Source: Fomitopsis serialis (Eukaryota; Basidiomycota; Agaricomycetes; Polyporales; Fomitopsidaceae). From it: 64,000 nt of DNA. The position numbers were made by a program, and so were the translations under genes. This document shows, piece after piece, positions 1 to 64,000 of this stretch. The stretch is from contig NW_025955045.1 of the NCBI RefSeq assembly GCF_022376445.1, positions 1-64,000 on the forward strand. The letters run 5' to 3'. Within the stretch, counting starts at the first letter, position 1, and each line of letters opens with the position of its first letter. The notes under the pieces were generated by a model. The model was given only the letters and a program-made list of their open reading frames with translations. It did not search any database and had not been told where the DNA came from.

Positions 1-2850
1 GCCCTAGGCCTCGTCCTGAAGGCTACGCGTGACGACAAGGGTGGGGAGTACATGGGCAAGCAGTTCGTCGATTTTGCGCTCAGCATGGATCCAGCGTCAG
101 CACACTGAACCAGACGAACCCCACCAGAATGGTTGCAGAGCGAGCTAATAGGACGATTGCTGAGGGTGGACTGCCCTCCTTGCTCAGTCGAAGCTCCCTC
201 CGTCGTTTGGGGCCATGCCGTCTCTACCTTTGTCCACACGAGGAACCGCACGCCTACGTCGTCCCTGTGAGGTGCTGTGCCCTGGCTGCCTGGAAAGGCG
301 ATGGGCGCAAGCCAGATGTCTCCTACTTCCGCATTTTGGCTGCCTTGCCTATGTGTTGGTACGGAAGAAGGACCGCAAGGCGATGCAGCCACACACGAGA
401 AAGTGCATTTTCGTCGGCTATCCTGAGGGCACCAAGGCCTGGCGATTCTGGGACCCTGCTGCGAAGAAATTCATCATTTCATCGCATGCTGTCTTTGACG
501 AACACTGTTTCCCTGGAAATTCGCCCTTCATAAATGTTTTCGGCCTCCCTCTCGACGAGGTCGACGTCCCAGGACCCGCGGACGACGACGGCGAACCCGC
601 TGAAGACGTCCCTGATGCGCCAGAGCTGCATGATCAGGGGGGAGACGACTCTGATGATCCTGCACCTCCTGCACCTCCACCGCAAAATCAGCTCCCTGCG
701 CCCCAGGACGTCCGCGAGAATTCCCCTGACCGTCCGGCACGTTCGCCCAGCCCTCCTGCACCTCCTGCGCCTCCGCCGGCCCCACAGCGTCCGGCAGTTC
801 GTCGTCAACTCGACAACTATGACGGATACAGGCCATATCCTGCGCCTTCACGTCGACTCCCAGCTCGTTCTACGTGTTTTCAAGGCTCCCTGAATGACGA
901 CGACTTGCAGCGGCGAAATCTCTTGCCCCAGCGTTTTAGAGTTGACTCTCAGTCCCCTGCCTCGACGCCCGAGCCTGGCCAACACGACGAAACGCCTCAG
1001 CGCAATTCTCCGTCGCCTGATCCCCTCATTGAAGCGCCACTGAGTCCACCTGCTGCCCCTGCTCCGCTTCCTGAGCCTGTCCATCCACCCTCTCCTACCT
1101 CCAGTGACGACGAACTCGATTTCCTGCGTGGAGATGGACATGAGGAGGCCTTTGGCTGCTCGCTTGACGCGATGATCGCAGGCGTTGAGCACGTGTACTC
1201 CGCTGAAAGCGAGGATTCTTGTCTTATGACGAAGCCCTGATTTTGCGTTCGAGTCTGTGGCTCAGAATGCGTGCAAGGCGGACCAGGAGCACTTCGGCGA
1301 GCCTAGGACCTTCGCAGATGCGATGAAGGACCCCCAGACGAGCGAGAGAAGTGGCTCAAGGCTGCTCAGGACGAGAGCCAGTCCCTCGTGAAAATGGGAC
1401 CTTTGAGCTCGTTCAGCTGCCTCCTGGACGCAAAGCCATTGGTTCCCGGTGGGTTTTCCGTGTCAAGCGCAATGCTGACGGCTCAATCGAGCGGTACAAG
1501 GGCCGCCTGTTGCCAAAGGCTTCTCCCAGCGTCCTGGCTTCGACTACAACGAGACCTTCGCTCCTACGCCGAAGTGGGCGTCGATTCGAGCCATTCTTGC
1601 GCTTGCAGCCCTGGAGGACCTCAGCTCGAGTCTGTGGACATCTCCTCAGCCTACCTCAACGGTGAGCTGAAGGAGGAGGTGTACATGCAGCAGCCAGAGG
1701 GCTTTGAGCAGAAAACTCGCAGCTGGGTGTGGCTCTTCTGAAGGCCCTCTACGGTCTGAAGCAGGCTGGACGATGCTGGCACGAAAGCTGCACGAGGTAC
1801 TCACCAAACTCGGATTTTCGCGGCTGATTGCGAGCACAGTGTCTGGGTCTACCTTTGAGATGGAGTGCGCATCATCATCCCTGTCTTTGTCGACGATATC
1901 ACCATTGCAACGAAGTCAAAACCGTGATTCAGCTCGTCAAGGACGACCTTCGTACGCACTTCAAGCTCAGGGACCTTGGGCCGACGTCCTGGCTCCTAGG
2001 AGTCAAGATTGAGCGCGATAGAGCGAAGGTTCGCTTTAGATTTCGCAGCAACAGTACGCTCTCGACGTCCTGGAGCGCTATGGCTTCGCAAACTGCGACC
2101 CTGTGGGCACCCCGATGGAGCCTGGCCTTCGTCTCAGCGCAGACATGGCTCCCAAGACGTCGTCCGAGGTCAGGGAGATGCAGAACATCCCATATGATCA
2201 GGCAGTGGGTTCGCTTTTCTACCTTGCTGTGGCAACTCGTCCAGACATCGCACGCACTGTGGGCAACCTGGCGCGTTTTACAAGAACCCTGGCATGACGC
2301 ACTGGAAGGCGGTCAAGCACCTCTTCCGATACATCAAGGGCACCCTCGACTACAAGCTCACCTATTCCCCTTCGTCCGATTCCGAGATTTTCGCCTCCTA
2401 CACCGACGCTGACCATGCTGGCTGCCCTGACACTGGTCGCTCTACCTCTGGATACGTCGTTAAAATGGTACAGGTGGATTTCGTGGTCCAGTTGTCTTCA
2501 GACGATTGTGGCGCTCTCTACAACGGAGGGAGAGTTCGTTGCAGCGGTCTCAGCAGGCCAGGAAATCCTCTGGCTTCGCAATCTCCTCACAGAGCTTGGT
2601 TTCGACGTCTCCCTTGCCTCCAAGCTTCGAATCGACAATCTCTCTGCGCTTTCTGTTGCGAAAAATCCCGAGCACCATGGACACATAAAGCACCTCGACT
2701 TGCGCTTTACTGGCTCAGGGACGAAGTCGCCAAAGGTCGAATTGAGATCATACACCTCCGCACTTCTGACATGCCTGCTGATATCCTGACGAAGTCGCTG
2801 GCTAAACCGAAGGTGCTGGAGATGGTGAAGATGCTTGGGCTGGGGACTTG
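1..2850 (+). pseudogene. copia-1 pol remnant (integrase, RT, RNase H)
   Basis: Ty1/copia polyprotein broken by many frameshifts and cut at its 5' end by the window edge. Read across frames it keeps the order of copia pol. The integrase core tail has DKGGEY near 40-60 and AERANRTI near 135-160. The integrase C-terminal SH3-like stretch is at about 385-510 (KCIFVGYPEGTKAWRFWDP). A Pro/acid-rich linker follows to 1240. Reverse transcriptase runs from about 1400 (WVFRVKRNADGSIERYKGRL, DISSAYLNGELKEEVYMQQP near 1636-1695, a shifted FVDDITIA near 1890). RNase H is at about 2375-2790 (SYTDADHAGCPDTGRSTSGY) and the C-terminus is ADILTKSLAKPK near 2774. Order and spacing make the family call safe. No frame is intact, so no active protein is expected. 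A purine-rich tract and a 3' LTR follow directly. Confidence 0.9.
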
Positions 2851-2866
2851 ACAGGTCAGGGGGGAG

Positions 2867-3307
2867 TGTTGAGCTCGGAATTTATTCCGCATTTCTGCGA
2901 ATTATTCTGAGCTCCATTGCCCTGTCCAAGTCGTGGAATGCGTCCTGGTGTGTTCTCCTTCATTCTACATGGACGCCATCACTATACCGTGCATACTGTA
3001 CATTTTCCGACGTCATTCCCTTCAGTCTACCATTTTCCATAATGTTTGCATTTTCAGGGATTTGAACCCCTGCACTCATCCGGTTTTTTCACTGCTTCGT
3101 TGATTTTGACTTTGTGGCTGTTTCTACTGTACAGTTATGGTCGCCTTACGTAACGCACACCGTAGACAGTCCGCCTCGTCGAGCTCTAAGTCCCTAAGAC
3201 TTTACAGAGCTCGACTTAGGTGTGTATCTTTGATTCCTGAATATAAAAGCCTTTACAGAGCTCGACTTAGGCCTTTGGAATCGCTCTGAGGCGCACTGCA
3301 GCCAACA
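2867..3307 (+). repeat. 3' LTR of copia-1 (441 bp)
   Basis: The LTR begins TGTTGAGCTCGG right after the polypurine tract AGGGGGGAG and ends CTGCAGCCAACA, giving the inverted termini TGTTG/CAACA. A second, minus-strand copy at 23929-24318 confirms both ends. A TATAAAAG box lies at 3242-3249. A 21-bp direct repeat (3200-3220 and 3251-3271) flanks a 51-bp unit that is present once less in the other copy. Confidence 0.9.
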
Positions 3308-4690
3308 AATCTCGTGTGTGTTGCTGAATAGCCCACTGGCAGAACAATCTGCATGCAGGCAGATGAAGGCGTGGCATAGCAGCTCCCGTACAATGACAAC
3401 ATGTGCCTTGTTTGGGCACCTGGCCATCATTCCTGTTGTACCAACAGAGAGTTGCATCGTGTGCCTTGCCCAAAGCCACCCTGCTACTTCTGGTGATACA
3501 GTGCTCAGAAGTGTATGATTGCATTGCAGCTTCCAAAGGAGTTTGGGGCATGCCTGCTCTTCCTCTGACTCCATTTTCATCAACATGCTTCTTCCTGACG
3601 TATCCTTAAAGCTTCCTAGAAAGTTTGACGTCTCAAGGAGGTCCAGATATTCTTCATTGGTGTGGCCAGTAGTGTAGGTTGCGATGAAGCTCCCAGCAGT
3701 GGTATTGGTCCCTGATATGGTCAACCCTGGGCATCAGATGTCTGGTTTTGTGCCACATACCCTGTGCCATTTCAGGCTGCTCCATTGGTGTAGCCATGCC
3801 TTGATATCAGTGAGGAACAATGCAGATGCTGGCAGCATGTGTGTGTGGGAGGATGTCGTGTACAATGAGAAGTGACAGTCAGCATTAGTAGCACCGTCCT
3901 CTGTATAAGAGGCATGGCAGTTCCCGCGGCTGAAAACCACGGACGGGGACAATGCATATCATATTGGGCTGGGATGTCATCCCGATTAGGCCGCTCAGCA
4001 ACATTGGTCATAACCACACAGTGAGTGCCCAGGGAGGCAGCTAAACACTGGCAGCATCTGCCCTGCAGAAAGTTGGAACTAAGGGGACATTCATCCCAGG
4101 GACGCGGACATCACTCTCCATCACTGCTTGGTGAGCATTAATAGTGAAGGTGTGTTGCCCATTTCCACGCAAACATATTGGGCAGAACTTTATGGGCATA
4201 CATTAGTGTGCTTAGTCATAGCTGGTTCCTCAAGAGGTTGTCGATGTCTGTTCAAATCTTCACAACACTGGTTCTGGACATGTCAGGTCTATTCTAGAGG
4301 AAACTGTGAGAGCCCAACCAACTTAGGCAGCTACCAATTATGGAGCTTACCAATGAGGCTGGTGCCCTGAGTATTGCTTGCCTCTGGACATTTCTGCATT
4401 ATCTGGTATCCTTGAACCCCTACGTAGTGCTTCTGCTCATCTGTGTAGTTGTGGGTGAAGGAAGGGAGCATACTTTGGAGGCAGGCAACAAACAAGTACA
4501 CATTTCCAATTTTCAACTGTTGTGTAGGTTGCGAGTCTCCCGGAATGAGACCGGGAGGGATTGAGGGTGTCGGTAGAAACAATGGGCAGGGGCTGTTGGC
4601 AAGCAGAGGGGAAGGGGATGTGTTGATACAGCTCCAGAGGGGACATACGAGCGTGGATACTCACAGGGACACTGCAGAACAGATGGAGGG
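3308..4690. other. no recognisable gene
   Basis: Moderately AT-rich DNA directly after the LTR. A minus-strand open stretch over 3308-3724 has no family I recognise, and its lower part is only LTR sequence. No tRNA, rRNA or structured repeat seen. Confidence 0.5.
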
Positions 4691-4724
4691 GCAGTGGGCT
4701 CGTCGTGCAACATGGGGAACTTGG

Positions 4725-4845
4725 AGTGAACACAGTGAAACTCAGGAAACTCAGAGTGAAACATGGGGCTCGTTGAAGGTGAACACAGTGAACACAGTAA
4801 GACACAGGTAAAACACAGTGAGAACACAGAGAAAACACAGAGATG
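4725..4845. repeat. degenerate GAACACAGT-type simple repeat
   Basis: A short-period purine-rich repeat: variants of GAACACAGT and GAAACTCAG recur about ten times, with decay. It accounts for the low-complexity ORFs on both strands here, which should not be called as genes. Confidence 0.7.
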
Positions 4846-4902
4846 CAATTGAGCTTCGCAGTCTACTCCTAGGTGGTAGGTAGGTAGTCACTCCCCCATC
4901 CA

Positions 4903-5814
4903 GTGCCCAGCTCGCTCCCTTATGTTCCCTCCGGCTCACTCTCCCACGCCCCTGCCTTGCTGGCACCTCTCCCCATGCTCTCCCGTTCCCTCTGCTCCCT
5001 CTTAAGCCTCCTCCAGTCCTTCCTTTACCGTTCCCCGTCCAGTGCCATGCCCTCCGATGCCCCAGCCAATCCCTCCGCCATCATCTACTCCACCTGCTTC
5101 TGCCGTCTTCTCGCTCTCCTCCGGGATGAACAAGTCGTCGAGCCATGTCTTGTTGCTGACAGTCCTACCGAATGGTTGGCCTGGGCCCACGGCGCCCGCT
5201 GGATCATCATGGGTGATATTCATCTCATATATTCTCCTTCCGGTGCATAGCGCATGCTCTTCGACTCCTGGGCGCGAGCTACTGCGCATGGCGACGTGTC
5301 CCTCCCCCTCATCCGCCGGTTCTCAGACGTCCAGGCTCTGATTGACTATCTTGACCAGGTGTTCTCAACCATTGTGTCCGAGCATAGCCTTGTTGGCGAG
5401 CCGTACCCTACTATTGCTTGGTCTGCCAACTGTGTTGCTGTTGAACAGTCCGATGTCGACGTGGGCTGTCTGTTGCTTCCAGTCTGGTACCTCGAGAGGC
5501 CCATGCAGCTCTCTTCCCTCCGGGCTTCCTCCGACAGCCTCAATGTGCTCATTTCCCAGCTCCAGCATTACACTAGCATGCAGCGCGATGTGTCCGCCTC
5601 CTTCCAGTCCTTCCAGTCCGAGGCTCAATGCACCCGCCGTATTCTCTCCGGCCTGGTGTCCAGTGTTGCCAGCATGCACAATTGTCTTTCTCATGGCGTG
5701 TACGTTCCGGACACTGACTATTCTGGTATTACGCGCCGCCTTCAGTTCCCTCTGGCACGTACTAGCGACAACTTTGAGGATGGGGGTGTCAAACCGAGAC
5801 TGAGACGGATTTGA
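4903..5814 (+). pseudogene. unrecognised 303-codon ORF with one in-frame stop
   Basis: A single reading frame runs from an ATG at 4903 to a TGA at 5812-5814, interrupted only by a TAG at 5248-5250; the next codon but one is again Met. The C-terminal two thirds look like real protein (balanced composition, Trp and Cys scattered, an amphipathic stretch with SLNVLISQLQHYTSMQRDVS, then a Ser/Gln-rich helix). I see no catalytic motif, zinc knuckle or membrane segment, and do not recognise the family. It could be a retroelement Gag-like or a lineage-specific host protein. The solo LTR at 5920 lies just downstream. The stop could be a real disabling mutation, a sequencing error, or mark a later start at 5254. 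Confidence 0.4.
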
Positions 5815-5919
5815 TGGATGAGGGCGAGAGTGTGCGTGAGGAGTAGTTCATTCATGTACCCTCCGGTGCCGTCCACGGCTGCCTCTGGTTGCCCTATTGT
5901 GTTGTGTACCAATTCTGTT

Positions 5920-6436
5920 TGTTAGGGCAAGTGGGCTCGGAACCCTAGATTCAGGGGCCGCCCGGCTGCCTCGTGAACCTACAGTTGGTGGTCGCGACAC
6001 GACCAGAGGGGGAAAGGGTGTCTTGAGGTCGTGAGCAGGGCGAGGAGCGCCTGCTAGTGTTGTTAGCAGGGCAACGAGCCGTGCTATAAGGGAGCACACA
6101 CAAGGAGGTCCTTGGTTGCCAGCGATGAGCTGGGCCAAGTGGTGAGTCCTAGACTGGGCTGTTGGGCCCGGTCGAGGGGGAGTCCTGAGCGAAGGTGACG
6201 AGCCTAAGCCGAGGATGGTTCCTAGGCGGGGCGACAAGCCTAGCCGAGGACTCAGAGAACTTACTTGGACAGTGCAAATTCACATGCGGATGAGGTGGTA
6301 GTTCAGGTTTAAGAGTAGATTACTTCCCGAAATGGAAGTCAGATCGCTAGGTACATGGAGATAAGATGAGATGTACACTATCAATCAGTTCATAATATAA
6401 TCTAGAGGCCAGATAATGGGTTATCTGTCCCTAACA
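5920..6436 (-). repeat. solo LTR (517 bp) with 5-bp TSD
   Basis: Inverted termini TGTTAGGG at 5920 and CCCTAACA at 6436, flanked by a perfect 5-bp target duplication CTGTT (5915-5919 and 6437-6441). The middle carries repeated GGGCGA(C)GAGC-type blocks resembling those in the gypsy-2 LTR at 50878-51426, so it is probably a relative of that gypsy family left by LTR-LTR recombination. Minus orientation is inferred only from that resemblance. Confidence 0.85.
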
Positions 6437-6441
6437 CTGTT

Positions 6442-7440
6442 GCCTCGGTAGCTCGCCCTTTGATGTCCCATCCGTACACAATGTTGCCTGTTCTTCTCCT
6501 GTCATCCCATATCCGATATTTGTTCGCTCTGGGCCTGCTCTGTGGGGCTTCCCCACAACGTTATTTCCACTTGCTGCTGCATAGAGTGTGATACTGCTCA
6601 CTGCCTGTGAAATACCAATAAAATCATTATAATCCGTGCTGTATGCTGTTCTCTGGGGAAGAGAACTTCAGTTTCCATGCACTGCTCATTGAACCTAATC
6701 ACAGGCTCTGCAACATCCATCATAGACACCCGTCTCAGCACATAGTAACCAACTCCACCAAGCTATGACATATGCTGGCCTCATGTGAGTAGCATGGTCC
6801 TTCCTTTGTGGCAAGCCCCTCTGTGTCACAGATCAATGTTTACCGATGACAAGCATAGGTTGACGTGCAGAGTGGGAGTAGTATCTGTGTTGCTTTGTCA
6901 CTGTGTGACAGCATCCCAGGCAATTCATATACACATTTAGATGAACAAGCCTAGTTCAACCCACCAGCTAACTCAGCTTGCCATAACTCTCGCTGTATGT
7001 GAATGTTTCCTCAAGGCATGTGGCTTGGGGGTCATGCCTTTGAGATCTCAAGCTGGTAACTGCACCTTGCCACAACCCTTCTTCTCATCTAGGCTGGCGA
7101 GACATCACTTGGCTTGGGTTTAGGGAAGTATAAGGAAATTTGGTATCATCTGGTAGCCCTTCATTCACAGAGTACAGTATATGTTCCCTAGTGTACAGAG
7201 ATGCCTAGTTAGGTCAGAGAATACAAAACAAAATATGCTCACAGGCTTCTCTGAGAACATACTATTCAACTCCTGAAGCCAGTTTTCTTTTCCCACAATG
7301 TTTGACCATCTAGAATGTGCTATTTCAATGCACAGACTACATCCCCAACAGGGATAGTCTTATTCTTTGAAGCTGAATGATTGTTACAACCTTGGTCATT
7401 TTCCTGCTGAGCTTGGTGGTGGTTAACAATTCTTGTTCTT
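6442..7440. other. intergenic, no feature seen
   Basis: AT-rich sequence without an ORF worth reporting, RNA gene or clear repeat. Confidence 0.5.
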
Positions 7441-7454
7441 ATATTGCTGGTGTA

Positions 7455-8010
7455 TCAATTCTGAGGGGTCTGGCTGGTTTGGGAGAAGCCTGGCTGGTCT
7501 GTTCATCTGGGGTCCGGCTGGCTTGATGATTACAAACCAGCCCGGCTGGACCGCTTACAGCCCAGATTCTGCAAGGCTTCCGGGTGGATGTTTGGAAGCT
7601 GGAATTTTGCCCAGCCGGACCATCTCATTTCATCTGGGGTCCAGCGGGAAGGTTAGAAACAAACCCCGGTCCTGGCCAGAACATTGAGAACCCAAATTTT
7701 TGGAGACCTCCAGCCGGATCATTGCTGAGTGCTCCGGCTGGACCGTTGAGAGCCCAAATTCTCAAGGCCTCCAGCTGGAACATTGATCAAAGATCTGGCC
7801 GGAACATTGGGTATCTGTCCGGCTGGACTACGGCGTAGGAAGCCTAAATTTTTCGAGGCCTCCAGCTGGACCGTTGACCAGAGCTCCGGCCGGGACATTG
7901 GGTATCTGTCCGGCCAGACCATATGAAACCCATATTTTTCGAGGCCTCCAGCTGGGACATTGGCCAGAGGTCCGGCCAGAACGTTACTCAAAACTCTGGC
8001 CAGACCATTC
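7455..8010. repeat. GC-rich minisatellite built on CCGGCTGGACC
   Basis: Degenerate tandem array. The short motif CCGGCTGGACC/CCAGCTGGAAC recurs about every 30-45 bp, and a longer period of about 80 bp (GAGGCCTCCAGCTGG...GGGTATCTGTCCGGC) is clear from about 7700 to 7990. Both strands give spurious ORFs. Unit spacing and divergence are too loose for a CRISPR array. Confidence 0.75.
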
Positions 8011-8356
8011 CTAACCACCACCCTCCCTCCAGCCGGTTCATCGCTAGCAGCGGTCACTTGGAATGGTAGACCCGGAGTGCTCCGGCTGAGCCCAAATGCA
8101 CTCCGGGTGGACCGTTTGAAACATGATTTCCCACTCAGTAGGCTCTTTCAGATGCACTGCATCTGGGAGCTTGAACACTTCGACATCTTCTCCAGTGTCA
8201 GAAGGTGTGTGATGGGGTTTGGCCAGTTCATTCACATCTTCCACCTCTGCTGGCATGCACATCCTCTAGACTCCCAGGGTGAGGTGCCTCTTTGGCTCTT
8301 TCTGGCTCCTGCAAATCTCATAAAGCATCAGGATGAACATTTTTTCAAGGTTTAAC

Positions 8357-8406
8357 AGCTCACAAACCACAGCCTGCTTGCAGCTCACAAACCACAGCCT
8401 GCTTGC
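8357..8406. repeat. tandem duplication of a 25-bp unit
   Basis: Two perfect adjacent copies of a 25-bp unit starting AGCTCACAAACCACAG, at 8357-8381 and 8382-8406. Looser copies of CTCATGAACTGCAG follow to about 8510. Confidence 0.9.
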
Positions 8407-8519
8407 AAAAGTTTGCCAGCTCTTCATGAACTCCCAGCTCCTCATGGCCCAAAGGTTGATCCCAGTCATGAACTGCAGACTCCTCATGAACTGCAGGCTG
8501 TCCACAACATTCAGCTTCA

Positions 8520-9550
8520 TGTGTCAAAGTTGACAGTTGATCAACATCATAATTGTGGTGGTAGGGACAGAGCTGAACTCACCATTGAAACCACTGGCAG
8601 ACATGGGCTCAGGTTCTGTGGGTACGTTGATGAGCCCCTAGCTCACCTACACTCCGAAAACATGATTCACGGTCAATGCACGGTCAATACATCAACCCGT
8701 TAAAGTCAGCACGTTCAATGTGCTGCTCATCTGTTTGAAGCAAGTGTGCGATGTTCAAAGCTCAAGTGTCCGTGTTCGAGGCCTTAGGAGTGAAGTCACG
8801 CATGTTAGAGATGTCACTACATTGGTAGGATGGCTAGGCTAGTACAAGACTATGTTGAGCTAACTAGTGGTGGCTGCTACATCCTTTGTGCCTATGTCCC
8901 TGGCTCCCACATCCATGACCACCACCCCTACCCCTATGAACAGACAGACTGGTGTCAAAGCTGCGGTCAGTATTGACACATTCAAGTAGGCTTCTGAGCA
9001 ACCCAACGAGGGTGCTGTGTGTGCGACACTGGTCAACCATGATGTTGTGAATTGGTGCTCAACCCATAGACTCAAGGCTGTCAGGTAGCTGACGGAAGTC
9101 AGAGAGTATGTAACCATGCTCTCGCCCAGTTCCAGACACTTCATGTACTTCACATTACCTAAGCCAACCCTCCCCTCATATGTTCAGTTTTGTCCTTTGT
9201 TGCTCTTCAGTTCTACTGTTGTGCAACAAAGGTAAGCATTCACTATATTTGATAGTCTCATCTACTTACAGAGTTCTACTGTTGCGCCATGAAGACAACA
9301 GGTTTCTGTTCTCGCTTTGAGTGATTCCCGGTGTGTGGTACGCCAGGCTTACACCTTTTTTGTGAACATTGAACCTTGTGTCTACCTTCCTTGCGTGCGA
9401 GTCGCAGGGACACTGTACCTTTCTCTCTCTTTGGCTACCCTCATCAGCCAGAGTGGTTGTAGGATCCCTGGAAGCTCCGTGCACACTAGAGCAGTTCACT
9501 GGAACCTTCGTTTGTCACCCCACGTGCGCTAGAGCAGCTGCCAGATCTTG
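8520..9550. other. intergenic, no confident gene
   Basis: No ORF with recognisable protein features. Short stretches near 8940-9150 have coding-like composition but are too broken to name. Confidence 0.4.
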
Positions 9551-9554
9551 ACCA

Positions 9555-10010
9555 TTGACCGTCACCTCCTCACCTTTGTCCTCTTTGCCCACTGTGGTTG
9601 TCACTCGCTCCATCTCTGCTGCTGCCTCTCGGGTGACAACCAATCTACAACCAAATCCCCGCTTGACACCCTCTCCGCCTGACTCACATTCTCAGTCTCT
9701 TGAGCGCTTGTCACCCCTCTCGCCACTTACACCCTCGCCAACATCCAGCTGGTCAGGTACACCCCAGATCTTGGAAGCTTCCTCTTCAGATACCTCCAAC
9801 ACTGATATCCATCCGCATATAGCCGCTCAAATGCCCACCTCTGACCCAGGATTTGCTTCTGTTGTCCATACGGCGATCAAGCAAGTCCCTCTGCTTACCT
9901 CTGGGAAACTCACACCGGAAGTGGTAACTTCTCCATGGCTGCCAACTTGGAATGTGTATATGAGGCCACTAGCAGTCGACACAAGCAATCATCAGAAGGA
10001 ACAAAGGTAA
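9555..10010 (+). pseudogene. Gag-like N-terminal remnant
   Basis: A 151-residue ORF with a Ser/Pro/Thr-rich, disordered first 95 residues, then a more ordered tail around VPLLTSGKLTPEVV and a Trp/Tyr-containing segment. This resembles the start of the Gag helical domain in some fungal LTR elements (a conserved LTSGKLTPE-like turn). The frame stops soon after, so at most the N-terminus survives. Family assignment is from memory of the motif style only; a low-complexity chance ORF is the alternative. It lies just 5' of the LINE remnant and may be unrelated to it. Confidence 0.3.
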
Positions 10011-10186
10011 TGAAGGGACTTAGTGTGAGATAGCAAGCTAGGGTGGCACTGTTCCACTTACAAGACAGCCTGACAGCCAATGTGCTAACACACTAACATG
10101 TGTGGCTTACAATCAGTGCGTTAATGAGATGTGGGAGTGGCATTAGTGCACTAAGGCTTATGGTCATAGCGCGTTAGTGAGCTAAG

Positions 10187-10741
10187 ATGGTGTCTCAAGC
10201 AACAAAACACAGTGAAAAGATGCTGACAGAACCAATGTGGCAGGTGGGGGCAGCTCAGAGCAGGTGGAACACGTCAAGAGAACACAGACACCTAGACAAC
10301 ATCAAAGCACATGGAGCAGAAAAGATGGTGTGCTTCAACCCCTCGGTCACCAAAAGAGGAGAAATATCAGAAGCCTTTAGAGCCTTTGTCAACCCGGCCG
10401 CTCACGACAGACCACCTGCTATACAAGCACGTACCGGCGGCGTAGTGCATGACAAATCCACAACCGCATATGTTGCGGACATCTACGACCTCAAAGGCAA
10501 CAGCTCGCACCGTGAGCAAGACTCCCCCCCATGTGGTAGTGTCTACATCCTCGGACCCAAACCACAAACGCTAGTCGCCACAGCCCCTCCAAAACACAAC
10601 ACACCACAGAACCACACTGGAGAACTCACCACAGCCATCCTCACCATAAAAATGGTACCACTTGATGCCCCACTGCACATAGTCAGCCCCTCCAACTTCC
10701 TGGCTACCATCCTTGTGGTCAACCTATGCTCTCAATTTTAA
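10187..10741 (+). pseudogene. LINE RNase H remnant (5' segment)
   Basis: The second half of this 184-residue ORF follows the plan of the RNase H domain that ends the ORF2 protein of basidiomycete LINEs (Tad-like): a decayed TDG strand (AYVADIYDLKGN), a Gly-rich turn, then HTGELTTAI corresponding to the catalytic Glu helix and PLHIVSPSNF at the place of the third catalytic Asp strand. Key acidic residues are partly replaced, so the domain is dead. The protein sequence resumes at about 11966 after an AT-rich insertion. Retroelement identity is fairly sure from the joined pieces; the exact clade is inferred. Confidence 0.6.
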
Positions 10742-11965
10742 GCAAATCACTCCAAGGTATCATAGAGTGGCTATAGGTAACACCCAATGCAGTACTGTTA
10801 CTTTTGTATCTTGAAAGCTGACTGGCACCCTTGTGGCACCCTCAATTGGAATGATGTTGGTGCCAACTGACTTTGAAATCCACTAGGATAGCTGTACTGA
10901 GGTTCCTGCATTTTATTGGGAATTTATAAAATTTTTCTGGGCCCAAAACAGTAGGTTTTGTCCTCAGAATGAATATTCCGCGCATTTTTTACCACTTTTT
11001 TGCAGTCACATGATCCATGATGTGCGGGTCGCAGCACTCGCAGTGGTGTTTCCTAGACACAGTGGCCATTGTGCCTTTTTTGGTGCAACAGAGATATGTG
11101 TACATACTCAGTGATCTGTAACTGATGTTATCCAGGAAAATACACATTCCAGGCAAGTTGTGGGAGGGCTTTTGCACAGGAAGTATCACAAAAGCTCACA
11201 TTGCCCTAAATGGTGAATAACCTTCCAAATCCAGTAATTCTCAATGAAGTGGATATCTAGTGCTTCATAAATTGCAGATAAATGAGAAGATATTCCTAGA
11301 GTACTATGGCATGTTGATGAGGCCTGTGATTTTTACAACATGTTGCCATATATGGAAGGTAAGCTATAATACCATGTCCAAGCATCAAATTAGCTCTTCT
11401 TACTCTGTTGTGGCACCATAAAGCATTTTCATGATGTCTGACACACATGTATGGGTCATGTACTCCATATCTAGGGTAAAAAATGAGCAGTTTAAATTCT
11501 GCAAAGTCACTTGTGTTTTCTTTTGTATTTTGTATTTTCTGGCCTAACTAGCCACTATTGGGGCACAACAAAATTACTGTAGACTCTATGAAACAAGGGC
11601 TACAAGTTGACTATATACTTGTCATATCTATTTGTGGGTGCTTACTGTTGCAAAAAGTGATTGATTATAATTGAGCCCAGTGCCACTGGTCAGGTCACAT
11701 GCCATGTTCACCACTTTTGATGCTAGATGTTACCGGAGCCCCCAATCCATAGGGAATTGTCAGCCACAGCATTTGTTTGGGTGTGTTGATGCAAGTCATG
11801 TTGTCTGGGTGTCTGAAATTTGAAACTCAGCTAATGATGGCATAGTAAGTGTTCCTTATCTCTGCTTATCTGGCACTCAAACAGTCACATGCACTGTGGT
11901 AAAAACCTGCCACATTGAGCTCCATGCTAAGTGTTACATTCTCTCCAGTCATAAGACTGATTCAT
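10742..11965. mobile_element. AT-rich insertion (about 1.2 kb) splitting the LINE
   Basis: Non-coding AT-rich DNA between two segments that would be contiguous in a LINE ORF. I cannot define its termini or a target duplication by eye, so the coordinates are approximate and the type is inferred from the interruption. Confidence 0.4.
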
Positions 11966-12975
11966 TCGTACCTCAGGGATCATAACAGCATCCCGCAAAA
12001 CTGACTGGGAAAACATAAATAAAGCCAGAGAAGCTCAGCTGGAAGATCCAAGACCCCAGCACGCAGTACACAAAATCAAATTCATTCCAGACCCCCTCTT
12101 CTCGCTCATGGGGGTCAGACTGGTGTGCCTAACACAATGAATAGTGTACTGAGGAATCTGAGCATCTCACAAACTAAACCAGCAATGCTTGACAGAGACA
12201 GTAAGTAATCTCCAGCATGATCAAACACATCAAAGAGAACTGACTGGAAACACCCTCACCCACAGATATGGCTGTTGATCCGGCATACCGACATTATACA
12301 TAAGACACACAGTGTCTGACTTCATGTGGAAACTGATGCATGGTGCCCTGTGCTGCGGAAAACTCTGGGCAAAGATACCAGGATACGAAGACCGATCCAA
12401 ATGCCCTCACTGCAAAACAATGGAATCAATAGACCACATCCTCTCCAATTGTGGAGCGATAGGCCAAAACATTGTATGGAGCACAACCAAGAACTTTTGG
12501 AAAAGGAAAGACTTACCCTGGCCTGAGGAACTAACACTCCTGGATGTCCTGGGAGCAGGACTGAAGACCTGGACAAACCCCAACTCTACAACTCCCAGAC
12601 ACGGAGCCACAAGGTTATGGCACATCTTGATCCTGGAAGCAGCCTTCCTCATCTGGAAATTACGCTGCAAATGAGTAATCAGACATGGGGAAGACACAGA
12701 CTGGGAACACTCCGAGAAAGAAATCATGAACCAATGGAACTATGTATTAAACAAGAGACTACACAAGGAAATAACAATGACTCACCAACGGTTTGGCCAA
12801 TCCGCCATACCCCAGAATAAAGTGCTAAACACATGGGGCGGTGCACTACGTGACGAGACAGCCTTGCCACAAGGTTGGATACAATGGCCCCAGGTTTTAG
12901 TGGGTATTAGCCTATGCACCGACAACGTGCAAGGTAACGAGTCCCACACTGGTCGAGAAATTGACCATGCATAAA
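11966..12975 (+). pseudogene. LINE ORF2 C-terminus with zinc-binding tail
   Basis: Continuation of the LINE remnant. TDWENINKAREAQL (about 12002) matches the end of RNase H, and FSLMGVRLVCLTQ (about 12100) the segment after it. An intact piece at 12312-12674 carries the zinc-binding tail (CPHC...HILSNC) typical of the zf-RVT region at the end of LINE reverse transcriptases, with MWKLMHGAL before it. After a TGA at 12672-12674 the frame continues as NQWNYVLNKRLHKEITM and a closing TWGGALRDE...WIQWPQVLVGI block to about 12920. Several stops make it inactive. Its role was target-primed reverse transcription. The upstream RT and endonuclease are missing from the window. Confidence 0.75.
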
Positions 12976-13253
12976 CACATTTTCTCCCTGGATGCATCTG
13001 CGGGGGAACCCGCTAGCTGGCTGGGCACCCAGGCTAACCAATTGTTAGTTGCGGCCACCCACTTCAAGCCCTCCAAAAAAAAAATCCCCCCTTTAGAATT
13101 GAGTGGCCCCTTAGGTCGGGAGTGGGGAGAACGTCTGATCGACTGGGAGGGGTGTTGCGTGCAACACGCAACGTGCAACAGTCACACACATCATGCTGTG
13201 ACATCCATGTAAGTGCTCATCCCTCCTCGATGCCGTCGTAGCCACGGAGACTG

Positions 13254-13752
13254 TGTTGAACTTCCGACTTTCCAGTGTTATCTTATCTTATCAGTTACAT
13301 ACATATATGGACTTGTGTTCTGCGATGTAGTATTATATACATTCTTTTGACGGACTCTGTCTGGACTCATCTTGTGACTCGCTCCAGACCGATCTACACT
13401 GTTCCAGACTTATTCTGGATCATTCCACTCCCTTCCGGCATGTTCCATGACCTTCCAGTACATTCCTTGATCACATGGATGCTTATGCATATCCCTATCT
13501 CTGGAGTTAAGGCTTACTCATTTCCCTAAAACTCGGACTTAGTGATTACTGATCTGCTTACTGATGTAGCATGTGATCAGTCCCAGACATGTATAAATAC
13601 TGGGGTGATTCCCCCTAATGGATAACGATCTCTCTTCTCTTCTGCCTGCCTAGCATCAGAGACTTCCCTCTGAGATAGGTCTGTTCACTCCATCTACTAG
13701 TCCTTCACTTCCACTGGCTTTACAGCCCTTCTAAATCTCTTTCACTTCAACA
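13254..13752 (+). repeat. 5' LTR of copia-C (499 bp)
   Basis: Termini TGTTGAACTTCC at 13254 and CACTTCAACA at 13752. It contains TATAAATA near 13591. The first about 380 bp recur at 42094-42475 with only nine transitions. A primer binding site follows directly. Confidence 0.9.
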
Positions 13753-13770
13753 GGTTATGAGCCCCGTGCG
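13753..13770 (+). promoter_or_regulatory. primer binding site, initiator tRNA-Met anticodon arm
   Basis: GGTTATGAGCCC right after the LTR is the complement of the anticodon stem-loop of initiator tRNA-Met (GGGCTCATAACC), the half-tRNA priming used by Drosophila copia and several fungal copia elements. The same site follows the LTRs at 41735-41991 (minus strand) and 42476-42731. Confidence 0.8.
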
Positions 13771-14039
13771 TTGATCATTTATATCACCTGTACCTTTTGC
13801 GCAACCAAAGCCCAACTCTTGAAAGAGTGAGTTGGCATATTTTGTCCTTATTTGGACTACTGTTTAGCCGCTCTGTGACAAGTGCCCAAAGCCTTGTCCA
13901 AGCGCATTTCCAGGGTAGCTCGCAAGAGCAATTACGAAGTTTTTCCACTGTCTTGTCGTGAGAGATACGATGTAGGCAACACCAACACTAGTGCTGTTGC
14001 TGAGCGTCATCAGCGTGTGTATACGGTCATCTACCCATT

Positions 14040-14690
14040 GATCGCCAGATCGATATCATCCTCACTCCTACCCCACGCCCTCGCTGTCCCACCTATCGTC
14101 GGCCTGACACCTCTCATCCCCCGAAGGTGTCCTGTCGCAAGACCCTTGAGCAGCAGCTTGAGGAGCTCCAGTTGAAGGCAGACAACTCTACGGCACTCCT
14201 TGAAGCTCAACATGCGGAGTACGCTGCTACGCTTGCCGCTGAAACCGCTGCCAAAGAAGCTGCCAAGGCTTCCCTTATCGCACGCATCAAAGGTGTACCT
14301 CTTCCCCTTCCTACCACCGCCCTTAAGCTGTTTGACACTGACTTCAAGAAGAAGTCTCAGACGGAGAAGGCCGCCATCCTCACAAAGTGTCTCTTCGCCG
14401 TTCAGAAGTGCCTTCACCCTCTCTTCACCCACAAGCTGCGCAACACCGTTCGCTGGTCGCTCACTGACAACCTCAACACTTTTGGATGTCGGTTCAATTG
14501 GGTCTGTTCTCATTTTGAGACAGAGGGTCTTTTGTGGTTGCACAATGCGCTCAACGACGTCAAGCTTGTCTGCGAGCTGATTGGGAAGATCTCCTTCAAG
14601 GAGCTTAGAAGGAACCTTTCTAAGGTTACTAAGGAAGTTGGGGACTTGCACAAGGGCAATCACTTGGCTTGGGTAGACAAGTATTTGTAG
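14040..14690 (+). pseudogene. copia-C leader ORF, coiled-coil
   Basis: Open frame from about 14040 to a TAG at 14688-14690, without a clear ATG near its start. It has a basic Pro/Thr-rich beginning, then a strong Ala/Glu/Leu heptad region (LEQQLEELQLKADNST through ETAAKEAAKASL, about 14145-14290), then an ordered C-terminal half (LKLFDTDFKKKSQTEKAAIL, KLRNTVRWSLTDNL). It lies between the copia-C primer site and the gag ORF in the sense direction, so it is probably an element-encoded structural protein or the N-terminal part of Gag. I do not recognise the family. A spliced junction to the next ORF is possible: TTTTTCAG at about 14727-14734 looks like an acceptor. Confidence 0.45.
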
Positions 14691-14747
14691 TTGTGTCACA
14701 AATTTTATCTTTGTTCCTGGAATATTTTTCAGTGAAGCATCACAACT

Positions 14748-15560
14748 GTGGCAACATCTCAAGAGGAGACATTTGCAGAGACTCAGGTCTCTTCAGGCGA
14801 AGAGTCAGACGACTCATACAATTGTTCAAACCACTACCATCTATACGACTATGAGGAGGTTTGCGACACTCATTATAGAGACGACAATCAAACCTGGTGG
14901 AACTGTGACAACACTCATTGTCCAAACTGTTACCACACACCATCTGGTGATTTTCCTTGAGGCTTTAAAGCTGGTATCACTGTCGAAGCTTGGCAAGACA
15001 ATTTTCTATTTGCCAATGAATTTTTGGATTCACCTGCAAAACCTGAACATCTAATCTTGCTCCCTGAGTCGAGATCTCAAACACCTGAACCGGAGGAATT
15101 ACCCTTCGAGTTATTTACACCAGAACCTCCTTCTTCACCTGACACACAAGGCAAATTTATCCTCTTATCCGCTGCCATGGGTGACGTCAAGCCAGACAAT
15201 ATCCCTAAGTTCTCTTCAGTGTCCCAATACGCTGACTGGTCTGCCGCTATGCGCGGTTATTTAATATTCATAGAGGCCTGGCCCACTGTTGTTGCAACAG
15301 TAACTACTGACACAGAGTACAAGAAACAGAATGCCCGTGCTCAGGGTGTTCTATTTATGCGGACTGATCACTCAATGCATCATTTGCTCGAGGGATCTAG
15401 TGGTGAACTCAAGACCGCTAAGGAAATGTGGGCGGCCCTTAAATCAGCATTTGGTACACCCGACACGGCATTCGTCTGGAGTCTCTTCCAGTCGGTGATC
15501 AAGTCTCCGGAGATGTCTGATTCCAAACCTCTGCAGGACTTGCTGGGGAGAGGGCCATAG
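14748..15560 (+). pseudogene. copia-C gag, truncated, one in-frame stop
   Basis: One frame from ATG 14748 to 15560 with a single TGA at 14958-14960. The N-terminal 70 residues are acidic and unusually rich in Cys, His, Tyr and Trp (DNTHCPNCYH). The segment after residue 145 is a standard copia Gag helical domain: FSSVSQYADWSAAMRGYL, ARAQGVLFMRTDHSMHHLL, then TAKEMWAALKSAFGTPDTAF. It ends abruptly at 15560 where AT-rich repeat DNA begins, so zinc knuckle, protease and pol are missing here. A pol C-terminus and 3' LTR of the same family lie at 41992-42475. Gag would assemble the cytoplasmic virus-like particle; this copy cannot. Confidence 0.75.
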
Positions 15561-17990
15561 CTGGCAGTACGATCCCTTTGGTAGGATACATGTCAAATTA
15601 TGAACAACTTCATGCTGCCCACATCAGAAGTCATGCTTGGTAAGACTGCTAGTATATTGTCTATGCATAGAGTACTGACATATCTTCCACATTTTGCACT
15701 TCAGAGTAGCCTGCTAATTTATTAGGTTGTTGTAATATGAGGATCATAGCTTGCAATCATGAGGAACAGACATTATGGATCTGTTTCTTACTTGGTAAAT
15801 TGCCAAGTTGCTTATCAATATGATCTGAATACTAATGCGCAGTGTTACTGGTTTGTATTGATAGTAACATAGAGCAAATAGCTTGGGAATGTTGCAAAGA
15901 AGTAAGGAGAGCCTCTAGATCAACTAGAACTCAAGGAAGGGCAGTCTGGGGGGTTGACTACAGTAACCACTACTCAGTTGGGACTTGCTGTCAGTGCTGT
16001 TGTACAAGTATTAGCCCTTGATCAGAGAAATTCTGATACCAAAGGATGTCTTTCAGTAGACTGTTAACAGTACTTCCCCAAGTCCAACCAATTAACAGTG
16101 GAGGATGGAACCAATATACAGAGGAGAAGTATACCAGTAAGGAATTCTGAAAAAGGCCTGTCAAGAATTGATGTGTTATACAAGGAATACAACCAAAGAA
16201 TGTGCAGTTTGCTCTCACCATAAGTGAACAGTTACCAGACACTGACCAGTAGTACAAAGCCATACTAAGGTATGTTACTGGATTGGAGCTCAGCTCCTGA
16301 GTCAATAGTAATGGGCTCATGTAGTACAATGTGAAGCAATGTATCACCATAGTAAGTGACATCAAGACTGATAGAGTCATGGGCAGGATTGATCACTGAT
16401 GAATTGAAGGTACACTGGCATAAGAGTACAGAAGCAAGTGGTAGATGAGATAAATGTTTGGACTTGCTCATAGGGATGCTCCTTTTGTGCATTTATGCAC
16501 AGCCTTTTAGCTACATAAAATACTTCATAGAATCCTACAAAATAGTAGAAGACTCAGTACACCACTTTCCAAGGCCATTCAAGATGCACAATAAGCTCAC
16601 AGGCTCATTGTAAGGCAAGGGTAGATGAGCCAATAATTCTCACTGATCATCAAGGATGTGCTCTGTGATTCATGACACACCACTTGCATGTTGTCCTGAA
16701 ACACTAGCACAGCCTTATGAACACTAGTCACTCATAGATTGCCTGCCAGCTGGGATAATATATCAATAGATAACATAGTCTGAGCTAATAGAACCCCAGT
16801 AATATCTTTCAAAGCATCTGGTCACAAGGGGTCTAAGGAGAGCACTAGAAACTTAGTAATAGTCCAGTCAGAACATACACCAATAGGTGCCACAAATAAT
16901 AACAATGTGGGAACAAAAGATCACTGAAATCTGGTCAGAAAGCATTGTGAACCCCAAATGAAGTCCATTAAAAGGATCTACAATAAAGATAACAAAGCCC
17001 AGGAGTGATAACAATTCCTGCTGCCTACCCTATTCAAAGACCATATCTATGGAATTTCTTGTAGAAAAAGGGTTTTCAATGCCTTGTCCCTAACAACAGA
17101 CTGCATACTAAGACTTGCACATGGGCCTTTCCTGGGTATTCTAGTAATGCCTACTATCAATGGTCATGCTCTCTGATCATAAGTCCAAGGATTCTATATC
17201 TTCAGACATACTCCCAAGATAATCACCAGTGTCATTTTCTGGCTGACTGTTCATTATTTTGTGTGCACATACAATGTATGGTACTATATTTGGATTACGC
17301 ACTATATTTCTCATGTTGACATTCCTTGGGCATGGCAGATACCACCCAGGATCAACTGCCAAATGGTGTACTGGTAGGCACAGTGCCACAAATTTCCAAT
17401 GCTGTTCAAATATCACACATGTTCACACCTGGGTCTAAAGTGTTATATTTCCACTTTCCATATAACATGAAAGGACCCAACATGAGTAGCTGATATTTTA
17501 TCATCACATGTAAAAGGAAACAGCTGCAGCAAATGTGAGCACTCCCAAAGTCATATTATTGACTAGAGATCCATAAAAGGACAGCCATATATTGGCTCAG
17601 AAGTCCATTGTAATATGGCCTCTTCACTGTTGCTTAGTAAGCAATGCAAGTCTGCATTATTTCCATGGCAACCATGACTTCTTCTGAGCCCAATCAGGAA
17701 GAAATCACGGCATACACTGCAATATGAGTGATAGTAGACATTGCACAAACAGACACCACTGTCAATACATTTTTGCCCATATGAACAAGCCAAGAGCTGC
17801 CTATTCTATCTTCACATACCAAGGGCCATTGCATGAGAATAGGATGATGGTAGTGCATACAGACATTAGATATGCCCCAGGCAAAAATTATATGAGCAAT
17901 TAACAACCAAGCATAGCACCATCATACTGTATAATTGGCACTGCTTCATATTGATACAATCAGTCAAAGACATGCTTATACTGGACTGGG
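15561..17990. other. AT-rich DNA, no gene
   Basis: Abrupt loss of coding character at the end of copia-C gag. I see no ORF with protein features and no RNA gene. It is probably repeat-derived, like the block that follows. Confidence 0.5.
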
Positions 17991-19566
17991 ACAATAGAGC
18001 GGCAGACATCAGGCTGTGAACTCTGCATTAGCACATCTGAGATGTACTGTCATGCATTGGCCTACAACATTCAGCACAATATAATGTCATGGGATCATCT
18101 GATTTTATCTCATTTCCTACCATTTATCTAGCATTGCAGAGACCATCAAAGCATTTGATCACCTATGTGTGGTGTCCCTACTTTATGACATTGCTAGCCT
18201 ATAGACTTTCTAGCAACAGTAGTAGATGCACAACACAACTTGTACAATGTCTTTCTATCACTTTCTAGGATCAGTACAGTGTCATAAAGCTCTGTGAACC
18301 CATAATATTGATAGCTATGCCATTCACATGTGAGACAGAGCCAATATTATGAACATACTCAGCATTAACTGTGGCCTTTGTGCCACAGGTGTTCTTCATT
18401 TTCTGCATATGCCATTGCCTGCCAAAGGGTTTAGACATGAGCCAATCAATACTTATAGCAAGCAGTACAAGGTGAGTGGAATCATACAGAATATTCCCTT
18501 GTTTTATCCGCATTTTCTGAGCCCAGACACAGCAGATAACTCGGACTTTCCATTTTGAGAAGGTCAGGTACCACATATGGCAGGTTTCATTCAGGTCTCA
18601 TATAGCCACACAATCCATAGGCAGTTGGCAAGCATCACAGGAAACACAAAGTGAAAGAACCAGTGTGTACAGAGGAATATGTATTTTATTTTGCTTTGTG
18701 AATGGTGGGTGCCATGTTTATATGAGTCCATGGGAAGGCATACTATGTACAGCCTCTCTGACATCATATACATGACTGGGAATATTCCCAATTGTTTTTG
18801 ATTTTTTGGGAGACCATAGCACAGCAAATACATTGTCACTAATGAGCTTGTGGCTTGCATTCAAACTCAGCCCAATAGCCTGCCTTTGCAGGGCCTATTG
18901 AAGAGTTGAACTGAACAGAATAGCCTAGGATCCTGTCTGGAGCTGCCAGTCCCTGAGAATTCCAGGTGATAATGGTGCTTACAAGATGGACCAAGACTCA
19001 TTGAAAGAGTGGCTTGTATCAGGCTATGCATGGGAAACTCTGCATTATTATGTTTTCTGCCATATGGCCTCAACAGTCAACCCAATACAAATCCATAGTA
19101 CTATCTAATTTTTCTCTTATTTTCCTGCTATTTATCCAGTCCTGCAGAGGCCATGCATGGCCAACTTCCCAAATGGGCAGGGGACTAACCATATATGGCA
19201 GTTTTGTATGTTTGATATCCTCCACCTCACATAGCCCATACATGTGGAACTGTCTTGTACAAGCATCATACACACACCAACATTTGCTTATATCCCCAGT
19301 ATCACTTGCCAAGGTCAGTACTCTGTGAAAAACAACAAGAACACCTAATCTGGGCACCCTTGTCAGTACTCAAGGGGCATTCCATGGAGAAGCAATATTT
19401 TGGGATTTTTCTGCATTTAATGGGGTTTTAGTAAGAGCTCAGTTAGTGTGGCTTGAAGCCATCAAAAAACTCGGCATGAAGAGCTGAGACTGAAAGATTA
19501 CTTTAAAAGGGAACATTTGTCACCATTTCAGCCAATGGGAGTGCTCCAAAATCCCCTTTGAGTGAC

Positions 19567-19610
19567 CGGAGTCGTCAACAGGCCGGAATTCCGGCCTGTC
19601 GACGACTCCG
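19567..19610. repeat. 44-bp near-perfect palindrome in repeat E
   Basis: Arms CGGAGTCGTCAACAGGCCGG and its complement meet at AATT with one mismatch in 22 bp. It is followed by CGCTTCGGCAATGGGCGC and then the small palindrome CGCTTAGTAAGCG. Strikingly GC-rich in AT-rich surroundings. Confidence 0.95.
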
Positions 19611-20699
19611 CTTCGGCAATGGGCGCTTAATCGAGCGCTTAGTAAGCGATGTAAGTGCACACTGTTACTGCAGCACAATTCACTTGTTTTGGGGTCAAGA
19701 AAATGCAGATTAATCAGATAATATTCCAGGATATATGTGGAGCATACCTGAGCATATTTACAAGTGGAGAAGATTCCCTATATAGTCATTCCAGTGCTGA
19801 GACATCAAAACATGCATGTTATTACCATTTTTCCCCACCAATAGCTGTGCTGTGCAACTTCCAGACACATCCATGCATTGTAAACTATGCACATATCTAT
19901 ACAGGTCATAGGCAATGTGTTTCAGAGACAACAAGCCATTCATATCTGCACAGTCACTTGTGATTCTCTAAATGTTGTCCTTTGTTCTTCATTCCTCCAA
20001 TGTATGATTAACCCTTGAAATGATGGGCTATCAAATGAGTTTATCATCTCTATAACCTCTATAAGAGTTGATTAGATTTCAGTCAGTGTATCCCAGTCAA
20101 ATGCCACACAGTCATGCATGTGTTTCTCTGTTTCCTGAATTTCAACCAACTGGGCAAGTCATACTAGTGATATATTGTGGGGGCCTCCATACAAGATGAA
20201 TTGCCTTCATATACAAGGCAATACAGATGAGTCTGATTACACATAATATTCCCTGATTTTATCTGCATTTTGTGAGCCCAGACTGAGCAGGTTAAGCAAA
20301 ATTACCATTTTTGGAAGGTCAGCTACCCTATTTAGCAGGTTTGAGATGTCAGAGAATCTGTGGGCAGCATATAGGCTTCAAAAGAGAGACTATTGAGGTG
20401 AAAAGGGATGCACTCATGTGCACAGAGGCATTTGCATGTTTTTTTGTTTTGTGAATTGTGCCATGACCAGTGAAGGTAATGGGCAAGTCACAGCAGCTAT
20501 AGACTCTATGACATCATACCTATCACAGAGATTATTTTGGGAATTTTCCGCATTTTAGTGGGGCCACAGTACAGCAGGTACAGTGCCACTAAGGAGCCTG
20601 TGGCTGAGATTCAAACTCAGCTCAAAACCTCGCCAGCCTGCCTGATTAGGGCAGAAAAGGGCTTGTTGCACCAATCAGAGCAGCTCGACATCCCTCTCG

Positions 20700-20756
20700 T
20701 GCCGTTCGGAGGTGCAACCGTGCCAAATTTCCGCACGGATGCACCTCCGAACGGCA
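20700..20756. repeat. 57-nt hairpin of unrelated sequence at the same site in the next unit
   Basis: A 17-bp arm TGCCGTTCGGAGGTGCA, one A/A mismatch, six more pairs (CCGTGC), a 9-nt loop, then the complement. It occupies the same place relative to CGCTTAGTAAGCGATGTAAG as the 19567 palindrome but shares no stem sequence with it. Confidence 0.95.
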
Positions 20757-21479
20757 TCTGGGCGCTTGATGGGCGCTTAGTAAGCGATGTAAGTGCCGAC
20801 TGTTACTGTGCTTAAGAGAGCTTGTTTAGACTCAGAAAAAAGCGGAAAATTGAGACAATATTCAAAATGATCCAGGCAATGTGAATGAAGCTGTATATGG
20901 CATGGGTTTACGTCAGATAAGATAGCATTCTCAATAACCTGGTAAGATGGTTGCTGTGGCCCCAGTGAGCTTATAAAAGCCTGCTACTTCACTTTTGGAA
21001 CTGCTCATGTACTGGACAACCCTATAAGATGGTAGTGTAAGTACACATTCAGGTATGTATCCCTAGATTGTGTCTGTGAGCAAGACAAAGCCAGTAGTGG
21101 ATGCATAATTACCATATGGAGTATGTCACATTCCCAAAGAGGAATCATACACAAACAGGGGCATGTAGGGCTCAGAGAAATGCAGAAAATCTATGAAATA
21201 TACAGACACATCAAAGACAAGTATATGATTGCCTTGAGCTGCAATGGTTACCATTACATTGTATGCAAGGGCCATAATATGGCAAAAGATGCTCAGATTA
21301 CCCATTAAAGTCCTTGTTACCTGTATTATTGAAGCTACTGAGTAGTCCACAGTGTCTGAACTAGACATATACATTGCAGTGTACATATAGACCATATTTG
21401 AGTCATGAACAGGCAGATTGAATCTGCAGAGGCACATGTGCATTTTTTTGCTTTGCATTTCCTGGGTTAGCCAGCCACT

Positions 21480-21700
21480 GTATACACTCAATAGAATTTC
21501 TGTATACTCTCTGAATGAAGGGCTATCAGATGAGCATACTATGTATACTATGATTTGTTACTGGCTGAGGCTATATAGGCCCTACAGTGTGTGAGCGCTT
21601 GGAGCAATGGCCCACCAAACTGCCAGTCACATGATATGTTTACCAGTTTACTTATTGGGGGAACTGCTAAGGCATTTCCAGATCCTTTGCGCGCTACTCC
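21480..21700 (+). repeat. repeat F, inverted partner near 61150-61480
   Basis: GTATACTCTCTGAATGAAGG, TGTGAGCGCT, CTGCCAGTCACATGA and the following ATTGGG block recur in the same order, inverted, at 61480 down to about 61300. It leads straight into the CACTA pseudogene, so it may be the outer end of that element family. Confidence 0.7.
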
Positions 21701-23795
21701 GCTGAAGTGTTTGCGCAAACACGACAACAACAACAGTGGCCTGCAATCTATGCAGCATGAACAGATTCCGGCACAGGCAGGTGGCACAGCAGCACCTGCA
21801 TCCGAGTCGGACAGGGTTCCCACGGATGAGGCGAGGGACATCCCAGATCCGGTTGCAGAGGGTGTCTCTGTACCGGGACAGCTCTCGAAGGAGGAGATGG
21901 CCGGGAACTCTGTGGATGTAGAACCAGAGGTATGTCACTGGTTGTATATGTTTTGAACATACTAACTCGTGTATCATTTCTAGGACACTTCTGTTGTGCC
22001 AAACGCAGATCAGCGCGCGGACCCGCAGTCAGCAGAGGAGCCCCCCGAAGGTGGTCCGCCGGTGCAGGCGGCAGCCAATGGCGGTCCAAGTGGTCAGGCA
22101 GGCGAACCTGGCCAAGACCAGCCTGTACACCAGCCACCTGTAGGGGACGCCATGCCGTCATCATACATACCAGCAGTTGACACAGCCCTCAAATTCATCC
22201 ATAAACTCTGGTTGAATCCTTGTCTCGCAGACGAGAGGCTTGACGCAGACAACATCTCACAGTTGCAAAATCCCATAACCGAGAGTCCTGACCTCAGTCC
22301 CGACAAACAACTGTCCATCAAGCTATATCTTGCAGACACCGATGGATCCGAGAAGATCTACGATGGCATACACGACGTGATCCTCGAGCGCTTCGCCGAG
22401 TGCGACGTCCTCTCTCACCACCTTGTCAAGAAGAAGGTCGCTGAGCTCTCGGGGGTTGTTGTGATCCTCGAGGACATGTGCATCAACAGTTGTCTTGCAT
22501 ACACTGAGACGTGCCCTTACTGCAGCGAGCCCTGCTACGATCCCGCACTTCTCGCTTCAACTGGCAAGAAGAAGGCGCGACAGCAGTTCAGTACGTTTCC
22601 TATCGGCCCTCAAATTCAGGTGCACTTTCGATCCCCTGAGGGTGCAGAGAACATGGCATATCACAGGAATGTCATGGACAACATCTTTGTGGAGCTGCGC
22701 TAGATGGGCAAATTGGACATCATTGAGGATATACCTTACGGGTCGGACTTCTGGGATGCCTACCAGTGTGGCGATATCAAACCGGATGATGTGTGCCTCA
22801 TCTTCTCTATGGATGGGGCCCAGCTCTACGAGCACAAGGCATCAAATTGTTGGATCTATATATGGATCCTGGTTGATGTCTTCCCTGACCTACGCTTCAA
22901 AAAGAAGCAGCTCTTCCAAGGCGCAATCGTGCCTGGCCCGCTGAAGCCCAAAAACTCCGACTTGTATCTCTATACTGGTCTCCATCATGCTGCTGCCTTG
23001 CAGAATGAAGGGCTGGTCATCTGGGATGCAGCACGGCGTGTCACATTTTGATTGCGTCCCCGTATCATCCTCGCTGAAGCGGATGCAGTTGGGGCACCTG
23101 AACTGACAGGCTATGTAGGACACCATGGAAAGAGAGGATGTCGCCTGTGATGTGATTGTACTGGATGCAGGAAACCTGGTGGATCACACTACTACTCTGT
23201 CTGCGCGAAGCCCGACAATTATGATGAGTCTGGATGTGATCATCCTGACTACGATCCCTCAGACGTACTCGAAGCATCGCCCATTGATTATGAACACAAT
23301 GTCCTTTGCGTACAGGCATCTTTCTCAGCTACCGACTACCGGGTGCAGCGACTTGATACAGGGATCTCAAAGCCAAGTATCTTCTCTGGCCTGGTGCGTG
23401 GTTGCACACTCCCTATCCTGTGTCTTTTCCCAGGTGATATCATGCATCTAACTGGGCTGAATATCACCGGCCTCATGCAAAAACTACTCCGGGGCACGAT
23501 CAACTGCGACGCGGGTAACAGCGATAACAAGGTGTCATGGGGCTGGGTATGTCTCATTGGAGATGTGTGGCAGCACCATGAAAAGCAGGTTGCAGTGGTG
23601 AGGGTATATCTTCCAGGGTCCTTCGACCGCCCGCCACGCAATCCAGCCGAGAAGATCTCGAGTGGTTACAAGTGCTGGGAGTTCCTGCATTGGATGTACG
23701 GACTCGGTCCAGCACTTCTGCATGGGATAATGCCGACAGAATACTGGGAGAACTTCTGCAAACTTGTCGCTGGTGTTCGGATTATACTTCAGTAG
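21591..23795 (+). pseudogene. CACTA (tnp2-type) transposase, decayed and 3'-truncated
   Basis: Transposase of the CMC/CACTA superfamily in the form common in Agaricomycetes. A canonical intron (21930-21984, GTATGT...ACTAAC...CTAG) joins an acidic N-terminus to the main body. Next come a Cys-rich patch TCPYCSEPCYDPALL (about 22514), FSTFPIGPQIQ, and the first catalytic Asp in FSMDGAQLYEHKASNCWIY (about 22805). GLHHAAALQNEGL and GYVGHHGKRGCR, then PDYDPSD, follow. The later part has DTGISKPSIFSGLVRG (about 23354), the likely second Asp in FPGDIMHLTGLNITGL, and SFDRPPRNPAEKISSGYK (about 23622). A TAG at 22701-22703, a TGA at 23049-23051 and at least one frameshift disable it. It ends at LVAGVRIILQ, before the third acidic residue, where a small inverted-repeat element starts. 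Confidence 0.85.
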
Positions 23796-23907
23796 TGCAT
23801 TGCATGGGTATGGATAACCCATGTGGGTCATGGGTATGGATATGCATGGGTATGGGTATGGGTAGCCAAAATCTGACCCATGAACCCATGTGACCCATGG
23901 ACTACTG
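23790..23907. repeat. 118-bp inverted-repeat element rich in CATGGGTATGG
   Basis: It begins CAGTAGTGCATTGCATGGGT and ends ACCCATGGACTACTG, so the outer arms pair (CAGTAGT/ACTACTG plus CATGGGT/ACCCATG). Inside are five to six copies of CATGGGTATGG-like units on one side and their complements on the other. It is MITE-like, but I see no target duplication. Confidence 0.65.
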
Positions 23908-23928
23908 CAGTGCTAATCCTGCAGTAGA

Positions 23929-24318
23929 TGTTGGCTGCAGTGCGCCTCAGAGCAATTCCAAAGGCCTAAGTCGAGCTCTGTAAAGTCTTAGGGACTTAGA
24001 GCTCGACAAGGCGGACTGTCTACGGTGTGCGTTACGTAAGGTGACCATAACTGTACAGTAGAAACAGCCACAAAGTCGAAATCAACGAAGCAGTGAAAAA
24101 ACCGGATGAGTGCAAGGGTTCAAATCCCTGAAGATGCAAACATTATGGAAAATGGTAGACTGAAGGGAATGACGTCGGAAAATGTACAGTATGCACGGTA
24201 TAGTGATGGTGTCCATGTAGAATAAAGGAGAACACACCAGGACACATTCCACGACTTGGACAGGGCAATGGAGCTCAGAATAATTCGCAGAAATGCGGAA
24301 TAAATTCCGAGCTCAACA
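23929..24318 (-). repeat. solo LTR of the copia-1 family (390 bp), TSD GTAGA
   Basis: Reverse complement of the LTR at 2867-3307, with the same termini (TGTTG/CAACA). It is flanked by a perfect 5-bp duplication GTAGA at 23924-23928 and 24319-24323. It is 51 bp shorter because one unit between 21-bp direct repeats, including the TATA box, is gone. Confidence 0.95.
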
Positions 24319-24730
24319 GTAGAATATGGTAACTGCTAGTCAGATAGTCTGTGCTGTGTATACATAGACTGCTGAAGTTGTCAAAATGATGACAACAAGT
24401 GCATTACAGTGTGGGTGCCATCATGCTGACCTCATCTTTCTAACTCACAATGATAGCTACTCCAGTGCCATGTATTCATGAGCTGAAATACAAAATATGA
24501 CCAGACTGAATCTTACCATGTAATTGTCCATGTTGGACAGCCAGTGATATTGTTTACTTTAATCTTTTGCTAGGCATCTGTGACATGGCCACTCCTGATA
24601 GCATAAGAAGGATCAGTATGGATACTGTGACAAGGCCCTTTTGAGATGAACACTAGACCTGCAGTTCCAGTTTTACATTTAGCATAGATGCATTGTTAGT
24701 TGATTCACTAAATCCAGGATTTCAGCGATG

Positions 24731-25315
24731 TACTATATCGGGTCAGGATCTCGGCCACCCTAGGTAGTCGGTCACTCGAGTCTCATCCAATTACCACCTA
24801 CTCTACAGCCATGAAATAAATTGTATCATGATTCTATACATTCCTTTACTGCCTGTACAAACTTTCAAGCCAATACACCAAGATCCGGGTGCAGGAAAAA
24901 TCATCTTGTCCGATGATACCCATTTTTGGTAAGCAGTGGCTTGGGATCCCGAACCCCTCGCCCATGACTGGGTACCTCACTCGGATTCTGGCGCATTGCG
25001 GCCTAGAAATAATCAGAATCATATACTTGAATATATCTTCAAGGATTACAGTCCATGCAGATGGGCCTCTTCAATGTAGTGAGCTATTTCCAAGGGTGTG
25101 GCCGACTTCCTAGTCTGTGTGGCTCACCCTACTCTCAACGAGAAATCTGTGTACTGAGCTCCACTCAATGATGCTGAATTTTTTCTATTATTTTTCTTGT
25201 ATTCCTGAGGTGTTCTAGCATACCTCTGAACAAGGATCTAGGGCATTACGGCCCATACACAGTAAGGAGGGCTTGTCGAGTGCTAAGGTGGCCGAGATCC
25301 CGGCCCGATATAGTA
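24731..25315. mobile_element. 585-bp TIR element (MITE-like)
   Basis: Terminal inverted repeats of about 30 bp: TACTATATCGGG then GGATCTCGGCCACC at 24731-24760, with the complement at about 25285-25315 (two or three mismatches). No ORF of note inside, so it would be non-autonomous. The target duplication is unclear; the TA at each end is part of the repeat. Confidence 0.7.
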
Positions 25316-26100
25316 GTAGGGCTATGATCATGCTCTTTATAAGAAATCATGGTCCCAGTTGTGTCACTTACTAAGTAGCAATGCATTAAGTTCTCAATGA
25401 AAATGTCCACATCATGGGCTGGTCATGTTCATCCCCCAGCCCTATTTATCATATGTTGGTGAAAAACCTGTGACATAAGGCAGTATTCAGTGATAAGATT
25501 AGTAAATCAACCTAATATGTTCCTCTTCTCTGAGGCTAGTCTATGTGGCAGACTATTCATATTCATTGCACAATGCCACATCTTGCCTGTGTTTCAGTTA
25601 AATTGTTGTCTACCCTGAGTTTCTGCTCAATGTTGACCCACAGTAACATTGGGGTGACCCATTGGGATATGGTGAATTTCAAAAGGCTCTGCCCATGGCA
25701 TCACTATCCCCTCTGTGTTGTGATGTGCATTTGTATATGCAGACTTGCTATCCCCCAAATCTTGTGGTCTCCCCACCTAAGTAGTGATATGTACTGGAAA
25801 TAAAGGTACAGTCACTGTTTATCAGGTTCTTTAATCCTTTGTCACATCTTGGATGGATTTGTCCTATGTTACCTTGCTTTGACCATTCAATTGACCTCTC
25901 TGCTCCATTGTTCTTGCATGTATATAAATTGCTTGCATAACAGCCTACTGCCCTCATGTAGATGCCTCCCATCTAATTGATGTATGTCCTGGCTTGCGTT
26001 GTGATTGACCATGCAGTCAGTGGGGTTGTTCTCAAAGTGGTAGCAGTAGATATGCACCATAAAACTGTCCTGCTTTGCTGCCCCATCATTGGACTGCAGG
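25316..26100. other. AT-rich intergenic, no gene
   Basis: No coding or structured feature identified before the copia scrap at 26119. Confidence 0.5.
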
Positions 26101-26118
26101 CTGTCCAGGACACACTGC

Positions 26119-26206
26119 ATCTGAGGTTTTCCGTACCCGCTACCAGAGCATTATTGGCAGCATCATGTATGCTATGCTCAGTACTCGTCCAGACATTTCT
26201 TTCGCG
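26119..26206 (+). pseudogene. copia RT C-terminal scrap fused to gypsy-1
   Basis: Encodes RYQSIIGSIMYAMLSTRPDI followed by SFAV, the conserved copia block between RT and RNase H. The next residue in the same open frame is gypsy RNase H sequence (CFEAIKALASRAPIL). The junction at about 26206 is therefore a chimera of two retroelement classes. The scrap may derive from copia-C. Confidence 0.75.
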
Positions 26207-28435
26207 GTCAAGTGCTTTGAAGCCATCAAAGCACTCGCCAGTCGCGCACCCATACTCAAGCCCATCGACCCGAAGGTCGATGAGCCCATCTGGGTCATCA
26301 CAGACGCCTCCGTCTTCGGAGTCGGAGCCGTCTATGGTCAAGGACCCGAGTGGCAGACGTGTCGACCTGCAGGGTTCCTATCCAAGAAGTTCTCGAGTGC
26401 GCAACGCGCGTACCATACGTACGAGCAGGAGGCACTCGGAATTATGGAAGCCCTCCTCAAATGGGAGGACAAGCTGCTTGGCCGAAAGGTCAATATTGTC
26501 ACGGACCATAAGGCCCTGACGTTCTTCAACGGCGTCGCCAATCCATCGAACCGGCAGGTTCGATGGTATGAGTACATCTCCCGCTTTGACTGTACGATAT
26601 CATACATCAAAGGCAGTGACAACAAGGTCGCCGACTGTTTGTCAAGGTACTACGAGAACAACACGCCGGACGACGTGATCCCCATTCACCACATGGTGAA
26701 TGCGGACGAACGGCTCGACCCCATGCGAGACGATCTGCCTTCCAATCGCATTCTCGAACTGAGAATGGGACAGATGGCGGCTCAAGGGTTGGACGAGAAG
26801 TGTCACGAACGTGAAGCTGAGGCAGCAGCAATGGCTGCGGCGCAGAACAAGGACATTAGCAATGAAGCTATCGACCTCAGCGACCCGACGGTGGCTGAGG
26901 CATTGACGTCGGGACCACCCTTGCGGACGAAGGTGGAACGAGACGTCGACTTCATCAAGACAGTGAAGTCGGGGTACCGAAATGACCATACGTTTCGTAA
27001 AGTGCTGGAGACTCCCCAGCACTTCAAGACATTCGCAGTGCGCGACGGTCTGATCTACACAAAGAACCGCCAAGGAGTGGAGGTTCTATGTGTACCGAGG
27101 GTGCCGTTGAAACGACGGTCGCTCACTGAGGTAGTGATCGACCACGCACACACCACACTGGGGCACTTCGGGCCGCAGAAAACATCAGAATACATCAGAC
27201 GTTGGTACTGGTGGCCGAGAATAGGTAAGGATGTCGACATGTTCTGCGTAACGTGCGGAACATGTCAGATGGCGAAACCGCGCAACCACCTACAAGCAGG
27301 GTGGTTGCACTCGCTACCAATTCCTACGAGGCCATGGATTTCCATGTCCATGGATTTCGTAGGACCGTTCCCGCAAGTCAATGGGTACGACTACCTGTGG
27401 GTAGTCGTATGCCGCCTCACGTCCATGGTACACCTCATACCTATCAAAACGACGACTACGGCCGCCGAACTCGCTGAACTATACGTTCGCGAGATAGTAC
27501 GACTACATGGACTCCCTGAGTCCATAGTCTCCGACCGAGACACGAAATTCACGTCAAAATTCTGGCGTGAAGTTCATAGGCTCCTAGGAGTGAAGTTACT
27601 CATGTCGACGTCTTTCCATCCTCAGACGGATGGCATGACTGAGCGTGCGATACGTTCGGTATCCCAGATAATGCGGTCAATGGTCTCACCGGACCAACTC
27701 GACTGGGTAGATAGCTTACCCCTCACGGAGTTCGCTATCAACTCAGCATCCAGTGCATCCACTGGATTCGCGCCGTTCAAGTTGAACTACGGGTACATGC
27801 CCCGCATGATGGCCAGATTCTCCACGGACTCCAAGTACTCAGGAGTCCGTGAATTTGCCCAGCGAGCACGGCACTATCTGGAAATGGCACACGACACTCT
27901 AATTGAGAGTTGTGTACACCAAACGTTCCACGCGAACAAACATCGACAAGAGGAACCAGAGTTCCACACAGGATCTCAAGTGTACCTGAGCACGCAGAAC
28001 CTAGCACTACCCAAGGGTCGTGCTCGGAAACTGATGCCCAAATTCATTGGGCCGTATACAGTGACGGCGTGCAATCCAAGCACCTCCAACTATACGTTGG
28101 AGTTGCCGCAGGAATTGAAGGACCGGCGCATACACCCGATGTTCCATGTCTCCTTGCTTAGGAGACATGAACCCAACGATGACGGTCTGTTCCCTAACCG
28201 GGAAGCCAAGTCGTTCTACGACTTCGGCAACGACGACCAGCAGGAATGGCTGGTCGACGATATACTGGGTCATCGATGGGACGGCAACCGTGTCGAATTC
28301 CACGTCCGATGGACGCTCGGCGACACATCCTGGGAGCCGTACGCCCACTGCAAGGACTTAGCGGCACTCGACGAGTACCTCACCTTACATGGCGCCAAAT
28401 CATGGCGAACTCTCCCAAAGAAGAGTCCCAAGTAG
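26207..28435 (+). CDS. gypsy-1 pol: RNase H, integrase, chromodomain
   Basis: An uninterrupted frame that the sequence leaves open from the copia junction to TAG 28433-28435. RNase H: VITDASVFGVGAVYGQG (about 26298), YEQEALGIMEAL with the catalytic Glu (about 26421), NIVTDHKAL (about 26493) and GSDNKVADCLSRYY. Zinc-binding region: HTTLGHFGPQ...CVTCGTCQMAK (about 27151-27276). Integrase core: MDFVGPFP (Asp, 27353), VSDRDTKF (Asp, about 27527) and TDGMTERA (Glu, about 27627). Chromodomain at about 28243-28370: EWLVDDILGHRWDGNRVEFH, then VRWTLGDTSWEPY. A chromodomain would tether integration to modified histones. RT is absent, so the element is not autonomous, but the surviving domains show no stop or frameshift, which suggests a fairly recent truncation. 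Confidence 0.9.
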   Translation, partial: VKCFEAIKALASRAPILKPIDPKVDEPIWVITDASVFGVGAVYGQGPEWQTCRPAGFLSKKFSSAQRAYHTYEQEALGIMEALLKWEDKLLGRKVNIVTDHKALTFFNGVANPSNRQVRWYEYISRFDCTISYIKGSDNKVADCLSRYYENNTPDDVIPIHHMVNADERLDPMRDDLPSNRILELRMGQMAAQGLDEKCHEREAEAAAMAAAQNKDISNEAIDLSDPTVAEALTSGPPLRTKVERDVDFIKTVKSGYRNDHTFRKVLETPQHFKTFAVRDGLIYTKNRQGVEVLCVPRVPLKRRSLTEVVIDHAHTTLGHFGPQKTSEYIRRWYWWPRIGKDVDMFCVTCGTCQMAKPRNHLQAGWLHSLPIPTRPWISMSMDFVGPFPQVNGYDYLWVVVCRLTSMVHLIPIKTTTTAAELAELYVREIVRLHGLPESIVSDRDTKFTSKFWREVHRLLGVKLLMSTSFHPQTDGMTERAIRSVSQIMRSMVSPDQLDWVDSLPLTEFAINSASSASTGFAPFKLNYGYMPRMMARFSTDSKYSGVREFAQRARHYLEMAHDTLIESCVHQTFHANKHRQEEPEFHTGSQVYLSTQNLALPKGRARKLMPKFIGPYTVTACNPSTSNYTLELPQELKDRRIHPMFHVSLLRRHEPNDDGLFPNREAKSFYDFGNDDQQEWLVDDILGHRWDGNRVEFHVRWTLGDTSWEPYAHCKDLAALDEYLTLHGAKSWRTLPKKSPK

Positions 28436-28687
28436 ACGTACCACCACTGCAAAGTGGTGGTGCGCGATGGCCAGGCAGGGCGGCACGACCACCGAGGTGG
28501 TGGTCGTGGCTGCGGCAGCTGGTGGCTGGAGACGCTCGAGGGCGGGACTTCTTACCGGATTGGGCACGGACGCGCTGCTCGGAGTCAGGTGACCGCGGCA
28601 GGCGCCAACAAAGCCACAACTCTTGCTGCCGCCACTCCCCAACTCAAACTACCACCCACCTCACCGCTCACCGCACCTCGCCTCATC

Positions 28688-30911
28688 ATGAGCACCAACA
28701 ACTTCACCGCGCCTCACAACACCACGGACGCACCACCTGACGGTGGTGCGCCCGCACAGACGTCGCCGCCGTCGTCGGCTTTGCCGCTAACGTCGCTGAC
28801 GCTGTCCAAGCTGCACGTTCCCCCGCACCTCGACGAGCCGGTCGTCCTCAGCAATGAGGCGGCTACAATGATGCAGGTCGACCGTAACCGGCCGACCGCA
28901 TCGTCACAGTACCAGTTTGGTACTGCGACCACGAGCAGCCTGCTGCTCGCACCCTCTGGCACCAACTGGGTGCCGTACTTCCCCGTGACGCCGCTGGCAA
29001 CACACCCCACCAGCCTCTGCAGCGTCTGCGAGGCCTTCGTCCACCACCTGCCCCGAGGTGGTGGCGACGCTGAGTACCAGCGCATCACGGAGAGTCTGGC
29101 CGTCCACATGCGGGCGGACGTGGCACACTCTCTGACACAGGAGGGTTGGTTGCAGGGGGGGAGGGACCTGGTCGACGCACTGCGTAACCAGGCGGTCGTC
29201 AACGACCAAATCATCGCGAGACTGCGCGAACAGGTGGAGTACGCCGTGCAGTCCGAGCAGGAGATGCGGCGGCGGCTCGCCGATGAAGAAGCCCGGGTGC
29301 GATGAAGGGACGAGCACACCCGCCGTCTCGTGGACGACATCGAGGACCTCCACGACGACATCGCGTACTACCGCCGACGACTGGACGACCGCCAGCAGTC
29401 GCCAAGCCCCCCTCCGCCGTCGCCAAAGCCCGCAGCGACGAACGAGCCCGCCAAGGAGGCTCGACAGGACAACCAGGCTGCGTCTTCGCAGACGCAGCCC
29501 ACCCCAGCCTTGCCCCCGCAGCCATCGAGGTGGCCAACACCGGAGGCATCTTCGCAGATGCCACCGGCCCAGCCGCACGATCCAATGACCGCGGATTGGG
29601 ACGACTTTCACCCGAGCGACGATGACGACGACGACGACGACGCCGACCGACGCCGACGCCGACGAAGAAAGTCGCCGTCTCAAGAAAGCCGTCGTCAGCC
29701 ATCGCCTGAAGGGCAAGGGCAAGGCGCGGGCGACTAACACCAGTACTCTGGCGAGTACTGGTGCACCACCGGAGGCACCCCCAAACTGGCCGCCTTCCGC
29801 TCCACTCCCCGACAACTCGACCGTCTTGCAGGCGGGCGAGTGGCACAACTACATCCCTCGTAGTTGTGCCGAGGCGGAGATCATCCATCGACGGGCCCTG
29901 GTAGACGAGCAGGCGAGGTTCCGGGTGCAGGACCTCATCCACCAGGCCCAGGTGGACCAGAGGATAGGAGCGGTTGAGGGGCCGCGTTGGCTGATGCAGC
30001 AATGGCAACCCCCCCGTCGGACGCAGGACCAGGAGGTCGGCGACATGGCCCGGGCCATGCAGGAGAGCCGCGAGGAGCATCAACGACGGGCGAACGCACC
30101 GCCAGCCGGAACGGCGGGCGCAGGGCCGTTGGGGAGTCGTACCGCGGCCTCAACGGCAGGACCCTCAGCGGGAATGGCCCCTGCTGCCTCGTCGACGACC
30201 ACGGCGACGTGGTCGAATACGGGAGCGACGTCGAGCAAGCGGCGGGCCAGGTCGCCGGCGGGACGAACGGCCACTGCTCCGCCCAAGAAGAAGTCGAGGG
30301 GCGGGTTGGCCCAGCCGACGAACCAGTCGACGGCACTCGAATGGCGCGAGTGGTACTGCGTCAATCGCGACCGCATACCGCTGGGTATGCGAGTCGACCG
30401 TGGAGGACGGCCGAACATCGACGACGTTGAGGCCCTGCACCTCACGCGCCGATTGGCCCCAACGACAACGCAGTCGTGTCGTCCTTGGGAAGTCGCTACG
30501 GGACGGCTGTTCTCCATCCCGGGCCTGTACCGACGACTGGTACAGGAAGGAGCTTACCCGCTGGGAGCTGGATGGGCTACCGTCGCATTCCCCGCGAGCC
30601 TGGCCGACATCACTATATTTGATGTCGCCCGTTGGTTCTCGCGGATGGGGTACCATCCGGACGAGGTAGGATTCCTCGAGGACTTCTATCGGCGTCGGAG
30701 GAACGAGCACGAGGGCCGGGCAATTGATACTGCGGCGCCGTATGCTACGTACCCGTCCGTAGGGAGCGACGTGGTCCATGAGCATGTCGTCCACATCAAC
30801 GACATGCCCCCCATCCCTGCGAACGTCTACATCCCCACGGATGTAGTCAATGACGTCGAGATGGACGACGACACTCAGGCAAACGACCCGGGTGCGGAGC
30901 GTGACATGTAG
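28688..30911 (+). pseudogene. gypsy-1 additional ORF downstream of pol
   Basis: About 741 codons from ATG 28688 to TAG 30909-30911, with one in-frame TGA (29303-29305, a CGA-to-TGA type change) and one frame slip in the GAC-rich tract near 29620-29660. Layout: Pro/Thr-rich start; ordered block with SNEAATMMQVDRNRP and LCSVCEAFVHHLPRGGGDAE; a long coiled coil (about 29090-29400: LREQVEYAVQSEQEMRRRL, VDDIEDLHDDIAYYRRRL); an acidic/basic low-complexity hinge; a second helical region; a basic nuclear-signal-like patch (KKKSRGGL); and an ordered C-terminal block (LFSIPGLYRRLVQEGAYPLG, DITIFDVARWFSRMGYHP). I know similar uncharacterised multi-copy proteins in Agaricomycetes but no function. Position and strand tie it to the element; no signal peptide or Env feature is visible. 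Confidence 0.65.
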
Positions 30912-31144
30912 CGGCCACTGGCCCGCTACGTATCCAAGGTCGCATAACTCCCTCGAGTTATGCGTGACGACGATGGCGGATGTGCTGCTCACTGACGCGA
31001 CTCGCGAGTCGTTGTCTACAGTACAGTGTTGTCCTCATCGTACCATTTGCTACCACCGTCGGGTCGTCGCATCTCCAATTGTATTTCTATTTTCTATTCT
31101 ACTGTACATTGCTGTGGACCGTGGACGGGTCCAAGGGGGGAGAG
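30912..31144 (+). other. gypsy-1 3' non-coding region and polypurine tract
   Basis: No ORF. It contains the hairpin at 30941-30964, the 14-bp palindrome CGACTCGCGAGTCG (30998-31011), and ends in the plus-strand primer tract AAGGGGGGAGAG just before the LTR. Confidence 0.7.
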
Positions 31145-31347
31145 TGTAACGTGGCTACGTTACATTCACGTAGTTACTAAATTAGGACATATAATGTATC
31201 TACGATTGCGTGCGTAGGCGCCGTCCCTTAAGGACGGCGCCAGCGAGTGTGGGAGTTCGAGCTCCTTTACACTCGTCACCGATACCGCACCACTCTGGAA
31301 TAGAGACTGGGTGCAGCGTATCACGGCGTGAGTAAGGGGGCGTTACA
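31145..31347 (+). repeat. gypsy-1 3' LTR (203 bp)
   Basis: Starts TGTAACGT and ends GCGTTACA. The first 20 bp form a hairpin (TGTAACGT, loop GGCT, ACGTTACA), and a 10-bp-stem hairpin sits at 31217-31241. It abuts copia-A integrase sequence at 31348. Confidence 0.9.
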
Positions 31348-32078
31348 CGCCCGGAGCGAGAGAACAAGACGGTGTGCGAACAGACAAGTAGTTCGCAGTG
31401 ACTAGAAACTCATCCCAGCGATTTGGCGGGGCATTCGCCGCAAGACGCATGGCGCGCGCGCGATCCATCAGTGTGCGGTGAAACCACTCAATGCGCCCGT
31501 TCTGCGCGGACGTATGCGGCGCCGTCGTGCGCCATTGTGAGCCACGACCTTCGATCCAAGTTTTGAAGTCGTTGGACAGGAGCTCGCCATTGTCCACTTG
31601 CACTATGCCGAGATGCTTGCCTGTCTCCACTTCCCGAGCGAGAACCCAAGCCTTGAAACGTTCAAGAATGACTTTCGAGGGCACGGGAATGGCCCAAGTA
31701 TGTGACGTGAAATCATCGAGGATGTTCATAGAATACAGGTTGCCTAACACTGAACGCACATCCTGCTGCCCCTGCACGTCCACAAAAACCGTACCAAGAA
31801 TCCGCTTCGCCTTATCTCCCACCCGCACCTTAGGAACTGCACTTCTCGTCTGCTTGCCGAGAATGCAATGTTCACATTTGGCAGGTGGGGAGAGAATGAT
31901 GGGCATACCTGAAACGGATCTGAGGCGGGCCATGTTGTGGATCGTACGATGGTTGACGTGACCGAGACGACGATGCCAGACGTCGAGTGTTGGCACACGA
32001 CCCGAATAGAGGGCGTGCTCGGTGGAAGGAGGGGCGCCATCGAGAGAGTAGAGGCGCTTGGAGGTCAGCGTGCCGCTA
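31348..32078 (-). pseudogene. copia-A GAG-pre-integrase and integrase core (segment 2)
   Basis: Minus-strand continuation of copia-A beyond Plavaka-L. LTSKRLYSLDGAP leads into TLDVWHRRLGHVNHRTIHNM and CEHCILGK (the zinc-binding GAG-pre-integrase), then the integrase core. The catalytic positions appear in VFVDVQG (first Asp, context altered), VQVDNGELLS (second Asp) and SAQNGRIEWFHRTLMDRA, where the Glu after NGR is present as IEW. The frame is open from about 32040 to the gypsy-1 LTR, which cuts it at SCSLAP. RT and RNase H are lost. The well-preserved reading frame suggests the breaking insertions are fairly recent. Confidence 0.9.
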
Positions 32079-32164
32079 CATCAGCAAACTGGGCAAGTCC
32101 TGACGGTCTGGCCATCTGAGATGCACTGCTCAGAGCACCAGAGCACCTCAGATCTCACACATTA

Positions 32165-32255
32165 TCAGACAAGTTCAGACGAGCTCAGACGAGTTCAGAC
32201 AGCTCAGGTTCAGACAGCTCGGGTTCAGACAGCTCGGGTTCAGACAGTTCGATAC
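32165..32255. repeat. Plavaka-L subterminal GTTCAGACAGCTCGG repeats
   Basis: Four to six degenerate tandem copies of a 15-17 bp TTCAGACAGCTCGG/TCAGACGAG unit near the transposase end of the element. Likely transposase-binding repeats by analogy with CACTA subterminal arrays. The matching array in Plavaka-R is at about 50470-50560. Confidence 0.7.
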
Positions 32256-32280
32256 GAGGCAATGTGAATAATACTTTATA

Positions 32281-35200
32281 CTAGAATATAGATTCATGTG
32301 AATGATAGTCGCTGTAATTATTGACATAGAATGATTCAAAAGCATCAAGGGTATACGAAAAATGGAAGTCAATTGGCATAGAAACATCCCCATATACTGG
32401 CATAAGATGGACAGCACGAAACACACTGTCTAGATGTACAATAGATGATACCTGCTGTCCATTGTCTAGCTCGGGCTGAACAACGTACATACCCGTCACG
32501 TCGTCCGGATCGTCCGAGACCTCGAACCAATCGATCAGTGCGCACGGGTAGCGTTCACCACTGTATGGGATTGTCATCAGCCCCATGACACGGCCGACAG
32601 CCATGCCTTTCATGCTGGGCTCGTCCGCGTCGATGCTGATGAGAACGGTGTCGTAACGAGGGTGGCCGCGCCAAGAATGATTGCATCGAATCAGCTCCCG
32701 GTGCATGCCACGATCACCGGAGAGCTCGCTCGGGGCGAAGAACATTGCATGTGCTGTCCGATACACGGCGATCTTCCCGAGGAATCTTGGACACTCCGAC
32801 AGGTCCACCGTGCTCGAGTCGACTTCGTCCGTAGCATGCAGTTGATCAAATAGGAATCGGCGAACCAAAACCATAAGATCGGGTCGCTGATATTCCGCGG
32901 CGAGGTCCTCAACAGAACGCATATAGACTAGACTCGTGTTTTGAGAAAGAGCTTCTGATTGAATAATTGATACTCACCTTGTCGTGCCGGAAGCTCGACG
33001 ACACCCTCCACATAGCCATTGACATCCATCACCTCATCCTCAGGCTCGTTGTCGTCCGAAAGGAACACGTCTTCCGTTACGAATGGCCCCAAGTTCATTG
33101 CATCTGCGAGGACATCACCGTCAAGCATGTGGCGGTTGGCGAAGATCGACCGTGCGGCACTGAGCTTGTCGAGCCGTTGGTTGGTGCGAAGCATCTCGGG
33201 CAACGGGTTATTCCTACTTGACCGTTGCCACGGCTGCTTGACTGCGCGGATGTGTTTGGACTCGGTGATTGACGAGCAAATGCCATTCGGAGAACCAAAG
33301 AGTCGGATGTTAGCGATGTAGTGGACGAGAGCATGCTGTCGCGGGAGTGAGAAACCCTCGGGGCGTACACCTACGGTCTCGAAGACGACGCGATGTCTGT
33401 GGAAGCGGTCTAATGCCTCTTGCATCTCCGCGAGTGAACTGTCGTCGTGAGTAGATCGTCTTGCTAAGTAACAGAAGTCGAGGTAAGCCGCAAAGCAGCG
33501 AACCATGTCGTCCGGCACGTGCCCCCGTATCGCTGGAAGGTAGACCTGCCACGACGAAACAGAGGTCAGTCTCAATCTTCAATATATTACTTTACTTACT
33601 TTCATTAGCGCCTTCGAGTCGTTCCCAGTCCACTGCTTGAAGTTCCGGCCCTCGGGAAACCGACGAAGCCCCGGAAATTGAGGCGCGGCTGCGATCCTAC
33701 AGGTAAGCAAGTGGCCATCAGTGATTCGATCAATCCACACTGAGAACAGTCTCGCCTGCGATCAATGTCGTCCATTCTTCGACGAGCCTCGGCCTTGGGA
33801 TGCACAAGGTACAGGTACTGCTCCACCCAGTCGACGAGGTGGTCCTTGAATGTCCCCTTGATGAGCTGATGGAGCAGATCGGGGGTAATGAGCTCATAGA
33901 TGTCGGCGCGGGGGAAGTAGGTCGTGAACGGCTGCGAACGAATGCTAGCTGTTATGAAGATAGCGTAGTGTGGGTTGATTCATACTTACAATGATGTTTG
34001 CATCGACTCCCCATGCGACCCAGGCTTCGTCAGCATCGAATGTTCTGATAAGCTCCACGGTGTGCTCGAGACAGCGCGGCTCTCCTCCGGCTTTATGTAG
34101 ATCTTCGGGTGGAAGGAGACATCTGCGAGGGAGTAGTGAGCAATCATACAGCACAGGTGACCGTGTACTTACTTCGGGCACCACCCTGTCACTATGCCTG
34201 CGAGGAGAACTTGCTCGGGATAGTCCGCAATAAACGGCCCGAGCTCGTATATTGTTCGCCGGAAGTGTCCGTCGGGGCAGCGTACAACGTCGTGGGTCTC
34301 CATGTAAGGTCGCAGCGGCGACATGATGTGTGCGATTGAGGCGTGGTACAATTGTTTGCGGAACGTTCGAAACTCATCAGTCTCGGCCTTGCCTCGTGCC
34401 GCTGTGGGGTCATGAATCTCATTAACAAAAGAAGCCAGCGTCGACTCGGAGGTAAACAACGTACCCTTCGGTATCGCTAGGAACGCAATCGGGATGATCG
34501 CGTCCTTGTGAGCGCGCCTGACCGCATTATGTACATTACCGATTGACATGTATAGCGGGTGGAACTCTGAGTTGCCAGTGCCGACAGATACAGTGGTCTT
34601 GTCAGCGCCGAGGATGACAGGTGTCAGCATTGACCCATGAGTTTCCGGATCCTGCGCGATCTTGGTCTGTGAACAGCATGAGTCAGAGCGAGGTTAATGC
34701 ATGAGATACACGCACAGCCTGTCTATACGCCCACTGCCCTGACATCGTGTTCGAGAACGATACTTTACCGGGTGTGATGTACTCCTGATACGGAGTCGTA
34801 TCGAATTGCCCAGTGAAGTCTTCGTTTCCGATCATGTTGTGAGCGACCTGTCGGGAGTTGCGACAGTGGACGACGTATTCGGTGCGCTTCCAGGACGGCG
34901 ACTCCTCGTCGACAGGTCCAGAGTATTGAACAGTGAATGTCGTCCATGGCGCGTCGCCGTACGGAATGGCATCGATCGTCTCGTAGAGCTCTGCAGCATC
35001 CTCGAACGGCGGGTCGCTGCCACCTTGCGTGACATTGTATGCGGCTAGACTCCTCAGTAGGTCGTTGATGTTACCTTGCGATGCTTGTATCTTTTTGAAG
35101 ATGAGTTCGGCGAACTGGAACGCCGGCCGATTCTCAAACGGCGCATATGAGTTGATAGGCTCTGGTTCCGGAGGGGGTGCACCAGGAGGAAGGAAGTGAC

Positions 35201-35417
35201 CTTCCGAGTTGCAAGGTCGGCCTACGTGAGTGAGCTACAGCACAGCGAAAATGAGACAAAAAGACATACCGTTGATATGAGGATGATACCGGAAGGTCAA
35301 CCTCGGTAGGCCAGCCTTGGGGTGCTTGTGTTGACGGGAGTTGTGTACAGCAAAGTTGCGGCGAGAAGGGAAAGATCTGGCACATATTGTGCACCAGTAG
35401 CTGTGGGGTCGAGGCAT
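32281..35417 (-). CDS. Plavaka transposase (intact copy), 8 exons, about 922 aa
   Basis: DDE-type transposase of the Plavaka group (CACTA-related, basidiomycete). My exon model, 5' to 3' on the minus strand: 35417-35270, 35221-34716, 34666-34173, 34122-33990, 33931-33756, 33696-33600, 33545-32978, 32927-32281; all phases agree. The N-terminus has a C2H2 zinc finger ([19 protein letters not shown], residues 7-30). The catalytic Asp candidates are in [11 protein letters not shown] (about residue 240) and [13 protein letters not shown], the Glu in [13 protein letters not shown] (about residue 620). Other family marks are [29 protein letters not shown] followed by [24 protein letters not shown] and [15 protein letters not shown]. 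The fifth intron is GC-AG. It would cut and paste the element in the nucleus. It is divergently transcribed from the accessory gene. Confidence 0.9.
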
Positions 35418-35663
35418 ACTATGTGGATGATACAGTAGAATTGAACGTTAGGGAGTCGCATACACACTGGCAGGCGCGCGCAACAGAGACAAATATCATA
35501 CAAACATTTTGTGTACGTTTTCTTTGCCAACGCATCCCTTCGTGGTACCGTGACACGTCCACCCTCCCCACTTCGGAAACTCCCACCATACATCACTTCC
35601 CATCTGTCCTCTCAGCTCGTACGTAGTCTTCTTTTCTCAGGCCGCAGCTCGCGCAGCGGGGCA
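35418..35663. promoter_or_regulatory. shared intergenic region of the divergent Plavaka-L genes
   Basis: A 246-bp gap between the transposase ATG (minus strand) and the accessory ATG (plus strand), identical in design in Plavaka-R (47062-47307). It must hold both promoters. No confident TATA box or repeat seen. An in-frame upstream Met for the accessory gene exists at 35511, so the gap could be shorter. Confidence 0.6.
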
Positions 35664-38142
35664 ATGGCAGCTTCCCGGGTGGCCAACACGCGGAACTTGA
35701 GGACAAGGACCGTGAATCTTGAGGACACCGATGACAGCGTGGCACCCGTAGCAGCTCCTGTGGCCAGTCCATCAGCAGAAGAAGCAGGGAACAATTCGAC
35801 AGAGGAAACGGACGTTACCGTTGAGCCGCCACGCCGGTATGCAACTCGACGCACGAACAATCCGCATCCTGCCCTGTCGGCAGGACTCAGCAAGCGAACG
35901 GGCGCCGAGGTACGGGAGGAGGTGCAGAAGAAGAGAGATGAAAGGGAGTTGGATTTGCAGCGCAGGGAAGCTGAACTTGAGCAGCGAGAGCTCGAGGTAG
36001 AGCGGAAGTCACAATCCTTTGCCAGTGTTGAGCGAAAACTGAAGTCGCGTCGAGACGAGGACACCATGGAGCGCATCTTCGACGACGAAGATGCTGATAT
36101 GGAAGATCTAGCACAAGGTGAGTGACGTATCTGCAATTCTAGATTGTAATGAACTCACTGTCTTGGTAGGCGAAGGCGCGGTGGACGCTGGCTCCAAGTC
36201 CGATGTCGAGAACGATGAAGATTACCAGCCGCAGAGTGATCCTGGCGATGCATCTGACGCATCTCGGCCTATGCAGTCGGAAGATTTGGAAGACTCTGGT
36301 GGTGACGATGAAGCTGTTGCTGGTACCAAGAGGAAGGCTGGTAAATCGACCAAGGTGAGCAGTGCTATATCACCGGGTCTTGTAGTACTGCACGCACCTG
36401 AGTATTCACAACTACCTCCCTTACCCGGCCCAGAAGCGCACTGCGAAGAAGAAGAAAACCACACAGGAGCGTAGGAAGGAGATCTTGGGCGAAGTAGAGA
36501 GAGCAAAGGCGATACAGGCAGGGGAGGACAAGGACGAGGAGGAGGAGGAGGCCGCACGGTGCGCTCGTGCTCGTGTGATAAGATCGGGAGATGATCTAAC
36601 ACGCGTTATCACCGCAGACCGAAGGCAAGGCCCAAATCGACGACCAACAAATCGACGACCAAGCCCTCCTCCTCATCGAAATCTGCATCCAAGCCTGTAT
36701 CCAAGTCCGCGCCTAAGTCCACGACAACCACAAACCGAGCCACGACCTCCAAGAAGACCTCCGACCTTCCATCTCTATCGCTTGATCTTCCGAATACCAT
36801 GGGCTTGAAGGCGGACTGGAAGAACGCTGTCGCCTCACGTCGCTCACAGACTCCCAAGTCGCAGGCCAGCTCTTCTGCGACATCGGCATCCCCTGCGACA
36901 TCGTCTAGTCAGCGAGGTACACCGACCCCTAGGCTCTCCGCTGCAGCTCACCGTGCAGGCAACGCCAAACGCACCCGGTGTCAAGACTCCATCGAGCTCA
37001 TCGGAGGATTCACCGACAGCGACATCACTGTCGGCATGGGATCAGCGAAGGGCGGCTACGGACAGCTCGTGCAGGTCACTCAGAAGGCGAAGGGAGGTGA
37101 TGATGAGCAGTTGGAGGGGAGTATGAAGAAGAAGCGGCGCGCAAAGAGTGTTGTGCCGAACGAGAAGTCGCTCTCGGTTCAAGCCTTACCGGCCTTCATC
37201 CAACCACACTGGAAGAGTACGTTTGTTCCTACAATGCTCCAACTGATCGGCGAAAGCGAGAATCCCTGGGTGTTCGCAAGCGGCAAGAATACTGCTGAAG
37301 AAAACCTCCTCATCGATGTCGTGCAGCGTCTGGTAGACGGATTTTGGCCGGAGGAAGGGTATGTTGTTGATGGGATGGACAAGATCTATCGTATTGTGAG
37401 TCCATCGCATCAGTATATGTTCTATGTTCTAACCAATTGTACAGGCACGCCAAGCCGTGAATGACTGGCGCGCTCGCTTTGTCTCTCGGATCAAGACATT
37501 TGTGAAGAACGAGTTCGTCAACACATATGGCTCAGCTGCGAAGATCGCAGCCTATGTGAACGGTGCATCCGGGCGAAGCCAAGGGCTTGCATTCTGGGCT
37601 GTTTACGATTCCGAGGTGAGTCTTCCTTCAATTCACATTCACAGTGGCTTTACCTGGGTGCATTACCACAGCTCGAGCGTCCTCTCGGGGCTCTCCAGTC
37701 CGCCTACGTTCTCAAGTCATTCGCGACACATCTGGCTGCCATACAAGGAAGCCGCATCAAAGAGACCGATACGAAGCCGGCACGCGGCGCACTCGCACTC
37801 GCAGCCACTGCGGTGAGTGCTCTTGTGTCGTGTGATTCGTTTGTGTATTGACAATCACTGCAGGTGCAGTTTGTGTTTGCGGCCTGGACGACTGGGCGAT
37901 ACAACACCAATCTCGTCTTCAGTGGCGAGCGCTATCGCAGCGTCACAACCTATTGGCACGACAAGTCCGTCGCGAAGATCATCGAGCGTCGCCGATTCGA
38001 TAAGTATGTAGATATGGCAATTCCGTACATCGAGGCTACAGGGGCGCCGCGTGTTGTGGACGACGAGGACGACATTACCGTTTGTGATCCGAGTAGTCCA
38101 GTGCAGTCTGATGGCGAGGATGACACGTTCGGTAGAGGTTGA
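35664..38142 (+). CDS. Plavaka accessory protein (intact copy), 7 exons, about 710 aa
   Basis: Exon model: 35664-36117, 36170-36354, 36434-36558, 36618-37395, 37445-37615, 37672-37812, 37864-38142, together 2133 nt with consistent phases. It is disordered and highly charged over the first about 300 residues: a coiled coil (EVREEVQKKRDERELDLQRR, ELEQRELEVERKSQSF), acidic patches (EDEEEE-like), a basic KRTAKKKKTTQERRK stretch, then a Ser/Lys/Thr-rich linker. The ordered C-terminal half (from MGLKADWKNAVASRR) contains DSIELIGGFTDSDI, LSVQALPAFIQPHWKSTFVP and GALALAATAVQFVFAAWTTG. Similar hypothetical proteins are common in Agaricomycetes. Its role in the element is inferred only from being the constant divergent partner of the transposase, perhaps comparable to second proteins of plant CACTA elements. 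Start at 35664 is my choice. Confidence 0.75.
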
Positions 38143-38239
38143 CATAGTATTACATCGCTTATGTTTTGTACGACTTAACCCAGCTTTCAACAGCTGGTGT
38201 TACGATAATTGCTATTTTCGGTACTCATCTACTGGTAGC

Positions 38240-38248
38240 TGACGAAAT
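38240..38248. repeat. 9-bp target site duplication, left (TGACGAAAT)
   Basis: TGACGAAAT at 38240-38248 and again at 39687-39695, flanking the foldback element. The same site occurs once, uninterrupted, in Plavaka-R (around 44499-44507), which proves the empty site. Confidence 0.95.
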
Positions 38249-38493
38249 CAGTGATGTCAGTTAAAGTGGATTAACAAGGGTACTTAGAAGTACCTTAGGT
38301 CAGATTAACTTGGTACACTAATGTACTTCCTAATCTGTGATCCAGTATTGATCCAGGATTAGCAAATTGGATTTAGAGGATTAGAGTTTGGATCAGTGTC
38401 ATTAATCCTGGGCTAATCTGGGTGGATTAATACCAGCTAATCTGATTAGGCTACTGGATTAACTGATGATTTAAAGTGGATTAAGAAAATAAA

Positions 38494-38591
38494 TGGCACC
38501 AGCCAGGATTGAACCCCTGACCTCATGAAATATTACATAATCACCTATTTGAGTCAGACTCTCTGCACTCTAACCACTTCACCATATGGTT
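38494..38591 (-). ncRNA. tRNA-like sequence in left foldback arm
   Basis: Mirror copy of 39346-39443: A-box-like (complement at 38574-38584) and B-box GGTTCAATCC (complement at 38506-38515). Probably a tRNA-derived, SINE-like fragment; not a functional tRNA. Confidence 0.5.
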
Positions 38592-39345
38592 GTTATAAAC
38601 CTAGAAACACAATGCTATATGATACATTCTCTGAATACTGGACTTAGACATATTCTGGCCCTCTGTTACTGTGCTCTGCACATACCTGGTTAATCTGCAG
38701 ATTAGTACTGGATTAACACAAGCTGATCTTTCTGGATTAGTGGTGCTAATCCTCAGTCCCATCTGGTCTTAGATCAGCTGTGTTGCTGCATGGATTAACA
38801 AAGTTAATCCAAAGTTAATCCAGTGGATCAGAGCATACTGATCCAAATCTCAGTGATGGATTAGTGTACTCTAAATCTGATCTCAAAACTGGCTTAAGTG
38901 TAGATAGATCATGGATCAATACATTCTAATCCTGATCTCAGAATTGGATTTAAAACTGGATTAACTGTACTAATCCAAATCTCTAATCCAAGATTACACT
39001 CACAGTTAATCCAATTCTGAGACCAGGATTTATCTACACTTAAGCCAGTTTTGAGATCAGATTTAGAGTACACTAATCCATCACTGAGATTTGGATCAGT
39101 ATGCTCTGATCCACTGGATTAACTTTGGATTAACTTTGTTAATCCATGCAGCAACACAGCTGATCTAAGACCAGATGGGACTGAGGATTAGCACCACTAA
39201 TCCAGAAAGATCAGCTTGTGTTAATCCAGTACTAATCTGCAGATTAACCAGGTATGTGCAGAGCACAGTAACAGAGGGCCAGAATATGTCTAAGTCCAGT
39301 ATTCAGAGAATGTATCATATAGCATTGTGTTTCTAGGTTTATAAC

Positions 39346-39443
39346 AACCATATGGTGAAGTGGTTAGAGTGCAGAGAGTCTGACTCAAATAGGTGATTAT
39401 GTAATATTTCATGAGGTCAGGGGTTCAATCCTGGCTGGTGCCA
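39346..39443 (+). ncRNA. tRNA-like sequence with A and B boxes in right foldback arm
   Basis: TGGTGAAGTGG (39353-39363) fits the tRNA A-box and GGTTCAATCC (39422-39431) the B-box, about 60 bp apart, followed by CTGGCTGGTGCC, which looks like a T-arm and acceptor end. D-stem pairing is poor and no convincing anticodon arm forms, so this is a tRNA-derived relic or an internal Pol III promoter rather than a tRNA gene. Confidence 0.55.
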
Positions 39444-39879
39444 TTTATTTTCTTAATCCACTTTAAATCATCAGTTAATCCAGTAGCCTAATCAGATTAG
39501 CTGGTATTAATCCACCCAGATTAGCCCAGGATTAATGACACTGATCCAAACTCTAATCCTCTAAATCCAATTTGCTAATCCTGGATCAATACTGGATCAC
39601 AGATTAGGAAGTACATTAGTGTACCAAGTTAATCTGACCTAAGGTACTTCTAAGTACCCTTGTTAATCCACTTTAACTGACAAAGATGACGAAATGCATT
39701 CTGGTCTTCTGAATGATCTGGTCTTCTGAACGAGATCGTGTCTGTGACTCTGTGGCGATTTATGCACTGAGTATTCCTGAGGAGCTGACGAGCTCTGAGC
39801 TGCCCTGAGCCATCTGAAGATGTCTCTCTGAGGGATGTTTTTGTAAAAAAATTGAGGTCTTGACACCTGAAGTTCTGAG

Positions 39880-39960
39880 CCTTTCTGACGTCTTCTGAGC
39901 CTTTCTGACGTCTTCTGAGCCTTTCTGAAGGTCTCTGACGTCCCTGACGAGGCCGTCAGA
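39880..39960. repeat. Plavaka-L subterminal 20-bp repeats
   Basis: Three tandem copies of a 20-bp unit, GAGCCTTTCTGACGTCTTCT; Plavaka-R has two (about 44280-44330). They lie at the accessory-gene end. Confidence 0.8.
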
Positions 39961-39981
39961 GACTTTCACAAGAGCCTGATG

Positions 39982-41600
39982 CCTAGCGAGAACAGCCCCA
40001 CCCGGCTTGAGGATGCGGACCCCAGTGTCCATGAAGAGCACGGAGTAACGAGAGGTCGAGGCGCAGAGAGCCGAGATACTCACGAGGCGAACAGTGGCCT
40101 GGGGTACATACAAGACGTTCTCGAGGACGATCGAAGCACCACGACCGATGTGCAGGCGCACCTTGCCCAGACCACAGGCGTATATGACCGAGCCACTGAC
40201 CCCCCGGATGCCGCGAGGCGAGATGGGGCGAAGCTCGTGGAAGTCGGCCTTGCAAGGAGACAGATGCGTAGAAGCGCCAGAGTCGAACACGAAGGGCTCA
40301 GTCCCCTCGGTCGAGATACGACGAGTCGCAGTGGGCACAGGCGCCACTGAAAAAGCGGCGGGGTCGTCAGGAGCACGGCAGTGGTTAGACCAGTTGAGCG
40401 AGACCAATTCTTCGTCCTCAACGGACACCAAGGTCTCATACTCGAAGAGATCCGCCGGGACAGCCACAGTGGCGAGCCAGTCTGGGGACGCGTCAGTAGC
40501 AAGGCCGGCGAAGTTGGTCTCGGAGGTAGCATCATTCGAAGAACTGGACTCAGTGGCCGAAGGCGGGGCTGTGCTCAAGAGATATGCATGGCCGGTCTTC
40601 CCGTCCACGATGTATGCGCGGCCCTGCTTGTCGTGGTCGGTAGAGGAGGACACGGCAGGTTTGCCAGAACTCTTGCCTTTCTTTTTGTTCGCGAGTACTT
40701 CCTCACGACGACCCTCCATGCCGCCACCAGGGGCCCAGCACTCGGGGGCAGTGTGCCCACTCGGGCGCGGGCATTTGGCGTTGGTGCACAACTTCTGCGA
40801 CGACATCGACTTGCCTGGTTTCGCGAAAGCGGCGAGAGCGGTTGCGGACGAAGATGCCTTGTTGTCAGACATGATTCGCTGTTCAAGATCGAGGTGCGCG
40901 GCGATGTCGACGGAGGTGTACGGAACACCCGAGGTAGCGGATGTCGTGAGCAACGTGCCGACCTGCGACTGAAGATGCTGGAGGTATCCGTTCATCGAGT
41001 TCAGCATCCCGATGGTCATGAAGACCTCTAAGTTGGGAATGCCGATGTGGAAGATGCGTTTGGCCAACTCTTGGAGCCACGTGGTCGTCTCCGAGAAGTG
41101 TTCCTCGGCGCTGTAACGGCAGGCGAAGAAATCCTGAAGAAGACGAACCTGGGCATATGTGCCGGGCTGCTTCTCGTGACGAGCGCACAGGGAAATCCAT
41201 AGGGCGCGAGCGTCGGTGAACCCGGCGATGAAGCGTTGTTCCTCCTTCGCTGCCTTCGAGCTGAGGAAAGCGATGATGACCTGCTCGTTCCGTCTGAACT
41301 TCGTGACCGAGCCGGGTCGTCCTCGACGGAGGGAGCGGTCTCCTCGCCAGACAGGTAGGCCCACGCGAAGCACATCTTGAGTGAGTTTTTGACGTATGTC
41401 TTCCATTCGAACCACTTATCTTTCTTGCGGTCGAGTATGAAACCGCCGTTGAAAAGCGACAATGGTAGGTGGATGAGCTCGACCTTTTCCTTGGCGGCAG
41501 CCTTGAGATCTATTTTGGGGGCCGGAGATAGCAGATCTGTGCGCGTTTTTGGCATTTTGGGTACCGAAACCTTGGGACTCGAGGTCGGGGTGATGGTCAT
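39982..41600 (-). pseudogene. copia-A gag and protease (segment 1)
   Basis: Minus strand, starting at the ATG at 41600 (MTITPTSSPKVSVPKMPKTR) with one frameshift near 41320-41340, then open to the Plavaka junction. Gag helical part: FNGGFILDRKKDKWFEWKTY, ARALWISLCARHEKQPGTYA, LLQDFFACRYS. A zinc-knuckle-like CTNAKCPRPSGHTAPECW follows, then the aspartic protease with FVFDSGASTHLSPCKADFHE and the copia strand VLENVLYVPQATVRLVSIS. The sequence leaves the copia family at VRILKPGGAVLAR; the open frame then runs on into Plavaka by chance. The integrase continues at 32078. Gag forms the particle and the protease matures it; the element is split and cannot act. Confidence 0.9.
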
Positions 41601-41717
41601 TGGTCGATAAGGTGACTATATGCGGGGTCAGCACACGTTTGTGGGTCCTTCAAAGTCGTTCCTGGGTCTGAAAAGCCGAAGTGAGGTCTCAGGTAAGCGG
41701 GCGGGTTCAGAAACACC

Positions 41718-41734
41718 GCCCGGGGCTCATAACC
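41718..41734 (-). promoter_or_regulatory. copia-A primer binding site
   Basis: On the minus strand GGTTATGAGCCCCG follows the LTR end, complementary to the anticodon arm of initiator tRNA-Met, as at 13753 and 42732. Confidence 0.8.
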
Positions 41735-41991
41735 TGTAGAGACTAGACAAACGGTCAGACGCTCAGTCGTGGTGTGACTTCGACTGATATTGATCTACCT
41801 AGACAAACAGTCAGACACTGCTAGGTAGTCAGCTACAGAATGTATCGTATAGTGTGTGTGCTAGGGCTTACCTCAGTCATGGTGTGACTTCAACTGAGGA
41901 AAGAGGGAGAGAGACGGAAACGGACGAACCACCCCCGGCGGTATGTCACGTGCACGGTGGCGGAGATCGAGATCGCGGTGTGACCTCAACA
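41735..41991 (-). repeat. copia-A 5' LTR (257 bp)
   Basis: Minus-strand TGTTGAGGTCAC at 41991 to TCTCTACA at 41735. It contains two copies of a stem-loop with arms CTCAGT(T/C)GA and GACTGAG, the first followed by GTAAGC. It is inserted in copia-C pol. Confidence 0.85.
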
Positions 41992-42076
41992 ACTTGCTGA
42001 TGCCTTGACCAAGAATGTTCCATTCAGTGGAATTGAGAAATTCAGGTCTTCGGTTGGCATGATGAGATACTTGACA
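41992..42076 (+). pseudogene. copia-C pol C-terminus
   Basis: QLADALTKNVPFSGIEKF, then RSSVGMMRYLTS and stop: the usual end of copia RNase H, cut at its start by the copia-A LTR. It is followed by CAAGTGGGAG (polypurine tract) and the copia-C 3' LTR. Confidence 0.85.
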
Positions 42077-42093
42077 TCTTGAACAAGTGGGAG

Positions 42094-42475
42094 TGTTGAA
42101 CTTCCAACTTTCCAGTGCTATCTTATCTTATCAGTTACGTACATATATGGACTTGTGTTCTGCAATGTAGTATTACATACATTCTTTTGACGGACTCTGT
42201 CTGGACTCATCTTGTGACTCGCTCCAGACCGATCTACACTGTTCCAGACTTATTCTGGATCATTCCACTCCCTTCCGGCATGTTCCATGACCTTCCAGTA
42301 CATTCCTTGATCACATGGACACTTATGCATATCCCTATCTCTGGAGTTAAGGCTTACTCATTTCCCTAAAACTCGGACTTAGTGATTACTGATCTGCTTA
42401 CTGATGTAGCATGTGATCAGTCCCAGACATGTATAAATACTGGGGTGATTCCTCCTAATGGATAATGATCTCTCC
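42094..42475 (+). repeat. copia-C 3' LTR, truncated by the copia-B insertion
   Basis: Matches 13254-13636 base for base except nine transitions; no indel or transversion. The last about 115 bp are replaced by copia-B. Confidence 0.95.
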
Positions 42476-42731
42476 TGTTGAGGTGGGACCGAGACACGGG
42501 CGCTTGTGATGACACAGACACGTGACGAACGAACGGACTCAACGGACGCACGTAGAGTAGAGCTACCTCAGTCGAGTACCACGAGGACGCGACTGAGGTA
42601 AGCTTGTTTGTAGTTTTATTCTCGGATGCTGGGCACTGATACTGTATTCCTAGACTCTGTAACCTTAACAGGTAGTGTAGCAATCCAGTCGAGTACCACG
42701 AGGACGCGACTGAGACTCTGTAACCTTAACA
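42476..42731 (+). repeat. copia-B 5' LTR (256 bp)
   Basis: TGTTGAGGTGGG to CCTTAACA. It carries a duplicated stem-loop (arms CAGTCGAGTACC-type, closing GCGACTGAG); the first copy is followed by GTAAGC and the second sits at the 3' end, where ACTCTGTAACCTTAACAGG is also duplicated. Sequence differs from the copia-A LTR but size and design match. Confidence 0.9.
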
Positions 42732-42748
42732 GGTTATGAGCCCCGTGT
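42732..42748 (+). promoter_or_regulatory. copia-B primer binding site
   Basis: GGTTATGAGCCCCG directly after the LTR; initiator tRNA-Met anticodon-arm type. Confidence 0.8.
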
Positions 42749-42878
42749 CGTTTTTTTAGCCGCTTCCTTGTTCACCCTGATGACACTTTAAGGGTACAAC
42801 CACCCGTCTTCGACATTCCCACGATACAACAATCGTTTTCACGCGCATATAGTCATCGAAACAACACATACACTCACC

Positions 42879-44230
42879 ATGTTGGACGACAAGGAGAAGG
42901 TCATCATACTCCCCGAGAACTTCCATCTGAGTCGCACAAACTGGGTCCAATGGAAAAGTAAAGTCCTCACCATCGTCGAGCTTCAGGGTAAACTTGGCCA
43001 TCTTCTCAGAAAAATGTCTGCTCCTCAGCCTGCCAGCGCCACCCCCACACCCGCCGAAACCACAGCACTTACGAAATGGACGAAGGACGACCTTCACGCG
43101 AAGGCTACGTGTACTCTCAACATGGACATCGAGAGTTGCGGGGTCGAACCACTCGGCCTAACGGCGGCCGAGTTCTGGAAGGCGCTGTTGGCGGTGAAGG
43201 AGAGGCGGAGCGAACTGGCGGTGCTGAATGCGGAGGAATACTTGAAGAAATGCAAGTACGTCCCGGGTGCGGATATCCACGCCCATTTCGAAGAATTACG
43301 CCATTGCCGCAAGGCGTGTCGCGAGATGGGATCGCCCCTCACCGACCACCAATTCGCCATCATTATATGCCAATCCATGGGCAACGTTTACAACCATATC
43401 ACTGCCGGTCTCCTTACGAAGTCTGACCCCGAGGACGTCATCCTGACGATCCTCGCCGTGCATGACAACAAGATGCTACAAACCGGGCAGCCACAGAACC
43501 CTCTTGGAGTCACACAGACCGCGGCACCGGGCGAGCAACTTACGTCGGTGTTTATGACCGCGTCGAAAGCGCAGCTCATCTGCGACTGGTGTTTGTGGAA
43601 AGGCCACTTGAAGGAGCGCTGCTTCTGCGAGGGAGGCGGCATGGCGGGTCAGCAGCCGGCTCACTGGAAGTTGCAGCCACGCCCAAAGAAAGGATCACCA
43701 GCAGATCTAGCCCACCCCACCTCGAGTGTTCCGACCGCTAACGTCACCGTGACAGCGTCAACCATCACATCGACTCCGAACTACAACGTGTTCATGGCTA
43801 CCGCTACAGTCACGCACGCAGAGCTCGATACACCTGCAGGCACCATACGAGTGTACCTCGACTCTGGGGCCAGTCACCATTATTTCACCGACCGAGTTCA
43901 CTTCTCTGAGTATCTTCCCTTAACTCCTCACTCCGGGAACAGTGCAAAACGTGGAGCCGACTTCACAATTGTAGGAGTCGGGTGCGTCCACGCGGAGATG
44001 ATCATTGAAGGACAACAGTCGATTGTGACGTTCCGAAATGCGCTCCACGTACCGGAGCTCGCAGCGAACCTGATATCTTTATCGCGGATTGACGGAAGTG
44101 GATGCGATATCCAGATCAAGAACGGAGAGATGCGCATAGCTCGCCAAGGCGGAGTGAATCCCATCCTCATCGGGAAGATGATGCCGAACAACCTCTATGA
44201 AGTCGTCTTGACCCGCGTCAATGGGAAGGC
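42879..44230 (+). CDS. copia-B gag and protease, cut by Plavaka-R
   Basis: Open frame of about 450 codons from ATG 42879 to the Plavaka-R boundary (the ORF reaches a stop at 44246 inside the transposon). Gag part: LPENFHLSRTNWVQWKSKVL, AAEFWKALLAVKERRSELAV, ICQSMGNVYNHITAGL. A CCHC zinc knuckle CDWCLWKGHLKERC lies at about residues 237-250. The protease has the active-site loop VYLDSGASHHYFTDRVHF (about residue 326) and FRNALHVPELAANLISLSRI; then MMPNNLYEVVLTRVNGKA at the break. No disabling change is visible before the break. GAG-pre-integrase resumes at 50646. The start is supported by its distance of about 150 bp after the primer site and by the typical short N-terminus. Confidence 0.9.
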
Positions 44231-44603
44231 CATCAGGCTCTTGTGAAAAGTCTCTGACGGCCTCGTCAGGGACGTCAGAGACCTTCAGAAAGGCTCAGAA
44301 GACGTCAGAAAGGCTCAGAACTTCAGGTGTCAAGACCTCGATTTTTTTACAAAAACATCCCTCAGAGAGACATCTTCAGATGGCTCAGGGCAGCTCAGAG
44401 CTCGTCAGCTCCTCAGGAATACTCAGTGCATAAATCGCCACAGAGTCACAGACACGATCTCGTTCAGAAGACCAGATCATTCAGAAGACCAGAATGCATT
44501 TCGTCAGCTACCAGTAGATGAGTACCGAAAATAGCAATTATCGTAACACCAGCTGTTGAAAGCTGGGTTAAGTCGTACAAAACATAAGCGATGTAATACT
44601 ATG

Positions 44604-47061
44604 TCAACCTCTACCGAACGTGTCATCCTCGCCATCAGACTGCACTGGACTACTCGGATCACAAACGGTAATGTCGTCCTCGTCGTCCACAACACGCGGC
44701 GCCCATGTAGCCTCGATGTACGGAATTGCCATATCTACATACTTATCGAATCGGCGACGCTCGATGATCTTCGCGACGGACTTGTCGTGCCAATAGGTTG
44801 TGACGCTGCGATAGCGCTCGCCACTGAAGACGAGATTGGTGTTGTATCGCCCAGTCGTCCAGGCCGCAAACACAAACTGCACCTGCAGTGATTGTCAATA
44901 CACAAACGAATCACACGACACAAGAGCACTCACCGCAGTGGCTGCGAGTGCGAGTGCGCCGCGTGCCGGCTTCGTATCGGTCTCTTTGATGCGGCTTCCT
45001 TGTATGGCAGCCAGATGCGTCGCGAATGACTTGAGAACGTAGGCGGACTGGAGAGCCCCGAGAGGACGCTCGAGCTGTGGTAATGCACCCAGGTAAAGCC
45101 ACTGTGAATGTGAATTGAAGGAAGACTCACCTCGGAATCGTAAACAGCCCAGAATGCAAGCCCTTGGCTTCGCCCGGATGCACCGTTCACATAGGCTGCG
45201 ATCTTCGCAGCTGAGCCATATGTGTTGACGAACTCGTTCTTCACAAATGTCTTGATCCGAGAGACAAAGCGAGCGCGCCAGTCATTCACGGCTTGGCGTG
45301 CCTGTACAATTGGTTAGAACATAGAACATATACTGATGCGATGGACTCACAATACGATAGATCTTGTCCATCCCATCAACAACATACCCTTCCTCCGGCC
45401 AAAATCCGTCTACCAGACGCTGCACGACATCGATGAGGAGGTTTTCTTCAGCAGTATTCTTGCCGCTTGCGAACACCCAGGGATTCTCGCTTTCGCCGAT
45501 CAGTTGGAGCATTGTAGGAACAAACGTACTCTTCCAGTGTGGTTGGATGAAGGCCGGTAAGGCTTGAACCGAGAGCGACTTCTCGTTCGGCACAACACTC
45601 TTTGCGCGCCGCTTCTTCTTCATACTCCCCTCCAACTGCTCATCATCACCTCCCTTCGCCTTCTGAGTGACCTGCACGAGCTGTCCGTAGCCGCCCTTCG
45701 CTGATCCCATGCCGACAGTGATGTCGCTGTCGGTGAATCCTCCGATGAGCTCGATGGAGTCTTGACACCGGGTGCGTTTGGCGTTGCCTGCACGGTGAGC
45801 TGCAGCGGAGAGCCTAGGGGTCGGTGTACCTCGCTGACTAGACGATGTCGCAGGGGATGCCGATGTCGCAGAAGAGCTGGCCTGCGACTTGGGAGTCTGT
45901 GAGCGACGTGAGGCGACAGCGTTCTTCCAGTCCGCCTTCAAGCCCATGGTATTCGGAAGATCAAGCGATAGAGATGGAAGGTCGGAGGTCTTCTTGGAGG
46001 TCGTGGCTCGGTTTGTGGTTGTCGTGGACTTAGGCGCGGACTTGGATACAGGCTTGGATGCAGATTTCGATGAGGAGGAGGGCTTGGTCGTCGATTTGTT
46101 GGTCGTCGATTTGGGCCTTGCCTTCGGTCTGCGGTGATAACGCGTGTTAGATCATCTCCCGATCTTATCACACGAGCACGAGCGCACCGTGCGGCCTCCT
46201 CCTCCTCGTCCTTGTCTCCCCTGCCTGTATCGCCTTTGCCTCTCTACTTCGCCCAAATCTCCTTCCTACGCTCCTGTGTGTTTTCTTCTTCTTCGCAGTG
46301 CGCTTCTGGGCCGGGTAAGGAGGTATTGTGAATACTCAGGTGCGTGCAGTACTACAGACCGGTGATATAGCTGCTCACCTTGGTCGATTTACCAGCCTTC
46401 CTCTTGGTACCAGCAACAGCTTCATCGTCACCACAGAGTCTTCCAATCTCCGACTGCATAGGCCGAGATGCGTCAGATGCATCGCCAGGATCACTCTGCG
46501 GCTGGTAATCTTCATCGTTCTCGACATCGGACTTGGAGCCAGCGTCCACCGCGCCTTCGCCTACCAAGACAGTGAGTTCATTACATCTAGAATTGCAGAT
46601 ACGTCACTCACCTTGTGCTAGATCTTCCATATCAGCATCTTCGTCGTCGAAGATGCGCTCCATGGTGTCCTCGTCTCGACGCGACTTCAGTTTTCGCTCA
46701 ACACTGGCAAAGGATTGTGACTTCCGCTCTACCTCGAGCTCTCGCTGCTCAAGTTCAGCTTCCTGCGCTGCAAATCCAACTCCCTTTCATCTCTCTTCTT
46801 CTGCACCTCCTCCCGTACCTCGGCGCCCGTTCGCTTGCTGAGTCCTGCCGACAGGGCAGGATGCGGATTGTTCGTGGTCGAGTGCATACCGGCGTGGCGG
46901 CTCACGGTAACGTCCGTTTCCTCTGTCGAATTGTTCCCTGCTTCTTCTGCTGATGGACTGGCCACAGGAGCTGCTACGGGTGCCACGCTGTCATCGGTGT
47001 CCTCAAGATTCACGGTCCTTGTCCTCAAGTTCCGCGTGTTGGCCACCCGGGAAGCTGCCAT
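44604..47061 (-). pseudogene. Plavaka accessory gene, right copy, with several 1-nt deletions
   Basis: Same seven-exon gene as 35664-38142. Relative to that copy it lacks single bases, mostly from short homopolymers, at several places between about 46150 and 46910. Three of them near 46885-46910 shift the frame and then restore it, replacing about nine residues; another near 46765 leaves the coiled coil out of frame. The C-terminal exons from about 45950 down to 44604 are clean, with one substitution (Gly to Trp) in the last exon. Either a young pseudogene or a sequencing/consensus artefact; the homopolymer bias favours the latter. Start at 47061 chosen by match to the left copy. Confidence 0.75.
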
Positions 47062-47307
47062 TGCCCCGCTGCGCGAGCTGCGGCCTGAGAAAAGAAGACT
47101 ACGTACGAGCTGAGAGGACAGATGGGAAGTGATGTATGGTGGGAGTTTCCGAAGTGGGGAGGGTGGACGTGTCACGGTACCACGAAGGGATGCGTTGGCA
47201 AAGAAAACGTACACAAAATGTTTGTATGATATTTGTCTCTGTTGCGCGCGCCTGCCAGTGTGTATGCGACTCCCTAACGTTCAATTCTACTGTATCATCC
47301 ACATAGT

Positions 47308-50300
47308 ATGCCTCGACCCCACAGCTACTGGTGCACAATATGTGCCAGATCTTTCCCTTCTCGCCGCAACTTTGCTGTACACAACTCCCGTCAACACAAG
47401 CACCCCAAGGCTGGCCTACCGAGGTTGACCTTCCGGTATCATCCTCATATCAACGGTATGTCTTTTTGTCTCATTTTCGCTGTGCTGTAGCTCACTCACG
47501 TAGGCCGACCTTGCAACTCGGAAGGTCACTTCCTTCCTCCTGGTGCACCCCCTCCGGAACCAGAGCCTATCAACTCATATGCGCCGTTTGAGAATCGGCC
47601 GGCGTTCCAGTTCGCCGAACTCATCTTCAAAAAGATACAAGCATCGCAAGGTAACATCAACGACCTACTGAGGAGTCTAGCCGCATACAATGTCACGCAA
47701 GGTGGCAGCGACCCGCCGTTCGAGGATGCTGCAGAGCTCTACGAGACGATCGATGCCATTCCGTACGGCGACGCGCCATGGACGACATTCACTGTTCAAT
47801 ACTCTGGACCTGTCGACGAGGAGTCGCCGTCCTGGAAGCGCACCGAATACGTCGTCCACTGTCGCAACTCCCGACAGGTCGCTCACAACATGATCGGAAA
47901 CGAAGACTTCACTGGGCAATTCGATACGACTCCGTATCAGGAGTACATCACACCCGGTAAAGTATCGTTCTCGAACACGATGTCAGGGCAGTGGGCGTAT
48001 AGACAGGCTGTGCGTGTATCTCATGCATTAACCTCGCTCTGACTCATGCTGTTCACAGACCAAGATCGCGCAGGATCCGGAAACTCATGGGTCAATGCTG
48101 ACACCTGTCATCCTCGGCGCTGACAAGACCACTGTATCTGTCGGCACTGGCAACTCAGAGTTCCACCCGCTATACATGTCAATCGGTAATGTACATAATG
48201 CGGTCAGGCGCGCTCACAAGGACGCGATCATCCCGATTGCGTTCCTAGCGATACCGAAGGGTACGTTGTTTACCTCCGAGTCGACGCTGGCTTCTTTTGT
48301 TAATGAGATTCATGACCCCACAGCGGCACGAGGCAAGGCCGAGACTGATGAGTTTCGAACGTTCCGCAAACAATTGTACCACGCCTCAATCGCACACATC
48401 ATGTCGCCGCTGCGACCTTACATGGAGACCCACGACGTTGTACGCTGCCCCGACGGACACTTCCGGCGAACAATATACGAGCTCGGGCCGTTTATTGCGG
48501 ACTATCCCGAGCAAGTTCTCCTCGCAGGCATAGTGACAGGGTGGTGCCCGAAGTAAGTACACGGTCACCTGTGCTGTATGATTGCTCACTACTCCCTCGC
48601 AGATGTCTCCTTCCACCCGAAGATCTACATAAAGCCGGAGGAGAGCCGCGCTGTCTCGAGCACACCGTGGAGCTTATCAGAACATTCGATGCTGACGAAG
48701 CCTGGGTCGCATGGGGAGTCGATGCAAACATCATTGTAAGTATGAATCAACCCACACTACGCTATCTTCATAACAGCTAGCATTCGTTCGCAGCCGTTCA
48801 CGACCTACTTCCCCCGCGCCGACATCTATGAGCTCATTACCCCCGATCTGCTCCATCAGCTCATCAAGGGGACATTCAAGGACCACCTCGTCGACTGGGT
48901 GGAGCAGTACCTGTACCTTGTGCATCCCAAGGCCGAGGCTCGTCGAAGAATGGACGACATTGATCGCAGGCGAGACTGTTCTCAGTGTGGATTGATCGAA
49001 TCACTGATGGCCACTTGCTTACCTGTAGGATCGCAGCCGCGCCTCAATTTCCGGGGCTTCGTCGGTTTCCCGAGGGCCGGAACTTCAAGCAGTGGACTGG
49101 GAACGACTCGAAGGCGCTAATGAAAGTAAGTAAAGTAATATATTGAAGATTGAGACTGACCTCTGTTTCGTCGTGGCAGGTCTACCTTCCAGCGATACGG
49201 GGGCACGTGCCGGACGACATGGTTCGCTGCTTTGCGGCTTACCTCGACTTCTGTTACTTAGCAAGACGATCTACTCACGACGACAGTTCACTCGCGGAGA
49301 TGCAAGAGGCATTAGACCGCTTCCACAGACATCGTGTCGTCTTCGAGACCGTAGGTGTACGCCCCGAGGGTTTCTCACTCCCGCGACAGCATGCTCTCGT
49401 CCACTACATCGCTAACATCCGACTCTTTGGTTCTCCGAATGGCATTTGCTCGTCAATCACCGAGTCCAAACACATCCGCGCAGTCAAGCAGCCGTGGCAA
49501 CGGTCAAGTAGGAATAACCCGTTGCCCGAGATGCTTCGCACCAACCAACGGCTCGACAAGCTCAGTGCCGCACGGTCGATCTTCGCCAACCGCCACATGC
49601 TTGACGGTGATGTCCTCGCAGATGCAATGAACTTGGGGCCATTCGTAACGGAAGACGTGTTCCTTTCGGACGACAACGAGCCTGAGGATGAGGTGATGGA
49701 TGTCAATGGCTATGTGGAGGGTGTCGTCGAGCTTCCGGCACGACAAGGTGAGTATCAATTATTCGATCAGAAGCTCTTTCTCAAAACACGAGTCTAGTCT
49801 ATATGCGTTCTGTGGAGGACCTCGCCGCGGAATATCAGCGACCCGATCTTATGGTTTTGGTTCGCCGATTCCTATTTGATCAACTGCATGCTACGGACGA
49901 AGTCGACTCGAGCACGGTGGACCTGTCGGAGTGTCCAAGATTCCTCGGGAAGATCGCCGTGTATCGGACAGCACATGCAATGTTCTTCGCCCCGAGCGAG
50001 CTCTCCGGTGATCGTGGCATGCACCGGGAGCTGATTCGATGCAATCATTCTTGGCGCGGCCACCCTCGTTACGACACCGTTCTCATCAGCATCGACGCGG
50101 ACGAGCCCAGCATGAAAGGCATGGCTGTCGGCCGTGTCATGGGGCTGATGACAATCCCATACAGTGGTGAACGCTACCCGTGCGCACTGATCGATTGGTT
50201 CGAGGTCTCGGACGATCTGGACGACATGACGGGTATGTACGTTGTTCAGCCCGAGCTAGACAATGGACAGCAGGTATCATCTATTGTACATCTAGACAGT

Positions 50301-50443
50301 GTGTTCGTGCTGTCCATATTATGCCAGTATATGGGGATGTTTCTATGCCAATTGACTTCCATTTTTCGTATACCCTTGATGCTTTTGAATCATTCTATGT
50401 CAATAATTACAGCGACTATCATTCACATGAATCTATATTCTAG
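47308..50443 (+). pseudogene. Plavaka transposase, right copy, one late frameshift
   Basis: Same eight-exon structure: 47308-47455, 47504-48009, 48059-48552, 48603-48735, 48794-48969, 49029-49125, 49180-49747, 49798 to about 50443. The zinc finger, both Asp motifs, the Glu motif and the GC-AG intron (48970-49028) are all preserved. In the last exon TTT is reduced to TT near 50303, so the final about 45 residues are replaced by an unrelated tail running to 50549 in the shifted frame. Nearby, two CpG transitions change DDPDDV to DDLDDM. All catalytic residues lie before the slip, so if the base is truly missing the protein might still be partly functional. Confidence 0.8.
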
Positions 50444-50645
50444 TATAAAGTATTATTCACATTGCCTCGTATCGAACTGTCTGAACCCGAGCTGTCTGAA
50501 CCCGAGCTGTCTGAACCTGAGCTGTCTGAACTCGTCTGAGCTCGTCTGAACTTGTCTGATAATGTGTGAGATCTGAGGTGCTCTGGTGCTCTGAGCAGTG
50601 CATCTCAGATGGCCAGACCGTCAGGACTTGCCCAGTTTGCTGATG

Positions 50646-50877
50646 AGTCGATCCCTTCCGAAAGCACTAAGGAGCCGAGCGCGCTAGCGTCCTTGACCAA
50701 CGCAAAAGCAGCCGATGTCCACACCTGGCATCGCCGCTTCGGACACGCGAGCGAGCGCACTGTGATGGAGATGGCCAAGTCCGGCGCAGTGTCGGGCATG
50801 GAGATCGTCGGAGGCATGCCGCTCGGCAAATGCGAAGATTGTATCAAGGGGAAGCACCCACGCACCCCGTTCACCTC
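50646..50877 (+). pseudogene. copia-B GAG-pre-integrase (segment 2)
   Basis: Continuation of copia-B after Plavaka-R: ESIPSESTKEPSALASL, VHTWHRRFGHASERTVMEMA, GKCEDCIKGKHPRTPFT, i.e. the His-His-Cys-Cys zinc domain just before the integrase core. Open frame, cut at PFTS by the gypsy-2 LTR. Confidence 0.9.
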
Positions 50878-51426
50878 TGTGAGAGTTAGCTGTTTGCGCT
50901 CTCGCTGAAAGGGACCGGGCTAGGCCGTGAACTCGAGCGTGGTGGTCAGAGGGCTGCCACGGGCTTGAAGTCGTGAGGGTCGTGAAGGTCGTAGCAGGGC
51001 GAGGAGCCCGCTGTAGGCGTAGGCAGGGCGAGGAGCCCGCGTCTAAGTCATCGCGCGAGGAACACGCTGGCCGTCGGCGAGGAGCTCGGCCACGGAGTCG
51101 ACGAGGAGACGATTCCGAGAGACAGCGCAGCGAGGAGCTCGTGTCGAGGACGAAGGGCGAGAAGCCCGACGTTTGGAGAGACTGATCCTAAGTCGTACGG
51201 CGCGGCTGAATCGCACTCGGACGAGGTAGTAGGATGCAAGATGTCTGGCGTCTATTTCGTATAGCGCGCGTCTTTGGCAGAGGCGCGCGCCTAGTTGTAC
51301 ACGTGACACAAAAGGTAATGCTACTATACGGGACGAGGGAGGAATAGATGAGGGTCGCGGTTATTGTACAATGAAGAATAGATGTGTAAATAGGCGGACT
51401 TCACTCTGTCCACCGCGTCCGTAACA
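50878..51426 (-). repeat. gypsy-2 3' LTR (549 bp)
   Basis: Minus-strand TGTTACGG at 51426 after the purine-rich GTGGTGGGGGCCC, ending near CTCTCACA at 50878 where copia-B coding sequence stops. The U5-side third has tandem GGGCGAGGAGCCCG blocks, also seen in the solo LTR at 5920. The outer end is set by the copia-B break and could be off by a few bases. Confidence 0.8.
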
Positions 51427-54287
51427 GGGCCCCCACCACGAGCCTCAGATCCTTAGCGATGTTGTCCCGTACGTCCAGCTCCAAGAGAATCCGTCCCAGA
51501 GCGCACCAATGCGCAAGTCGTACTACGTCGTCTTCGCTGTCGAGGTAACGAGGTTCGTAGTAGGAGGGGTAGACGGACAGTCCCGCCCCCCAGACTCGAC
51601 GAATTCGGTCGCGGATCCCGGCCCACAACGCGCCACGAGCGGTCGCCGACATCGTTGCTTTCATGGCAGGGTGCTTGGCCGCTACAACGCGCTCGACGTT
51701 CGACCGGAAGTGGAAGGTGCGGAGCTCCCATACCTCCTTGTCCTCCTCGTCCGGTTGAGGGTTGCGGTGGTACGGGAGCTTGGAGTCGGGGAGCGGACGC
51801 AAGGGGCAGGTCTTGAGTGTACGGCTCAATGCGGCATCCGGGCGAAGACGACCCTTCCAGACCTTGAACTTGAGCGGCTCCCATTCTCCGGGCGGGCGGT
51901 TTAACGCCTCCACTTGGGTGTCCCTCGACTTAAGCCACATTAGAAGGGCCCCGTACCTATCGTCGGGCCGTCCAAGTAGCAGCTGGGGCGAGGGCAGAAG
52001 GAGTAGGCCGTCCGGAGGGAAGTGCGGCTCCGGTCCGAGTTCGTTTTCCCAAGGTCAGCGAGGAGCGGGCGTGAACTCGTCACACTCAAAGGGTCGGCGA
52101 ATGTGTTCGACCACTTCGAGCGGAGAGTGAAGAGCGAGCTTCGTCCTCAGCGGGGCTCCAGAAGGGAGGGTGACGATTCGGCTGGGGTTTGCGAGCTGGT
52201 CGTCCATTCCCAAGTCCATGACCTCCTCGTCCTCGATCTCGTTCTCGACATCGGGGGAGCGGTTGTCGCTTCCGGGGACGGGGCGTCAGAGATCCGCTCC
52301 TCGAGCGTTGTTCCCAAGCGGGTGAAAAGGGAGTGGGAGTCGCTTAGGTGCGAGAGGAGAGATGGCCCAGGTTCGCCTATGTCCTCGACGAAGCCGGGGT
52401 CGGGACCGTCCTTCTTTTCGACTCTCAGACGCTCCTCCAATGAACGAGTCGGAATGGGCGAGGGGCCCGGTTGTATCCTTTCCGCTAAGGGTCGGCCTGG
52501 AGCTGTTGGGCTGTTCCGAGCGGCAGGCTTGCAAGGAGGAGAGCGAGGAGGACGGGAGGGATTCGTCCTCCAAGCCGGGCTGCGTCCCCGGGGATTAAGG
52601 GAACTCGTTCCGGAGACTCAGCGCGGTGCATTCTGCTCCGACCCGTTCGTCTAGAGGCTCCTGGCGACTGGGTGGGTCTATAGAAATCGCCGCCTCTTCG
52701 GGGCGAGGGAGAACGCAGAGGGGATCGAGCGCGGAAAGGCGACCGGGGTCGAGGGCGATAGGGCCGAGGTGATCGCGATCGAGATAGCGCTCGGCGACGG
52801 GGCCGTGGATCCGAGGAGGGTGGTCGGCGGAACGACGGACCGTGTCTCCTGTAAGGTAGAGGCGACGGAGATCTTGCCCTCTGTTTCCCTTTGTTGATGG
52901 GGGGGCGCGGAGAAGGCGACCTGGGAGAAGGGGCCATCGGGAGAGGAGCGAGCGACTCGACCGGGCTTGGCGGGAGCGACACGGCCATGGGCGAATCCTC
53001 GCACAGGAGCGGCAGTTCCGACTCTCTGCGCGGATTTGGGGAGACCACGGCCTTGATTGAATCCTCGTGCAGGAGCGGCGGTTCCGACTCTCTGTGCGGG
53101 GTCCGGGCCTGAGGTGTCGAATTCGCGAGCGACTCATGAGCGGGATGATTCACCCATCCTTCCTCCATGTTGACGAGAGAGGGCGCAGCCGGGGTATCTT
53201 CTCGTCGTACCGGAAGGGCAGGAGCGGAGGGCACCAGCGAAGGTAGCCGGGGAGGTCCTCGATCTCGTCGCCGGGAGTCACCCATGTCGAGGTCCGAGTC
53301 TTCCTCGGCGCTCTCGAGGTCAGCTTGAAGCTGGCGCATGCGTTGACAAGTGCGCCTTCCTACGGGCTGCGGCGGAGCGTGCTCCGCTACGTCCCATTCT
53401 TCCCAGGAGAGTCGAGCGTCCAGAGGAGCGATGGACGAGACGAATTGGCTGGGCGGAGGGGATGAACGGGTGACGTACCAAACAGGGACTCCGCACCAAG
53501 CGAGACGCTTCCGCACTTCCTTATTTCCTTCCTCCACCCAGCAACCTACTCCTACCAAGTCCGGACATGGGATCGAGAAATGTCCTTCCGCGAAGGCTCA
53601 ACGTACGTAGACGTGAAGCGCATAGGCTCTCAACTCCAGGAGGTGGCGCTGGATGAGGGCGACTATCTTGCGCATTGAATGAAGGTCGACGGTTAGACTG
53701 CCGAAGTCGTAGATGGCATTCTGAACGCGGGTCGGACGTAGAACGAAACCAGAGGGAGGGCAGCGGTCGAGATTGTAGAGCTCCTCTGCACGACGAAGTT
53801 CTGCATCGTAGAGGGTCCGTAACGCGAGCGAGAAGTTGCGGGTTGGGATACCAGTCCCATTCTGGACGCAGGAGACGTAGAAAGAAGCTGGGCATCGTCC
53901 GCGTTTGAAGTCGAGCAGGACGAAGGCTGCATCAACGCCTTCTTTGTTCTCCGGAGCTTCGTAGATGAAAGCGCGGTGTTCGAACGCGCTGCTCCAGTAT
54001 TGGGCATGGTATCCGGGTTTGAACCACCCTACACGACCGTCTGCATAGACCTCCTCCTTGTCGTTCGTACCAGGGGGGGTGAAGGAATGTACGGGGCATT
54101 GGACGAGACGGCGAATGACCCATCGCCCAGAGGTAGAGCCGAGCGGACGTCTCGGTGCGCTCTGTAGAGTCCCCAGGCGGTTTGGCCAGCTTGGAGTCGG
54201 ATGGGGAGGTGTTCGAAGTCCCGGGGATAGTGCAACGACGTGCGGAACCCTAGCGCAACAGGGGCAGAGGAAGACGACGACATGGGG
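51401..54287 (-). pseudogene. gypsy-2 additional ORF downstream of pol
   Basis: Broken gene of about 960 codons on the element's sense strand. Pieces in order: MSSSSSAPVALGFRTSLHYP from 54281 down; after a frameshift near 54070, VYADGRVGWFKPGYHAQYW through LRAYALHVYVR to about 53605; a possible intron (GTACGT at about 53606 to TAG near 53550); GVGCWVEEGNKEVRKRLAWC then GVPVWYV; a long Ser/Pro/Arg-rich disordered part (52600-53150); a hydrophobic stretch PPVLLALLLASLPLGTA at about 52500-52560; an acidic segment; and an ordered C-terminus (MWLKSRDTQVEALNRPPGEW to LLRTRWTE) with one in-frame TGA near 52057. It ends 25 bp inside the LTR. I do not recognise the family; WCGVPVWYV-like blocks occur in uncharacterised agaricomycete proteins. 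Its env-like position is suggestive only. Confidence 0.6.
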
Positions 54288-54334
54288 CTAGGGAGGACAA
54301 GGAAGCGAGGAGGAGTACGGTAGTAGCTGAGCAA

Positions 54335-54643
54335 AGTTCGGCAATTCCAAATGTTTGCTTAGGCTACGGGAGGGAAGCGAGAAGCGGCGAAATCGCTAGC
54401 TCACTGGGGGAGAGAGGAGGGAGGAGAAGCGCATTAAGCGCTCTTGTGGCTGTCTTGAACATCCGCGACGCGCTCACGTGATGAGTCGCGACACGTCCGA
54501 ATAGCGCTCAGGGAATTAGGAGGGAGAATGAGTAAGGGTAGTTACGGTACAGTAGAAGAATTTTGGATTGACGGTGTATGATCTATTTACGAGGAGAGGA
54601 GAAACAAGTAAGTAAGAAAGAGGAAAACAAAGAAAAAGGGCTA
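54335..54643 (-). other. gypsy-2 spacer between pol and the additional ORF
   Basis: About 300 bp without coding signal, purine/pyrimidine-biased near the pol stop. It may hold a subgenomic promoter or splice acceptor for the downstream ORF; nothing specific seen. Confidence 0.5.
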
Positions 54644-56197
54644 TCAACGGTTCAATCGTTCCGCGGCTTTGTATTCCCTGAGGATTTCGAAGGCGTTCTG
54701 TAGGTGAGAAGCGGGCTCCCAGGTGTCGTGAACAGGACTATAGCCTTTCCATCGGATAAGGAATTCGAGTCGGTTGCTTCGAGACTTGTTCCTTCTCCAC
54801 GCAACGATCTTGTCGACTTCGAATTCTTCGGACGCGAGGAGTTCCGAGTTGCGTGGATCGGGAAGAGTAGGGCGGTTTACTTCACTAGGAACAGAAGACG
54901 ATCCTCTGTAGCGTCGTAAGTGTTCGATATTGATTACCGGATTCATCGGGTACGTGTCAGGAATCGCGAGATGGTAGACCAATGGGTTGACCTGTTCTTG
55001 CACAGTGAAGGGTCCTAACATCCTTTGGACGAATTTTTTACCCGTACCCTTGACGTCGACTAGCTCAAGAGAGTGCGGGTTGACAAGGACTTGGGATCCT
55101 ATGGGGAAGGTCTCGATGTGTCGACCTTTGTTGAACTGACGAGCGGCTTGCTCTTGGGCTAGAGCTAAGGCATCCCGGGCTCTTTGACGGTGAAGTTCCA
55201 TTTCGATAATGAAGTCAGTCGCGCGCTCGCTGGCGAGCAGCGGACGTTCCACGTATCGGCTGTCTTTGTTCAAGAAGTCGAGGGCGCCCTTGGGATTGTA
55301 GCCATAGAGTAGGAAATACGGGGAGTGTCCTGTGGCGGAGTGAATCGAAGAGTTGTAAGCATGGGCTAGAGCAGGCAACCATTTAGCCCATCCCGATCGG
55401 TCGCCTTGAACATAAGCTCGTAACATAGTTTCCAGCCTCTGATTTACTATCTCAGTCTGACCATCGTGTTGAGGGTGATGGGATGCTGACAGGCAGAGGT
55501 GTATGCCTAGTTCTGCGGCGACGGCTCTCCAGAATTCCGAGATCCACCGGCCGTCTCGGTCGCAGATGATATGTTCTGGGATGCCGAAGCGGAAGACTAC
55601 GTGTTGCACGAAGAGGTGGGCGAATTCCACGGTGTTGAGCGTTCCTTTACACTGAATGAACAGCCCGTGCTTAGTGCATCTGTCGACTACTACGAAAACT
55701 GCGTCGTAACCGTCCGAGGAAGGTAAGCCGGTAATGAGGTCGAAGGAAATCCATTCAAACGGGTGGTTAGGAACCGGGTTGGGACGTAGGAGACCTGCTT
55801 TTGCTCGATGATCCGACTTCGTCTTTTGACAGACGTCGCAGGAGGTTGCATATTCCAGTACGTCCTTGCGTAAGGTAGGCCAGAAGAATTGGGAGTTGAT
55901 TCGTAGAGCCAGCTTCGCTGAGCCTTCGTGCGCCAACTCGTGGGGCGAATCGTGCAGCCGCGCGATTAAGGGGAACACTTCTGAGCGTGGCACGCATAGT
56001 CTAGCTGGATCTGATCCGGTTCGCATGTAGAGTAGCCCGTGATTGTCCATGAAGACACATTGCCCTGCGAAGTGTTGTACGTTCGGTTCGCGCGCTTTCT
56101 TCCACTTATCCCGGAAGAACGGGTCCTTCGCATAGCCCTGAACGAACTTGTCTCGGTACTCCTTACTCATTTCAATGAGCATGGTGGGCGGTGACAC
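54644..56197 (-). CDS. gypsy-2 integrase with chromodomain
   Basis: A 517-codon open frame, part of a larger pol. H2C2 zinc region: HDSPHELAHEGSAKL...CDVCQKTK (about residues 77-125). Integrase core: ISFDLITGLPSSDGY (first Asp), IICDRDGRWIS (second Asp) and HHPQHDGQTEIVNQRLE (Glu), so all three catalytic residues are present. Family blocks WAKWLPALAHAYNSSIHSAT and GTGKKFVQRMLGPFTVQEQV follow, then HLRRYRG. The C-terminal chromodomain has FEVDKIVAWRRNK, LEFLIRWKGYSPVHDTWEP, LQNAFEILREY. It would join cDNA to chromatin bearing the mark read by the chromodomain. The Met at its start is internal, not a true start. Confidence 0.9.
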   Translation of the reverse strand: MSPPTMLIEMSKEYRDKFVQGYAKDPFFRDKWKKAREPNVQHFAGQCVFMDNHGLLYMRTGSDPARLCVPRSEVFPLIARLHDSPHELAHEGSAKLALRINSQFFWPTLRKDVLEYATSCDVCQKTKSDHRAKAGLLRPNPVPNHPFEWISFDLITGLPSSDGYDAVFVVVDRCTKHGLFIQCKGTLNTVEFAHLFVQHVVFRFGIPEHIICDRDGRWISEFWRAVAAELGIHLCLSASHHPQHDGQTEIVNQRLETMLRAYVQGDRSGWAKWLPALAHAYNSSIHSATGHSPYFLLYGYNPKGALDFLNKDSRYVERPLLASERATDFIIEMELHRQRARDALALAQEQAARQFNKGRHIETFPIGSQVLVNPHSLELVDVKGTGKKFVQRMLGPFTVQEQVNPLVYHLAIPDTYPMNPVINIEHLRRYRGSSSVPSEVNRPTLPDPRNSELLASEEFEVDKIVAWRRNKSRSNRLEFLIRWKGYSPVHDTWEPASHLQNAFEILREYKAAERLNR

Positions 56198-56712
56198 ATC
56201 TTTGTCCGGGTAATATAGCGAACTGGGGTCTCGTGGGAGTCTTGAACACTCGAGTTCTTACGAGGTTCGATCCGAGTGGTGACTGGGGATTCCTGTGCGT
56301 CTTTAGTGTAGCGGGATCGGGTCTGGATTGGATTGGCGATCTTGAGTGGTTCGACATGGGGAGGCGTTGTCTCTCCCTCACTCGTTCCATCCTGTTCCTG
56401 TAGCTCGCCCCCCATGCTGAGGCCTGAGTCTTCGGGAAGTGAGCGGGTTTGCCATCCTGTCGGTGGCGTCCCCTCGAGCACATCGTCCCAGGAGATTGCT
56501 ATCGACGCCTTGGCCGCCATGCGAGGGGCGGGGGTTCGCTCGGCCGCTGATTCCGAAGCAGCAGCCGTGGTCTGGTCAGTGATGATGGGGATTGAAGAGT
56601 CAAAACACGGAGATTGGTGTTCCAGAGGGTCGCGAGGAAGTCGAGACAGCGGATCGACGTTGGAATGGACTCGTCTCGCTCGGTGCACAATATCTAGGTT
56701 CGGTGCAAACAC
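56167..56712 (-). pseudogene. gypsy-2 pol: end of RNase H and linker
   Basis: Continues RNase H in a shifted frame: APNLDIVHRARRVHSNVDPL, then SRLPRDPLEHQ, the normal RNase H ending, followed by an about 120-residue Ser/Thr/Pro-rich linker to the integrase. One frameshift near 56705 separates it from the RT piece and another near 56180 from the integrase piece. Confidence 0.8.
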
Positions 56713-58622
56713 CGCGAATACCGCCCCCAGGCTGCCAGCCGTCGGTTAGTGTTCTCGTACATGCGGGCCCATTGCAGTGCCGCGTGGTCCGTGACAAGTG
56801 TAACCAGTTCTCCTTCGATGAAAGGTTGGAAGCGTACTAAGCCTTCCTTAGCTGCCAGAGCTTCGTGTTCCATCGCAGAGTAATTTCGCTCAGCGGGTTT
56901 GCAAGTCCTGCTCCAGTAGGCGATGACGCGTTCCACATGGACGGCGGTATCGTCCAATGTGGGACTCCACTCCGACGGAGGAGGGCAGTCGTCGAACTTG
57001 CGAGCGGTCTTTGCGACCAGTACGGGTACCGGTGCTCGGTCAGCGAATGCCTTGGCGAGGCGGTCATACGTGCGAGTGCCGCGGAGGTCACCTACACAGA
57101 TGGATTGAACTTGCTGAAGGCAAGCCCCTAGAGCAATGTCGGATGCGTCCGTGTAGAGTCTGTACGGTTGTCCCGGAATCGCGTGGGCAAGTATTGGCGC
57201 AGACTGGAGCGCGTCCTTCGCGTTTTGCCAGGCTACCTCACAGTCAGCTGTCCATTCCCACTTGTGATCTTTCTTCAGCAGTTCAAACAAGGGGGAGACC
57301 AGGAACGAGAAGTAGGGGATGTACGCGGCGAAGTACACGGTCATCCCGAGGAAGGTCTGTAGCTCAGGTACGCGTTTTGGACGGGCTAGTTCCATCACGG
57401 CGCGTACCTTCTCTTGATGCGTGGAAAATCCGAGGCGGGAAACCTTCTGGCCGAGCAGCAAGATTGAGGTGTACCCAAAATGACACTTAGGAGGAGACAA
57501 GGTAATGCCTGACGAGATGATAGCCTTGAGTACTTTATCGAGGTGTGAGATGTGTTCGTTCCGGGACCGCGAGTAGACTACGATGTTGTCGATGTAAACC
57601 AGCACGAATAGCCATAGATACGGGGCCAGGACTCCCTGCATAACTCGTTGGAAGGCCGAAGGTCCATTCCTGAGTCCGAAGGGGAGACGCTTGAATTGGA
57701 ACAGACCGCGGTGCGTCCGGAAGGCCGTCTTTTCTCGGTCGTCACTTGCGACGGTTAGTTGAGTGAAACCAGCCAGCGCATCCAGAGACGTAAGCACCTG
57801 AGCGCCCGTGAGTGCTTGCAGGATCTCGTTCTGACGAGGGATTGGGAACTCGTCCGGGATAGTGACAGAGTTCAGACGGCGGTAGTCGACACAAAGACGC
57901 GGTTTCCCGTTGCGGTAAGCTATCAGCACCGGGGCCCCCCAGGGACTGTTGGAGGGTTCAATGACATCTAAAGACATCCAGGAGTCGTGCTGTTTGTCGA
58001 TCACTTGACGCTTAGCTGGAGAGGCTCCGTACATAGGTAGCGACACGGGCTTAGCGTCTGGTTGAAGCTTGATCTCAACCTCTGAAGGATTGTGACCGAG
58101 GCATCCGTCGAACACGAATGCGGCTTGGTTGTCCTTCAACATACGGAGCAGTCGTTCCTTTTCGTCTGCGGGCCACTCGGGACCGATATCCAGAATGTCA
58201 GCGAGTTTGTCGGACGGGTAGGTCTCGGGGTCTGGTAGTTCCGCAGTCTTAGGTCCCCATTCGTCGTCTCGAAGCTCGACCATAGGGTCGCTTGCTACAT
58301 CCGCGCGCGGCTCTTCCATCGCGCCACGGATGAGAGTCTGAACGGCGAGTGCGTGAGTCTCGAGATCCGGGGAACTGCTCATAAAATGTTGCGAAGGGTC
58401 GTGAAGGAGGCCCAAGGACTCGCCCTTGCATACTATGATAGGTCGGTCGGTAGGGTTGGTGACAGACACATAGACGTGTTCGGCATCGATAATGGACGGG
58501 GTCGTGAGTAAGAAGGAGCCGTCCGATTGCCCGAGAACTGTCTTCTCGATGAACCAAGAATCGTGTTCCAGGAACGAAGCTTGTACCGGCACCAGACGAC
58601 AGGAGTGCGGCGATATTCGCAC
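56694..58622 (-). pseudogene. gypsy-2 reverse transcriptase and RNase H
   Basis: 642 codons. RT: SPWGAPVLIAYRNGKPRLCV, DYRRLNSVTIPDEFPIPRQN, LTSLDALAGFTQLTV (first catalytic Asp), FKRLPFGLRNGPSAFQRVMQ, then LVYIDNIVVYSRS. The last is the YxDD box with the second Asp changed to Asn, which should cripple polymerisation. RNase H begins at PYRLYTDASDIALGACLQQV and includes NYSAMEHEALAAKEGLVRF (Glu) and LVTDHAALQWA (Asp). Neighbouring pol pieces are out of frame at both ends. The cytoplasmic role would be copying element RNA into cDNA; this copy is most likely inactive. Confidence 0.9.
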
Positions 58623-58754
58623 GTCCTGAGTCGCGATGGCGGTGGGACGCAGCTTCTTCGTTTGTTCACGGTAATGATCCGCTCGACGCCTGCGGTGCGA
58701 TTTAGCTCTGACGAAGCTAGAGTCGGCTCCCCTAGCGATGATCTTGATAGGGGG

Positions 58755-60221
58755 TCAGTCTTTACGGATGGCAGAGGAAGCCGGGATGGAGTACCCAGTG
58801 TCGCCCACTTGAATGGCCGATCCTTCCTCCAGACTTCGCGTGACTCCCAGTTCGTAATTAACGTGGAAGTCTTCTCCAAGCAGCAAGGGGGAGGACATCC
58901 CTGGAACGACATAGCATTCCGCCATCATTTTGAGGGTGTGTCCTTGTTCTGATTTGACGTATACTTGAGTCTGTACGTATCCCGTAATGCGAAACCCACC
59001 CGTCAGCTGGAACAAGTTCATGTGGAGGCCTTGACGGATCTTGGGGTGTGTCGTGGACGGGAGCGAATCTAGGTATTCTTGCGATACCAATGATATGTCG
59101 GCTCCGGAATCCGCACGACATTGGACCGGACTGTGCGAGGGACTTCCGAATCGCAGTTGGAAGGACAGAGCTGATACTCCTACCGTGGAGTGTCCGGCTG
59201 GGGGGTCGCGCACTCGATTCAACGTTACCACCTTGGGATTGTTGGCGAGGCCGGGACCAGGACCGATAGGAGCGGCGGTTCCGCTCTCTATCGTCGAGGT
59301 GCCGGATAGGGCTTCTCGCGTTGTGAATGCGTGACAGGAGCCGTCGACCGTCAATGCTTCAGCTATCAAGTCGGTAAGCTTCTCAGTGGCTTCGGATAGG
59401 TCGGATTCGACCGCCTCCATGATACGAGGGTGATCGGGCGGGAGAGTCTCATAGTTAGGAATCGAGGTCTCTTCCTCCTCCTCGATAGTTACTGCGTTCG
59501 AACTGGGACGAGAGGTCGTCATGTTTTTCAGATAGAGACCTTCCGCTTGACGGAGATCCATCCACAACGCACTCGAAAGTTTGGTATTGTTCAAACCATT
59601 ACAGATGTACGCTACAAAAGCCTGTTCGTAGTCGACATTCTCTTGCTCGTCGCAGTCGTATTCCGCACCAATGAGGAGAGCATTACGTCCGATATCGTAC
59701 TTGTTCCAGTGCGGGCAGTCCCGATCCCAGTGATACGGACTACCACACACTCGGCAGTCCCCTGGAGGAGGTTTCTTGCTTTTGACGGAATCATCCCGCT
59801 TGAAGTGGTGGCCACCTCGGGGCGGTTTGCGACCAGTGCCTCGATTGGAGCTCGACGATTGACCTTGGGCTGACGCGGCGGCGACATCTCGAGATTTGGA
59901 CGGCGGAGCGGCTGCATCGCTCTCGCCTGGTCCGTTCGAGGTCACTGGGCTGTCAGAGAAGTCGTCTTCGTCGTCGAATTCAATACCTCCCCCGATACCG
60001 TCCGCTGCGTGTACCCGTTTGGACTTGCTCGTGAAACGTGAGTCGGACCTCGAGGACGGGAGACGGAGGACTTGCTCGTATTGAGTAGAGCGAGCGAGAC
60101 CCAGGCCGGCGAAGGCGATGAGTTCGTCCGTCTTGTCCGCGACTTTGGCCATTAGTGCAGCGATGGTAAAGATAGAGTCGATGGACAGGACCGTCGACCA
60201 GGCGGGCGGAGTATTCTGCAT
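58755..60221 (-). pseudogene. gypsy-2 gag C-terminus, zinc knuckle and protease
   Basis: 488 codons. It starts with the end of the gag helical domain (PEDEIAAIMQNTPPAWSTVL before it in another frame, then IFTIAALMAKVADKTDELIA), a basic Ser-rich stretch, and a CCHC zinc knuckle CRVCGSPYHWDRDCPHW at about residues 157-173. The retroviral-type aspartic protease is CRADSGADISLVSQEYLDSL (about residue 376) with a closing strand SSPLLLGEDFHVNYELGV. A frameshift lies at each end. Motif spacing is normal for Ty3/gypsy. Confidence 0.9.
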
Positions 60222-60287
60222 AATGGCGGCGATCTCATCCTCCGGAGTTTCCTCCGCACGGGTGAGGTGTCGATGGTAAAGAATATG

Positions 60288-61115
60288 TCAATCTATAAAA
60301 CTCAGAGGGGATTCCTTCTCGTGTCCTTCTTGTCGGAAATGTTGGCCGTCGTAGTGCGTGCGGAGAGCCATGAGGAACTTATGTGTGAAGAATTGAATCT
60401 TAATGCCTTGGTAGAGAGCCCACCAACTCGATGAGTAGAGCCGTTGGTGTTGGAGACCGAGCATTTGCCACCAACTCTCCGCACGACCCGTGAAGCGGTC
60501 GGGAGCGGCGACTCCTAGATCCCTGGCGACGTATTCGTTCTTGAAGGCAAGGTTGTTCATCTTGTGTAGATAGACGAGGATCGTAGGAAGCTTGCCGTCC
60601 CATTCCGGGATGGAGTCGCGCGAGATCTTCTGATCGAGGCGGACGCCTTGTTCACGGGGAGCGGGAGTATGATGGATGATAATAGTAGGTTGATTTCCAG
60701 GGAGGAACCCGTAGGAACAGCCTCCGTTAGGAGGGGGTCCACCGTCTGGGGGACCTCCACCGGGAGGACCTCCGCTGTGATAGGGTGATCCAGGAGACGG
60801 GCTTCCAGCGTAAGGATCGTACCCGGGACCACCTCCACCACCGCCATTACCGCCACCACCGCCCCCGCCGTCACCCGGGGGACCACCAGATGGCGGACCG
60901 CCGCCATGACCCGAGCTTCCATGATGACCGGGAGAGTGGTCAGGCGGAGGGTTAGGGCCTCCAGGGCCTCGAGGGTAGAAGTTGGGGTTCGGAGGATGAG
61001 GCGTAGGAGGGTGATTCCCTCCGTACGTCGCATAACCGGCAGAGTTACGATCCCTGAGGTACGAAGGTATCGTTCTTATGATGGACGGGCCTGAAAAGCT
61101 TCCAGTGGCGCCCAA
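60288..61115 (-). pseudogene. gypsy-2 gag N-terminal part
   Basis: 275 codons with a strongly biased first half: Gly/Pro-rich low complexity (GGPPSGGPPGDGGGGGGGNG and similar). The ordered second half is the gag helical domain (IPEWDGKLPTILVYLHKMNN, AAPDRFTGRAESWWQMLGLQ, FFTHKFLMALRTHYDGQHF). The annotated Met is just the first in frame; the real N-terminus and 5' LTR are missing because the element ends near 61110. Confidence 0.75.
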
Positions 61116-64000
61116 TGCGGCAGTTTTTTCCCACAGGTACAGTCATTTGCCCCCAGCTTACCATGTATAGTTAACATTTGTTATGGTCAGTTAGCGGAGT
61201 TCAAAATTTTCAGACTCCCAGACGACGCGACTTGCACCAACACCACCAAACAAATGCTGTGGCGCAGTGCTTTGTCCTGGGGTGAGGGCCCAAGAAACAC
61301 TTCGAGTGGCACCCAATATGGCAACTGGTGAGCATGTCATGTGACTGGCAGCCAGGCAGCTCACTGCTAGCGCTCACACTTATAGGCTGCCCCATAGCCC
61401 TAGTTAGTAACAATTGTGAATGGACTTAGTATACTGATCTGATAGCCCTTCATTCAGAGAGTATACACTATCATTATTGAGTAGCTAGAGTGGCTGGCTG
61501 GTCCAGAAAATGCAAAATAAAAAAATCCACATGTGCCTCTGCAGATGTCAAAGTGCCTATTTGTGCCTCAGATGTGTTCCATATGTCTGTAATGACATAC
61601 ATATGTGATTCAGACACTGTACAACTCAGTGGGTGCTGCACTACAGCCAAAATCAGCCACAATGAGCCATTTGACCCTCTTTTCACATGTTGTAGTCCAT
61701 GTACATGGTGTAGTGATGTCTATGATAATCCCAAGCACTCAGATTCTCCTATTGGGTACTTCTGTATATTTGACAGATTTTCTGCATTTTTGTGACCTCC
61801 ATGGGCACCACATCTTGTCCTACTTCCTCTTTGGGCAGGACACCTACTCTATATGGTAGTTGTGGCATGTAGCTGGCATATAGACACATAGACACAATCT
61901 GGGGATATATAATGGCCATACATACATATGTATCCATGCTACTATGATGTCAGGCTTTGTATGCTGCAGAGACACTGTGATCATAGGCTTATATGAGCTC
62001 CCTGAATGTGAATTTCACTGTGTTATTGAGTATACTGCCCTAGTTGATGCAACAATTGTATCATGGAAGGCTATAAGGATTTGACCTCATTCATTCTGAA
62101 TATCTTCTGAATATTCCGCTTTTTTCAAGTCTATACAAGCCCTCTTGACACAGTAACAGTCTGCACTGACACCGCTTACTAAGCGCCCATTGCCGAAGCG
62201 GACTTGTATACAACTGCAGCCCTGCATTTCTCTGCAACTCAGGTCACCCAAAAGGGATTTTGGAGCAATGTCATTGGTTGAACCACTGGCAAACCTTGCC
62301 TTCTAAGGGAATCATTCAATCTCAGCTCCCCATGCCGAGTTTTTTGATGGCTTGCCCAATGTGGTCAGCAGCACTGTCTAGACTCTTACTAGAGCACATT
62401 AAATGTGGAGAAATCTCGGAATATTGACTCTCATGCAATGCTCCTTGCACACAGGTATGGAGGTCCAAATTAGGTATCCCAGGGCTTGTTCACAGTGTAC
62501 TGACCAATGCAAGTGATGCAGAGGCATATGTACAAATGTTGTTTTGCATTTACTGCCCTTACTGGAGAGTCCTACAGGCTGACAATCTTATGCAGGGGTC
62601 TATGGCTACCAGATATGAAAAATGACCATATATGGTAGATCCCTTGCCCGTTTGGGATAGATCACCTTTACAGTGTTGCATAAATGGCCGGACAATGAGC
62701 AGAATATTAGATAACACTATTGTCCCATTGTGGGTTGATGTGTGATGCTGAGTACTTGTGGATGAGATGAAAAGGGTTAGCAGAAACACAGAGTCTGGTG
62801 CAATAGGCTCAGCCACATGCCATGTGAGGTTCACTCGTCCACAGGTCAAAGTTTTGACCTGTGGGCGAGTCATCTTGCAGTGTAGTCTCCCAGACTCCAC
62901 TGAAATATGCTGTTTAAGGGAATTAGCCTCTGACTGGCCTTACTGTATTTGGCCAAAGGCTCTCAAGTCTATGTATCTGCTGTACTGTAGCCTTCACAAA
63001 TAAGACAAATCTCCAAAATATTCTCTCTGATAGGTATGATGTCATAGAGTCTGTAGCTGCTGTGACTTGCCCATCAACTTCAGTGGTTATGGCACAATTC
63101 ACAAAACTCAAAAACCCACATATGCCTCTGTACACATGAGTGCACTGCTTTTAACCTTCAAAGCGACTCTATCAAAGCCTGTAGACTGCCCATTGATTCT
63201 CTGACATCTGGGATCTGCTATATAGGGAAGCTGGCCTTCCAAAAATGGCAGTTTCCATTCAGCTGCTCAGTCTGGGCTCAGAAAATGCTGATAAAATCTG
63301 GGAATATTATGTACAATTGAATTAATCCATGATGCCTGCTGTATGTAAGAAATTGATTCTGTATAGCGTCCTCAGAGTCTATAACCAGCATGCCTTGCCT
63401 ATATATTCATAATCCAGAAAAGAGAACCTCTGTGGACAATTGCAAAGTGATTCCAAATATGAATAGGTTGTTGTCTCTGAAACACATTTGATATGACCTG
63501 TATAGACCATGCACATAGTCCACACAGCATGAGTGTGTCTGGAATGTGCACAGCACTGCTATGAGTGGGGAAATATTGTCATAACATGCCTGTGTTGACT
63601 TCCCACTACTGAATGACCATGTATTGAGGTTCTCTCTATTTTTAAGATGCTTAGGGATATTCCACAGATCTTCTAGAACATTATCCGATTTTCTGGGACT
63701 TTCTTGAGCCCCAAACAAGTCAGTTTTGCTGCAGAAACAGTGCACACTTACATCGCTTACTAAGCGCGCAAATAAGCGCCCGTTGCCGAAGCGGAGTCGT
63801 CGACAGGCCGGAATTCCCGGCCTGTCGACGACTCCGGTCATTCAAAAGGGATTTTGGAACATTTTCATTGGCTGGGATGCTGACAAATATTCCCTTTTAA
63901 AGTAATCTTTCAATCTCAGCTCTTCATGCTGAGTTTTTTGATGGCTCTCAGCCACACTAACTCAGCTCTTACTAGAGCCCCATTAAATGCGCAAAAATAC
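61116..64000 (-). repeat. inverted relatives of repeat families F and E
   Basis: Read on the minus strand the order of blocks follows the 18-21.7 kb region: 64000-63400 matches 19400-19970, 63250-63000 matches 20240-20540, 62760-62440 matches 19020-19400, 62440-62100 is a further hairpin-adjacent unit, and 61480-61300 matches 21480-21660. Identity looks moderate (many substitutions and indels). No coding capacity; short ORFs here have no family signal. Confidence 0.7.
63792..63836. repeat. 45-nt palindrome in the inverted repeat E unit
   Basis: Arms CGGAGTCGTCGACAGGCCGG and complement, the same stem as 19567-19610 but perfect apart from one extra central C. It is flanked by GCTTACTAAGCG as in the other units. 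Confidence 0.95.

Follow-up and report, generated by a model that had tools for sequence, protein, structure and literature searches.

Pervasive short hairpins in a Ty3/gypsy LTR retrotransposon of Fomitopsis serialis

What could fill a retrotransposon, coding sequence included, with short perfect hairpins? The question was raised by a first-pass annotation of 64,000 nucleotides of genomic DNA from Fomitopsis serialis (this whole stretch is referred to as the window), in which the Ty3/gypsy element gypsy-1 was described as saturated with such structures.

Layout of the element and density of its hairpins

At 26209-31347, the window copy of gypsy-1 comprises the 3' half of a Ty3/gypsy element that is ~10 kb long, and its 5' end is joined to copia sequence at about 26208/26209. 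Six other genomic copies, belonging to family A (98% identical) and family B (85% identical), give alignments to the window that start at 26209 and end at 31342-31356. The main features are as follows, with the coordinates of the pol domains derived from residue numbers:

26209-31347, + strand: gypsy-1, Ty3/gypsy, family A, 5'-truncated copy (genomic-copy alignment)
26209-28435, + strand: 3' part of pol, open frame (Pfam, ORF)
about 26279-26587, + strand: RNase H of pol (Pfam)
27116-27283, + strand: integrase H2C2 of pol (Pfam)
27329-27622, + strand: rve of pol (Pfam)
27971-28168, + strand: SH3 Tf2-1 of pol (Pfam)
28250-28378, + strand: weak chromodomain of pol (Pfam)
28436-30911, + strand: third-ORF region downstream of pol, frame interrupted in the window copy (ORF)
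28436-29305, 29306-29737 and 29589-30911, + strand: third-ORF pieces in the window copy (ORF)
31145-31347, + strand: 3' LTR, 203 bp, TG...CA (match to both LTRs of two B copies)
52488-61142, - strand: gypsy-2, a chromodomain-bearing Ty3 element without hairpin excess, used as negative control

The full pol of a B copy contains, in order, RVT_1, RT_RNaseH, Integrase_H2C2, rve and SH3_Tf2-1, and the window copy starts in RNase H. Reverse transcriptase, RNase H and integrase in that order, together with Ty3-type relatives, place the element in Ty3/gypsy. A PF00385 chromodomain match was obtained for the window copy with E 0.0024 and 18.2 bits (cut-off 25.1), and was not listed for the B copy. Judged by its sequence, gypsy-1 is an LTR retrotransposon of the Ty3/gypsy group and a putative chromovirus, with a chromodomain match below cut-off. 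The third ORF, open over 768 codons in the B copy L023, matched no Pfam family above cut-off, and none of 8000 scored candidates reached E 0.001 as a homologue. The 3' LTR, the ends of which were read directly, opens with the hairpin at 31145-31164 and ends in CGTTACA; in two B copies the LTRs are 201 and 203 nt long, with the 5' and 3' LTR sequences equal within each copy. In the window copy the 3' LTR alone remains, and no 5' LTR was detected in the stretch upstream of the A copy C718 (L036). The window contained no Rfam match at gathering and no tRNA.

Hairpins were defined as perfect stems of at least 8 bp with loops of 3-10 nt, and an exact scan of the 64-kb window gave 44 of them, 30 of which lie at 26211-31241; the remaining ~58.9 kb contain 14. 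The first-pass annotation had counted 24 in 26263-31241, where the exact scan found 29, so that the claim was not only borne out but strengthened; the two palindromes and the nested hairpin that it had reported were all present. The 30 hairpins of the scan are listed with these (stem in bp, loop in nt; remarks on B and C refer to the corresponding copies of those families):

26211-26235, + strand: stem 10, loop 5
26263-26282, + strand: stem 8, loop 4; B arms identical
26543-26566, + strand: stem 10, loop 4; B arms identical
26683-26702, + strand: stem 8, loop 4; B arms identical
26947-26971, + strand: stem 8, loop 9; B arms identical
27000-27024, + strand: stem 9, loop 7; 7/9 pairs in B
27282-27308, + strand: stem 9, loop 9; B identical; in C one co-changed pair and one A-C
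27322-27364, + strand: nested hairpin
27386-27409, + strand: stem 10, loop 4; B arms identical
27507-27525, + strand: stem 8, loop 3; B arms identical
27748-27767, + strand: stem 8, loop 4; B has one G-U
27823-27851, + strand: stem 10, loop 9; B identical; in C both arms changed, 9/10 pairs kept
28145-28169, + strand: stem 10, loop 5
28234-28256, + strand: stem 8, loop 7; B arms identical
28440-28461, + strand: stem 9, loop 4, directly 3' of the pol stop
28484-28508, + strand: stem 10, loop 5
28729-28750, + strand: stem 9, loop 4
28907-28925, + strand: stem 8, loop 3
29041-29064, + strand: stem 9, loop 6; B does not form it
29476-29499, + strand: stem 10, loop 4
29738-29763, + strand: stem 11, loop 4
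29842-29870, + strand: stem 11, loop 7
30044-30059, no strand: perfect palindrome, 16 bp
30196-30215, + strand: stem 8, loop 4
30372-30391, + strand: stem 8, loop 4
30524-30546, + strand: stem 8, loop 7
30605-30627, + strand: stem 8, loop 7
30782-30807, + strand: stem 9, loop 8
30827-30846, + strand: stem 8, loop 4
30941-30964, + strand: stem 10, loop 4, non-coding
30998-31011, no strand: perfect palindrome, 14 bp, non-coding
31145-31164, + strand: stem 8, loop 4, LTR start
31217-31241, + strand: stem 10, loop 5, inside the LTR

Dinucleotide shuffles of 26209-31348 yielded a mean of 0.76 hairpins and a maximum of 3 (n=100). Synonymous-codon shuffles, the check proposed by the first-pass annotation, did not reproduce the count either, with 0.53 (maximum 3, n=200) compared to the 13 observed in the pol part (26204-28432), and the ORF at 29589-30908 contained 8 hairpins against 0.59 in shuffles. 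When stems of at least 7 bp were included, 38 were observed and 2.7 expected from shuffles. Over the element as a whole, other copies included, hairpins occur in the 5' part, gag, pol, the third ORF, non-coding DNA and the LTR, at a density of approximately one perfect hairpin of 7-10 bp per 130-140 nt with weaker folding between them. The excess is limited to loops shorter than about 20 nt, a loop of 4 being most frequent, and no stem extends beyond 11-12 bp.

As had been claimed, the structure ends at the element borders, with folding z below -2 in 17 of 25 200-nt windows inside the element and in 1 of 26 flanking ones. That the neighbours are free of hairpins proved correct for gypsy-2 (1 hairpin with a stem of at least 8 bp, 1.5 expected), but the copia side at 31349-41500 was mildly enriched, with 5 hairpins against 1.2 in its own shuffles; four of these five are mirror pairs within a 660-nt palindrome. 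Inserted hairpin elements (MITE-like or mitochondrial) were considered and rejected, as the 13 pol hairpins align to B and C without insertion except for single-base gaps and the stems differ in sequence.

Related copies and conservation of the stems

The hairpin property is not confined to gypsy-1 as first described: the six other A and B copies have a density equal to that of the window copy, and families C and D are intermediate. The three D and five C copies contain far fewer perfect hairpins in the same RNAi-proficient host, and the other Ty3 elements have none, which indicates that elements can persist there without the folding. No relatives with DNA elsewhere were found in viral_contigs. 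Three distant loci (33-37%) occur in prokaryote-labelled contigs, with a slight excess of hairpins of at least 8 bp (observed/expected 2/0.6, 2/0.4 and 4/0.6).

Stems were identical in B for 35 of 55 hairpins defined in A, and in A for 30 of 55 defined in B, and none of the 13 pol hairpins of the window copy was perfect in C. The pairings are thus conserved from A to B and mostly replaced from A to C. For stems of at least 8 bp, divergence from A to B amounted to 22/698 (3.2%), compared to 985/7225 (13.6%) elsewhere, and in the direction B to A the values were 41/714 (5.7%) and 966/7209 (13.4%). Third codon positions of pol differed between A and B at 10/100 sites in stems, 13/29 in loops and 193/601 elsewhere, and 4-fold sites at 6/46 in stems against 104/276; p values for these third-position and 4-fold contrasts were 1.4e-6, 8e-5 and 7e-4. 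Outside the perfect hairpins, predicted-paired third positions also diverged less than unpaired ones (Mantel-Haenszel odds ratio 0.46, stratified by base, p 9e-7). Co-changed pairs between A and B numbered 3/454 and 6/462, so covariation was not above chance. Purifying selection maintains the stems, at synonymous as well as at non-coding sites. Selection for RNA structure, which the first-pass annotation had listed as a cause beside template-switch correction and a mutational process peculiar to the lineage, is supported by the conservation between A and B of synonymous sites in stems but not in loops, and of paired third positions.

The A copy L019 displayed no stem depletion among its own changes (21/552 in stems against 151/4321). 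Nearly all of the changes private to L019 lie within its divergent 5' piece. A W-specific test with p 0.0024 (W, A20 and A21 pooled, A19 left out) was dropped; with A19 the counts were 28/2918 and 294/22147.

Folding strength and possible causes

The predicted folding energy exceeded that of synonymous shuffles by 27% in pol of the window copy, 26.5% in B pol, 17-21% in C, 17% in D and 13.5% in the B third ORF; the corresponding values were about 2% for gypsy-2 and 29-31% for MS2 rep, MS2 mat and Qbeta rep. MFED reached 19.5-25.1% over the element and 31-32% in pol, with about 25% for whole A and B stretches, and calibration on the leviphages MS2, Qbeta, PP7 and AP205 gave 23-29% for the sense and 22-26% for the antisense strand. 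Family C had a higher antisense (25-26%) than sense (20%) MFED, and over the families the comparison of strands was mixed. Hairpins with one mismatch carried G-U and A-C in numbers of 6 and 12 in A, 9 and 7 in B, 19 and 12 in C, 15 and 42 in three closely related D copies taken together, and 18 and 19 in the leviphages. An absent G-U preference had been considered as a sign of a DNA-level or mutational cause, but the test does not discriminate, since leviphages lack the preference too; because their RNA genomes have the same strand symmetry, that symmetry does not point to DNA. With G-U not preferred over A-C, sequence alone does not single out RNA from single-stranded DNA. No RNA tetraloop or loop motif was evident in the hairpin listing.

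Composition, codon usage or chance is a practically negligible explanation. The coding sequence is G+C-rich (0.60), and the preferred register, in which codon position 3 pairs with position 1 (30 of 61 hairpins in pol, counted over both directions), is favoured by codon usage, but the synonymous and dinucleotide shuffles rule this explanation out, and gypsy-2 and the flanks contradict it as well. A mutational origin would require intramolecular template switching during reverse transcription to perfect quasi-palindromes and keep correcting them without selection for structure. Strictly Watson-Crick, strand-symmetric, short-looped hairpins in a reverse-transcribed element agree with such a process, as do the near-perfect stems of 9-14 bp with one mismatch in family C (transition type in 18 of 31), which resemble decay of once-perfect hairpins, and the clustering of some A-B differences in one arm. 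Correction should, however, transfer a change to the opposite arm roughly as frequently as it reverses it. Among pairs free to vary on both sides, co-changes amounted to 4/68 at 3-3 pairs and 2/92 at non-coding pairs, and 53 and 79 pairs, respectively, had not changed (the counts pool the two directions, and shared hairpins enter them twice). In 11 of 17 pol hairpins the differences from C affect both arms, conservation extends to weakly paired third positions beyond the perfect hairpins, and gypsy-2 has the same kind of enzyme without the hairpins. The scarcity of co-changes at free pairs and the changes in both arms of most hairpins speak against template-switch correction as the main cause, an idea of the first-pass annotation that we now consider unlikely.

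What is selected could instead lie at the DNA level and not in RNA, either as hairpins of the single-stranded minus-strand cDNA or as cruciforms of the integrated copy. The missing G-U preference and the equal structuring of both strands would fit, but the same symmetry in the RNA genomes of leviphages, whose cycle lacks a DNA stage, makes this fit uninformative, and we regard the proposal as improbable. Each hairpin might also be a binding site for the element's Gag, serving as a dispersed packaging signal, as the spread of hairpins over the whole element and the conserved stems would allow. The loop-closing side is C-rich, with C at positions -1 and -2 of the 5' arm in 33/71 and 36/71, but the enrichment at -2, -5 and -8 follows the codon period and may be explained by codon usage; moreover, the loops are without consensus and diverge at 13/29 third positions, leaving Gag binding quite improbable.

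The explanation we favour, with a probability of roughly 0.6, is that gypsy-1, an LTR retrotransposon, evolved pervasive short-range self-complementarity along its whole sequence, as strong as that of leviphage RNA genomes. It is very probable that the pervasive structure was selected, and RNA is probably the selected molecule. Selection would act on the element in its single-stranded form, as genomic or messenger RNA and perhaps as the complement too. Fast self-folding strands would anneal poorly with their complement, so that little dsRNA would form; folded strands would be poorly accessible to RNA-dependent RNA polymerase, Argonaute-guided cleavage and Dicer, and helices of at most 11-12 bp would be below Dicer substrate length. 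The host has RdRP, Piwi (Argonaute) and Dicer-dimer domain matches above cut-off, and leviphage folding is rationalised as protection against bacterial dsRNA nucleases. Of the uses that the folding may have, a shield against dsRNA formation and RNAi would be the likeliest, as is tentatively suggested by the anatomy, the host RNAi genes and the leviphage and GORS precedents. More speculatively, strict Watson-Crick, strand-symmetric hairpins of 7-11 bp may keep RNA and complement folded as a sequence-encoded shield, a passive, coding-embedded counter-RNAi that leviphages would have reached independently. With structured families A and B, intermediate C and D and unstructured gypsy-2, one host with RNAi genes offers a natural comparison for the purpose of genome-wide folding, in which small RNAs, transcript levels and copy numbers are directly comparable.

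Comparison with known systems

Among fungal Ty3/gypsy chromoviruses, those of Trametes and Phanerochaete, compared by protein, share Gag with zinc knuckle, protease, reverse transcriptase, RNase H and integrase with the element, and their pol is at most 67% identical over 89%. The genomic RNAs of yeast Ty3 and Ty1 likewise are LTR retrotransposon RNAs with structured stretches, but they are A-rich mosaics of stable and dynamic regions with lowSS of up to 30%, and the available part of that study does not report perfect-hairpin saturation (PMC11381356). The statement of the first-pass annotation that no retrotransposon had been described with this property was not contradicted by searches of open-licence PMC papers.

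GORS-type viral structure, as presented in part of PMC7642675, has in common with gypsy-1 that it is spread over the genome, that paired sites are less variable and that pairings turn over at larger distance; host and element type differ, and here the pairings persist from A to B. The MFED values given there are 7.5-10.7% for HCV, 12.5% for pegivirus, about 15% for SARS-CoV-2 and a maximum of 23.4% among vertebrate viruses (PMC7642675, in part), and the pol MFED of the element lies above these, under a slightly different window scheme.

The leviphage RNA genomes (MS2, Qbeta, PP7, AP205) resemble the element in MFED (23-29%, beside 31-32% in pol and ~25% for whole A and B stretches), in short local hairpins running through coding sequence, in the structuring of both strands and in the lack of a G-U preference. 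Unlike the element, which integrates as DNA, they are RNA-only viruses, and at similar MFED the element has about three times their density of perfect stems of at least 7 bp (61 such stems per 7981 nt, and 39 per 15640 nt over the four leviphages), which makes for a different style of folding. Pervasive structure is known from RNA viruses; here it is predicted, with the strength seen in leviphages, for an LTR retrotransposon. As an LTR retrotransposon known from sequence alone, gypsy-1 would work like the pervasively structured RNA genomes without being a member of that group.

Hairpin density in gypsy-1 and its relatives

The scanned host assembly comprises 66.2 Mb in 806 contigs, and the following features of the window (C791:1-64000) are considered:

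26209-31347 (+): gypsy-1, the 3' half of a Ty3/gypsy element, with copia sequence fused at its left side
52488-61142 (-): gypsy-2, a chromodomain-bearing Ty3 element
32079-39966 and 44247-50645: large inverted duplication around copia-type sequences, several blocks 97-100% identical
38255-38914 and 39023-39682: perfect inverted repeat of 660 nt, 108-nt spacer
63792-63836 and 19578-19599: 20-bp perfect hairpin and related 9-bp hairpin

The large duplication is either recent or an assembly artefact. The 20-bp and 9-bp hairpins sit inside inverted repeats that recur at 19405-19763 and 63639-63998 and may represent a small DNA element.

An exact scan of the window located 30 perfect hairpins (stem 8-11 bp, loop 3-10 nt) at 26211-31241, compared to 14 across the remaining ~58.9 kb. 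The first-pass annotation had described gypsy-1 as saturated with short perfect hairpins, which is borne out by a mean of only 0.76 (maximum 3) in 100 dinucleotide shuffles of the whole stretch; nor did 200 synonymous codon shuffles reproduce the 13 hairpins of pol (mean 0.53, maximum 3). The hairpins are located in pol, the third ORF, non-coding stretches and the LTR, as originally noted, and, across the family, in gag as well. Non-overlapping stems of at least 7 bp number 71 in one copy of family A, analysed separately as two neighbouring stretches, and 69 in a B copy, with 4 nt as the most frequent loop (27 and 31, respectively), an approximately flat stem-length distribution from 7 to 10 bp and a ceiling at 11-12 bp. 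The excess fades at loops above about 20 nt.

The domains of gypsy-1 are RNase H, integrase H2C2, rve and SH3 Tf2-1 (a chromodomain match is sub-threshold), followed by a 203-bp 3' LTR. The family B copy on contig C12 has two LTRs, identical across 203 nt, a total length of ~10.04 kb by arithmetic from the LTR positions, and encodes full pol and, by weak matches, a zinc-knuckle Gag and a protease. Named protein relatives of pol, among the best 120 of 656 matches, belong to Trametes, Phanerochaete, Phlebia and Mycena, which makes a polypore-like basidiomycete the probable host. Families A-D and window positions 52488-54287 (-) carry a third ORF downstream of integrase without a Pfam family above cut-off; a homologue search with the family B ORF gave no match, and the corresponding region of gypsy-1 has no known relatives. 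Unassigned ORFs also lie 3' of integrase in gypsy-2. A single 790-codon open frame (26063-28435) runs from a copia reverse transcriptase end (…RPDISFAV, by eye) into the gypsy RNase H; the switch at about 26208/26209 is either a copia::gypsy junction that keeps the frame or a join made during assembly.

Six further copies (family A on C25, C158 and C718; family B, 85% identical to gypsy-1, on C805, C374 and C12) hold 28-44 stems of at least 8 bp per ~9-10-kb stretch, flanks included, while five stretches of family C hold 8-10 and three family D copies 6-7. Observed/expected pol stems of at least 8 bp were 13/0.3 in gypsy-1, 20/0.3 in A, 21/0.4 in B, 3/0.4 and 3/0.5 in two C copies, 3/0.4-0.5 in D, and 2/0.4, 2/0.2, 0/0.8 and 1/0.4 in the comparison families E, F, G and H. 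The MFED of pol ranks the families as hairpin density does (A and B 31-32%, C 20%, D 17-18%, E-H 4-10%); additional stretches gave 5.8 and 7.2% (two H-type) and 15.4% (a C-like fragment). The reported lack of hairpins in gypsy-2 was confirmed (0/0.4; MFED 1.4%). For the flanking copia sequence the same claim held in folding energy, with no excess at 31349-36500 (-1.7%), but not in perfect stems, which are in mild excess (5 vs 1.2 in shuffles).

Dicer and Piwi matches are paired near-identically across contigs (e.g. C71/C152, C57/C91, C223/C278); the assembly probably holds two haplotypes, and copy numbers may thus be inflated. Three Ty3-like pol loci (L046-L048) lie within contigs labelled bacterial MAGs, which are probably eukaryotic contamination. 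In the family C locus L028 (1-8551), a single mismatch interrupts 31 of the 33 long stems (9-14 bp). In 18 of them it is of the transition type, a pattern resembling the decay of hairpins that had been perfect.

Conservation of stems

To judge from the substitution pattern, the stems are kept by selection, beyond their mere origin. Divergence between A and B is ~13.6% outside stems, compared to 3.2% in A-defined stems of at least 8 bp and 5.7% in B-defined ones; counting sites perfect in either copy, 89/1199 stem and 845/6488 non-stem sites changed. Among pol third codon positions, 10/100 changed in stems, 13/29 in loops and 193/601 elsewhere (Fisher p 1.4e-6; stem vs loop 8e-5), and at 4-fold sites 6/46 in stems vs 104/276 (p 7e-4). 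Outside perfect stems of at least 6 bp, third positions predicted to be paired changed at 80/314 and 54/384 (two pieces), and unpaired ones at 59/152 and 60/210 (base-stratified odds ratio 0.46, p 9e-7).

Changes private to gypsy-1 are sparse in stems (4/610 vs 92/4452 outside, p 0.007) and in pol mostly synonymous (26 vs 12 nonsynonymous; crude dN/dS 0.18), which indicates a lineage still replicating under selection. Stem depletion was absent in the family A copy A19 (21/552 vs 151/4321). C>T/G>A changes at CpG make up 49 of the 96 listed gypsy-1-private changes, which suggests methylation-driven decay.

Arm-to-arm correction by template switching, a cause proposed in the first-pass annotation, is not supported as the main origin of the hairpins: it predicts frequent two-sided changes, but these are scarce at pairs free of protein constraint, where 53 of 68 third-to-third codon pairs were unchanged and 4 co-changed, and 79 of 92 non-coding pairs were unchanged and 2 co-changed (both directions pooled). 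Co-changed pairs overall were at about chance level (3/454 and 6/462), so positive covariation was not seen between A and B either. None of the 13 gypsy-1 pol hairpins is perfect in family C; a few hairpins still pair there despite alteration of both arms (e.g. 27823, 9/10 pairs).

Strand symmetry and a possible protective role

Among one-mismatch hairpins, G-U had no edge over A-C in A (6 vs 12), B (9 vs 7) or C (19 vs 12), and D favoured A-C (15 vs 42, three related copies). Antisense folding nearly matches sense folding, falling below it in A, B and D and exceeding it in C. Strand symmetry was considered as evidence away from RNA and dropped, since the RNA genomes of four leviphages, run with the same code, were equally symmetric (18 G-U vs 19 A-C; MFED 22.7-29.3% sense, 22.2-26.3% antisense). 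Such symmetry thus fits selection acting on RNA but does not distinguish RNA from single-stranded DNA.

Leviphage folding prevents annealing of plus and minus strands. A strand quickly folded into many short helices would anneal slowly with its complement and be a difficult template and target; with a maximum length of 11-12 bp, the helices would not themselves be Dicer substrates. We infer that the hairpins may protect the element in these ways, which would account for the structure on both strands, the limit on stem length, the presence of hairpins in coding and non-coding sequence alike and the conservation of stems and not loops. The host has domain matches to RdRP (39), Piwi (34) and Dicer-dimer (8). 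In Cryptococcus, RNAi is described as acting on transposons via RdRP and Dicer.

Comparison with known systems

No description of a retrotransposon saturated with such hairpins was found in the open-licence PMC literature; the RNA structure of yeast Ty3 is described as a mosaic (PMC11381356). The closest named phenomenon is GORS in RNA viruses, for which the literature gives a threshold of 3% (PMC3950689) and values of 7.5-10.7% for HCV, 12.5% for a pegivirus, ~15% for SARS-CoV-2 and, as the highest among viruses of vertebrates, 23.4%, with paired sites varying less and pairings turning over (PMC7642675). The folding-energy excess over synonymous shuffles was 27.1% in gypsy-1 pol (z -9.3) and 26.5% in family B pol (z -15.6), with 1.8 and 2.1% in gypsy-2, and 29.2% in MS2 rep, 30.2% in MS2 mat and 31.4% in Qbeta rep. 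As far as the searched literature extends, such pervasive folding is known for RNA genomes and new for an LTR retrotransposon.
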